Part shown: one piece after another, positions 1 through 42,688 of the stretch
Layout of the letters: each line of letters starts with the position of its first letter
How positions within the stretch are numbered: the stretch's first letter is position 1
Assembly (NCBI GenBank): GCA_028283145.1
Contig: JAPYNY010000017.1
Location: 1-42,688 of the forward strand
Length of the DNA: 42,688 nt
From: Candidatus Hopanoidivorans cymbastelae
GTDB taxonomy: Bacteria; Actinomycetota; Acidimicrobiia; Acidimicrobiales; Hopanoidiivorantaceae
Direction of reading: 5' to 3'
Made by a program: the position numbers and the translations under genes
The notes under the pieces: model-generated
Told to the model about the DNA's origin: nothing
What the model saw: only the letters and a program-made list of their open reading frames with translations
The model's database searches: none

Positions 1-1
1 G

Positions 2-1777
2 GAGTTGATGGTTGTGAACCAGTCAGCGCATGTTCCGATTGTAGGAGTTTCGGGAGTTTCTGATGGTCAGTTTGTCGGCAGTGATGAAAAGGTTAGGTTT
101 TGTTTGGCGGGCGAGGATGGGGATGGGGATGGGTTGACTTACAGGGTGTATTATTCTATTAATGGGGGCGATTCCTATAGGTTGTATCGGGAGTTGTCAG
201 ATGGTGTTAGTTCTGGGTTTGTTTTGGATGCTGGAAGTGTAGCTGGTTCTGACAGTGCAAGGGTTGGGGTTTCGGTGTCTGATGGAACCCGCACTGCGTT
301 TGTTGAGACTCCTGTTTTTACGGTGGATGAACATGCCCCTGAGGTAACCATTGAGTTGCATCGCGCTGATATGGTGCTAGATGAAGGAAGGGGTTCCGTG
401 ATGAGAATTAGGGTATATGACGCAGAGGATAAATTTTTTGTCAGAAATAGCGTTAGCTTGCGAAGCGATGTAGATGGGCTGTTATATGTTCCACATGGTT
501 CCAGAAATAGTTCTGGTATGACCAGTTTTTTTACTTTTGCTCGCCTTAGTTTTGGTCGTCACGTTATTACTGCTACAGCAACCGACAGTTCCGGCAGATC
601 AACAACTGCTTCAATAACGGTTGATGCTATTGAGGGGGATAGTCCCCCTGTGCTGACAAATGATGTATTTCATGTGCCACTTCTCAAGGAGGTTATCATT
701 AATGTTGTGAACAATGATTATGTTTTCATCAGTGATGGTGAATGGATGAGCTTGACTGTAACAGCACCGCCCATGTTAGGAGAAGTAAGTGCAGTGCCAG
801 GTGTTTACGTAGAGTTAAGTTCAGGATTTTCAGGGCTATATTTGAGGTATGTGGGTGTTTCTAGTGGGGTGGATAGTTGGGAGTATCAGATTTGCAATAA
901 AAGTTCGGTTTGTGATACAGCGACTGTTGAGGTTCATGTGGGGATTGGTGACTGCACTATTGTGGGCACCGATGGTGATGATCTGATAGTGGGCACTTCG
1001 GGGGATGATATAATTTGCGGGTTGGGAGGCAATGATACCATTTTTGGCAGTGGCGGTGATGACATCATCCGCGGCGGAACCGGCAACGATACTCTGGAAG
1101 GCGGAGTTGGTGATGATTACATTCGCGGCGAAGCCGGCAACGATACTATACGCGGCGGTGCTGGCCGAGATATACTATTTGGCGGTGCCGGTGGGGACAT
1201 CATTTATGGGAATGGGGACTATGACATACTTGTCGGTGGTGACAGAGTTGGCGAAAAGCAACAAACTGACATGCTGTACTACGGCGAAACGCAAACATCC
1301 ATTGCCTTTGATGAGTTGACGGAAGCCGAATTTGAAGCCATTGACAGGGCTGTGATGGAATGCAAACAGGCCACTTCCGAACCCTATTTTCAGAGTAGAG
1401 ACACTAGGTCTGAATGCCCTGTTATTCTCTCAGCACTTTGCCGGTCTGGAATTTCTCAAGACAGCCGCCAGCTAGCCGGTGGCAGGGCCAGATATGCTAC
1501 GGTTGCTTTTATCTGCTCAACAGCCCACTTGGCAGAACAAGGCGAACAAGGCTATCTGAGATTAGATGATAACGAATATAATGAATATGGTGATACTGCG
1601 GAAAGACGTCAGATGCGCAGGACAATCAATAAAAACATTATAGCGCTATATGATGTACTAGTAAAAAACATTTACGAAATATCTGAAGGTACTATAGACA
1701 AACTCCGTCAGCTAACGCAAACTATAAATCTTTTCGCCACCCAGGCATATCAAAGACTCCCACGGCTTATACTTTGA
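2..1777 (+). CDS. RTX calcium-binding repeat surface/secreted protein (5'-truncated by the window)
   Basis: The reading frame is open to the left edge. The tandem paralogue at 1796 has about 22 extra N-terminal residues before the shared start of homology, so the true start probably lies outside the window. Residues ~1-205 look like beta-sandwich (cadherin/Ig-like) modules. About 215-310 resembles the cadherin-like module with an 'I-x-V-x-N-D' motif. About 315-413 is a run of roughly ten glycine/aspartate nonapeptides (GGxGxDxIx type), the classical Ca-binding RTX beta-roll. The last ~175 residues are a non-repetitive tail with several Cys. RTX proteins are usually exported and fold on meeting external calcium. 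No protease or lipase motif is visible, so adhesion or surface-layer function is only a guess. Confidence 0.8.
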   Translation, partial: ELMVVNQSAHVPIVGVSGVSDGQFVGSDEKVRFCLAGEDGDGDGLTYRVYYSINGGDSYRLYRELSDGVSSGFVLDAGSVAGSDSARVGVSVSDGTRTAFVETPVFTVDEHAPEVTIELHRADMVLDEGRGSVMRIRVYDAEDKFFVRNSVSLRSDVDGLLYVPHGSRNSSGMTSFFTFARLSFGRHVITATATDSSGRSTTASITVDAIEGDSPPVLTNDVFHVPLLKEVIINVVNNDYVFISDGEWMSLTVTAPPMLGEVSAVPGVYVELSSGFSGLYLRYVGVSSGVDSWEYQICNKSSVCDTATVEVHVGIGDCTIVGTDGDDLIVGTSGDDIICGLGGNDTIFGSGGDDIIRGGTGNDTLEGGVGDDYIRGEAGNDTIRGGAGRDILFGGAGGDIIYGNGDYDILVGGDRVGEKQQTDMLYYGETQTSIAFDELTEAEFEAIDRAVMECKQATSEPYFQSRDTRSECPVILSALCRSGISQDSRQLAGGRARYATVAFICSTAHLAEQGEQGYLRLDDNEYNEYGDTAERRQMRRTINKNIIALYDVLVKNIYEISEGTIDKLRQLTQTINLFATQAYQRLPRLIL

Positions 1778-1795
1778 CTTTCCTAAGGTAAGTCT

Positions 1796-3622
1796 ATGAC
1801 TCGGATTATTGCTCGTTTAGCAACTGTTGGTGTTGCTGTTTTGTGGCAGGGAGAGGAGTTGATGGTTGTGAACCAATCAGCGCACGCTCCGACTGTGGCG
1901 GTTTCGGGAGTTTCTGAGGGTCAGATTGTGGGCAGTGATGAAAAGGTTGGGTTTTGTTTGGTGAGCGCAGACACCGATAGGGATGATTTGACTTACAGGG
2001 TATATTATTCTACTAACGGAGGCAATTCCTATAGAACGTATAAGAAGTTTTCAGATGATTTTAGTTCTGGTTTTGTGTTGGATGCTGGCAGTGTAGTTGG
2101 TTCTGAAATGGCTAGGGTGGGGGTTTCGGTTTCGGATGGCACCCGTGCTGTGTTTGTTGAGACTCCTGTTTTTGTGGTGGAGGAACATGCTCCTGTGGTC
2201 AGTATTGAGTTGCATCGCGCTGATATGGTGCTTGATAGAGGTGAGGGTTCTGTGATGAGAATTAGGGTGTATGACGCTGATGATGAATTTTTCAACAGAA
2301 ACAATATTAGTTTGCGTAGCGATGTAGATGGGCCATTATATGTTCAAAATGGCACCAGAAATAGTTCTGGTGTGAGCAGTTTTTGAACTTTTGCGCGTCT
2401 TAGTTTTGGGCGTCATGTTATTTCTGCTAGGGCAACGGACAGTTCCGGCAAGTCCACTACTGTTTCGGTAACGGTTGAGTCTATTGAAGGAGATAGTCCC
2501 CCTGTTCTGGTGGATGATGTGGTTCATGTGCCAATCCTTACACCAGTTTTGATTGATGTTCTAAGAAATGACTTCGTTTTTATCAGTGATAGTGAGTGGA
2601 GGAATTTTGAACTAATACAATCATCAATGCTTGGAGAGGTAAACGATTGGCTGAGTGACTATAGGGGGTTTTCGCCTTCAGCATTTGTAGGGATAAATCT
2701 TAGGTATGTGGGTGCTTCTAGTGGTGTGGATAGTTTGGAGTATCAGATTTGCAATAAAAGTTCTGTTTGCGATACAGCAACTGTCGAGATTCATGTCGGG
2801 ATTAGTGATTGCACGATTGTAGGCACCGATGAGGATGATCTGATAGTGGGCACCCCAGGGGATGACATCATCTGCGGTTTGGGAGGCAATGACATCATCT
2901 TTGGCAGTGGCGGTGATGACATCATCCGCGGCGGAACCGGCAACGACACTCTAACAGGCGGACCTGGTGATGATTACATTCGCGGCGAAGCCGGCAACGA
3001 CTCTATACGCGGCGGTGCTGGCCGAGATATACTATTCGGCGGTGCTGGCGGGGATATCATCTATGGGGGTGAGGGATATGACATTATCGGTGGGAGAGAC
3101 AGAGTTGGAGAGCAACAAGAACAGACCGATATGCTGTATTATGGCGACACGCAAACTCCCGTTTCGTATGATGAGTTGACGGGCAACGAAGTTGAAGCCA
3201 TTGACATAGTTATGACAGAATGTGAAGAAGCTACGTCCGAGCCTTATTTTGAGAGTCGACGCACTAGGTCTGAATGTCCTAGCGCTCTGCTTAAGCTTTG
3301 TAGGTCTGGAACATCTCAGGGCAGCCAGTGGCTAGGAACCGAGAGTGCTAGATACGCTACGGTTGCTTTTATCTGCTCAGCAGCCTACTTGGCGGAGCAA
3401 GGCGAGCAAGGATATCTCATACCCTATGCTATTACGACATCTAAGGCTAAATCTGAGACCCTTGCACTGGTTGAAAGGCACATAAGCCTGCTATACAGCT
3501 TCCTGGCAGAAAACGCTTACAGAATTTCTGAAGGAACCGTAAGCAAGCTCCGCCAGCTATTACAAACCATAGACTTCTTCGCTACCCAAGGCTACCAAAG
3601 ACCCGCACCCATATACTTCTAA
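1796..3622 (+). pseudogene. Second RTX repeat protein, interrupted by one in-frame TGA
   Basis: This is a tandem paralogue of the preceding gene with the same domain order: Ig/cadherin-like modules, RTX nonapeptides around 2815-3100, and a Cys-containing tail. The frame is continuous from ATG 1796 to TAA 3620-3622 except for TGA at 2384-2386. The upstream copy has TTT (Phe) at that codon, inside a T-rich tract. The two halves (196 and ~412 codons) are in the same frame, so this is a nonsense change, not a frameshift. TGA ends other genes here, including the first RTX copy, so recoding is unlikely. An AAGG sequence lies just before ATG 1796. The N-terminus has a short basic plus hydrophobic stretch that could be a weak export signal. 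A truncated product, an internal restart near 2510, or a sequencing error all remain possible. Confidence 0.75.
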
Positions 3623-3629
3623 AAAACCC

Positions 3630-4145
3630 TCAAAGGTCCACCAAGTAGATAAAAATGATTCTATACATTCCTGGGACGCTGAAACCCAAAGGTGGAGTGA
3701 ACATCCCGCACTTAGAGATAGCGGAACTCTGGATCAAGGAACCGCGGTAATGTTCAATAAAGGTGTCTTTGGGCCTGATAATTTAAGATTCGCTGGATTG
3801 AGCCGAGCTGACGAAAATATGGTGCTGACATTGCATCAAGGATGGAACATATTGGCACCAGCCGTAGAAGAACTGGCACAAGAAGACTTTGACGATAGCG
3901 GCACAGTTATATTTGAAGATACACTAACGTCTTGTGATCACTTGAATGGAATACTAGCCATCGTTACCTACGACCTGGTATTGCAAGATTTCAAAATTGC
4001 ACTTCCTTGCCATCCAAATTTACCTATTCCTGCAGGCTACACAGCTCTGGATGCCCTAGACGAAAATGATCGATGCCGTGGACTGGGTCTAGCAACTCCA
4101 CAACTTCTTGAACCAGCTCATCTGGTGCCGATGCCCCCGCGGTGA
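3630..4145 (+). pseudogene. Fragment of a secreted Acidimicrobiia-type protein ('GWN' module)
   Basis: An open frame runs on from the end of the RTX paralogue with no good start. The first ATG is 3750, but similar-looking coding sequence (W-D-A, W-S-E patterns) is readable from about 3630. Residues such as 'HQGWNILAP' and 'CHPNLPIPAGYTALDA' look like the repeated beta modules with a 'GWN' core found in actinobacterial secreted proteins; this is my recognition, not a search. The last part overlaps the 3' end of ispH on the other strand. It is probably a leftover piece of a gene cut at both ends by rearrangement. Confidence 0.45.
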
Positions 4146-5022
4146 CCCCCACGGTGCCGTATAGATTATCCGGCAACTCCTCGGCCGTATTGACTCTGAA
4201 AACCCGCTCGCAGCCAAGTTGGTTGGCCAGTTTTTCCAGCGCGCGGGTATTGGACGAGTTGGCCGAGCCCACAATCACGAACGAATCGCAGCGCGGGGCG
4301 AAGGCTTCCAGCGCCGCTTGGCGATTGGTGGTGGCAAAGCAAAGGTCGCTTCGCCCTGGCGTCCACATGTCGGCATATTTTTGCTGCGCCGTGGCAGCGA
4401 TGTCTGCCCAGTCGCGCTGACTCAGTGTGGTCTGTGCCAGCAGCGCCACTTGCTCACCGAATTGAGGTAACGAGTCAACGTCTTCCACCGACTCCACCAA
4501 GTGGATATTTTCGGGAGCAACAGCGATAGTGCCAGCAGCTTCTTCGTGCCCCAAGTGCCCGATATAGACGATCTGATAACCCTTCTTGGCGCGCACTTTG
4601 ACTTCGTGGTGGACTTTCGTAACTAGCGGGCAAACAGAGTCCACGACATAGCCCCCCGTTGCGTGCGCCTGTGCCACAACTTCAGGAGCCGACCCATGAG
4701 CCGACAGCATCAGGGGAGCACCTTCGGGCACCTCAGAAATGTCGTTCACAAACTTGACGCCGAGATTCTCAAAGCGCTGCACGATGAGTTTGTTGTGCAC
4801 GATCTCGTGATAGCAGTAGATGGGCGGTTCAAAAGCATGCACCATGATGGCGAGCGCCTTGATGGCCATCTCCACACCCGCGCAAAATCCCCGTGGGGTA
4901 GCCAGCAGAATTTTCTCTACCTGAGGGGCGTGGGTGCTAGCGACGGCTTGTGGGTTTATGGCCGCACGGGGCGTAACAGCCGTGGGCGCAGGCGTGTCGG
5001 GTACTGGCGTAGTTACAGACAT
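4024..5022 (-). CDS. ispH: 4-hydroxy-3-methylbut-2-enyl diphosphate reductase
   Basis: This enzyme carries out the last step of the MEP isoprenoid pathway: reduction of HMBPP to IPP and DMAPP by a [4Fe-4S] enzyme in the cytoplasm. The three cluster cysteines are visible: 'RGFCAGV' (C47), 'DSVCPLVTKVH' and 'DLCFATTNRQ'. The substrate-binding histidines in 'YHEIVHN' and 'SAHGSAP' are also present, as is the late 'VGVTAGASAPD' motif. The N-terminus has a ~33-residue Ala/Pro/Thr-rich extension before the core. The C-terminus is odd. After 'VVELL' the usual family tail of ~25-30 residues is replaced by about 20 unrelated residues overlapping the fragment on the + strand. The gene is divergent from der, with 67 bp between the chosen starts. 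Confidence 0.93.
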   Translation of the reverse strand: MSVTTPVPDTPAPTAVTPRAAINPQAVASTHAPQVEKILLATPRGFCAGVEMAIKALAIMVHAFEPPIYCYHEIVHNKLIVQRFENLGVKFVNDISEVPEGAPLMLSAHGSAPEVVAQAHATGGYVVDSVCPLVTKVHHEVKVRAKKGYQIVYIGHLGHEEAAGTIAVAPENIHLVESVEDVDSLPQFGEQVALLAQTTLSQRDWADIAATAQQKYADMWTPGRSDLCFATTNRQAALEAFAPRCDSFVIVGSANSSNTRALEKLANQLGCERVFRVNTAEELPDNLYGTVGVTAGASAPDELVQEVVELLDPVHGIDHFRLGHPELCSLQE

Positions 5023-5089
5023 GGCAAAACTAGTTTCTGGTGCTTCTTTAAACCCTACCTTACCTATTTATGCCTCTAGCGTAAAATAT

Positions 5090-6502
5090 ATGAATTCTGG
5101 CAGCAGGGAAGCCAAAACCCCGCCTAAAACCCCGCTTGATCTGCCCAAAGTAGCCATTGTCGGGCGGCCCAATGTGGGCAAGTCCACTCTGCTCAATCGC
5201 ATAGTCGGCCGCCGAGTTGCCATTGTGGAAGAGCAACCGGGCGTCACCCGCGACCGCAAGGACGAAATCGTGGAGTGGATGGGGCGTTCATTCATCCTGA
5301 CAGACACCGGAGGCTGGCTTCACCGCGGCTCAGAAATAGATCACAAGGTCTCCCAGCAAAGCGAGCTGGCAGTGGCCCAAGCCGATCTGCTGCTGTTCGT
5401 GGTGGATGCCACTTTGGGAGTTACCGACCAAGATTCCCAAATGGCCGATTTCTTGCATCGCCAAAACAAGCCAACCCTGCTAGTCGCCAACAAAGTCGAC
5501 ACCGAACGCCAAAAATCCCTCATCTGGGAGTTCGTGCAGTTGGGGTTTGGAGACCCACGGCCGCTCAGCGCGCTTCACGGAGTTGGCACAGCCGACATCT
5601 TGGATGAAATCATCTGGCGCTTGGCTGAGGCAGACCAGGCTGCACTCCCAGAAGATGCCACGGAAGACGCCTCGCAGGATGCCTCGCCAAACACCCCACC
5701 GCCAAACGCCCACCCGCACGCCCCACACGACACCCTGGTCTCAGTAGCCATAGTCGGGCGGCCCAACGTCGGCAAATCCACCTTGTTCAACAAGCTGGCA
5801 GGAGACGACCGCTCGGTAGTCCACGACCAGCCCGGCACCACCCGAGACACCATCGACACCGTGGTGGAAACCGAGCTCGGTCGCATCAAGTTCATAGACA
5901 CAGCAGGTTTGCGGCGCAAGGCACGGATAGACGAAAACACCGAGCACTACGCAGCTCTGCGGGCGCTGCGAGCCATTGACAAAGCCGACATCGTGCTGTT
6001 CATGATAGACGCAACTGCCGGTCTCACCCATCAGGATATGCGCCTGGCCGAGCGGGTGGACAGGTCGGGCTGTCCCATACTGGTGCTGCTCAACAAGTGG
6101 GAGCTGTTGTCGGTGGAGCAGCGCAAAGACATTCTCGCCGATGTAGAGCACCGCCTGGGATTTGTGGGGGACGGCTCGGTCATCCGCATGACGGCGCTGA
6201 CGGGCAAAGGCGTCCACAGGATCTTGCCAGCCCTCAGCGACGCCGTGGCAGACTATCGCAAGCGCGTCCCCACCCGCTTGATCAACAAGGTCGTCCGCCT
6301 GGCTCAGGCAGCTCATCCCGCACCAGGCGGAGCCAGAGTGCTGTATGCCACCCAGGGTGCCACAGACCCGCCAACCTTCATTCTGTTTGCCAACAGAAAA
6401 TTGCCCCAGACTTATATCCGCTACCTTGAACGCAAGCTGCGGGAAGAGCTGAGTTTCGGGGCTACGCCCCTGCGTTTGCGGGTCAGGCTGCGCAGCGAAT
6501 AG
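5090..6502 (+). CDS. der: Ribosome-assembly GTPase Der (EngA)
   Basis: Der is a double-GTPase-domain protein needed for maturation of the 50S ribosomal subunit. Both G domains are complete. Each has a 'GRPNVGKST' P-loop. G3 reads 'DTGGW' in the first domain and 'DTAGLRRKARI' in the second. G4 reads 'NKVD' in the first and 'NKWE' in the second. The KH-like C-terminal domain follows, ending in '...FGATPLRLRVR'. The linker between the G domains is unusually long and rich in Ala, Asp, Pro and His (about 185-220). I chose ATG 5090, giving 470 aa, a normal size for the family. The frame is open further upstream, but that stretch overlaps ispH on the other strand. ATG 5021 is an alternative. Confidence 0.95.
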   Translation: MNSGSREAKTPPKTPLDLPKVAIVGRPNVGKSTLLNRIVGRRVAIVEEQPGVTRDRKDEIVEWMGRSFILTDTGGWLHRGSEIDHKVSQQSELAVAQADLLLFVVDATLGVTDQDSQMADFLHRQNKPTLLVANKVDTERQKSLIWEFVQLGFGDPRPLSALHGVGTADILDEIIWRLAEADQAALPEDATEDASQDASPNTPPPNAHPHAPHDTLVSVAIVGRPNVGKSTLFNKLAGDDRSVVHDQPGTTRDTIDTVVETELGRIKFIDTAGLRRKARIDENTEHYAALRALRAIDKADIVLFMIDATAGLTHQDMRLAERVDRSGCPILVLLNKWELLSVEQRKDILADVEHRLGFVGDGSVIRMTALTGKGVHRILPALSDAVADYRKRVPTRLINKVVRLAQAAHPAPGGARVLYATQGATDPPTFILFANRKLPQTYIRYLERKLREELSFGATPLRLRVRLRSE

Positions 6503-6533
6503 CCGCTAGCCGCCTTGAATAGCCGCAGCAAAT

Positions 6534-6545
6534 AGCCATTTGGCT
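6534..6545 (+). terminator. Short hairpin after der
   Basis: AGCCA-TT-TGGCT forms a 5-bp stem just downstream of der and is followed by GGTTTT. Three short 'AATAGCC' repeats precede or overlap it. It could be a weak transcription end; the stem is small and the T-run short. Confidence 0.25.
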
Positions 6546-6579
6546 GGTTTTGGCGCCCAAGGCTAGTACCATATTTTCA

Positions 6580-7770
6580 ATGACAACAATACTCCTGTAT
6601 ATCACCGTGCTGGCATGTTTCATAGCCACCGTGGTGTGGGCACGCTCAGCCACATATCGGCTGGAGCACCTTCGTCGCATCGAGCGGGAAAAACCAGCCT
6701 ATGACGAAACCAGTGCCGAAGCTCAGCGCCGGCGGGATGTCCAGGATCTGGCCCACAGCAACTTTTTCAAAGACACCCACGCTGCGGTGCTTTATTTCTG
6801 TCTGACAATCGCTTGTCTGGTGGTGGCTGTAACCGACAGCTTGTTTTGGGCTTGGCTGTTTATATTGGCGGCGGCGCCTGCTTTGGTGTCGGCTATATGG
6901 TGGGGGCGCAAGTCGCTGAAGGATGCCTTGATGCAGCGCGAGCGTTTTGATATTGAAAAGCGAGTTGAGGAGACCCTGTCTCAGGCCGAGTTGGCGCCTA
7001 AGGCATGGGCGCAGCGCCTGGCCCCCGACGAGTTGCCGCAGTTTTCGGGTTTTGAGACCGGGCGGGTCTATCAGGCAGGTTCAGGCTTGATGGCGGGCGA
7101 CTTCTACGACATCTACCAGGTTGCACCAGGGCGAATCGTGGCCGTGCTGGGTGATGTGGCGGGGCACGGGGTGGATTCAGCCATCACCGCGTTTTTGGTC
7201 AAGTTCCTGTTGCGCATCCACCTGAAGCAGTTCCGCGACCCGGCCCAAGCCATTGAAGAACTCCAAAATCGGATGTATGACGTAGAGCGGCCTGAAGAGT
7301 TCATTTCCATGATTGTGCTGGTGTTTGACATCGAGGCGGGGACATTGCGCTACGTCTCAGCGGGGCATCCGACTGCCTGGCTTTGGCACGAGCGGGAAGT
7401 CCAGCCCCTGCGCAGCACCGGCCCGCTGGTGATGCTCGACCCGAATGCGAGTTTCTTCAGTCGGGAGATAGCGCTTCACCCGGATGATTTGGTGGTGCTG
7501 TATTCAGACGGGCTTTCGGAAGCCAGACGAGAGAGTTCTCCCGATGAAAGAGTGGAGAGCGAAATTTTTGGTCAAGACAGGGTGGCGCGTCTGATCCGCA
7601 ACGACCCAACCCAGCCGACCCAGCAGTTGTGCCAGCTGCTGGTGGATGAGGCTCAGAAATTTGCCAGGGGCAGAATTAACGACGACTTGGCGATTTTTGC
7701 TGTGCGTTGGAGAGGTGTGCTGGCAGCAAAGGAGCCAGAGCCGGCAAAAGCTGCAGCTGCAGACAGCTGA
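6580..7770 (+). CDS. Membrane-anchored SpoIIE/RsbU-type PP2C phosphatase
   Basis: This 396-aa protein is likely a serine/threonine phosphatase of the stress-signalling (partner-switching) class. An N-terminal hydrophobic segment (~2-20) and a helical pair (~67-107) anchor it in the membrane. A short coiled linker leads to the PP2C_SIG domain. Metal-binding acidic motifs are visible: 'GDFYD' (~172), 'GDVAGHG' (~190), 'SDGLSEAR' and the final 'NDDLAIF'. No PAS, GAF or HAMP sensor is visible, so the membrane region may be the sensor. No RsbW-like kinase or STAS anti-anti-sigma gene lies next to it. The start is ATG 6580; the frame opens at TTG 6550, but no better start is seen. The target is unknown. 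Confidence 0.85.
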   Translation: MTTILLYITVLACFIATVVWARSATYRLEHLRRIEREKPAYDETSAEAQRRRDVQDLAHSNFFKDTHAAVLYFCLTIACLVVAVTDSLFWAWLFILAAAPALVSAIWWGRKSLKDALMQRERFDIEKRVEETLSQAELAPKAWAQRLAPDELPQFSGFETGRVYQAGSGLMAGDFYDIYQVAPGRIVAVLGDVAGHGVDSAITAFLVKFLLRIHLKQFRDPAQAIEELQNRMYDVERPEEFISMIVLVFDIEAGTLRYVSAGHPTAWLWHEREVQPLRSTGPLVMLDPNASFFSREIALHPDDLVVLYSDGLSEARRESSPDERVESEIFGQDRVARLIRNDPTQPTQQLCQLLVDEAQKFARGRINDDLAIFAVRWRGVLAAKEPEPAKAAAADS

Positions 7771-7786
7771 GGGGGTGATTTAGGTA

Positions 7787-8083
7787 GTGCCTTGGTGCGA
7801 CCCCTGTGAGCGTTTTTTCAACCCCAACACCTTAACTGCGCAGGGGTGCTGCCCGAAGTGCGGGTTGGAGTTGGGGGATGTGAAATCTGGGGTTGAGACC
7901 AAGACACTGATTGAGCCAGAGCAGAGGCTTGGGAGTGACGAGTCTGCTGCCGGTGACTCCGATGCCCCCAGCCAGAAAGCCAAAGTTCCCTGGCATTTCA
8001 AACTGCTGGTCACCGCTGCAGGAGGCTATGTAGGATGGCGGATAGTCCAGCTGGTCGTACAGGGTATAGAAGTGCTTTTCTAG
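7787..8083 (+). CDS. Small zinc-ribbon membrane protein
   Basis: This 98-aa protein starts at GTG 7787, 16 bp after the phosphatase gene and after a G-rich ribosome-site-like stretch. The N-terminus carries two Cys pairs ('WCDPC' and 'CCPKCG') that can form a zinc ribbon. A polar linker leads to one C-terminal hydrophobic helix ('WHFKLLVTAAGGYVGW...'). Similar small proteins are common in Acidimicrobiia, but their role is not known. It may be co-transcribed with the phosphatase. Confidence 0.75.
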   Translation: MPWCDPCERFFNPNTLTAQGCCPKCGLELGDVKSGVETKTLIEPEQRLGSDESAAGDSDAPSQKAKVPWHFKLLVTAAGGYVGWRIVQLVVQGIEVLF

Positions 8084-8098
8084 ACATGGCCTAGCGGT

Positions 8099-8143
8099 GG
8101 GTTTGAGTGATTGTACTCAACCCCGAAGCAGGCAGCTTCCTGC
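8099..8143 (+). terminator. Two adjacent hairpins after the zinc-ribbon gene
   Basis: The first hairpin is GGGTTTGAGT, loop GATTGT, ACTCAACCC, with one bulged T. The second is GCAGG, loop CAGCTT, CCTGC. They sit between the end of the small protein gene and tRNA-Pro and could end transcription. There is no clear T-tract, so this is tentative. Confidence 0.35.
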
Positions 8144-8165
8144 AAAACTAGTAGCATTTAAATAT

Positions 8166-8240
8166 CGGGCTGTGGCGCAGCTTGGTTAGCGCGTTGGTCT
8201 GGGGGACCAAAGGTCCCGGGTTCAAATCCCGGCAGCCCGA
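8166..8240 (+). tRNA. tRNA-Pro (anticodon GGG)
   Basis: The full cloverleaf is readable. The acceptor arm CGGGCTG pairs with CAGCCCG. The D-arm is GCGC...GCGC. The anticodon stem TTGGT/ACCAA carries loop CTGGGGG with anticodon GGG. The T-arm is CCGGG-TTCAAAT-CCCGG, with discriminator A. CCA is not encoded. Confidence 0.96.
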
Positions 8241-8290
8241 CTGCCTGGTAGTCAGTCCGACCACCTCCACCGGCCAGCCCGACCACTCAA

Positions 8291-9634
8291 CTAACTGTGA
8301 ATTGAGAAAGCGATAATCTCCGGGCCCTGTTGCAGGAAGTCAAAGTAGACCAGCAAGTTGCAATCGTCGCCGTCAGTCAGTGCTGTGTAGTTCAGTCTCT
8401 GCAAAGCTGCCGGTGGGGTAACGCTGGATGTCTCAACGATGCTCGGAGCTTCACTTAGACAAGACAACACATCCCGCAAACCCTGAAGTATGGAATCAAA
8501 GTTGTCTCCCTCGGTGTTGCCGAGCAGATAATCCTCCAAGGTGTCTCGGTTGTAGCGGTTATAGCCGTAAACCGAACCATTCTGGTCGGCTAAAGCCACA
8601 TAAGCGCCGCGACTGGACAGCCTCAAGTTGTGGGCGATTTCGGTCAATTGAGCCATAGTCTCAGGGCTGGGTTGGCCGTCTCGTCTTGCCTCATCAACCG
8701 CTCCCACGAAATTGACCAATACCTGCGCCAAGCCCCCGAACATGGTAGTTTCCTCGGAAGTCAGCAGGTGAGGCTGGACAGACACAGTGTGCGACAGCAC
8801 CCAACCTGCATTGCCTTCAGGGTCTAAGACCTCAACCCAAAGAGTTCCATCATTGTCAACAGCCGTATTGAGCGTGGTTTTGTAGGGGCCGTCCTCTGGC
8901 ACAACCGGGATAGTTGAGAGCCTTTCGCTGTCTAGGCGATGCTCGGCATAGACCACAGGATAGCCATTGCGCGCCACCTGCAACGGGCGCACTTCAAACA
9001 GAGTTTCCGAAGGCCGCTCGGGCGGCGGCGGGTCGGTTTCAGGCGGGGCAGTGGTGGTCGTAGTGTCGGGAGGAGCAGCGGTTGTGGGAGTGGGCGGATT
9101 GGTTGTGGTAGGAGGTGCGACCGTAGTAGAAGAAGGAGTGGGAGTGTCGGGCGGTTCGGATTCGTCGGTAACCACTTTTACAGGCTCGTCCCCACCTAGA
9201 TTGGGATTGTTGGTGTCTGGATCGTCATTGCCAGGGGTGGTTGCCACAGTGGTGGGCGTGGGAGTAGGCTCAGTTCCGTTGTTATCAGGCTGTTCTGGAG
9301 TAGTGGGGGATTCAGTCGATGATGGGGCCGCAACCTGCACAGTCTGGGTTGCGTCAGTATCTCTGGTGAGCAGCAGGGTGGTAACCACGCTGAGCGCCAC
9401 TAAAAGCACCAGACTCAGCACCAAGGAAGGCTGCAGGCGCAACCGCTCACGCTTCTCCCACAAAACCCTCGGACTCCAAGCACTGGCAGCTTCTCGGCGG
9501 CTGATGCGCTGGTTGATAGTGAAGAAAGCCTCAGAAGAAGGCGAGACCTGCTGGGCGTGCTCGTGCAGAGCCTTGCGCAGGCGGTTTTCAATCGGCTGCG
9601 GCTGGTCTTGGCGGTCTTGATTGTCTGTAGGCAT
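8291..9634 (-). CDS. Single-pass membrane protein with Thr/Pro-rich stalk and SH3-like external domain
   Basis: This 447-aa protein has a cytoplasmic N-terminal ~75 residues, one membrane helix ('LVLSLVLLVALSVVTTLLL'), and a long low-complexity Thr/Pro/Asp stalk (~100-210). A C-terminal extracytoplasmic region follows, starting with an SH3-like stretch ('GTLWVEVLDPEGNAGWV'). The gene lies downstream of an ECF sigma factor gene in the same direction (gap ~130 bp). That placement, and the short cytoplasmic head, suggest an anti-sigma or sensor partner. No classical zinc anti-sigma HxxxCxxC motif is visible, so this remains inference. Confidence 0.7.
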   Translation of the reverse strand: MPTDNQDRQDQPQPIENRLRKALHEHAQQVSPSSEAFFTINQRISRREAASAWSPRVLWEKRERLRLQPSLVLSLVLLVALSVVTTLLLTRDTDATQTVQVAAPSSTESPTTPEQPDNNGTEPTPTPTTVATTPGNDDPDTNNPNLGGDEPVKVVTDESEPPDTPTPSSTTVAPPTTTNPPTPTTAAPPDTTTTTAPPETDPPPPERPSETLFEVRPLQVARNGYPVVYAEHRLDSERLSTIPVVPEDGPYKTTLNTAVDNDGTLWVEVLDPEGNAGWVLSHTVSVQPHLLTSEETTMFGGLAQVLVNFVGAVDEARRDGQPSPETMAQLTEIAHNLRLSSRGAYVALADQNGSVYGYNRYNRDTLEDYLLGNTEGDNFDSILQGLRDVLSCLSEAPSIVETSSVTPPAALQRLNYTALTDGDDCNLLVYFDFLQQGPEIIAFSIHS

Positions 9635-9763
9635 TCTTGGCTGCTGTATTTTTGTGTATTCTTGGCTGTTATCGGGAGTTTTCAGCTGTCAAATCTGTCT
9701 GTTAAATATATATAGTGGCTCTCAGAGTATTAGCTATGTTTTAGTGGAAGTCGCACCTTATGT

Positions 9764-10339
9764 CTAATGATTTTCAGACTGTGCGTTCGGGTCGTTGTCG
9801 GTGCCTCCGAGCAAGCTCTTCAAAGCGGCCAGACCACGACTTGCATGGGTCTTGACCGAGCCTTGCGAAATACCCAAAGTATCGGCAATTTCAGCTTCGC
9901 TCAGGTTTTGGTAGAAGCGCAGAACCAAGACTTCCGACTGGCGTTTCGGCAGACGTCTCAAAGCCGAAAGCATCTCCTCGCGCTCGTGCCTGCTCATGGC
10001 GTCTGATTCCGCCGAAGCGACAGGCTCAGGCATTTCATGCACATGGCGTTTGCGCACCCGACGCCACCGCATGCGAGAGCGCGTGCCGTTCAGCACCATT
10101 GCTCGCAGGTAAGCGGCTTCCTTGCCCGGTGTGGGCTGGGCGGTGGTGTAAAGCTTCACGAACGCATCCTGCACGACTTCCTCACAGCTTTCTACATCAT
10201 CCAGCAAGAAAGACGCTAGGCGGACTAGGGAGGCGTAATGCTCTTCGTAAAGTTTGACCAACTGCTCCTTGGTGGGCCGCTCGCTCACCACCGACAGGGT
10301 GATGTTGGATCTGTTCTTGGAATTGCCGGAGTCGCGCAT
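9764..10339 (-). CDS. ECF RNA polymerase sigma factor
   Basis: This protein of about 191 aa is a group-4 sigma factor. Region 2 ('YEEHYASLVRLASFLLDD...EEVVQDAFVKLY') is followed by region 4 ('LPKRQSEVLVLRFYQNLSEAEIADTLGISQGSVKTHASRGLAAL') with a clear helix-turn-helix. I chose ATG 10339 because it gives a normal family length and has a GGGGGAAG site upstream. The frame stays open to ATG 10537, which would add a Pro/His/Ala-rich extension. It is probably co-regulated with the membrane protein downstream. Confidence 0.88.
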   Translation of the reverse strand: MRDSGNSKNRSNITLSVVSERPTKEQLVKLYEEHYASLVRLASFLLDDVESCEEVVQDAFVKLYTTAQPTPGKEAAYLRAMVLNGTRSRMRWRRVRKRHVHEMPEPVASAESDAMSRHEREEMLSALRRLPKRQSEVLVLRFYQNLSEAEIADTLGISQGSVKTHASRGLAALKSLLGGTDNDPNAQSENH

Positions 10340-10622
10340 CGGGTGCGCTTCCCCCGCAGCTGAGATGTGATTTGCCAAGAAAAGCGGCTGGAGATGCGGC
10401 ACAGGTGCTGGATGCGTTATAGGAACTGGATGCGGCGCAGGCGCTGCCGGCCGGAGTGCAGCCATCTGCCAGAGTGGTATGCTGACAGACCTGAGGATAG
10501 CGGAAATGACAGATAAGACAGAAAGCGGCAAATTCATATCTCACATTTAATTAAGACGCCTAACCGAGCCAATAGGTTGACAAGCCTTTAATAAAAGATT
10601 TAAAAGACTTAACTGGGGGAAA

Positions 10623-11492
10623 ATGTCAGACCCCTCGTTTATTCTTGTAATTATGGAGCGAGAAGAGCAGACAAACCCTGATTTGGGGCTGTCCAATTCG
10701 GGCTTTTCAGGCCTGGAAACGGAGACGAACTCAAATGCCCCAAATGCCGGAGGCTTGGAAGACTTGTCAGGCATCTCAAGTCGGCTGCAGCGACTGGAGT
10801 GGCTGGACGAAATACGCCAGCTAGTTGCGAAATACGCCTTGGCGCTTGACATGAGAAATATGGATGCGCTGGTTTCGCTGTTTCCAACAGATGTGCGTGT
10901 AGGCAAAGCAAGGCAAGGTAGGACTGCTCTGAAAGAGTGGTTTGATGAAACCTTAAGACATCAGTTTACAGGCACAGCCCACGTTACAGGTAATCACATT
11001 ATTGAATTTGACGATGAATTTGACGATGCTGGTTTGGGCGAAGCGGGTCGGAACGCTGAACCAGACCGCTCTGGCCACCCAACTGCACGGGGCGTGGTGT
11101 ACAGCCGTAACGAACATGAATGTGGAGATGAATGGGTCATCATGACGATGATGTATTGGGACAATTATGAGCTGATCAACGATCGCTGGTTGTTCAGACG
11201 CCGGCTGCCATTGTATTGGTATGCCACAGACTTGAACAAGCCACCCATAGGTTCGGCCAAGATGCGCTGGCCCGGCCGGGAACGATACGACGGTGGCTGG
11301 GAGAAATTCTGGCCGAGCTGGGACAAATTCTGGAAAACCGCAGACGCAGATGTATCAGTTCCAGTGGATCTGAGCCAAAGCACCGAAGTCGGTGCCGCAG
11401 CTGACACCGATCTGGCCGAGGTGGACATAGCTAGATTCTTGACGTACATGCGGGCGGGCACCACCGATTTGCCGTCTGTCAGGGTGCGTTAG
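10623..11492 (+). CDS. SnoaL-like (NTF2-fold) protein with N- and C-terminal extensions
   Basis: This 289-aa protein has a central NTF2/SnoaL-like domain starting around residue 55 ('LDEIRQLVAKYALALDMRNMDALVSLF'), a signature shared with many steroid- and polyketide-associated small enzymes. It differs from the usual ~140-aa proteins in a ~50-residue polar N-terminus, a Trp-rich segment ('GGWEKFWPSWDKFWKTA') and an acidic tail. GGGGG stands just before ATG 10623. ATG 10653 is an alternative start. The substrate is unknown. Confidence 0.7.
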   Translation: MSDPSFILVIMEREEQTNPDLGLSNSGFSGLETETNSNAPNAGGLEDLSGISSRLQRLEWLDEIRQLVAKYALALDMRNMDALVSLFPTDVRVGKARQGRTALKEWFDETLRHQFTGTAHVTGNHIIEFDDEFDDAGLGEAGRNAEPDRSGHPTARGVVYSRNEHECGDEWVIMTMMYWDNYELINDRWLFRRRLPLYWYATDLNKPPIGSAKMRWPGRERYDGGWEKFWPSWDKFWKTADADVSVPVDLSQSTEVGAAADTDLAEVDIARFLTYMRAGTTDLPSVRVR

Positions 11493-11516
11493 GCAGCACA
11501 GAGCAGGCAGGCGAAA

Positions 11517-12854
11517 ATGAAGTCGCAGTTGGAAGAGCAGCCAATGAAGCACACTCAGCCAGCCGACCGCACTCAGCCGCCGCCGCTAGTCGGCCAGAAA
11601 GCTCACATCTTGCATGTGGATATGGATGCTTTTTTCGTTCAGTTGGAGGTCAATCGGCGCCCTGAACTGAAGGGCAAACCAGTTGCGGTGGGAGGTGCCA
11701 ACCAGCGAGGTGTCGTGGCAGCTGCATCCTATGAAGCCAGAGCCTATGGAGTGTTTTCGGCGATGCCGTCAGTGAAAGCCAGGCGGCTTTGTCCCGACCT
11801 CATTTTCCTGGGGGGAAACTTGCCGCTGTATGCCGACACCAGCGAGCGAATTATGCGGCTGCTGTGCACTTTTACTCCCGATGTAGAGCAAATCTCCATA
11901 GACGAAGCTTTCATGGACGTAAGTGGTTGCGAGAGGCTTTTCGGCCCGCCATATGAGATAGCCAAGCAAATCCGCTCCAAAGTTTTTGAGTGTGAAGATG
12001 TGGTCTGTTCCGTGGGTGTAGGCTCCACCAAGTTGATAGCCAAGCTAGCTTCCAGAAAAGCCAAACCTATCCCGTCTGCTCAAGGCACAAAACCAGGACT
12101 GGGAGTGTTTATGGTGGACCCAGAAAAAGAGTTGGAATTCTTGCATCAACTGCCTGTTAGGGCTCTGTGGGGCGTCGGCCCAGCCACTGAGAAAGTAGTG
12201 AGCAAGCTGGGAGTTGAAACTGTGGGCGACCTAGCAGCTATTCCAATCGCAACCTTGGTGGGGGTGTTGGGCAACTCTCACGGTACGCATGTGGCTTTGC
12301 TGGCTAAAGGCATAGACAATAGCCCGGTGGTTCCCACGCGAGTAGAAAAATCCATCAGCCATGAAGTCACCTTCCCACGCAACCTCGACACCACCGCTGA
12401 GTTGAACAAAGCCATGTGGCAGCTAGCTGAGAAAGTGGGAACACGTCTGAGAGCTAGCGGATATTTCGCCAAGACCATAACCATCAAGGTGCGCTACGGA
12501 GACTTTGCCACCACCACTCGCCGCCACACCGTCCCCACAGCTACTCAAAGCACCCAGACAATCGCAGAACAGGCTATGACCTTGCTCAACTCTGAAGATG
12601 CCAAAATCGGGGTGCGGCTGCTCGGAGTTGGGGTGTCCGGGTTCACCACCGAAGCCCCCCAACAACTCACATTGGACGAAGTAGCAAAAGAGCCAAGCTT
12701 GGAACTGGAGTATGTCATTGACGCTATCCGCAACCGCTATGGGGCTAATGCCATTCGCCGTGCCGTATCCGGAGAAGCAGACTTTGCCCCTGCTCCCGGC
12801 TTTGTGGCTCGCCCGTCATCTTCAACTGATGAGGAGGTTCTGCTAGATGAATAA
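11517..12854 (+). CDS. dinB: DNA polymerase IV (Y-family)
   Basis: This is a 445-aa translesion polymerase. The palm motifs 'HVDMDAFFVQLE' and 'SIDEAFMDVSG' carry the metal-binding acids. 'AAASYEARAYGVFSAMP' is the fingers motif, 'CSVGVGSTKLIAKLAS' follows, and a little-finger domain reads 'SISHEVTFPRNL...'. Two possible starts, ATG 11517 and ATG 11544, lie 27 bp apart. No LexA-type operator could be recognised by eye. Confidence 0.95.
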   Translation: MKSQLEEQPMKHTQPADRTQPPPLVGQKAHILHVDMDAFFVQLEVNRRPELKGKPVAVGGANQRGVVAAASYEARAYGVFSAMPSVKARRLCPDLIFLGGNLPLYADTSERIMRLLCTFTPDVEQISIDEAFMDVSGCERLFGPPYEIAKQIRSKVFECEDVVCSVGVGSTKLIAKLASRKAKPIPSAQGTKPGLGVFMVDPEKELEFLHQLPVRALWGVGPATEKVVSKLGVETVGDLAAIPIATLVGVLGNSHGTHVALLAKGIDNSPVVPTRVEKSISHEVTFPRNLDTTAELNKAMWQLAEKVGTRLRASGYFAKTITIKVRYGDFATTTRRHTVPTATQSTQTIAEQAMTLLNSEDAKIGVRLLGVGVSGFTTEAPQQLTLDEVAKEPSLELEYVIDAIRNRYGANAIRRAVSGEADFAPAPGFVARPSSSTDEEVLLDE

Positions 12855-12961
12855 CTGCGTTGGCTAAGCTATATGCGTTAGAGCAACTATCTGCCAAGTC
12901 AGCCAGTTCACACAGCCATCTCCAAAGCAAAACGCCAATCAATTTCTAACGGATTTATGTT

Positions 12962-13432
12962 ATGACAGCCGATACTCACAACCAAATCACAACTCAAAAA
13001 AAACGGGTTCCGGCCGTGGAAGGTCTATTCACCATGGATCCGGTTGCCCCCCAGCTGATCGGTGGGAAAGGCGTTTCCAGAGGCAGTTACTTCTTCCCCA
13101 AGGATTTAGCTGGCAGAGACCCAGGATGTGTCGCCGATGGTCAAACTGAGGAGGTTTTGCTCAGCCGCAGAGGCGTTGTCTGGTCTTATACCACAGCTTC
13201 ATATCCGCCCCCACCGCCTTATGTGATCACCCGAGAACCTTGGGAACCGCTGGTGCTGGCTGCGGTGCAGCTGCCTGAAAAGATAGTCATTTTGGGCCCC
13301 ATGACAGAAGACGTGGCTCTGGAAGATATGCATATAGGCATGGAAGTGGAGCTAGCCTTGGACAAGCTTTACGAAGATGACGAGCACGAATATATGTCTT
13401 GGAAATGGAAGCCAGCCGATGAAGCCAGCTAA
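12962..13432 (+). CDS. DUF35 OB-fold protein, partner of the thiolase-like gene
   Basis: This 156-aa protein matches the DUF35 OB-fold pattern ('GVVWSYTTASYPPPPPYV', '...PYVITREPWEPLVLAAVQL'). These proteins usually sit beside and bind thiolase-like enzymes in steroid side-chain and CoA-ester breakdown. The family's N-terminal zinc rubredoxin-like knuckle (CxxC...CxxC) is absent; only one Cys is seen, so this is a zinc-less variant. The stop is 20 bp before the thiolase start, consistent with one transcript. Confidence 0.72.
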   Translation: MTADTHNQITTQKKRVPAVEGLFTMDPVAPQLIGGKGVSRGSYFFPKDLAGRDPGCVADGQTEEVLLSRRGVVWSYTTASYPPPPPYVITREPWEPLVLAAVQLPEKIVILGPMTEDVALEDMHIGMEVELALDKLYEDDEHEYMSWKWKPADEAS

Positions 13433-13452
13433 TCAAGCCAGCCAGCTAGGAG

Positions 13453-14736
13453 ATGAGTAACTTGTCAGCTACAGACACCAACCACACGCAAGCCAGCCCA
13501 TCACCCAATGGGTCAACTGGGGGCGTCGGCAAAGGGGCCGTACCCAACGTGGAAGACATAGCCATCTTGGGGGTGGGCATGCACCCTTGGGGTAAGTGGG
13601 GGCGGTCCTTTGTAGAATATGGCGTCAAAGCTGCCCGAGATGCCTTGGAAGATGCCCAAGTTGAGTGGGAGGAAATCCAGTTTGTCTCAGGTGCCAACAC
13701 CATTCGCTGCGGCTATCCAGGCTATGTCTCAGCTTCTACTTTCGCCAACGCACTGGGATTCACCGGCTGTCAGCTGGCCAGCTCCTATGCTGCCTGCGCT
13801 TCGGGCGCTACCGCACTCAGCATAGCCAGGGCGCAAATCCTAGCTGGCGTGTGCGAAGTGGCGCTGGTGGTCGGGGCCGACACCACCCCCAAGGGTTTTC
13901 TGGCGCCCAATGTAGGCGACCGACCCGAAGACACCGACTGGCTGCGTTTCAGACTGCTAGGAGCCACCAATCCGGCATATTTCGCTCTTTACGCTCGCCG
14001 CCGCATGGAGCTATTCGGCGACACTCCTGAAGATTTCGCCCAGGTGAAGGTCAAGAATTCACGTCATGCGGTCTCCAACCCCAACGCCCGCTACACCAAG
14101 GAGTTTGCCGTAGAAGACATTGAAAACTCACCAGTGGTTTCCGACCCGCTGCGGCTGCTGGAGATTTGCGCTACTTCCGATGGTGGAGCAGCTCTGGTGG
14201 TCTCCAGTATGGACTACGCCCGCCGTAAGGGGATTGTCTCGCCAGCCAAAGTTTCAGGAATTTCAACTGTCAGCCCCACATATCCCAACACGGTCATAGA
14301 GTTGCCCTACATGGCTTCAGATTCTTGGGCCCAAGTCGGTGGCGAAGATGAGAGTTTCAAAGCCAACATCGCCCGGCGTGCCTATGAAGAAGCTTCCGTC
14401 AGCCCCGAGGATTTGGATTGCGCCGAAGTCTATGACTTATCGTCGGCCTATGAGTTGGACTGGTATGAATATATCGGCCTGTGCGAGCGCGGCGAAGCCA
14501 CCCGATTGCTCCATGACGGCGACACCTCTTTGGGTGGGCGCATTCCGGTCAATCCGTCTGGCGGCTTAGGTGCTTTTGGCGAAGCTGTCCCAGCCCAGGC
14601 CATTGCCCAGGTGTGCGAGCTGGTCTGGCAGGTCAGAGGCCAAGCGGGAGAGCGGCAAGTTCCTGCAGCTAAGGTCGGAATGTCCATCAATCACGGCATG
14701 TATGGGCACGGCTCTGCGGTGGTGGTCACACGATAG
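13453..14736 (+). CDS. Thiolase-fold (SCP-x/Ltp-like) acyl-CoA enzyme
   Basis: This 427-aa thiolase-superfamily protein carries the nucleophile motif 'YAACASGATAL'. In ordinary thiolases the next catalytic motifs are GHP (His) and a final C-x-G. Here they read 'GGLGAFGEAVPAQ' (Glu where His is usual) and 'NHGMYGHGSAVVV' (no Cys). Such changes are known in lipid-transfer-type enzymes that cleave C-C bonds by retro-aldol rather than thiolysis, working as a complex with a DUF35 protein. The adjacent DUF35 gene fits that model. The substrate cannot be named. 'AGGAG' lies almost against the ATG, so the true start is slightly uncertain. Confidence 0.78.
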   Translation: MSNLSATDTNHTQASPSPNGSTGGVGKGAVPNVEDIAILGVGMHPWGKWGRSFVEYGVKAARDALEDAQVEWEEIQFVSGANTIRCGYPGYVSASTFANALGFTGCQLASSYAACASGATALSIARAQILAGVCEVALVVGADTTPKGFLAPNVGDRPEDTDWLRFRLLGATNPAYFALYARRRMELFGDTPEDFAQVKVKNSRHAVSNPNARYTKEFAVEDIENSPVVSDPLRLLEICATSDGGAALVVSSMDYARRKGIVSPAKVSGISTVSPTYPNTVIELPYMASDSWAQVGGEDESFKANIARRAYEEASVSPEDLDCAEVYDLSSAYELDWYEYIGLCERGEATRLLHDGDTSLGGRIPVNPSGGLGAFGEAVPAQAIAQVCELVWQVRGQAGERQVPAAKVGMSINHGMYGHGSAVVVTR

Positions 14737-14781
14737 CCTGCAAGTCATTCAGTCCCAATCAGCAAAACCAGGAGACGTCTT

Positions 14782-15159
14782 ATGACAGCAAATCCCATGG
14801 TAGCAAGTTCAAACGATGGAATGCAAAATCGGCCCGTGCGGGCTATTTATGACCGAGCTACCCCAAGCATGGTGCTTGGCATCGTTGGCATAGCCATTTT
14901 ATGGATACCTTTTTTTGGCTGGATAGCAGGATTGGTCTGTGCCATCCTAGCCATAGTTTTTGGCAAAAAAACGCGCCAAGAGTATGATGCAGCTGCCGCA
15001 TCAGGATATTTGCCGATCAAATTCAATAGATTGCCGGTTAACAGGGGGCAAGCCACGGCTGGCTTTACGCTGGGCTGGATAACTGTCGGGCTTATCATCA
15101 TGTGGGCAATGATCTGGATATTTCTTGTAGCAGCCGTCGCCGGCGTCGGCAATAGTTGA
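14782..15159 (+). CDS. Small two-helix membrane protein (DUF4190-like)
   Basis: This 125-aa protein has two long hydrophobic segments ('MVLGIVGIAILWIPFFGWIAGLV...' and 'AGFTLGWITVGLIIMWAMIWIFLV') on either side of a polar loop. That matches the DUF4190-type pattern of small Gly/Ala-rich membrane proteins. AGGAGA lies upstream of ATG. Function unknown. Confidence 0.7.
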   Translation: MTANPMVASSNDGMQNRPVRAIYDRATPSMVLGIVGIAILWIPFFGWIAGLVCAILAIVFGKKTRQEYDAAAASGYLPIKFNRLPVNRGQATAGFTLGWITVGLIIMWAMIWIFLVAAVAGVGNS

Positions 15160-15255
15160 TCTACACAGATTCAGTCTTCCCGCTTGCCCATCTTCCCAGA
15201 TTGCCCGTCTTTTGAAATACAAAAACTAGAGCGCCAAGAAATCGGAGACACCCCA

Positions 15256-16029
15256 ATGCCCATTCACGAAACCATTTCTGCAGAGGGAATTGCTATTTTG
15301 ACGATGGACAATCCGCCGGTGAATGCCCTCAACATCGCAGATACTTACCGTCTGGTAGAGTTGTTGGATTCCTACAAGAAAGCCCCGGATGTCAGAGTTG
15401 TCATCCTGACAGCCAGCGGAAGAGGTTTCTGCGCGGGCGTGGACATCAAGGAAATGCAAGCCCTGCCCGACAACGAAGGCATCGTCAACTCCAACGAGTC
15501 GTGCTACGAGTTGTTCCGAGCCATATATGAGTGTGCTGTGCCGGTCATAGTCGCGGTCAATGATTTCTGTCTAGGCACCGGCATCGGCATAGCCGGCAAC
15601 GCTGACGTCGTCATCGCAGCCGAAGGTGTGGGCTTTGCCTTGCCCGAAGTAGACAACGGAGCTCTGGGCGCTGCCACTCATCTGAGTCGGTTGGTGCCAC
15701 AACACCGTGCCCGTCAGATGCTCTACACTTGCGACCCAGCTACAGCCGAAGAGCTGGCTGGATACGGCTCCGTCTATAAGGTGGTATCGGCAGACCAGCT
15801 AATGGATGAAGCCACGGAATTGGCTGAGCAAATCGCTGCCAAACAACCTGGGGTGATAAGAGTTGCCAAGCGCTCCATGAACGGAATTGACCCGGTGAAT
15901 GTAACCCGAAGCTACCGTTTTGAACAAGGCTTCACCTTCCAACTTAACTTGTTGGGAGAAGGAGACAAAGCTCGTGATGCTTTTCTAAAAGGTGAAAGGG
16001 AGAGCAGCAAGGCAGCGAGAAAAGACTGA
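15256..16029 (+). CDS. Enoyl-CoA hydratase/isomerase family protein
   Basis: This 257-aa crotonase-fold protein has the oxyanion-hole motifs 'GRGFCAGVDIKEM' and 'NDFCLGTGIGIAGNADV'. The first catalytic-loop position is replaced ('EGVGFALPEVDNG...'), so hydratase versus isomerase or hydrolase cannot be decided. ATG 15256 gives normal length and has GGAG upstream. It fits beta-oxidation of a CoA ester together with the neighbouring SDR. Confidence 0.88.
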   Translation: MPIHETISAEGIAILTMDNPPVNALNIADTYRLVELLDSYKKAPDVRVVILTASGRGFCAGVDIKEMQALPDNEGIVNSNESCYELFRAIYECAVPVIVAVNDFCLGTGIGIAGNADVVIAAEGVGFALPEVDNGALGAATHLSRLVPQHRARQMLYTCDPATAEELAGYGSVYKVVSADQLMDEATELAEQIAAKQPGVIRVAKRSMNGIDPVNVTRSYRFEQGFTFQLNLLGEGDKARDAFLKGERESSKAARKD

Positions 16030-16112
16030 CCTTTGCAGCCATCTGCTGCTCAAACACCACAAAACCCTAGGATCATAACAACCCTCAGCACAACAACACC
16101 CGAGGAGACAAA

Positions 16113-16910
16113 ATGGGCGAAAATCAATTGGTAGGCAAGACAGCCGTGGTCACAGGGGCTGGTTTAGGCATTGGCAGAGGTCTGGCTAAGCGATTTGCAA
16201 GAGAAGGCGCCCGGGTCATAGTCAATGACATCAATGTCCAGGCTGGAGACAAGGTTGTAGGGGAGATTTCAGAGTTTGGCGGAGAGGCAATCTTTTGCTA
16301 CGGAGACGTTGCCACCCGCAGCGGTGCTCAAGCTCCGGTTGAACGCTGCTTGGAAATGTGGGACAAGATTGACGTGCTGGTCAACAATGCTTGGGGAGGT
16401 GGCCAGGTCAGTCGGGTTGAGGCCAAAAGTGACGAAGGCATGCAGCACGCCTTTGCCATAGGGCCTCTAGCTGCCTGGTGGGCTATGCTGGCGGCATTTC
16501 CTGCCATGCGGGACAACGGCGGCGGCTCCATCATCAACTTCGGCTCCCTGAATGGCGTCAACGCCCACATGTATACGGTGGAATACAACATGGCCAAGGA
16601 AGCCATTCGGACGCTCAGCCGAACAGCAGCCGTGGAATGGGGTCCCTACAACATTCGCTGCAACGTCATCTGCCCAGCAGCTGCCACCGAATCGTATGAA
16701 GCTTTCCGATCAGCCAACCCAGAGTTAGCCGAAGAACTCAACTCCCAAAAGCCCATCCCCAGAATGGGAGACCCAGAAACCGACATCGGCGGCACGGCTC
16801 TATTTCTGGCCTCCGATGATTCCGCTTATCTAACCGGCAATACTTTGTTCGTAGATGGCGGCGGACACATCAACGGAGTGCAGTGGCGCCCCGCCTTGCC
16901 TGATTCCTAG
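16113..16910 (+). CDS. Short-chain dehydrogenase/reductase
   Basis: This 265-aa SDR has the cofactor motif 'TGAGLGIGRGLA', then 'VNNAWGGG', the catalytic Ser in 'INFGSLNG' and 'YNMAK'. 'VDGGGHI' is near the end. GAGGAG sits before ATG 16113. It lies 83 bp after the enoyl-CoA hydratase and could oxidise its 3-hydroxyacyl product, although SDR specificity cannot be read from sequence. Confidence 0.9.
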   Translation: MGENQLVGKTAVVTGAGLGIGRGLAKRFAREGARVIVNDINVQAGDKVVGEISEFGGEAIFCYGDVATRSGAQAPVERCLEMWDKIDVLVNNAWGGGQVSRVEAKSDEGMQHAFAIGPLAAWWAMLAAFPAMRDNGGGSIINFGSLNGVNAHMYTVEYNMAKEAIRTLSRTAAVEWGPYNIRCNVICPAAATESYEAFRSANPELAEELNSQKPIPRMGDPETDIGGTALFLASDDSAYLTGNTLFVDGGGHINGVQWRPALPDS

Positions 16911-17033
16911 GCATTAGCCCTAGCGGATCTTGACCGCCCTTCGCTCCCGGCGGCCCTTGTGGAACTTAAGCCTCTGGTTGGTACTCTGGGTCTCGGCTGC
17001 CCCTAGCCCAGCTGTCTTAAACCCCCGCGGCCT

Positions 17034-17522
17034 CTAAACTCCCGGAGCAAAGCCCGGCGGGAAAGCCCCGCTCATGTAGGCTTGTTGTTCGAATTTGTGA
17101 ACGATGCGCCAGCCATCAGAGGTCTTTTGACAGGTGTCCAGATACCAACCGCCGACGATGAACACGCTTTGCCCGGAGCCGTTTGGGTCGTAATTTCCCT
17201 CTGAGTTGATGGGCAGTACCATCGGGTTGTGGAAGATGGTGCGACATTTGGCTGTATCTCCTTCAAATTCAATCTTTGACTTGCCAATCATGTGCTGCGT
17301 CAAAGGAAAGGCAGCCAAGGCATTTTGCAGCCACTTTTTGATTTCCGGGTATGTCCCCTTGGCATCCGGTCCGCCTGAAGTGGTGTAGTCCAAGATGGCA
17401 TCGGGAGTAAATACGGTGTCCAGCAAATCCCAGTCCTTCGTGTCTATGGCGTCAATGTAGCGCACCATCAAATCGTCAATGGCGAAGCGGTCGGCTAACT
17501 GAAGTTCAAGCTCTGAAGTCAT
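17034..17522 (-). CDS. SnoaL-like (NTF2-fold) protein
   Basis: This 162-aa protein is a compact SnoaL-like domain: 'DRFAIDDLMVRYIDAIDTKDWDLLDTVFTPDA' at the start, 'LTQHMIGKSKIEFEGD' in the middle and 'DGWRIVHK' near the end. Members include ketosteroid-isomerase-like and dehydratase enzymes. It is convergent with the upstream SDR. No activity can be assigned. Confidence 0.8.
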   Translation of the reverse strand: MTSELELQLADRFAIDDLMVRYIDAIDTKDWDLLDTVFTPDAILDYTTSGGPDAKGTYPEIKKWLQNALAAFPLTQHMIGKSKIEFEGDTAKCRTIFHNPMVLPINSEGNYDPNGSGQSVFIVGGWYLDTCQKTSDGWRIVHKFEQQAYMSGAFPPGFAPGV

Positions 17523-17602
17523 TTGATTGCTTTCTTGGTTGGGTGTTTGGTTTATCTTGGTTGGATACCTGTCTGGGCATCTGGCCGCCCTGTCTCAGGG
17601 CT

Positions 17603-18019
17603 TCAGTTTGATAGTGCCAACCCGAACAGCATGGCTGTCAAGGCAAATAGCAAAGTGGCACTCGCATACATGCGTTTGCGCATGGATTTAGGCGTCTGTG
17701 TGTGGAGCCAGGCCGCAACGCCGCTAAACGTTACCAAAATTAGCTTCACAAAAAGGCCAACCCTGCCGCTCGTGGAATAGTCGTCAAAATTTTCACCCAC
17801 CCCCCAGATGCCTGTGAAGACAACCAATCCAAAGAACGGCCAGGCTATTTTGTTGAACCGCTGGGCCACATGCTGCGGAGTTTCACTGCCGGCCTTGCGC
17901 AAGACAGGAACTAGAACGCCAACCACGATTTGCCCGCCAATCCAGACGGTCACGCCCAGAAGGTGGAAAAAAACTCGGATGGTGTCCAAGTCAATGCTGA
18001 AATCTCTCATAACATCCAT
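17603..18019 (-). CDS. Four-helix membrane protein (CopD-like)
   Basis: This 138-aa protein has about four membrane helices. The first carries 'FFHLLGVTVWIGGQIVVG', typical of CopD/DUF2269-type membrane domains with a conserved His and Trp. AAAGGAGA lies about 13 bp upstream of ATG 18019. A role in copper or haem-linked electron transfer is only a family-level suggestion. Confidence 0.7.
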   Translation of the reverse strand: MDVMRDFSIDLDTIRVFFHLLGVTVWIGGQIVVGVLVPVLRKAGSETPQHVAQRFNKIAWPFFGLVVFTGIWGVGENFDDYSTSGRVGLFVKLILVTFSGVAAWLHTQTPKSMRKRMYASATLLFALTAMLFGLALSN

Positions 18020-18156
18020 GTGCTCTGCTGTCTCCTTTGGATCGCTGTCTTTTCTGGTCTTGCTGCTTCTTTGCAGTCTATGGTCGCTTGCCAGTATGGT
18101 TGCCTGTCAACTCCGCTGAATTCTCTCCGCCAACTTGACACGGCTCAAACTAAACC

Positions 18157-18963
18157 CTACATCTTAAAAGTCTTAGGCCAGGAATCTGGGCGCACCAACG
18201 CGTCTGTGCCGCCGTCCACGAAGACCACCGAACCGCACATGAAGTCGGCATCATCGCTAAGCATATGGCCAATCCAAACAGCGATCTGGTGCGGGGTGCC
18301 AAAGCCGCCTGTCGGCACAGGGAAGTCCTTGATCATGTGCCCGAATTCTTCAGAATCCAGCCCAGCCTGCAACAGCGGGGTCAAAGTCGCCCCTGGTGCT
18401 ATCGAATTCAGCCTGATGCCCGCCCCAGCCCACTCGGCAGTCGGAGCATTGTGACGGACATAGTGCGCCACCGCGGTCTTGCCGCCGGCATAGGCAAAAT
18501 TCTGGGCATCGCCGCTATCGCCTGGCAACAAACCCAGCGCTTCCGATTCATTGCCCCCCAGGCAGGCATCAATCAGATCTTGGGGGACGTTGGGAACAGT
18601 GGATGTGGAGTTGGAAGATATAGCCACCACCTTGGAGATGCCATCGCTGGCCGCCAGAGCTTCCCGCAGGCCACCCAGGAAAGCAATCGTGCCAAAATAA
18701 TTGATGGAAAGTATTTTTTGGGGGTCGTTTGGCGGCCCGATTCCCGCTGCTGTAAGCAACCCATCCAGTTGCCCCCCGCAAAGCTCCATCACCTCAGCCA
18801 CGGCGCTGTTTCGGCCGCTCGGAGTTGACAAGTCCGACACGATTTCAGCATCTTTGAGGTCAATCCCGATGACATTGCAGCCTTGGGATTCCAAAATTGC
18901 TCTGGTGGCAGCGCCAATGCCAGAAGCTGAGCCGGTGATGGCAACGGTTCTTGTTTCGCTCAT
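18157..18963 (-). CDS. SDR, hydroxysteroid dehydrogenase/carbonyl reductase-like
   Basis: This 268-aa protein has 'TGSASGIGAAT' near the start, then a short strand region ('GIDLKDAEIVSDL'). Catalytic Ser is in 'AISSNSTS' and the YxxxK motif is 'YAGGKTAVA'. The middle insertion and lack of the usual NNAG (here 'TAAGIG') resemble 3-alpha-hydroxysteroid dehydrogenase/carbonyl reductase relatives. I start it at ATG 18963, which has AAAGGA upstream. The frame is open 30 codons further up, but that part is not SDR-like. Confidence 0.85.
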   Translation of the reverse strand: MSETRTVAITGSASGIGAATRAILESQGCNVIGIDLKDAEIVSDLSTPSGRNSAVAEVMELCGGQLDGLLTAAGIGPPNDPQKILSINYFGTIAFLGGLREALAASDGISKVVAISSNSTSTVPNVPQDLIDACLGGNESEALGLLPGDSGDAQNFAYAGGKTAVAHYVRHNAPTAEWAGAGIRLNSIAPGATLTPLLQAGLDSEEFGHMIKDFPVPTGGFGTPHQIAVWIGHMLSDDADFMCGSVVFVDGGTDALVRPDSWPKTFKM

Positions 18964-19516
18964 GTTGGTTCCTTTTGCGTGTTTGGTTTCTAGGCAGCGG
19001 ACTTCACAGACACTCCTAAAGTTAGCGTAGCTTCCTGGTTTCTGCCATACCAACTTTTCGGATGGAGTAGAAGGCTGCCCGGTGCGTTAATCGGATGGGT
19101 TGCCTTCTTGCGATTGCGGTAGTTGCTGATATTGGTATCAACTCAAAAGTAAAATGCGCTGGCGTAGAAACTGTGTTTTGCTCACCGCTCGTGTGATTGT
19201 ATGCACGGCAGCATGCTGCACGGCTTGTCTCCGTCCGCTTTTCCGATGGAGTGGTCTTTGGATTCTGCTAGTGGAGCGATGCTTTCTGGTGTAGGGCAAC
19301 GGCTTTTCCATAGAAGTCTCACAGCAGTCTTCTGATTCAAGCAATCGCTAGAGATGCGCCTGTTGCAGAACATGGTTCCATTGATTCCAACTGCTTAGCA
19401 ACAGCCCGCTTTTGCCTCATGCGCAAACGCCCCTCGCGCCATCCCTGCCATCCGCCAACCCCCAAAACATACTATGGCAAGTAAAATGCAGAAATCACAC
19501 TTGAAGGATACTTGTT
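18964..19516. other. 553-bp intergenic region
   Basis: No supported gene. It separates divergent genes, so promoters for both should lie here. A short related phrase (CTTTTC-GATGGAGT) occurs at about 19055 and 19240, and a palindrome CAGCATGCTG at about 19210. None of these is strong enough to name. Confidence 0.4.
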
Positions 19517-20410
19517 TTGACTGACACTGCTTCTGCTTCCCCCACTCTGTTGAGTCCCGAACAATATCTCCAAGCTCTCAGCAGAGATGGCTCGGCCATG
19601 CATGAGCTGTTGGCAAGCGACCCTGATTGCCTTTCGGCTGCTGTTCCTTCGTGCCCCGGCTGGGACGTCAAAAAGCTCGTCAGCCACTTGGGGAGGGTGT
19701 TTTGCTCGGTGCGTGAGCATGTGGCCAGGCGCGCCCAGCAGATGGTGCCAGCCGACGAAATTCCCTTTCCGCCTGAGGGCGATGCCATCATCAGTTGGTT
19801 TCAAGAATCCCATGCCAAGGTTGTGGAGGCTCTGCAGGGAGTTGAGCCGCAGGAACCTATCTGGTCTTGGGCGGGCAGCGAGCACGGCAACGGAGCTTTC
19901 TACCAAAGGCGTATGGCGCATGAGGTACTTATTCACCGCTGGGATTTGGAAGCTGCGCTGGGAGAGCCCACTGAGTTGCCTGCCGAGCTTGCTCTGGATA
20001 ATGTGGATGAGCTCCTGCGAGTGGTGTTGCCCTTCACGATAGCTAATTGGGAACGCCAAGTGCCGCAGGGATCCATGCATCTTCACGTCACCGGTCTGCC
20101 ACTTCACGCTGCCGACCAAGCTGTGGGGGAGTGGCTGGTTGCGCCGGTTGGCCACCAGGAGAGCGGCGGTTCTGATGAGGCTGCCGCGGGAGATACTGGC
20201 AGTGCCGAAGCCACCCCGCCAAGCAGCCACGACAGCTATTCAGTTTCCTATGAACACGCCAAGGGGGATGTTGCTGTTCGAGGCGCGGCTGACGTCCTGG
20301 CTTTGTTTATCTGGGAACGAATACCGCTGCGGACACTGCAAACGGAAGGCAAAGCGGAAGCCTTCGGCAACTCTCAACTAGCCGAGCAATGGGCGCAGCT
20401 ATCGCGATGA
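19517..20410 (+). CDS. Maleylpyruvate isomerase family mycothiol-dependent enzyme
   Basis: This 297-aa protein starts at TTG 19517, with GAAGGA about 9 bp upstream. The N-terminal four-helix DinB-like domain carries 'CPGWDVKKLVSHLGRV' and 'RRMAHEVLIHRWDLE', whose His/Glu residues form the metal site in this family. The C-terminal domain contains a polar insert (~215-240) before a 'VRGAADVLALFIWER' segment. Family members are mycothiol-dependent transferases or isomerases, in line with an actinobacterial host. The substrate is unknown. It overlaps the next gene by ATGA. Confidence 0.83.
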   Translation: MTDTASASPTLLSPEQYLQALSRDGSAMHELLASDPDCLSAAVPSCPGWDVKKLVSHLGRVFCSVREHVARRAQQMVPADEIPFPPEGDAIISWFQESHAKVVEALQGVEPQEPIWSWAGSEHGNGAFYQRRMAHEVLIHRWDLEAALGEPTELPAELALDNVDELLRVVLPFTIANWERQVPQGSMHLHVTGLPLHAADQAVGEWLVAPVGHQESGGSDEAAAGDTGSAEATPPSSHDSYSVSYEHAKGDVAVRGAADVLALFIWERIPLRTLQTEGKAEAFGNSQLAEQWAQLSR

Positions 20411-21651
20411 AGCCGAAATCACAGCGGACATCTTTGCGCACTCTGTTTTATCGACTGGTCAAGAGTTCAATAGTCGGAGAAAAATCCAAGTCAAAACCTG
20501 AAACCGACAGCCGGCAAACTCAGTCACAACCCAGCGAGTCAATCGAGTCAAGCGAGCCAATTGAGGCACAGCCTGTCAAGCTATCCGAGCTCACTAAGGC
20601 GCAGCCATCTGGGACAACTGGGGCACAGCCGATCAAGCTGACTGACATACTTCCCACTGAGCTAGTCGAGGCGCTTCCAAGCGAGGTAGCTGAGACACTG
20701 CCAAACGAGCTAACCGACAATTACGAGGTGAAAGCTTGGTCAACTCGGAAAGCGTTTGGCTTTACAATCAGTCTCCGCCCAGATGAAGATAATTCCGGCG
20801 ATGATTCAAATCTGTCAGGGCCGGGCAGTTCAGACGAGTTGAGACCAGGCTTGCCTGCGTCTGCGGGTTCCGTCTCATCCGATGTGGCAGGCCCAAGCTC
20901 GCCGCCAGTCCATCGCCCAGGTCCATCGCCCAAGTCAGATAATGGCCTCTCAGCCGGGCTGGATTCGCTCATGCCAGCCGTGCTGTTTCTGATTTTCAAC
21001 CGATTTTGGGGGCTTGCCTGGGCTATCGGAGCAGCCACAGCCTGGTCGCTCAAGGTCGTCTTCACCCGCAAGCGCAAGAACATTCCCCTGGGCAAGCTGT
21101 TCCCCATAGTGGCGGGTTTCGTTTTAGCCAGAGGCATCATCGGCATCGTGACCGACAGCGAAGCCATCTACTTCGGCATTGGCATCGCCTCCAAATTCGC
21201 TATCGGGCTGGGCGTGGCTGTGTCGGCCATGATAGGCCGCAATGTTCTGGCCATAGCCGCTCCCTATGTTTTTGAGTTCCCCGAAAAAGTCAAAAATCAC
21301 GCGGTTTACAAGTCAGCCCTAGACAGAATTGCCTACGCTGCCGCCGTCTATTACACCCTAAGCGCCAGCTTTGATATTTGGCTTTACAACAACAACTCCG
21401 TGGAGGGCTACATCATCATCCGCTTGATAGTCAACTGGCCGCTGGGTCTGGTTGTGTTTTGGGGTTGTGTGGCCTATCTTGTCTATCGATTGCGCCAAGT
21501 TCCAGAGTTTCCAGGCCTATACAAGTTGCTGGAGCAAAGAGCTGAAGTTGTGGAACAGGCTTGGGCACAGCGGCGCCTGGAACGCCGTCTGCGAAAAGTT
21601 GAAAAGAGATACAAGAAATATGCCAGAGACAGCCAGTCGGGGGCGCCATAG
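20407..21651 (+). CDS. DUF3159-like membrane protein with long polar N-terminus
   Basis: This protein of about 414 aa starts at ATG 20407, which overlaps the previous stop (ATGA) and implies translational coupling. ATG 20389 is also in frame. The first ~190 residues are polar and rich in Ser, Pro, Glu and Gln, with imperfect repeats around 'EAQPVKLSEL' and 'GAQPIKLTDI'. Residues ~190-360 hold about five membrane helices in a pattern like DUF3159. The C-terminus is a basic coiled tail ('QRRLERRLRKVEKRYKKY'). Function unknown. Confidence 0.72.
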   Translation: MKPKSQRTSLRTLFYRLVKSSIVGEKSKSKPETDSRQTQSQPSESIESSEPIEAQPVKLSELTKAQPSGTTGAQPIKLTDILPTELVEALPSEVAETLPNELTDNYEVKAWSTRKAFGFTISLRPDEDNSGDDSNLSGPGSSDELRPGLPASAGSVSSDVAGPSSPPVHRPGPSPKSDNGLSAGLDSLMPAVLFLIFNRFWGLAWAIGAATAWSLKVVFTRKRKNIPLGKLFPIVAGFVLARGIIGIVTDSEAIYFGIGIASKFAIGLGVAVSAMIGRNVLAIAAPYVFEFPEKVKNHAVYKSALDRIAYAAAVYYTLSASFDIWLYNNNSVEGYIIIRLIVNWPLGLVVFWGCVAYLVYRLRQVPEFPGLYKLLEQRAEVVEQAWAQRRLERRLRKVEKRYKKYARDSQSGAP

Positions 21652-21752
21652 GCAAATCTTTGGGCGCGTGGCTGGCTCTGACCTAAAGTTTCAATAAAGT
21701 TATAGCAGGAAGAATCACCCAGCGAAGCATCACACAACCACAGGGAGCAAAC

Positions 21753-22673
21753 ATGACGGGAGACAACATGACCACCACATCCAGCACCCGCAACAACTGG
21801 GGACGATGGGGCGAAGAAGACGAACGCGGAGCGCTCAACATCCTCACTCCAGCGGTAGTCAAAAAAGCCGCTTCGTCCATCACCACAGGCAAGGTCTACA
21901 GCTTGGGCATCCCCATTCAGTCCCAGGGCGTGCCGTTGATGGATTACCGGGGCACCCCCATGCGCCTCACCTTGCAAAACCAGATGGACGAAGGCGTCTA
22001 CGCTGCCTACGGCTGCGCTGACGGCACAGGCGCCCATGAAGACCTGCTGGTTTTCGCTTCCCACACCACTTCCCACATGGATGCCCTATGCCACGTCTAT
22101 GGCGACAGCCGCCACTACAACAACTTTGCAGCCAGCACCATGAAAACCCTCACCGGCGCCCAAAAACTGGGCATTGAAAAAGTCTTGGCTATCTGCGGGC
22201 GGGCGGTCTTGTTTGACATGGTGAAGTATTTCGGAGACGACCGCTGGGTGGAGCTAGGCCGCAAGATCACAGACGAAGACTTGCAGGGCTGCGCCGACTC
22301 TCAAGGCGTGTCGCTGCGGCCCGGCGACATTGCCCTGATCCGCACGGGCTATCTGGACATGTGGTTTGAAAAAGCCCCTGACATTCCCTTTGAGCAAGCC
22401 GGCATTGGGTTTGACGCAGCCAACTGGCTGTTTGACCAGGACGTCGTGGCGGTTGGCTCCGACAACGCTGCGGTCGAAGTCGTCCCCTTTGACAATAACG
22501 ACTTTTTGGGTGTGCACAAAATCTTGCTAGTTCAAGCTGGCATCTACCTGCTGGAGTTCCTGGATCTATCTGAACTGGCGGCTGACGAATGTTACGAAGG
22601 TCTGATGACCGTCTCACCGCTGAAGATCACAGGAGCGACAGGCTGTCCGATCAACCCTGTGGTCATCGGCTAG
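21753..22673 (+). CDS. Cyclase-family metal-dependent hydrolase
   Basis: This 306-aa protein carries the cyclase/kynurenine-formamidase-like metal motif 'HTTSHMDALCHV' (HxxxHxDxxxH). It also has 'RPGDIALIRTGY' and a Gly-rich C-terminal half typical of the longer family members. These enzymes hydrolyse amides or lactones. Two starts (ATG 21753 and 21768) are close together; both have G-rich upstream sequence. It may act with the monooxygenase downstream. Confidence 0.88.
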   Translation: MTGDNMTTTSSTRNNWGRWGEEDERGALNILTPAVVKKAASSITTGKVYSLGIPIQSQGVPLMDYRGTPMRLTLQNQMDEGVYAAYGCADGTGAHEDLLVFASHTTSHMDALCHVYGDSRHYNNFAASTMKTLTGAQKLGIEKVLAICGRAVLFDMVKYFGDDRWVELGRKITDEDLQGCADSQGVSLRPGDIALIRTGYLDMWFEKAPDIPFEQAGIGFDAANWLFDQDVVAVGSDNAAVEVVPFDNNDFLGVHKILLVQAGIYLLEFLDLSELAADECYEGLMTVSPLKITGATGCPINPVVIG

Positions 22674-22857
22674 TCGGCGGTAGTCATCGGCGGCTTTATC
22701 TTGCTGCTCTGTCTTTCGGCTTCAGTCATTTAGCACCCTTTCAACGGGCACCGCGGTCAGCAACTAAAATCTACTGGCAGAGCAGTGTCGTAAAACACAC
22801 CCATCCCCAAATCCAAAAAACTATCCACCCACCCCCAACACCCAAAGGAAATAGCAC

Positions 22858-24036
22858 ATGGAGTTTTCACTTTTTGTCCAAGGCCACCCCAAGCGAGGCG
22901 GAGCCAGAAGCCCCTATTGGGAGCACCAATGCCTCATGGATGATTTGGAACTCATCCGCACAGCCGACCAGCACAACTGGAAGTATGTCTGGGTTTCAGA
23001 GCACCACTTCCTAGAGGATTACTCGCACACATCCGCCAGCGAAGTCTTCATGGCCTACGCCTTCGCCCAGACCTCCCAGATCCACCTCGGCTCAGGCATT
23101 TTCAATTTGAACCCGATTGTGAATCACCCCATCAAGCTGGCTGAGCGCGTAGCCATGCTAGATCACATGTCCAGGGGGCGCTTTGAGTTCGGCACTGGCA
23201 GGGGGGCAGGCAGCCACGAGATTGGCGGTTTTGGTCTAGACCCGAATGAAACTAAAGCCAACTGGGATGAGGTCGTCTGGGAGTTCCGCAAGATGTGGGG
23301 CAGCCCAGCTTATTCCCACCCCGACGGCACGGCTTTCCAGACGCCCGAAGAGGGCACGCACGGCAGTTTCAATATTTTGCCCAAGCCCTACGTTCACACT
23401 CATCCCGCCATGTGGGTGGCCGCCGGCAACACCCCAACCTATGAGAAGGCTGCCCGTCACGGGCTGGGCGTGCTGGGTTTCAACGTGTCGGCTATTTACG
23501 ATATGGCCGAGCATGTAGAAGCCTACAAGAAAGCTGTGCCTTCAGCCGAGCCGGTCGGCGATTACGTCAACGACAATGTGATGATCACCAACGGAGTGGT
23601 GTGCCTGGAAGACGGGGAGAAAGCCCGCCAAGTGGCTGCTGAAACGCTCCAGATCAGCTATCTGCAGTCGTTGGTCTTCAAATATCACGACACTTTCCCG
23701 CGGCCAGAAGGCGTGCCTGAGTGGCCCACGCTGATGCCCGAACCCTCCCGTGAGATGATAGACGACCAAATCAAGGCAGGATTTTTCTTGTGCGGCGACC
23801 CAGACGAGGTGCTCCAGCAAACTCAGGCTTATCAAGACATCGGTTGCGACCAGGTGGCCTTCGGTATGCCCATTCAGTTGCCTATGGAATACGCTTTAGA
23901 GACGATTAGGTTGTTCGGCGACCATGTCATCCCCAAGTTTGACACCGACCCCAAGCATCGCAGCACCCGCTTCAGGGAAGCAGCCGGCGGCCCGCTGGAG
24001 TTAGCCGGCCCCGACCCGCTTTACGAGGTGCCCTAG
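22858..24036 (+). CDS. LLM-class flavin-dependent oxidoreductase
   Basis: This 392-aa TIM-barrel protein matches luciferase-like monooxygenases: 'WVSEHHFLEDY', 'LGSGIFNLNPIVNHPIKLAERVAMLDHMSRGRFEFGTGRG' spread over ~75-125, and 'MWVAAGNTPTYEKAARHGLG'. The cofactor could be FMN or F420. F420 is possible because cofC is in the window, but the sequence does not decide. AAAGGA precedes ATG 22858. Confidence 0.9.
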   Translation: MEFSLFVQGHPKRGGARSPYWEHQCLMDDLELIRTADQHNWKYVWVSEHHFLEDYSHTSASEVFMAYAFAQTSQIHLGSGIFNLNPIVNHPIKLAERVAMLDHMSRGRFEFGTGRGAGSHEIGGFGLDPNETKANWDEVVWEFRKMWGSPAYSHPDGTAFQTPEEGTHGSFNILPKPYVHTHPAMWVAAGNTPTYEKAARHGLGVLGFNVSAIYDMAEHVEAYKKAVPSAEPVGDYVNDNVMITNGVVCLEDGEKARQVAAETLQISYLQSLVFKYHDTFPRPEGVPEWPTLMPEPSREMIDDQIKAGFFLCGDPDEVLQQTQAYQDIGCDQVAFGMPIQLPMEYALETIRLFGDHVIPKFDTDPKHRSTRFREAAGGPLELAGPDPLYEVP

Positions 24037-24116
24037 CGGGGGCGAGTCCAAACTGGGCAGGGCATGGCTGATGCAGGGCATGGCGGGAGTTTGCTATTTT
24101 GCCTAGCAACTAAAGC

Positions 24117-25082
24117 GTGTGGGTAGAAAGTTCCCAGGGGGTTGTCTTAGCAGTCCATGAGCTGAGCAGTTCAGACCGCCCAAGCGTCCCAGCCCGCTTA
24201 AACGTCGCCACCGAGATCGAGGGGCCAGACTTTCGCCCCACCATCATCTTTTGCCATGCCACTGGTTTGCATGCGCACACATGGTTGCCGGTGGCACAGG
24301 AGTTGGAAGACGACTTCAGATGCGTAGCTCTGGATTTCAGGGGTCATGGCTATACCAAGACGCCTGAAGGGATTTCGTTTAGTTGGGCGGAAATGACGCA
24401 AGACTTGCTGGCAGTGGCAACGGCGCTTCGACAAGTCTTACAACGGGGCGACTCAACCTCGCCTAGCCCCGGTTCGGCTTCATCTCCCCACGTCCCGCTG
24501 CTGGCCGTGGGCCACTCAATGGGCGGTGCAGCCATTGTGCATGCCCAACGCGCCATGCCTGGCTTGTTTGAAAAAGCTTGGCTGTTTGAGCCCATACTGC
24601 CCATACCGTCAGCCAGCCGAGAGTTCCCATCAACACCAGAGTTCCCACCCACCGACAACAGCTCATTTCTGGCTGACATATCTCGCCGCCGCAGGTTTAT
24701 CTTTGCCAGCCGGCAGGAAGCTCTCGACCGCTACAACTCCCGTCCGCCGCTGAATGTATTCAGGCCAGACGCTCTTCACAATTACGTGCAGCATGGCTTT
24801 GAAGATTTGCCTGACGGCAGGGTCGCCCTGCGTTGTCTGCCAGAGCATGAAGCGCAGACTTTTGAGGGAGCTTTGGTGGTTGAAGCTAAAACTTTAGCGG
24901 AGTTGGAACTGCCGGTGGCAATAGCTGTCAGCGGAGATGACTCACAGCCCGCTGCTTTCAGCAGACGAACTGCTCAGGCAATCCCTCAGGCAGAATTGTT
25001 GAGTTTCAGCAATCTGGGACACTTCGGCCCCCAGGAAGACCCAACTCAAATAGCCACAAGTATCAGAGAGTGGTTTGGCTAG
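24117..25082 (+). CDS. Alpha/beta hydrolase
   Basis: This 321-aa protein starts at GTG 24117. The oxyanion region is 'FCHATGLHAHTW', followed by 'DFRGHGYT'. The nucleophile elbow is 'GHSMGGA' and the likely catalytic His is in 'NLGHFGPQED'. Such enzymes hydrolyse esters, lactones or C-C bonds. Its stop overlaps the convergent stop of the next gene. Confidence 0.85.
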   Translation: MWVESSQGVVLAVHELSSSDRPSVPARLNVATEIEGPDFRPTIIFCHATGLHAHTWLPVAQELEDDFRCVALDFRGHGYTKTPEGISFSWAEMTQDLLAVATALRQVLQRGDSTSPSPGSASSPHVPLLAVGHSMGGAAIVHAQRAMPGLFEKAWLFEPILPIPSASREFPSTPEFPPTDNSSFLADISRRRRFIFASRQEALDRYNSRPPLNVFRPDALHNYVQHGFEDLPDGRVALRCLPEHEAQTFEGALVVEAKTLAELELPVAIAVSGDDSQPAAFSRRTAQAIPQAELLSFSNLGHFGPQEDPTQIATSIREWFG

Positions 25083-25555
25083 AGCTCACAAGCCACGTCA
25101 ATCCCCAAGACATTATTGACACGGCCTAAACCCAGCCATAAAGCCAGGCACAAAGACAACTCAGCAATTTCTGCATCGGTGTAAGCCCGATGCATTCTCT
25201 CCCAAAAGCTGTTGTCCAATCCCAAGTGTTCATAGGCGAAACGTTCGGCATACTCCACAGCCAAGCATTCGCGCTCATTCAACTGCGCACTATCCCGCCA
25301 GTTCTGCACTGCTTCATACAATGACTCCTGTGGAGTCGGCTCATCGGCCCGCTCAGTGCGCCAATCCAGGCACAACTGGCAGTTGTTGATCTGAGCGATG
25401 CGCATCCGAGCGGCTTCAAATTCCCTCAGAGGCAGCGAAGACTGTGAATAGACAGCGTCAGCAAACTGGTTGGCGGCTGGGCCGAGCTTGGGCGCCAGCT
25501 CCTCAAAAACATACATCACGGCATGTTTGCCTTCTGGAATGGTTATGCGGGTCAT
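25079..25555 (-). CDS. AhpD-like carboxymuconolactone decarboxylase family protein
   Basis: This 158-aa all-helical protein has the redox CxxC motif 'NNCQLCLDWR' followed by a conserved helix ('YAERFAYEH'), as in AhpD-type alkylhydroperoxidases. I start it at ATG 25555; GTG 25561 is also possible. The convergent overlap with the hydrolase gene is 3-4 bp. Confidence 0.85.
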   Translation of the reverse strand: MTRITIPEGKHAVMYVFEELAPKLGPAANQFADAVYSQSSLPLREFEAARMRIAQINNCQLCLDWRTERADEPTPQESLYEAVQNWRDSAQLNERECLAVEYAERFAYEHLGLDNSFWERMHRAYTDAEIAELSLCLALWLGLGRVNNVLGIDVACEL

Positions 25556-25943
25556 ACCCACAAGTTTAGTGGCTGGGAGGGGTGTGAACGCACTGGCTTT
25601 GTAGGTTTGGGCGGTTAGTTGAAAACGCGCCGTGTCGCAGCCAAAAACGATTTGCTAAACAAACACTATAAGCACCTGATGTTTCGACAGACTATGCATC
25701 ATGACTGAGCTTGCGAAATGCTTCAATCCCAAAACCCGGTTTCGGCCTGCCCGACTTGCCACCCGGCACCAAAGTGGAAAGAGAGGACGGTTCCACGCTC
25801 TTTCATAGACGGAGCATCCTCAGACGGCGCATCCTAAATCCCAGCCCGCTGCGGTATTCAACCCCGTGCCTGTTAAGTGTCCTTATTATTTTCTCAGGTT
25901 GGAAATCTGGCGTCGACATGAAACTGGGATGCCTTTAGATGGT
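25556..25943. other. Intergenic region without a supported gene
   Basis: Short open frames exist on both strands but lack start sites and family features. Promoter for the AhpD-like gene is probably in the first part. Confidence 0.35.
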
Positions 25944-26132
25944 TCAGCCTGTGCTGCGTCTGGCCTCGGCCACAAATTTAGCGAAATTGGTGCACGCTTG
26001 GAGTCGCTGCTCCGGTGTGAGGCTCAGGAAAACATCTATCACTGACACGTCAACGCCGTGCTCGTCGACATTGCCGGCTATGAGCGCATTCACTTCTTCG
26101 GGTGTCATCAGTTTCCCACCGACTTCTATCAT
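25944..26132 (-). CDS. Small hypothetical protein, possibly antitoxin-like
   Basis: This 62-aa frame (ATG 26132; the frame is open to 26204) has a helical pattern with 'GVDVSVIDVFLSLTPEQRLQA', like small actinobacterial proteins that precede nucleotidyltransferase-type toxins. No such toxin gene is adjacent. No strong ribosome site is seen. It could be a relic. Confidence 0.35.
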   Translation of the reverse strand: MIEVGGKLMTPEEVNALIAGNVDEHGVDVSVIDVFLSLTPEQRLQACTNFAKFVAEARRSTG

Positions 26133-26187
26133 CACACCCCGAATTTTAGCACACAGCTCTTTGGCTGCGGTCAGAACATGCCAGGTA

Positions 26188-26364
26188 TTAACACACAATG
26201 GCACCTGCGAAAAACTTTCTAGCCCGTTCCAGCAGCTCTAAAACGCTGACGCTTTCGTGGCGCGCAATCCTGCAGGACTGCCTGCTTACAATCCACTTCC
26301 ATATAGTCATAAATTTATTATCACCAAGGGGTCTGACATTCTCCCCGTAAAGCCCAGCTACCAT
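26188..26364 (-). CDS. 58-aa ORF with a degraded homologue at 31.0-31.1 kb
   Basis: Starting at ATG 26364, it reads 'MVAGLYGENVRPLGDNKF', then 'KWIVSRQSCR', and ends '...ERARKFFAGAIVC'. A piece with the same order ('LEDDNGFTALRKWIVSKQARR') is found on the minus strand at 31016-31100. The pair shows that this is a real, repeated coding unit, not random. Function is unknown. It may be a decayed small gene of a toxin-antitoxin or mobile type. Confidence 0.4.
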   Translation of the reverse strand: MVAGLYGENVRPLGDNKFMTIWKWIVSRQSCRIARHESVSVLELLERARKFFAGAIVC

Positions 26365-26436
26365 CCCACCGACCCAAAAGCGGCCGTTAGGTGTGCAATC
26401 CCCATTTCAAAGCAGCGCTGGTAAAATTCAGCAGGT

Positions 26437-26967
26437 ATGAGAAAATATCGCAAGAATTCCTTTGGCAGACTTCGTCAAACTATCAGGCCTATAAAACTGA
26501 TAGCAGCTTGCCTGTTGGGATTGGCTTTGTTGGCCTCTGCTTGTGGCTCCGAAGGTGATTCTTCCAATGATGACGGCACGCAGCCGCCAGCAACTGCTTC
26601 AGATGTCGCCGCCGCAACTTCTACCACCGAAGAGCCAAGAGGGGTATCTGTCCCGGTTGGCATCCCAGAGTTGCCGCTAGTTGACGTCAACTCGGCTGTT
26701 CCACAGCCTTCAGCTGAAGACGCGGTGTTTGACTTCCTGTTCCTGACTCTCAGTCAGAACGGCTACACGCTGGTTTCGGAATGCACCGGGCTGACCCTAC
26801 AAGCAAACCCCAACTTAATTTGCATCTCTGACGTCAGGACAGCCCCTGATTTTGTCACCTTCACCATCGGACAGCCTTTGCCAGGGGTGCCTTGGTATTC
26901 TGTGTTTGTCCAGGAAGTTCCAGGTCAAGGCTGGCGAGTGTTTAGTGCCTCGGCCATCAGCCGCTAA
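26437..26967 (+). CDS. Putative lipoprotein
   Basis: This 176-aa protein has a basic N-terminus, the hydrophobic stretch 'LIAACLLGLALLASAC' with a lipobox-like Cys, and then a low-complexity Ser/Thr/Pro/Asp linker. A compact domain of ~95 residues with two Cys ends the protein. It should be anchored on the outer face of the membrane. No family was recognised. Confidence 0.7.
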   Translation: MRKYRKNSFGRLRQTIRPIKLIAACLLGLALLASACGSEGDSSNDDGTQPPATASDVAAATSTTEEPRGVSVPVGIPELPLVDVNSAVPQPSAEDAVFDFLFLTLSQNGYTLVSECTGLTLQANPNLICISDVRTAPDFVTFTIGQPLPGVPWYSVFVQEVPGQGWRVFSASAISR

Positions 26968-27017
26968 ATTCGCAGCCAGCCCCGCCGACACTACCGTCTG
27001 CCACCCAACCCACTCCA

Positions 27018-27866
27018 CTACCACACCATCGTCTGCCCGCCATTGCTGCGGAAAATATTTCCATGGCAGAAGCGCCCTGCGTCAGAAGCCAGATACAGCA
27101 TCAAATAAGCCTGATCCAGCGCCTCCCCATAAACTCCTAGGGGCGACATTCCCTTGGCAAACTCAATGAATTCGTCAAAGGCGTCTTGGTCTAAGGTGCC
27201 GTCATCTTTATAGAGCCGCCAAGTTGTAAATGGCGTAAGCGTTGAGCCAGGCGCAATGGCGTTCACCCTGATGCCGTATTTGCCGACTTCCTTGGCCAAA
27301 GTCATGGTGAGCATCGCCACCGAAGCTTTGGTGAAGGCATAGATGCCGATGCCTTCATAGGCTACGTCAATCGCCCCCGAGGAGATATTCAAAATCACTC
27401 CCGACCCCTGGTCTTTCATAGCTCGCACCGCCGCCTGGCAGCCGTAGATGACGCTGCGCAAGTTCAGATTGATGCCCGCGTCAATTTGGTCTTCCTTGAC
27501 GTCTTCTATCAGCCCTGGGAACATGGCTCCAGCTATGTTGGCCATGATATCCACCCGCCCGAACTCGCCCAGCGCTCTGTCCACCAGCGCATCTACTTGC
27601 TCACGCTTGGTCACATCTGTCTCCACGAAAACCGCCTGCCCGCCGCGGCTGGTTATGCGCCCTATGGTGGCTTGCCCGGCTTGCTGGTCAATGTCGCCTC
27701 CCACAACTTGCGCACCTGCCTGGGCAAAAAGCTCGGCTGTAGCTGCCCCGATGCCACTGGCTACACCAGTCAGCACGGCTACCTTGCCGTTTAGACGAAA
27801 GGCTTCCAGAGCGTTGTCTGGAACGTTGGATGCTCCAGCAGTTGGAATGAAGTTGGATTGCGACAT
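27018..27866 (-). CDS. Short-chain dehydrogenase/reductase
   Basis: This 282-aa SDR has 'TGVASGIGAAT', the acidic 'GGDIDQQ' at the end of strand 2 (suggesting NAD over NADP), catalytic Ser in 'NISSGAID' and 'YAFTK'. A perfect AGGAGG lies before ATG 27866. It is divergent from the next SDR gene, so both may share a control region at 27870-28065. Confidence 0.9.
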   Translation of the reverse strand: MSQSNFIPTAGASNVPDNALEAFRLNGKVAVLTGVASGIGAATAELFAQAGAQVVGGDIDQQAGQATIGRITSRGGQAVFVETDVTKREQVDALVDRALGEFGRVDIMANIAGAMFPGLIEDVKEDQIDAGINLNLRSVIYGCQAAVRAMKDQGSGVILNISSGAIDVAYEGIGIYAFTKASVAMLTMTLAKEVGKYGIRVNAIAPGSTLTPFTTWRLYKDDGTLDQDAFDEFIEFAKGMSPLGVYGEALDQAYLMLYLASDAGRFCHGNIFRSNGGQTMVW

Positions 27867-28068
27867 GCTAAACCTCCTATGTCAAGCTCAAAGATAATGC
27901 TAATCTAATGAAGTCAGCAGTATCCAGCCTAGAGTTAATCAAGCTCTGCTCAGGCTTGCCGGGGTTGGTCTGCTCACGCAGGCTGCACTCAAGCTGGCTC
28001 CACCCAGCAGCCCGCCCACGTAAGCCAAGCCCGCACATACACCCCCCACACCAACCCAAGGAGATTTC

Positions 28069-28911
28069 ATGGCAGCAACACTAAAAGATTATGGCGTCTT
28101 GGTAACCGGCGGCGGCACGGGAATTGGGCATGCCTGCGCTGCAGCTCTGGTAGCTGACGGCGCCGCGGTAACGATTTGCGGGCGCACCGAAGCTACCTTA
28201 ACCAACTCAGTTGAGCGGCTGCAAGACAAGGTAGCCAACGGTGGCAGCGTGCGCTATGAAATTTGCGACGTGACAGACGAAAACCAAGTGGCCGCAGTTG
28301 TGGCCAAAGCTGCCGAACCCACGGGCACACTCAACGGAGTTGTGGCCAACGCCGGTGGCGGCGGCGGCATGGGCCCCTACCACCTGCAAGACACCCAGGA
28401 ATACCTGCGGGTGCTGCATTTGAATGTGCTTGGCACCATGTTGTGCGTCAAGCATTCAGTGCCCTACATGGCCGAAGCGGGAGGCGGCTCTTTCGTGGGG
28501 ATGTCGTCCATTGCCGGCAGTGTTACGCATCTCTGGTTTGGGGCTTATACGGCAGGCAAGGCTGGCATTGAAGCCATTTGTCGCAACGCTGCCGATGAGT
28601 ATGGGCCATCCAGCATTCGTTTCAACGCCATTCGGCCGGGCTTCATAGCCACCGAAATTATGGAGAACATCCCTAGGCAAGGCGAAGTGTATGAGAGCTA
28701 CATTGAAAACACCCCGCTGGGCGATGTGGGCCAGTCTGAAGATGTGGGGAATCTGGCCAGGTTTTTGATTGGGCCCGAGTCTCGCTGGATTACAGGCGAG
28801 GTGATCAACGTTGACGGCGGGCACAGCCTGAGGCGTGGCCCAGTCTTCACCGCTTTTGTGGAGCCGGCCTTGGGTGAAGATGTGCTCTACGGGAAGCTGC
28901 CCCAGGACTGA
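28069..28911 (+). CDS. Short-chain dehydrogenase/reductase
   Basis: This 280-aa SDR has 'TGGGTGIGHA', 'CGRTEATL' after strand 2 (Arg suggests NADP), 'VANAGGGGGMGP', Ser in 'GMSSIAGS' and 'YTAGKAGIE'. AAGGAG stands 6 bp before ATG. It resembles trans-2-enoyl-CoA or 2,4-dienoyl-CoA reductase-like SDRs, but specificity is open. Confidence 0.9.
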   Translation: MAATLKDYGVLVTGGGTGIGHACAAALVADGAAVTICGRTEATLTNSVERLQDKVANGGSVRYEICDVTDENQVAAVVAKAAEPTGTLNGVVANAGGGGGMGPYHLQDTQEYLRVLHLNVLGTMLCVKHSVPYMAEAGGGSFVGMSSIAGSVTHLWFGAYTAGKAGIEAICRNAADEYGPSSIRFNAIRPGFIATEIMENIPRQGEVYESYIENTPLGDVGQSEDVGNLARFLIGPESRWITGEVINVDGGHSLRRGPVFTAFVEPALGEDVLYGKLPQD

Positions 28912-29077
28912 AGCTGTGTCTAGATGCGGGTCGCCCCAAAGGTTGAGCTATTACCCAAGTCCAAGTTATCCCCTAGGGGCGAAAGCTTGGCAGGCTGATT
29001 CCATCAGACCTTTTGGCGCGGGAGAGGCGTTTTGGAAGACGGCTGATCGGGCAGAATTTATCTTTAATCAAATGCTC

Positions 29078-29093
29078 GCAAATCAACATTTGC
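29078..29093. promoter_or_regulatory. Perfect inverted repeat upstream of the pilin-like gene
   Basis: GCAAAT-CAAC-ATTTGC lies ~95 bp before the GTG of the next gene, followed by an AT-rich stretch with promoter-like TACAAT and TATATT sequences. It could be an operator or a small hairpin. Confidence 0.3.
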
Positions 29094-29187
29094 TTGATAC
29101 AATATAAGCAACTAATGCCTGATATATTGCTAAACTCTTATATAGGCTGCGTAAAGCTTTAAGCCCAAACCTTCGGAAGGAACAACC

Positions 29188-30120
29188 GTGACCATAGTTC
29201 TAGCCACCAGTCTTGCCGCAATAGCCCTTGCTATATGGGGAGTGCAGGCAGGTAAGGCTCGCCTCGCCGCTGTGCAAGCTGCCCGAAACTCACGAGGCAT
29301 CACCCTGCAGACGTTGATCATCACTGCGGTGCTGGTGCTGCTCGCAGTGGCCGCCGGCGTAGTTATAGCCGCGATAACTAGAAGTAGTCAGGATGATTTG
29401 GAGGACACCACTGCCGATCTAGAGGGAATTGAATCGCAACTCGGAGTTGTGGTGAATGGTGAAGTCCGCACTGACTTAGTCTGCGCCACACACCAAGTTC
29501 CCACGCTTATTGATGATGGACAACATGCAGGAAAACTTGATTGCAAACCTGTTTGCTGGGTTACTTATTCAGATGCTGGCATCTACAAGCTAGCCCTACA
29601 TAGATTCTTGAGCTTTGATGAAAAGAGCATGGATGAGGATACGGCTGAATCCAGTATCACAGGAGGAGATAACGGTGTTTGGGCCGGCATAGAAAGGATT
29701 GTTCCTACTTCCGAAGTGCCGCTTACAGACGAGCCTTTTACCGGAGATCCCGTTAACCGACCGACAGAAATAAATACAAGAACAGGACGTGTAACGATAA
29801 ATGACGAAGCTGATTATGTTACATATATAGAGAGCACCAATGACAATCCACTTCTTATTAGGCCGGACGACTTTGCGAGTGGTGATGAGGGTATTATCTA
29901 TGCTGAAAGTCAGCCTGATGGAGCTCAAGAGCCAAATGGCGGAACTGTTATAGCCTACGGAGATTCTTGCTTTACAATTAATGATGCATGTGACATTCCC
30001 CAAACCAGGCGACAGGTGGTGAAAGAGCGATTGCAAGCTAGAAGTGTGCAAAACCCATCCGGTGGCCCCGCCACACCGTCTTTAAACCTTGAGGCAATTC
30101 GTACTCTGGAAAGCTGCTAG
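29188..30120 (+). CDS. Membrane-anchored Cys-rich pilin-like protein (module copy A)
   Basis: This 310-aa protein starts at GTG 29188, with GGAAGGA 7 bp upstream. Two hydrophobic segments (2-19 and ~37-63) are separated by a basic stretch ending in 'NSRG'. The G36-I37 junction plus the hydrophobic helix loosely resembles a prepilin cleavage site, but the first hydrophobic segment is unusual for pilins. Outside lie 'RSSQDDLED' and a Cys-rich module (C98, C118, C122). A middle region ~130-235 is not shared with copy B, and a conserved tail carries C261, C268 and terminal C310. The gene converges on a cofC remnant; their stop codons overlap. Role unknown; a surface or pilus subunit is inferred. 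Confidence 0.7.
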   Translation: MTIVLATSLAAIALAIWGVQAGKARLAAVQAARNSRGITLQTLIITAVLVLLAVAAGVVIAAITRSSQDDLEDTTADLEGIESQLGVVVNGEVRTDLVCATHQVPTLIDDGQHAGKLDCKPVCWVTYSDAGIYKLALHRFLSFDEKSMDEDTAESSITGGDNGVWAGIERIVPTSEVPLTDEPFTGDPVNRPTEINTRTGRVTINDEADYVTYIESTNDNPLLIRPDDFASGDEGIIYAESQPDGAQEPNGGTVIAYGDSCFTINDACDIPQTRRQVVKERLQARSVQNPSGGPATPSLNLEAIRTLESC

Positions 30121-30340
30121 GTTAACTGCTCCGGGAGTTGGTCTGAAAGTTTATCCACATCCAAGGCTAGATTTTCGTCTTTAAGCTCGATCACTTTCAA
30201 GCTCAAGTCTGCGCTAAGTCTTTGAACCTCCACTAGGTGATGGGAAAATTAAGCCTTGTTACAAAAGAATCTGATGCCATAACTTGTAGGCAGGCTCAAG
30301 GCATTGGTACCGCTTTCACAGCAATTCTGCGCGATGATGA
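30117..30340 (-). pseudogene. cofC 3' remnant (module copy A)
   Basis: The sequence aligns with the last third of the intact cofC at 32744 ('LLPEQL' end, 'ENLAWDVD' region) with scattered changes. Its stop (CTA, 30117-30119) overlaps the pilin-like stop. The homology fades at about 30325-30345, where decayed transposase sequence begins. It has no start and cannot function. Confidence 0.75.
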
Positions 30341-31015
30341 TTGAGTTATACTGCGCTATACCGAAGTGTGCTCATATTGCTCTGATAAGTTGATGTAGGA
30401 GCGGTACGCATGAGCAAGCACCACCGCTTCCTGCCCAGAGTTGTTTGATATAAACCTTTCTAGATCCTACCTGCTAGCAGCTATGACAAGCTTTACTACT
30501 GTTTTGATGCTGTGTTAGACGGCTCCAAATTCCGTAGTCTTAGCCACCGGCTATCTGCCTTTGCATTGTTTCTCAGTTCGCACTCGTTGCATTCCTTGCC
30601 GCCTATTTGGTCTTATCATCTTCCACTATGCCTCCTATCAATTCAAGGTTATCTTATTTGGACGCTTTATGTAATGAGGTGGTTTATATGCCAAGTAAAT
30701 TTCCGGATGAAGCTGAAACCACGGGCCAGTTTTCTGATGGACACCCCTTGAGGTTGGCAGCCATCAGATATATAATCACTACTCACTTGCGCACGCCGAT
30801 CTCGGATGATTGCATGACAGTATCTTTCTAGACGGAAAAGAACCCCGTCACTGCAAGCAATGCTATCGCATCTGCTGATTAGAAGACACAGCCCCCAATC
30901 GTTGCCACAATCGCGGCAGTGCAGACCGTCCGGTCAGCGCACCTAGATGAAACACTCCTCAGCGGTCTTGTTATCAGGGAACAACTCCAAAAAACCGACT
31001 CCTTCACGACGCACA
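30330..31015 (-). mobile_element. IS1595-type transposase relic 1
   Basis: Translating the minus strand in shifting frames gives an ordered series of family motifs: 'GVGFLELFPDNKTAEECF', 'PDGLHCRDCGN' (zinc ribbon), 'TVMQSSEIGVRK', 'IYLMAANLKG', 'KLARGFSFIRK', 'TWHINHLI', 'IGGKECNECELRNN' and 'AYRSYINLSEQYEHTSV'. Several stops and frameshifts show it is long dead. Its lower-coordinate end meets the cofC remnant, so insertion probably broke that copy. No terminal inverted repeats could be recognised. Confidence 0.7.
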
Positions 31016-31120
31016 TCACGCCGAGCCTGCTTACTAACAATCCACTTCCTCAATGCTGTAAAACCATTATCATCCTCGAGTCTGATATTCAACTTCCCCC
31101 CCCCCATCCCGCCAACACCC
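31016..31120 (-). pseudogene. Degraded homologue of the 58-aa ORF at 26.2 kb
   Basis: The stretch 'KLNIRLEDDNGFTALRKW' plus 'IVSKQARRDVRR' matches the order in the 58-aa frame. Upstream the nucleotides still read like its 'FWVGGM' segment, but a C10 tract (G10 on this strand) disturbs the frame. It runs without a break into the transposase relic frame. Confidence 0.5.
31096..31105. repeat. C10 homopolymer (G10 on the minus strand)
   Basis: Ten consecutive C, inside the degraded small-ORF homologue. It is one of four G/C runs of 9-10 bases between 31.1 and 38.6 kb. Confidence 0.95.
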
Positions 31121-31299
31121 AAAAACCTAGAAATGATAAGTTAAGCATGCAACCCCTAAATAATTTATTCCCGATGACTTTTGAAATCTTTGCCTACTCA
31201 AGATCCAGCAAGAAGCCACAACAGGGTTTTGTGAACTAGCCACCCAAGTTGAAAATGCCATAACCACTGCTAGCGTGAGATCTTCAAAAATCTTAGGTG

Positions 31300-31882
31300 T
31301 AGCCAAAGCCGACTGAGACACAGCAATGCTAGTACCAATTAAAGTCTTTTATATGCGATAAACAACTCGCCCTGAAACTCTTTCCTCAGGAGCGGGCTAA
31401 ATTAGCCCGTGAAAAGGCGGGCCATGTGCTAAAGGTAGTCAAGTCATTGCCATTTTTTGTGATTTACAATGCCGAAGAAGTGTAACACTGGGCAAGGCAA
31501 CAAGATGTTGAAGTGATCAAGTGTGTGGACTGGTCTGAACAAAGCTCTAGAGCTGGGTATGCACGTGGGTAAACTGGGATCTTGCCAAGCTATTGTAGCC
31601 TATGGCGATTTACCATTGGTTCAGGGATTTTCCCTACTGACCCACAAAAATCATGGGATCGTCATCGTGCCAGACTGCCATGAAAGCTGCTCGAACGTCT
31701 TGAGCCTACTTACAGGCTATGGATTCAGGTTCTCCTATCGGTAAGGCTTCAATTGCCCGCTACCTGGCTTAGGCTTAGAGGCTGAGCTCAGAAATGAGAC
31801 TGAAAGTGAGTGTACTAGGGTACAAAAACTGGTCTGGGATGTAGATAAGCCCTTAAACCTGCTCTCAGAACAACTAACTTAG
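31300..31882 (+). pseudogene. cofC full-length remnant (module copy B, inverted)
   Basis: The whole length aligns with intact cofC, starting with the equivalent of 'ARADRGTAVLVPIK' and ending with '..LSEQLT' and TAG 31880-31882. Frameshifts and stops interrupt it throughout. As in copy A its stop overlaps that of the convergent pilin-like gene. It is older than the 33/36-kb repeat, judging by its many differences. Confidence 0.8.
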
Positions 31883-32634
31883 CAACTTTCTATGGTACGA
31901 AGTGCATCAATCCTCAAAGACGGCGAAGTGGGTCCACCGGGTGCATTTTGCACACCCTCAGCTTCTAATTGATCTTTAACCACTTGTCGTCTGGTCTGTG
32001 ATACATCACATACATCATCAATTGAAAAGCAAGAACTTCCATAAGCTACGACACTACCGTTAGATGGCACATCAGCACTGTCAGGCTGAGTCTCAGAATA
32101 AATTATACCATCATCACCGCCTTCGTAGTCTTCATCTACAGGAGTTGGTCTTTTGGCACTTGGGTGCTCATTAAAGTCATCACCTTCAGCAGTTGCAAGT
32201 GGCCAATTAGGTGGCCTGAGTACACCATCTGGCCAATCAGGCGGTTCATTCCCATCGGCTACCGGGTCAGAACCATTCACAACCCCGTCTCCATTCCTAT
32301 CGTGTGGCCAGGAGCCATCTTGTCCTTGCGTTTTGCCTGACTCACCAGGCTTTGGCTTTTGACCAAAGTTTGCGGTTCGGAGTAAAGCATCCTTGTACCT
32401 ACCCACATCGCTATAAGTAACCCAACAAACAGTTTTACAATCAAGACTTCCTTCATGCTTTCCACCAGTAATGAGCGTGGAAACTTGGTGCGTGCCACAA
32501 CTCACGTCAAAACGGACTTCATCACCCACCAGAATTCCAAACTGCGATTCAATTCCCTCTAGGTCGGCAGTGGTGTCCTCTAAATCATCCTGACTACTTC
32601 TAGTTATCGCGGCTATAACTACGCCGGCAGTCAC
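31879..32634 (-). CDS. Pilin-like protein lacking the N-terminal membrane segment (module copy B)
   Basis: A 251-aa frame is fully open. Its first residues ('AGVVIAAITRSSQDDLEDTT') match copy A from the end of the second hydrophobic helix. Upstream of about 32632 the homology stops abruptly, so the export/membrane segment and the start are missing. The six cysteines and the C-terminal ~75 residues correspond to copy A. The middle (~73-165) is different and carries Asp/Gly/Pro-rich text ('DRNGDGVVNGSDPVADGN') resembling a dockerin-like Ca loop. Expression is doubtful, yet the frame survives next to a heavily decayed cofC. Confidence 0.6.
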   Translation of the reverse strand: MTAGVVIAAITRSSQDDLEDTTADLEGIESQFGILVGDEVRFDVSCGTHQVSTLITGGKHEGSLDCKTVCWVTYSDVGRYKDALLRTANFGQKPKPGESGKTQGQDGSWPHDRNGDGVVNGSDPVADGNEPPDWPDGVLRPPNWPLATAEGDDFNEHPSAKRPTPVDEDYEGGDDGIIYSETQPDSADVPSNGSVVAYGSSCFSIDDVCDVSQTRRQVVKDQLEAEGVQNAPGGPTSPSLRIDALRTIESC

Positions 32635-32743
32635 CGCCCTAGGCTGCCCTCCCTGGGCAGAATGGGCTGCGCCGAACCGACTAAATTTGTTGACTTGATA
32701 TGTTACGGGTCGATGTTGACGAATTACGGCTAGAGGGCGTGAA

Positions 32744-33334
32744 CTAGGGCAATTGCTCCGGGAGCAGGTCTGAGGGTTCGTCTACATCCCAGGCCAGATT
32801 TTCGTCTTTGAGCACGCTCACTTTCAGACCCAGCTCTGCGTTCAGTCTTTGAGCTTCCACTAAGTGGCGAGTAAACGAAGCTTTACCGTAGGAGAATCTG
32901 AAGCCGCAACCCGTGGGCAGGCTCAAGACGTTGGTGCCGCTTTCATGGCGGTCCGGTACGATAACGATCCCATGATTTCTATGCGCTAGTCGGGCAAATC
33001 CTTTAGCCAACGGCAAATCACCGTGGGCTATGACAGCACGGCTGAATCCCAACTCTCCCACTCGCAAAACGCCCAGCTCCACGGCTTTGTTCAAACCAGT
33101 CCCCACACACTTGATCACCTCAACATCTAGCTGCCGTGCCCACCTTTCCACTTCTTCGGCATCGCAAATCACAAAGGTCGGCAAGGGCTTGGCTACCCTC
33201 AGCACATGGCGCGCCATTTCACGAGCCAATTCTGCTCGTTCCTGAGGGGAGAGCTTCGGGGCGAGCCGTTTTTTTGCCTGTGAAAAGGCTTTGATTGGCA
33301 CTAGCACTGCTGTGCCACGGTCGGCTCTGGCCAT
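32744..33334 (-). CDS. cofC: 2-phospho-L-lactate/phosphoenolpyruvate guanylyltransferase (intact copy)
   Basis: This 196-aa nucleotidyltransferase of coenzyme F420 biosynthesis activates phospholactate or PEP with GTP in the cytoplasm. Visible features: 'AVLVPIKAFSQAKKRLAPKLS' (the 'PxKxxxxAKxRL' motif), 'VICDAEEV', 'HGDLPLAKGF' and 'IVPDRHESGTNVLSLP' with 'FRFSYGKASF'. It is the only uninterrupted cofC of four copies. Its 5' part (33177-33334) belongs to a 307-bp repeat. gpsA follows ~3.6 kb away; cofC and gpsA are often neighbours in actinobacteria, so the 33.5-36.9 kb block may be a later insertion. Confidence 0.9.
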   Translation of the reverse strand: MARADRGTAVLVPIKAFSQAKKRLAPKLSPQERAELAREMARHVLRVAKPLPTFVICDAEEVERWARQLDVEVIKCVGTGLNKAVELGVLRVGELGFSRAVIAHGDLPLAKGFARLAHRNHGIVIVPDRHESGTNVLSLPTGCGFRFSYGKASFTRHLVEAQRLNAELGLKVSVLKDENLAWDVDEPSDLLPEQLP

Positions 33335-33483
33335 ATCTGTGATTTTAGAAGCTGTTTTGGCTGGAGTTTCAAAGCTGTAGTCATAGTCATCGGGAGGGGG
33401 GTAATATGGCAGGCGCGTTCAGCAGTGGTGTGGGCAGCGCAAGATTCGCGCGACATCACCTTGCAGACTTTGATCTTCACCGC
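33177..33483. repeat. 307-bp direct repeat, left copy
   Basis: It matches 36101-36407 with a constant offset of 2924 bp, no indels and about six mismatches by eye (~98% identity). It spans the 5' end of cofC, the divergent promoter region and the 5' end of a pilin-like gene. It ends at the point where the two copies abruptly differ. Confidence 0.92.
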
Positions 33484-33495
33484 GATGACACTGGC
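33366..33495 (+). pseudogene. 5' fragment of a pilin-like gene (module copy C)
   Basis: It encodes 'AAQDSRDITLQTLIFTA', matching copy A 'AARNSRGITLQTLIITA', divergent from cofC. GGGAGGGGGG (10 bases) precedes it and leaves the helix out of frame with the upstream start region. Homology ends at about 33490, where the second transposase relic begins. Confidence 0.65.
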
Positions 33496-33504
33496 AGTGC
33501 TAAG

Positions 33505-33702
33505 GGATCATTTTTCGACAAGAAATGCACTGCCTGACAATCATCCAAATTCGAAGTCCGCAAGTGGACAGATGGCTGTTTTCATAATGGCAATGAAACT
33601 GAATGAGGGGATCAGCATGAAGTTGGCATGGACTCTGGTTATCAAGCAGAAATCGGCTTGGCACATGCCACACCGCATGCCCGAAGCGTTCGAAAGATAA
33701 TC
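33505..33702 (+). mobile_element. IS1595-type transposase relic 2
   Basis: A short open piece reads 'HFSTRNALPDN', 'GISMKLAWTLVIKQKSAWHM' and 'PHRMPEAFER', the order of the IS1595 core ('...SMKLxRDLGIxQKxAWHMxHRIRxAFE'). Only about 65 residues remain. It truncates pilin-like fragment C and sits directly before the methylase-like fragment. Confidence 0.65.
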
Positions 33703-33731
33703 CTGGACAGCTTTAAGGTGGTAAAGCTTCT

Positions 33732-34805
33732 ATGTCAGCAGACACAGGCATGGGAGAGGTAGTGCTCACCGCCCGCAAAGGAAGCCAAGGTAGATCCGGG
33801 ATTGTGTATGCATGCATACATGAACCTTTCAAAACCGCGGCTGAAGCTGCTGAAACAGCTAGAGCTTTGCGACATGGATTGACGGGGGGGGGGCACATTT
33901 CTGGGCAATCCGGTGTCATTTCATTAGGTGGGGACCACGTAGGCGATTGGTATTGGTCGCCAAACGGAGAAGGGATTTGGGCAGGTGCTGGAATGTCTCA
34001 GCTATCCAGATTTTTCTCTAGAGCGGATAATCTTACGAGAGGTACGCTAGGCCTAGTCACTTTTCCTATTACTGAGGTCGGTGATATCTTTGAAGTAGGG
34101 CCCACGCACGATCGAATAGGGCATCCTGTAAATAAAGGTAAGAAAAAAGAAAAAACAGACCCTAGAGGTGCTTTTACTCTCTATCCGTATGATAGGGAAA
34201 AATCAACTTCCGATTTGATGTTGTGGAAAGCAGACAGCAAGACTCAAACTCAGATAACTTTGCAAGCAACCCATTACGGTAGTGTGCGTAACTCAAAAAG
34301 CAAAGACGCAGATATCAGACGAAGGGAAAAAACCAACTTATTTATCCAGAGAAATATGGGGTGGAAATCTCAGAAAATTTTAGTTGCCCACACAAACCAG
34401 CCAATCATGGGAGGTAGAGCTTGGGCAGGATTGCGACATGAGGACGAAGATGTTAAATTTGCTTTCGCTATTTGGGCCAATAGTATTTTCGGATTCATAT
34501 CACACTGGGCACAAGCTGGACGTCAGCACCAGGGTAGATCTCTGATTCAAATCAATGGAATAAGAAAATTGCGCTGCCCTGATTTCACCAACCCTGAACT
34601 GAAAGAAAGAGCATCGCAGTTCAGGCAGCAAACCCCCGAGCTCTTTACAATGAAGCTTGGAATAGCCAACCAGGCTGAAAACGACAACAACCGGCGGCAG
34701 CTTGATATAGTGGCAGGGCAAATACTGGGACTTACACAGCAAGAAGCTGAAGTCACGTCTCAGGAGTTGGCTGGTTTGTGGTGTGCGGAAGCATCTGTCC
34801 GGTGA
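33732..34805 (+). CDS. C-terminal part of a large DNA methylase-like (defence) protein, with an in-frame G10 tract
   Basis: This 357-aa frame starts 'MSADTGMGEVVLTARK', which resembles the end of an N6-adenine methylase core. The later 'MGGRAWAGLRHEDEDV', 'FAIWANSIFGFISHWAQAGRQHQGRS' (over two stretches) and a closing 'LWCAEASVR' resemble the C-terminal recognition-type region of large actinobacterial methylases. No SAM motif (FxGxG) or NPPY/DPPY motif is present, so the catalytic part is missing. G10 at 33884-33893 falls at codons 51-54 and keeps the frame; a one-base slip would end the protein early. The family assignment is my recollection of pattern, not a search result. Probably a truncated gene. 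Confidence 0.5.
   Translation: MSADTGMGEVVLTARKGSQGRSGIVYACIHEPFKTAAEAAETARALRHGLTGGGHISGQSGVISLGGDHVGDWYWSPNGEGIWAGAGMSQLSRFFSRADNLTRGTLGLVTFPITEVGDIFEVGPTHDRIGHPVNKGKKKEKTDPRGAFTLYPYDREKSTSDLMLWKADSKTQTQITLQATHYGSVRNSKSKDADIRRREKTNLFIQRNMGWKSQKILVAHTNQPIMGGRAWAGLRHEDEDVKFAFAIWANSIFGFISHWAQAGRQHQGRSLIQINGIRKLRCPDFTNPELKERASQFRQQTPELFTMKLGIANQAENDNNRRQLDIVAGQILGLTQQEAEVTSQELAGLWCAEASVR
33884..33893. repeat. G10 homopolymer inside the methylase-like frame
   Basis: Ten consecutive G, encoding the end of Thr plus three Gly. Such tracts are the usual switch in phase-variable modification genes of other bacteria. Confidence 0.95.
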
Positions 34806-34924
34806 GACAGGTGAGCGGCGGTATTCACTGGTAAGCACCGTTCCTGCACCGGGCTGTCAAAATCCTAGGCTGAACAAAACGCAATTGCCTTGTGTGTGCA
34901 TTGTGTGCTGCTAGGCTGGAGGAC

Positions 34925-35422
34925 ATGAGACAAGCTCCGACTGACTGGCTGGCGATACACGCCAGCAAACTCCCCCGGGTTGAAGACAACGGGCCACCTA
35001 CGGTCTTCGAGTTTTTCGATGAGTTCCGCGCAGAGCTGGAAAACCTCAGATGCCGCGGAACCTGTGATGCGCATAGCCCGTCAGAACAAGTGGGGTGTGT
35101 CTGTGCGCTGGCTGACCGGCTGGCAGACCTGTCTGGGGAGTGGATCTCCAAAAGCGAATTCGCCCAAGTATTAGTGCCCGCCGGCTTTGATCAGCAGCAA
35201 GCCTTGCAGAAATACAGATTGTACGCGCACATGAAGCTTTTGGAAGAAGCGGAACCGGAACTAGAGGAACTGGGATTAGAGGCGGAGAATGCTTACAACT
35301 GGCAAGTGGAGAAACCATGCCCTCAGACGCATAGGGCGTTCAACGCAGCTGCGCAAGCCTCCAGGAACCGATTTGAAAAGGTATATACAGATTTGGAAAA
35401 AGTGATGGACACGCCTAGCTGA
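34925..35422 (+). CDS. Hypothetical helical protein upstream of the PIN-like gene
   Basis: This 165-aa protein (ATG 34925; a GTG at 34892 would add 11 residues) is acidic and mostly helical. It has a cluster of Cys ('LRCRGTCDAH', 'VGCVCALADRLADLSGEW') and a Glu-rich coiled region ('LLEEAEPELEELGLEAENAY'). The tail 'RFEKVYTDLEKVMD' has a weak echo at 36510-36594. It is 35 bp from the PIN-like gene in the same direction, so the two may form a pair. No family recognised. Confidence 0.55.
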   Translation: MRQAPTDWLAIHASKLPRVEDNGPPTVFEFFDEFRAELENLRCRGTCDAHSPSEQVGCVCALADRLADLSGEWISKSEFAQVLVPAGFDQQQALQKYRLYAHMKLLEEAEPELEELGLEAENAYNWQVEKPCPQTHRAFNAAAQASRNRFEKVYTDLEKVMDTPS

Positions 35423-35457
35423 AGCATCGCAGCTAGCTTGCTTGACTTGTCTGTTGA

Positions 35458-36003
35458 ATGATTATGGAAGCAGTTGCCGGGGCAATCATTGATAGTTGTG
35501 TCTTTATTGGTTTCAGCAGCAAACCTGAATTAATTGTAGAGCATACTGAAGGAAAAAATATTTATTTCTTTAATGAGGTGGAGTATGAAGTATTCAAGCA
35601 TTATCATGTAAAATTGCGCAAGAGGAGAGAATATGCCTTAACCAAAACAGATATTGTGCTAAACAATGTGTTTAAGGCGAAAAAGATTGGTCCTAACGCT
35701 TCTACATACGATGTTTTTGAGGAGTTGAAGCATTATTTGCGTTTGGCAGATATTTCTGAGAAGCGGATAAGAGAAGAACGAACCGATATTCTGGTCGCTG
35801 CTTATGGCATTTCTTATCGGATGGATGTCGTGTCAGCTGATAATTTGTTCCGGGTGATGGAAGCTTTGTTTCCCGATCATCTTATGCTTCGCACCATTCC
35901 AGGCTTAGGCAGTCCGTTGAGTCCCGACTATTTGAAGCAGTTGAAAGCTAACCTGCGCAAACATGGGGTGGAATTGCCTATTAACCTATCTTCGGCCCCA
36001 TGA
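35458..36003 (+). CDS. PIN-like nuclease domain protein
   Basis: This 181-aa protein has the spaced acidic residues of a PIN domain: D12 in 'IIDSCVFIGF', E40 in 'FFNEVEYEVF', D110 in 'RTDILVAAYG' and D128 in 'VVSADNLF'. PIN proteins cut RNA and are often toxins. The gene is visibly more AT-rich than its neighbours, a sign of transfer. A ~45-residue C-terminal extension follows the PIN core. Two Met codons (35458, 35464) are candidate starts and no clear ribosome site is seen. The preceding gene would be the candidate antitoxin, without other support. Confidence 0.6.
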   Translation: MIMEAVAGAIIDSCVFIGFSSKPELIVEHTEGKNIYFFNEVEYEVFKHYHVKLRKRREYALTKTDIVLNNVFKAKKIGPNASTYDVFEELKHYLRLADISEKRIREERTDILVAAYGISYRMDVVSADNLFRVMEALFPDHLMLRTIPGLGSPLSPDYLKQLKANLRKHGVELPINLSSAP

Positions 36004-36100
36004 GCGGCATAGGTAGAATTTGCGTTCCCGCTCTTGATGCTTGCTCAACTGTCATTTTGCGCCGAGAGCGGCGACCTGACACGCACCTTTCCTCTTTTGT

Positions 36101-36258
36101 GTCGGCAAGGGCTTGGCTACCCTCAGCACATGGCGCGCCATTTCACGAGCTAATTCTGCTCGTTCCTGAGGGGAGAGCTTCGGGGCGAGCCGCTTTTTTG
36201 CCTGTGAAAAGGCTTTGATCGGCACTAGCACTGCTGTGCCACGGTCGGCTCTGGCCAT
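36101..36258 (-). pseudogene. cofC 5' fragment (module copy D)
   Basis: It keeps the first ~52 codons of cofC ('MARADRGTAVLVPIKAF...LRVAKPLPT') almost identical to the intact copy, then ends abruptly at 36101 in unrelated sequence. It has the start region but no catalytic remainder. Confidence 0.88.
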
Positions 36259-36303
36259 ATCTGAGATTTTAGAAGCTGTTTTGGCTGGAGTTTCAAAGCT
36301 GTA

Positions 36304-36510
36304 GTGATAGTCATCGGGGGGGGGGTAATATGGCAGGCGCGTTCAGCAGTGGTGTGGGCAGCGCAAGATTCGCGCGACATCACCTTGCAGACTTTGATCT
36401 TCACCGCCGTTCTGATGCTGATGGATGTGGCTGCTGGCGTGATTGTCTTGGCTATCACCCGAAGCAGCTAGGAGGACTTGGAGGAAACCACCCCTGATCT
36501 AGAGGGAGCT
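36304..36510 (+). pseudogene. 5' part of a pilin-like gene with G10 tract (module copy D)
   Basis: GTG 36304 begins 'VIVIGGG', then G10 shifts the frame. If the tract lost one G, the frame would join 'VIWQARSAVVWAAQDSRDI' and the membrane helix as in copy A. A second lesion is TAG 36469-36471, where copy A has CAG (Gln), before 'EDLEETTPDLEG'. Homology ends near 36505. Broken at two points, so not functional now. Confidence 0.7.
36316..36325. repeat. G10 homopolymer in pilin-like copy D
   Basis: Ten consecutive G directly after the start region. The left repeat copy reads GGGAGGGGGG at the same place, one substitution away. Confidence 0.95.
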
Positions 36511-36594
36511 ATCGCACAGCCGACAAAACGGCCTGGGACAGATCTGACAGAGTGCGTAAGGATTTGGAAAAGATAATTTCCATGGCAGATTGAC
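36510..36594 (+). pseudogene. Possible tail fragment like the 165-aa protein
   Basis: The frame reads 'DRVRKDLEKIISMAD' then stop, similar in spacing to 'NRFEKVYTDLEKVMD' at the end of the gene at 34925. Short and weak, but it suggests that more of the cargo was once duplicated. Confidence 0.25.
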
Positions 36595-36670
36595 GTGTAA
36601 AGCCTTTGGCTTGAGATGGATGGAACGGCTTGAGGAATCTTGTCTCGCTTGATGTGAGTGTCACGAGCCA

Positions 36671-36910
36671 ATGCTAAAATTGAGTGGAGGCAGTTTCAGA
36701 AGAACCACAGATGTGGATTTCATTTCACACGGGCTGCTGTCTGGGGTCAGAGATGCTGTTGCATAGTTGGTGAACGCAACAGAATCTGAACTTTTGGACC
36801 TAGTCAGCAAAGGCTACCCCAGCGTAACTATTCCACCAAAAATCGGTAAGTCAAATATGGCAAGTCAAGTATATAGTTCCCAAAATATATATTTCCCTAG
36901 GTTATGGTAA
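36671..36910 (+). pseudogene. Nucleotidyltransferase-like (AbiEii-type) relic
   Basis: The frame from ATG 36671 reads 'LKLSGGSFRRTTDVDFISHG', recalling the 'KGG...R.TxDxDF' motif of AbiEii/DUF1814 toxin nucleotidyltransferases. It meets TAG at 36764-36766, then continues in frame ('LVNATESELLDLVSKGYPSV') to TAA 36908-36910. Most of the family's length is missing. Tentative. Confidence 0.35.
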
Positions 36911-36914
36911 TCAT

Positions 36915-37919
36915 ATGAAAGTAGCTGTGATAGGCGGCGGTTCTTGGGGCACAACCATAGCTTCAATGCTGGCAGACAAGGCTGCAATAACCCTGTGGTG
37001 TCGCTCCGCTGAAGTGGTGCAATCCATCAACACCAGCCACCGAAACCCCACTTTTTTGGGAGATCTGCCCCTGTCTGTCCAGCTGTCTGCCAGCACCGAT
37101 CAAGCCGAGGTGCTCCAGCAAGCCACAGTTGTGGTAGCTGCGGTGCCGTCTCATGCATTGCGCTCGGTGATGGCCGAAGCAGCATCCTTGATCCCCCCTG
37201 AAACTGCGCTGGTAAGTTTGGTCAAGGGTTTTGAAAGAGGCACTCTCAAGCGTGGCTCAGAAATACTGGCTGAACTTTTTCCGCACAACCCCCAAGCGGT
37301 GCTGTCAGGGCCAAATCTGGCAAAAGAAACGCTTCAAAAACAGCCCACCGCCACCGTCATAGCCAGCGAAAACAGCCAGCTTGCGGCCGACCTGCAGGAT
37401 TTGTTCACAACCGCCAGCTTCAGGGTTTACACCTCAGACGACGTCAAGGGGGTGGAGTTGGCAGGCGGGCTGAAGAACGTAATCGCGCTGGCTGCTGGGA
37501 TCGTCTTGGGGCAGGGCTCAGGGCGCAACACTCAGGCTGCTTTGGTAACCAGGGGCTTGGCGGAGATGAAGAGCCTGGGTGCAGCCGTGGGAGCGAAGGC
37601 GGAAACATTTTCCGGATTGGCAGGCATCGGAGACCTCATGGCCACTTGCTTCAGCACCCAAAGCCGCAACCTGTCTGTCGGCATGGAGATAGGCAAGGGG
37701 CGAAGTTTGTCCGAAGTGGTAGCTGAGACGAAGCAGGTGGCTGAGGGAGTCAAAACTGCTGGGGTTGTCGTGGAGCTGGCCAAAACGCATGGAGTGGAGA
37801 TGCCTATCTGCCAAGAAGTTTGGGCGGTGCTTTACAACCAGCGCACCCCAGCGGAGGCATACCAAAGGTTGCTCAGTCGCCCATTACGGGCTGAGGCTGG
37901 TTCGCCTGCTGCGCCTTGA
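36915..37919 (+). CDS. gpsA: NAD(P)-dependent glycerol-3-phosphate dehydrogenase
   Basis: This 334-aa enzyme makes sn-glycerol-3-phosphate from dihydroxyacetone phosphate for phospholipid synthesis. It has the Rossmann motif 'VIGGGSWGTTIA', 'VPSHALRSV', 'SLVKGFE', 'LSGPNLAKE', the catalytic Lys region 'GVELAGGLKNVIALAAGI' and 'RNTQAALVTRGLAEM'. 'FSGLAGIGDLMATCFS...SRN' is also present. The start is ATG 36915 in an AT-rich leader; the ribosome site is weak. Confidence 0.96.
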   Translation: MKVAVIGGGSWGTTIASMLADKAAITLWCRSAEVVQSINTSHRNPTFLGDLPLSVQLSASTDQAEVLQQATVVVAAVPSHALRSVMAEAASLIPPETALVSLVKGFERGTLKRGSEILAELFPHNPQAVLSGPNLAKETLQKQPTATVIASENSQLAADLQDLFTTASFRVYTSDDVKGVELAGGLKNVIALAAGIVLGQGSGRNTQAALVTRGLAEMKSLGAAVGAKAETFSGLAGIGDLMATCFSTQSRNLSVGMEIGKGRSLSEVVAETKQVAEGVKTAGVVVELAKTHGVEMPICQEVWAVLYNQRTPAEAYQRLLSRPLRAEAGSPAAP

Positions 37920-38040
37920 GAACTTGAGAATCAGCCGTCGCCAGTTGCTGGCTGAGACTGTTTGACTAGTTCCTGCTTGATCCCGCTAGAATTCCAAACT
38001 GAAGTTCTCAACTCTCTAAAGCTCTCAGACCTCAAAACTT

Positions 38041-39330
38041 ATGTCATCCGAATTAAATATAGAACAAAGCAAATTGCACAACGAAACTGAGCGTTGGCTG
38101 CTGAAACAGGGCTTGCCGCACCTGATTGATGATTACACGGCCCGAACCGATGTGTTCACCAGAATGCTGCCGCTGATGCTGTTCCTTTTTTTCGGGGAGA
38201 CGTTACTGGCTTTTGAAGAAATAGATCATGGAGTGCACCATCTACGCGAGCCGTGGATTTTTTTTATAGATTTCATTACGGCTCTTTTCGGCATCTTCAG
38301 CACTTGGAGAGAAGCAACTATTTTCATTTCTTCGATGGTAATTTTTCTGGTGGTCGCAGCCATAGTCAACCACTTCCGCGGGCGTAGGCTGCTTCAGATC
38401 CCGGATTCCATAGGCATTCCAGAGTTGACTCTGGTAGTGCTGCTGCCCGCGTTGCTGTCTATGCTTGTGGTCAGAGAACAAGTTGTATATGTTTTCATTG
38501 TCATAGTGGGCTTCAATCTTATAGTTTTGGGGGGGGGCTATGTCTTGACCAGCTACGGGCTGATTTCAATGTTCGGCTGGTCGATAAAGTTCATGATAAG
38601 GCAGTTGGGTCAAATTTTGAATCTGGCTGCCCGCTCGTTGCCGTTGTTGTTGCTTTTTTCGGCCTTCCTTTTTTTGAACAACGAAATGTGGCAGGTAGCC
38701 GCCAATTTCACAGTCCCGTACTATGTCATTATCATGAGCATGCTGGTGTTGGTGAGTTGTGTCTTTCTGGGGGCCAGTGTGGGTGAAGAAGCTCAAAATT
38801 TGGGCAATTTTTCTTCTTGGGACGACGTGACCAGTCAAGTGAGACAAACAAATTCTCCTATCAGTACCTTGTCGCACTCCGCAGTTGGCCTTGAAGGAGA
38901 TTTCAAACCAGTGCCATTGACTTCGGGCGCCAAAATCAACGTAGTCCTGCTGCTGTTCATATCCCAGTTCGTGCGCTTTTTGTTGGCTGCCGTGCTGATG
39001 GCTGTCTTCTTTGTGTTTTTGGGTTTGCTAGCCGTGCGCCGACCCACCATTGAAACCTGGACCAACGCCGATGCAGACGCTTTGGCAATCTGGCATTTCT
39101 TTGGAAATGAAGTGATCATGACTTGGGAGCTGCTGGCTGTAGTCGGATTTATCTCGGTGCTTTCAGGTTTGCAGTTTGTTGTGTTCTCGCTGACCGACAC
39201 CGCCTACAAGGAAAGGTTTTTTAACGACATCACCGAAGAGCTAAATCATGTTCTGGCCGTCAGAAGGCTCTATCTTGTCTTGCGGGACCAGTTGAGTGCC
39301 AGTCAGCGTGGAGGAGCTTCAGTCGTATAG
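38041..39330 (+). CDS. Polytopic membrane protein of unknown function
   Basis: This 429-aa protein has about eight membrane helices: several between residues ~40 and 245, then two around 295-330 and one near 360-385, with a polar loop (~245-290) between. There are charged residues in the first helical part ('FGETLLAFEEIDHGVHH'). A G9 tract at 38529-38537 encodes 'LGGGYV'; slippage there would truncate the protein. No family was recognised. Its 3' end overlaps the convergent gene by 71 bp. Confidence 0.72.
   Translation: MSSELNIEQSKLHNETERWLLKQGLPHLIDDYTARTDVFTRMLPLMLFLFFGETLLAFEEIDHGVHHLREPWIFFIDFITALFGIFSTWREATIFISSMVIFLVVAAIVNHFRGRRLLQIPDSIGIPELTLVVLLPALLSMLVVREQVVYVFIVIVGFNLIVLGGGYVLTSYGLISMFGWSIKFMIRQLGQILNLAARSLPLLLLFSAFLFLNNEMWQVAANFTVPYYVIIMSMLVLVSCVFLGASVGEEAQNLGNFSSWDDVTSQVRQTNSPISTLSHSAVGLEGDFKPVPLTSGAKINVVLLLFISQFVRFLLAAVLMAVFFVFLGLLAVRRPTIETWTNADADALAIWHFFGNEVIMTWELLAVVGFISVLSGLQFVVFSLTDTAYKERFFNDITEELNHVLAVRRLYLVLRDQLSASQRGGASVV
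38529..38537. repeat. G9 homopolymer inside the membrane-protein gene
   Basis: Nine consecutive G, in frame at codons ~163-166. Part of the cluster of long G/C runs. Confidence 0.95.
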
Positions 39331-39757
39331 GCAGTTTTTTGACCAGACGGCTGGGCAAGTCTGGAATGCTCTGGCGCACGAACACGATGTTGTTTGGGCC
39401 CAGATGAACCAAATTAAAATCGCGGCAACGTTGGACGGCTCGCCAAAATGGCGAGTTGGCACCTTGCCAGCCCCCTAAGCCGAGTTCTTGTGCCAAGTGC
39501 TGCTTGGGCATACTGTAGCCGCTGGGGCAGTGCTCCAGCAAAAGGCTGGCTCGTCGCAAGAACCAGACGGCGGTCGGCCCTAAAGTGGGCAGCCAGAACA
39601 GCTCCACATATAGCGAGCGGGGGTGGTGGCCCTGCGGGTCGGCAACTGGGTCTTCCCAGGCCCGCAGGTGCATTAGTTGGTCAGCCAAATCGGGTGGCTG
39701 CTTATGGTAGATAGTGGTTGAGTTGGTTGAATTGGTCATATAAGTTTTGTAATACAC
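39260..39757 (-). CDS. Conserved small actinobacterial protein (winged-helix-like)
   Basis: This 165-aa protein contains 'LYVELFWLPTLGPTAVWFLRRAS', 'MPKQHLAQELGLG' and 'SPFWRAVQRCRDFNLVHLG', a pattern I recognise from conserved small actinobacterial proteins with a likely winged-helix fold. Starts at ATG 39757 or ATG 39739 are possible. It could bind DNA; nothing else can be said. Confidence 0.65.
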   Translation of the reverse strand: MYYKTYMTNSTNSTTIYHKQPPDLADQLMHLRAWEDPVADPQGHHPRSLYVELFWLPTLGPTAVWFLRRASLLLEHCPSGYSMPKQHLAQELGLGGWQGANSPFWRAVQRCRDFNLVHLGPNNIVFVRQSIPDLPSRLVKKLPIRLKLLHADWHSTGPARQDRAF

Positions 39758-39847
39758 AGGTGTTGCATGGCTGCACGCCGCGCGGCTGCAGATGGCGTGC
39801 GACTCCTGTCCCCGAATGACTTGCCAAATGCCTTAAACTGAAATGCC

Positions 39848-40648
39848 ATGGGCGAAAGCCGCGCCACGCACCTAGCTGAGCCATCTCATTTGGCGATAGC
39901 GCAAAGCTTGGTGGCAGGGGCTGAGAGAATAGCAGTTTTGACCGGGGCTGGCATTTCCACCGACTCCGGCATACCCGATTTCAGAGGGCCAGACGGGGTA
40001 TGGACTAAAGACCCTGAAGCCGAGAAGCTATCCACTATCTCCTACTATGTCTCCGACCCCCAGGTGCGCAAACGCAGTTGGAAGCGCTATACCGAGGGGC
40101 TCATCTGGAGCAACAAGTCGCCCAATGACGGGCACAAAGCCCTAGTGGAGTTGGAGCGCCAGGGCAAGCTTCACACGCTGATCACGCAAAACATTGACGG
40201 GTTGCACGAAGAGGCAGGCACCTCGCCCGAACTGTTGGTGGAAATTCACGGCACCACCAAACGCACCAGGTGTCTGTCTTGTGGCCAAGAGCTGCCCATG
40301 TCGCACACGTTGGAGCGGGTGAGACAGGGCGAAGAAGATCCCGCCTGCTTGAGCTGCGGGGGAATTTTGAAATCAGCCACCGTCTCCTTCGGGCAAAATC
40401 TAGTGCCCCAAGACATCATGAGGTCTGAGCAGGCAGCCATGAATTGCGATTTGTTTCTGGCGGTGGGCACAAGCTTGCAGGTATATCCCGTGGCTCAGTG
40501 CGTGCCCTTGGCGCACACAGCCGGGACTGAAATCATCATCATAAATGCTGAACCCACGCCGTTTGACTCGATAGCAGCGGCCCTTCTGCGTGGCAGCATC
40601 AGCGATGTGCTGCCGAAAGTCGTAGGCTGGCAGCCGCCTCAGCTGTAG
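39848..40648 (+). CDS. Sir2-family NAD-dependent protein deacylase
   Basis: This 266-aa sirtuin has the NAD motifs 'TGAGISTDSGIPDFRG' and 'TQNIDGLHEEAG', catalytic His in 'EIHGTT', zinc pairs 'CLSCG' (~139) and 'CLSCGG' (~167), and 'VGTSLQVYPVA'. It would remove acyl groups from lysines in the cytoplasm and so link metabolism to NAD. ATG 39848 gives the usual length. Confidence 0.93.
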   Translation: MGESRATHLAEPSHLAIAQSLVAGAERIAVLTGAGISTDSGIPDFRGPDGVWTKDPEAEKLSTISYYVSDPQVRKRSWKRYTEGLIWSNKSPNDGHKALVELERQGKLHTLITQNIDGLHEEAGTSPELLVEIHGTTKRTRCLSCGQELPMSHTLERVRQGEEDPACLSCGGILKSATVSFGQNLVPQDIMRSEQAAMNCDLFLAVGTSLQVYPVAQCVPLAHTAGTEIIIINAEPTPFDSIAAALLRGSISDVLPKVVGWQPPQL

Positions 40649-40734
40649 GCTCGCTTCCAACCTGCCCGCCTCCTCGTCCCCGGTGCCCCAGCCTTCAGTT
40701 TTGAATTCTTGACCAAAATGGTAGACTATTAGAT

Positions 40735-41901
40735 ATGACTTCCGCTAGAGAATTACTCAGAGCCACTAAAGCCAAGATCAGAGAAGTAACCCCAACTCAA
40801 GCTGAGGAGTTGCGCAACTCAGGAGCCCAACTGCTGGACGTGCGCGAGCAAGATGAGTTTGAGCAAGGCGCTATCCCAGGTGCTGTCCATATCCCAAGGG
40901 GTCTGCTTGAAACCAGCGTAGAAGCCCGCTTGTCGGACAAGTCCGTTCCCATCGTGGCATTTTGTGCTGGCGGCGTGCGCTCAGCTTTTGCGGCCGAGAC
41001 CTTGGCCCAGATGGGTTATCGCGATATCGTCTCCATGGATGGCGGCTTCAATCAGTGGAAAAACGAGGGACGAGACTGGAAAGTCCCCTCGGTGCTGACC
41101 GCCGAGCAGCGCAATCGCTACCATCGCCACCTGTTGTTGCCGGAAGTGGGGGAGGAAGGCCAACAGAAGCTGCTGGAATCCAAAGTGCTGTGCCTAGGCG
41201 CGGGCGGTCTAGGGTCGCCAGCTGCCTTGTATCTGGCAGCCGCCGGAGTTGGCACCTTAGGCATCGTAGACATGGATGTGGTGGACGAATCCAATCTGCA
41301 ACGTCAAATCCTGCACAATCTTGACCGCGTGGGGGAGCGCAAAGTGGATTCCGCCAAAAAGACCTTAGTGGCCCTGAACCCTGACGTCAATGTGGTGCTG
41401 CACGACATGCGCCTAGACGCCAGCAACGTGCTGAATGTTATAGCCGACTACGACCTCATCGTGGACGGGGCCGACAACTTCCCGGTGCGCTATCTGTTGA
41501 ATGATGCTTCGGTGAAGCTGGGGATTCCGGTGGTGCATGGCTCGATTTTCAGGTTTGAGGGCATGGTTACCGTGTTTGACCCCAAGTCGGGCCCCACCTA
41601 TCGAGATATGGTGCCTGAGGCCCCGCCGGCTGAGTTGGCCCCTAGTTGTGCCGAAGCTGGCGTGCTGGGAGCATTGCCTGGCGTAGTGGGCACGCTTCAA
41701 GCGATAGAGGCCTTGAAGTATCTGCTGGGCTACGGAGATTCGCTGGCGGGCAGATTGCTGGCTTTTGACGCCACCGAGATGAGCTTCAGAGAATACAAAA
41801 TCAACCCAGACCCGGCCAACGAAATTATCTGGGAGAACCGCGACCGGATTGAAGTGGCCGACTTGGACGGGCTCTGCGCACCAGTGCCTCTCAGCAGTTA
41901 G
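40735..41901 (+). CDS. Rhodanese-ThiF/MoeB fusion (MoeZ-like adenylyltransferase/sulfurtransferase)
   Basis: This 388-aa protein has an N-terminal rhodanese domain (~15-120) with active-site 'FCAGGVRS'. It is followed by an E1-like adenylyltransferase domain (~125-375) with 'LGAGGLGSPAALYLAAAGVG', 'ESNLQRQILHN' and 'VDGADNFPVRYLLND', and a conserved 'APSCAEAGVLG'. Such proteins activate the C-terminus of small sulfur carriers for molybdopterin, thiamine or cysteine synthesis. In the usual actinobacterial MoeZ the rhodanese domain is C-terminal, so the order here is reversed. Its sulfur-carrier partner is not in the window. Confidence 0.88.
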   Translation: MTSARELLRATKAKIREVTPTQAEELRNSGAQLLDVREQDEFEQGAIPGAVHIPRGLLETSVEARLSDKSVPIVAFCAGGVRSAFAAETLAQMGYRDIVSMDGGFNQWKNEGRDWKVPSVLTAEQRNRYHRHLLLPEVGEEGQQKLLESKVLCLGAGGLGSPAALYLAAAGVGTLGIVDMDVVDESNLQRQILHNLDRVGERKVDSAKKTLVALNPDVNVVLHDMRLDASNVLNVIADYDLIVDGADNFPVRYLLNDASVKLGIPVVHGSIFRFEGMVTVFDPKSGPTYRDMVPEAPPAELAPSCAEAGVLGALPGVVGTLQAIEALKYLLGYGDSLAGRLLAFDATEMSFREYKINPDPANEIIWENRDRIEVADLDGLCAPVPLSS

Positions 41902-41934
41902 TCGCGAGCCCAGCCAGGCGAGCCAGACGGCAGC

Positions 41935-42688
41935 CTAGCCAACCCTGACAGTCTTGCAGCCCAGGAAAGTCGACCTGGTTGTGGCGTAGTTGGTGTCGCT
42001 GGCCCAGGCACAGAATTCGTGGTTTCCAGCGGTCAAGCCTGAGACTTTCACCTCCCAGGCTCTCTCAGCAGCCAGTTCATTGACGGAATTCTTGAATTCG
42101 GCGCGCTCCAGATTTGCCAGGGTGTTGGGCAGATAGCTGGAAGTGTTGCTGGGGAGCTTGCGCGTCAGCACCCTGATCTCCACAGGTTCAAAGATATTGT
42201 CAATGTCGTAGGCCCAGCCCGTCAAGGTAGCAGTTCCATCAGCCGAAGCGGTCAGCGCCTCAAAAGCAGCGCTGGGTTTTTGCGGCAAAGCCCCGATCAG
42301 TCGGCAGTCTGCCAACAGGCGGTTTTCGCCGTCATCCACAAACAGACACACCGAATGCGAACCCATCGGCACATTCAAGGCATTGCTGAAGCCAAAAGCT
42401 CCCGTGGCAGACCTGGTGGCACTGGTTTGAATCGTCATTTGGCGGTTGAGGTTGCCACGCTTGACAGTGGTCTCGTCAATCAAAAATTCAATCGACAAGT
42501 TATCGCTGGGTATGGCAATGGCCGTGCCTGTGGCATACAGCACGCCGTCTTGATACATCAGGGAGTCCAAGCTGCCAGTCAAGTCGTAAGTGTCGGGCTG
42601 CAATCTTTCAGGTGGAATATAGGGCTGCGGATTGCTCGCTGGCGGACTTGGCTGCGGTGATGGTGTGGGCGACGGCGATGGCGTGGGG
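41935..42688 (-). CDS. Secreted Pro-rich protein, 3' part (5' end beyond the window)
   Basis: The frame is open to the right edge. The edge-proximal part is a Pro/Ser/Thr linker ('PTPSPSPTPSPQPSPP'). Two beta-type modules follow: 'DLTGSLDSLMYQDGVLYATG' and 'ALTASADGTATLTGWAYDIDN'. The end reads 'NHEFCAWASDTNY...LGCKTVRVG'. These match repeated extracellular modules ('GWAYDPD...', '..CxWA...LGC') of actinobacterial cell-wall proteins. TTG 42603 is not the real start. The N-terminal domain is unknown. Confidence 0.7.
   Translation of the reverse strand, partial: PTPSPSPTPSPQPSPPASNPQPYIPPERLQPDTYDLTGSLDSLMYQDGVLYATGTAIAIPSDNLSIEFLIDETTVKRGNLNRQMTIQTSATRSATGAFGFSNALNVPMGSHSVCLFVDDGENRLLADCRLIGALPQKPSAAFEALTASADGTATLTGWAYDIDNIFEPVEIRVLTRKLPSNTSSYLPNTLANLERAEFKNSVNELAAERAWEVKVSGLTAGNHEFCAWASDTNYATTRSTFLGCKTVRVG

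Follow-up and report, generated by a model that had tools for sequence, protein, structure and literature searches.

The window analysed here, the whole 42,688-nucleotide stretch, carries an array of homologous pieces of a pilin-like gene (pil) and of cofC, in both direct and inverted orientation, between an SDR gene and gpsA. The array and all tract lengths were read from the assembly consensus of a draft genome in 90 contigs. The features are as follows.

28069-28911, plus strand: SDR gene, left anchor of the ancestral locus (PF13561; an 88.5% identical protein occupies the equivalent position in the sister species)
29188-30120, plus strand: pilA, intact pilin-like gene, 310 aa, GTG start, class-III-signal-like core RG/ITLQTLIITAVLVLL
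30117-30341, minus strand: cofC1, 3' fragment convergent with pilA
30341-31127, minus strand: IS1595-family (ISXO2-like) remnant, starting exactly at the end of cofC1 homology (nhmmer E 1.5e-188, model 7-798)
31282-31882, plus strand: cofC2, full-length pseudogene, inverted relative to cofC3
31879-32637, minus strand: pilB, inverted copy lacking the first 52 codons, 251-aa ORF still open
32744-33334, minus strand: cofC3, sole intact cofC, 196 aa (TIGR03552 119.8 bits, cut-off 105; PF01983 E 4.2e-25)
33177-33483, no strand: 307-bp direct repeat, copy 1, holding the 5' part of cofC3 and the 5' start of pilC
33365-33487, plus strand: pilC, 5' fragment divergent from cofC3 and cut by the insert (left limit inferred from pilD; 33446-33487 is 81% identical to pilA 29290-29331)
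33486-33726, plus strand: IS1595 fragment next to pilC, forming the insert's left edge (nhmmer E 6.2e-49, model 273-510)
33732-34805, plus strand: insert ORF1, 357 aa, no family; plasmids of Dinoroseobacter and Nitrosospira carry weak relatives
34892-35422, plus strand: insert ORF2, 176 aa, 77% DNA match to contig C84
35458-36003, plus strand: insert ORF3, 181 aa, no family
36101-36407, no strand: 307-bp direct repeat, copy 2
36101-36258, minus strand: cofC4, 5' fragment inside repeat copy 2
36289-36519, plus strand: pilD, 5' fragment with an in-frame TAG and an RG-to-RD change at the predicted cleavage site
36316-36325, plus strand: G10 tract in the pilD leader region, like the tracts of the genome's other pil genes
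36915-37919, plus strand: gpsA, right anchor, lying divergently next to cofC in most of the relatives inspected

The first-pass annotation had described a four-copy pil/cofC array. Comparison of the window with itself bore this out, revealing homology between the copies far above chance. The 307-bp direct repeats are 98.0% identical with six differences, the G tract of copy 1 being interrupted (GGGAGGGGGG). Inverted blocks comprise the whole of cofC (31282-31873 against 33351-32753; 75% over 600 bp), part of pil (29344-29589 against 32637-32392; 82.6%) and pil with the cofC tail (29881-30341 against 32118-31658; 70%). Two further blocks are direct (30117-30318 against 32744-32945, 76%; 29290-29427 against 36370-36507, 74%). 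The stop codons of the convergent pairs do overlap, at 30117-30120 (CTAG) and 31879-31882, one unit is inverted, and pilA and cofC3 are the only intact genes of the array, all as annotated. The divergent pairs also reported there are present in reduced form: their pil side consists only of 5' fragments, lying opposite a complete cofC at 33177-33483 and a cofC fragment of 53-54 codons at 36101-36407.

At the protein level, CofC homology in the window comprises a complete copy, a full-length but stop-containing copy and two pieces, one 3' and one 5'. By the equivalog model, cofC3 is predicted to encode CofC, the 2-phospho-lactate/3-phosphoglycerate guanylyltransferase; its protein aligned with PDB 7p97 over residues 3-190 and keeps the GDLP and GTN motifs. 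The other three copies do not encode CofC: cofC1 is a 3' fragment, cofC4 a 5' fragment, and the 600 bp of cofC2 contain stops and some five indels that shift the frame. Four cofC-derived copies might be taken to indicate selection for dosage or for a multi-copy function in F420 supply, but with just one copy intact and three truncated or frameshifted, the lesions largely refute this explanation, which we regard as barely conceivable.

Among the pil copies, pilA and pilB are 56-59% identical and share an exact match of 47 bp at the boundary between their constant and variable parts. With dN at 0.32 and dS at 0.87 (dN/dS ~0.37), the open frame of pilB is under purifying selection. PilD is dead. 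A class-III signal, in which a basic residue and Gly precede a hydrophobic helix, is present in pil as RG/ITLQTLIVTAVLVLMAVAAGVVIV. Across ten aligned members the G, a TLQ motif and the helix are conserved, and the basic residue is kept in most. Glu at +5 was not found in the members, nearly all of which have Thr at +5 and Gln at +4. A Pfam search with the pil protein gave no pilin match above the cut-off, a PDB sequence search with pilA returned only a weak Geopilin match (E 0.36), and an AlphaFold model of pilA, built from an alignment whose sole second row was pilB, was unusable at pLDDT 35. What marks pil as a putative pilin is the N-terminal motif alone. The leader, with a hydrophobic stretch first and then the core, is unusually long for a prepilin, and the core is followed by a variable, Cys-containing ectodomain of 170-290 aa. 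The genome possesses Tad-type genes, namely the assembly ATPase (PF00437) in three loci, PF00482, TadE (PF07811) and a marginal A24 peptidase (PF01478); presumably one of these machines handles the pil proteins.

Two breakpoints of the array, at the ends of cofC1 homology (30341) and pilC homology (33486), are abutted by IS1595 remnants. These match as DNA the genome's IS1595 family consensus, which contains the IS1595 DDE transposase (PF12762, E 4.7e-19) and zinc-ribbon (PF12760, E 4.1e-9) domains. A complete element with terminal inverted repeats and a target duplication was sought in the window; the search found truncated remnants only, with no terminal repeats recognised. Of 20 pil clusters, 5 have an IS1595 sequence within 500 bp, where a simple null model predicts 0.89 (p 0.0004). 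Such proximity within the array and at several pil loci would suit a composite transposon with pil and cofC as passengers of IS1595. However, the IS pieces are partial and share no common ends bracketing pil/cofC units, conserved terminal repeats around pil units have so far not been seen in any relative, 15 of the 20 clusters lack IS1595 within 500 bp, and the array still occupies its ancestral place in the chromosome. We therefore consider a composite transposon highly improbable; the remnants may be later passengers rather than the cause.

The insert between the direct repeats measures 2,617 bp, and its ORF1 contains a G10 tract (33884-33893). A defence island was considered and rejected, the three ORFs having no PADLOC, PHROG or NCBIfam match. 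A phage search with the insert was negative, and its plasmid matches are weak hypotheticals.

The 98% repeat together with the insert could be a chimeric join, and more broadly the repeats and inversions of this repeat-rich region might have been stitched from paralogous contigs or strains, as a draft in 90 contigs with such a repeat at the insert boundaries would allow. Against this, the blocks are 70-83% identical with distinct lesions, so the copies are not assembly duplicates; moreover, both anchors are syntenic with the single-contig sister genome, which displays similar architecture. Misassembly is thus very unlikely. The first-pass annotation had held that the array would fall if relatives carried a single pair and the region proved misassembled; only the single pair was found.

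In this sister species genome (G001), one convergent pil/cofC pair, with an ORF overlap of 59 nt, lies between the matching SDR gene and gpsA plus a membrane gene. This arrangement at the corresponding neighbourhood argues that the array of the window is a lineage-specific expansion and decay of a single ancestral pair. The identity of 56-59% between pilA and pilB, against about 38% between pilA and the sister pil, likewise places the duplication after the species split. Outside the genus, cofC adjoins gpsA in most inspected relatives, as had been stated, and pil was not detected there. A further proposal, that a housekeeping gene was carried along during copying of a surface gene, is supported by the single pair in the sister, by the decay of cofC2 as opposed to the selected pilB, and by recurrence of the pattern at other pil loci: on contig C43, 5' fragments of pnp adjoin pil copies, and in the sister a 2.4-kb tandem duplication (96%) comprises pil plus a convergent coiled-coil gene, whose 3' tail is carried by inverted copies. 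The accompanying notion of a metabolic-plus-surface unit needs correction: since cofC is a bystander, there is no maintained module.

The inverted pilB, an open frame under purifying selection without the leader-coding 5' part, could alternatively be a maintained, promoterless silent cassette that swaps its ectodomain onto the pilA start via the 47-bp identical stretch. Contig C43 offers a parallel in two inverted pairs, one partner of which is 5'-truncated at an identical 34-bp stretch. Yet inspection by eye of the C43 ORFs and of the window's neighbourhood revealed no site-specific recombinase, and the arms are separated by two cofC copies and an IS remnant. The C43 pairs seem to stem from a single event that segmental duplication then copied, and recent truncation equally explains an open pilB. 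This reading strikes us as quite unlikely. Site-specific inversion on C43 itself, suggested by four copies of the 34-bp stretch and sharp 5' breakpoints, was set aside on the same grounds of segmental duplication and no invertase recognised by eye, and survives only as part of this rival.

The first-pass annotation overlooked the poly-G tracts in the leaders of the pil family, which numbers about 35 members, occurs in both species of the genus and is nearly missing from the order's 344 other genomes. Based on search matches and retrieved contig stretches, the genome contains 67 tracts of at least 9 G, of which 20 belong to pil genes, although these make up 1.1% of the genome, and 13 fall in pil leaders, where 0.09 would be expected. 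Most members have a tract of 9-10 G (or C) in the leader or early coding region; by length, the runs number 6 at 7, 1 at 8, 19 at 9 and 8 at 10, with the peak at 9-10. The homologous leaders are placed in frames 0, +1 and +2 relative to the core, and paralogs on contig C75 have G9 in frame and G10 out of frame. Downstream of the core, nine out-of-frame genes are free of any other lesion, and with a median dN/dS of 0.36 such copies keep intact ORFs under purifying selection. The family hence combines what is looked for in contingency genes, an over-represented slippery coding-region tract and both frame states with intact, selected ORFs, and bears the signature of slipped-strand phase variation, from which switching itself is inferred. 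Two observations count against phase variation: tract lengths are unusually uniform, nearly all being 9 or 10, and pilA, the window's intact pil gene, has no poly-G tract. A search of the available literature on Acidimicrobiia pilins or phase variation found nothing on topic, and it gave no record of such switch-like tracts in a pilin-like family for this bacterial group.

We consider it likely that the array reflects decayed local copying of the surface gene pil, with cofC dragged along, and that the pil family is phase-variable through poly-G slippage. From an ancestral locus in the order SDR, pil, convergent cofC and divergent gpsA, the pil and cofC segment would have been duplicated in tandem and once in inverted orientation, with IS1595 elements inserting into, or participating in, the rearrangements. 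Most copies would then have decayed, one cofC passenger still working and the others eroding; what selection would have retained is pil. The family would have grown to about 35 genes, slippage in each tract bringing the core into or out of frame with the start codon and so switching each gene on or off independently. Observed in this scheme are the homology of the copies, the ancestral synteny, the IS remnants at breakpoints, the uneven decay, and the enrichment and frame distribution of the tracts in genes whose out-of-frame ORFs stay intact and selected; that the IS elements were causal, that the proteins are exported by Tad to the surface, that they do switch and that there is a benefit are the parts that we infer.

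Taken alone, the array clearly exemplifies birth-and-death duplication in which a housekeeping gene hitchhiked. The family it exposes, large, lineage-restricted and with slippery G tracts, matters more. If the tracts switch, an environmental lineage of actinobacteria would possess a dedicated surface repertoire that is phase-variable, of a kind usually studied in pathogens, and its cell surface would have to face strong and changing pressure from phages, grazers or a host. An unlikely, tentative extension is a two-layer system of surface variation in this uncultured, Acidimicrobiia-like lineage. Some 35 Tad-type pilin-like genes, each switched independently by poly-G/C slippage, would be constantly renewed through local duplication, direct or inverted, that takes neighbours such as cofC and pnp with it, and truncated, inverted pilB-like copies would serve as ectodomain donors for pilA-like genes.

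Several known systems invite comparison. Like Tad/Flp (type IVc) pilins and pseudopilins, pil proteins have an RG cleavage-like site followed by a hydrophobic helix, in a genome with a Tad-type ATPase, TadE and A24 peptidase, but differ in their much longer ectodomain, in matching no pilin family and in the residue at +5. In Neisseria pilE/pilS and the invertible pilins of Moraxella, an intact pilin gene has a nearby 5'-truncated relative, and a short stretch where constant and variable parts meet is identical. The layout of pilA and pilB is the same, although their arms are divergent, with an IS remnant between them and no recombinase recognised by eye.

Opa genes carry a pentamer repeat, and their products are outer-membrane barrels. 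The gonococcus has about 11 dispersed opa genes that switch stochastically by phase variation (PMC3745409). The pil genes similarly form a multigene, predicted surface family. Their N-terminal part is conserved and other regions vary, each leader has its own slippery repeat, and one genome holds both in- and out-of-frame copies, whereas their tracts are poly-G/C, their products are pilin-like single-helix proteins, their host is Acidimicrobiia-like and their switching is a prediction. Poly-G contingency genes are known from Campylobacter and Neisseria (PMC6321876, PMC5084427), and pil shares with them strongly non-random coding-region runs of about 9-10 G, but belongs to a different phylum and concentrates its tracts in one paralog family. 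For Mycobacterium tuberculosis, homopolymer phase variants are described at ESX-1-associated loci (PMC11898584). In that study, as for pil, actinobacterial homopolymer indels are proposed to switch gene state; unlike the loci described there, pil gathers its tracts in one large surface-gene family.

Self-comparison of positions 28-38 kb revealed eight long homology blocks, which cover parts of pil (pilin-like) and cofC in both direct and inverted orientation, at 70-98% identity. The array of homologous copies in mixed orientation proposed by the first-pass annotation was thereby borne out, and the overlapping stop codons it described are present at both convergent pil/cofC junctions. CofC protein homology and comparison of the pil copies confirmed that one cofC and one pil gene are complete.

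29188-30120: pilA, complete pil gene
30123-30350, minus strand: cofC1, 3′ piece of cofC
31342-31876, plus strand: cofC2, full-length cofC copy with stops
31879-32637: pilB, pil gene without its first 52 codons
32747-33334, minus strand: complete cofC copy
about 33365-33487: pilC, pil 5′ fragment
36097-36258, minus strand: 5′ piece of cofC
36289-36519: pilD, pil 5′ fragment

Elsewhere in the window, a gene for a ~590-aa protein is duplicated in tandem within a low-GC stretch at 1-3622 (copies at 1-1557 and 1855-3417, 80% identical as DNA and about 70% as protein).

The sister species (G001), of the same genus, carries, on one contig, a single convergent pil/cofC pair enclosed by the same neighbours as here (SDR, gpsA and a membrane-protein gene), with a 59-nt overlap between the two ORFs.

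L069 (G001) 10458-11177, minus strand: pil
L069 (G001) 9797-10516, plus strand: cofC

In most other inspected genomes of the order, cofC adjoins gpsA in divergent orientation, with no pil gene detected next to it. Taken with the single pair in the sister species, this makes the pil/cofC pair a genus-level feature. The array is a later expansion, since pilA is closer to pilB (56-59% identity) than to the sister pil gene (about 38%).

PilB and cofC2 arose in a joint duplication, as their stops overlap in the way seen for pilA and cofC1. In its 600 bp, cofC2 has since accumulated about five frameshifting indels as well as stops; pilB retains a 251-codon open frame (dN 0.32, dS 0.87 versus pilA). 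The surface gene was thus retained and the metabolic copy allowed to decay. The earlier proposal that a housekeeping cofC was carried along with a duplicated surface gene is supported by these contrasting fates and by hitchhiking at other pil loci. Other loci show such hitchhiking too: pil copies on contig C43 are flanked by two degenerate pnp 5′ fragments, and in G001 a 2.4-kb segment (pil plus a convergent coiled-coil gene) occurs as a tandem duplicate (96%), with inverted pil copies carrying the 3′ tail of the coiled-coil gene. The array represents a local expansion of a pilin-like gene, specific to this lineage and since decayed, in which cofC hitchhiked; its mechanism class is ordinary.

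In the C43 region (L075/L076, 12979-21466), pil genes form two convergent inverted pairs, each with one member 5′-truncated at the same 34-bp stretch. The region also holds the duplicated fragments of pnp and numerous remnants of IS1595. The G001 stretch L070 (5457-18533) has seven pil genes in both orientations, including tandem units with the convergent coiled-coil gene.

IS1595 remnants were located with a profile derived from a 1-kb repeat that is dispersed through this genome and whose consensus encodes an IS1595/ISXO2 transposase (PF12762, E 4.7e-19; PF12760, E 4.1e-9). About 34 remnants are present in the genome, and two matches coincide with array breakpoints.

31127-30341: IS1595 remnant, starting exactly at the end of cofC1 homology (30341)
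33486-33726: IS1595 remnant, starting three bases past the end of the long direct repeat in pilC (33483)

A further fragment lies outside the array at 26229-26378. IS1595 was found within 500 bp at 5 of 20 pil clusters, versus 0.89 expected under a simple random-placement null. The duplications may stem from IS1595, or IS1595 may have struck the same spots later. An insert of 2,617 bp separates the 98% repeats and comprises an IS1595 fragment and three ORFs without assigned function. At 307 bp, the duplication on either side of it greatly exceeds the length of a target duplication made by transposition. This is the part of the array most exposed to misassembly.

The pil core (a cleavage-like RG motif followed by ITLQTLIVTAVLVLMAVAAGVVIVAITNSSSDDLEEQ) is shared by about 35 genes in this genome and 13 in G001. 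A profile of the core, searched against 347 genomes of the order, found family members only in the three that belong to the window's own family; four others each gave a single weak match, 32-38 residues long and lying in a short open frame. In G002, from a related genus, the core opens proteins that reach about 1,300 aa (on contigs C22, C78, C113, C126 and C129 it heads open frames of 1,180-1,360 aa). Tad-type processing of pil products is plausible, as Tad-type ATPase genes occur at three loci in the genome, along with a TadE gene and genes for A24 peptidases. The three ATPase gene clusters (L131, L130, L132) are separate within the 2.3-Mb genome.

In many pil genes of both species, a poly-G or poly-C run of 9-10 sits no more than about 60 bp upstream of the core, and several more have such a run after it. 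Of 67 runs of at least nine in the genome, 20 fall in pil genes, which occupy 1.1% of it (binomial p about 5e-23); 13 lie in 90-bp pil leader windows versus 0.09 expected. Run lengths at the fetched loci (seven, n=6; eight, n=1; nine, n=19; ten, n=8) show a second peak at nine to ten, absent from shuffled sequence. Where homologous leaders carry start codons, leader and core share one frame in three genes, and the shift is +1 in five genes and +2 in four. Beyond the core, these nine out-of-frame genes are free of other lesions; median pairwise dN/dS is 0.36. On contig C75, a G9 paralog reads through and its G10 neighbour stops 64 codons past the core start, its remainder being open in the +1 frame. 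Reversible slippage predicts this pattern of tracts and frames, which pseudogene decay hardly accounts for; on this reading the pil genes would switch.

The C75 stretch (L077, 1780-10030) contains four pil genes with an in-coding G tract after the core (G9, G10, G9, G9); next to them, another gene, of ~192 aa, forms an array of five copies (5800-8873). All seven pil genes of L070 have C9/C10 or G9 leader tracts. A further 47 runs of at least nine G lie outside pil genes in the window's genome (e.g. on C11, C18, C20, C41 and C52) and may mark other phase-variable genes.

Within the window, pilA lacks a tract and would be constitutively on. The tract in the pilC and pilD 5′ fragments reads GGGAGGGGGG and G10; pilD is dead, its core being interrupted by a stop and its cleavage-site residue altered. 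Three tracts lie in other features.

31096-31105: C10 tract in an IS1595 remnant
33884-33893: G10 tract in ORF1 of the insert
38529-38537: G9 tract in the intact membrane-protein gene (38041-39330) next to gpsA

No run of 8 or more occurs in the G001 homologue region of this membrane-protein gene.

With these signatures, the larger pil family resembles known contingency multigene families, a type for which no report from this lineage was found in the literature searched. Opa is an example of such a family, and the pil family described here shows signatures of phase variation in its sequence.
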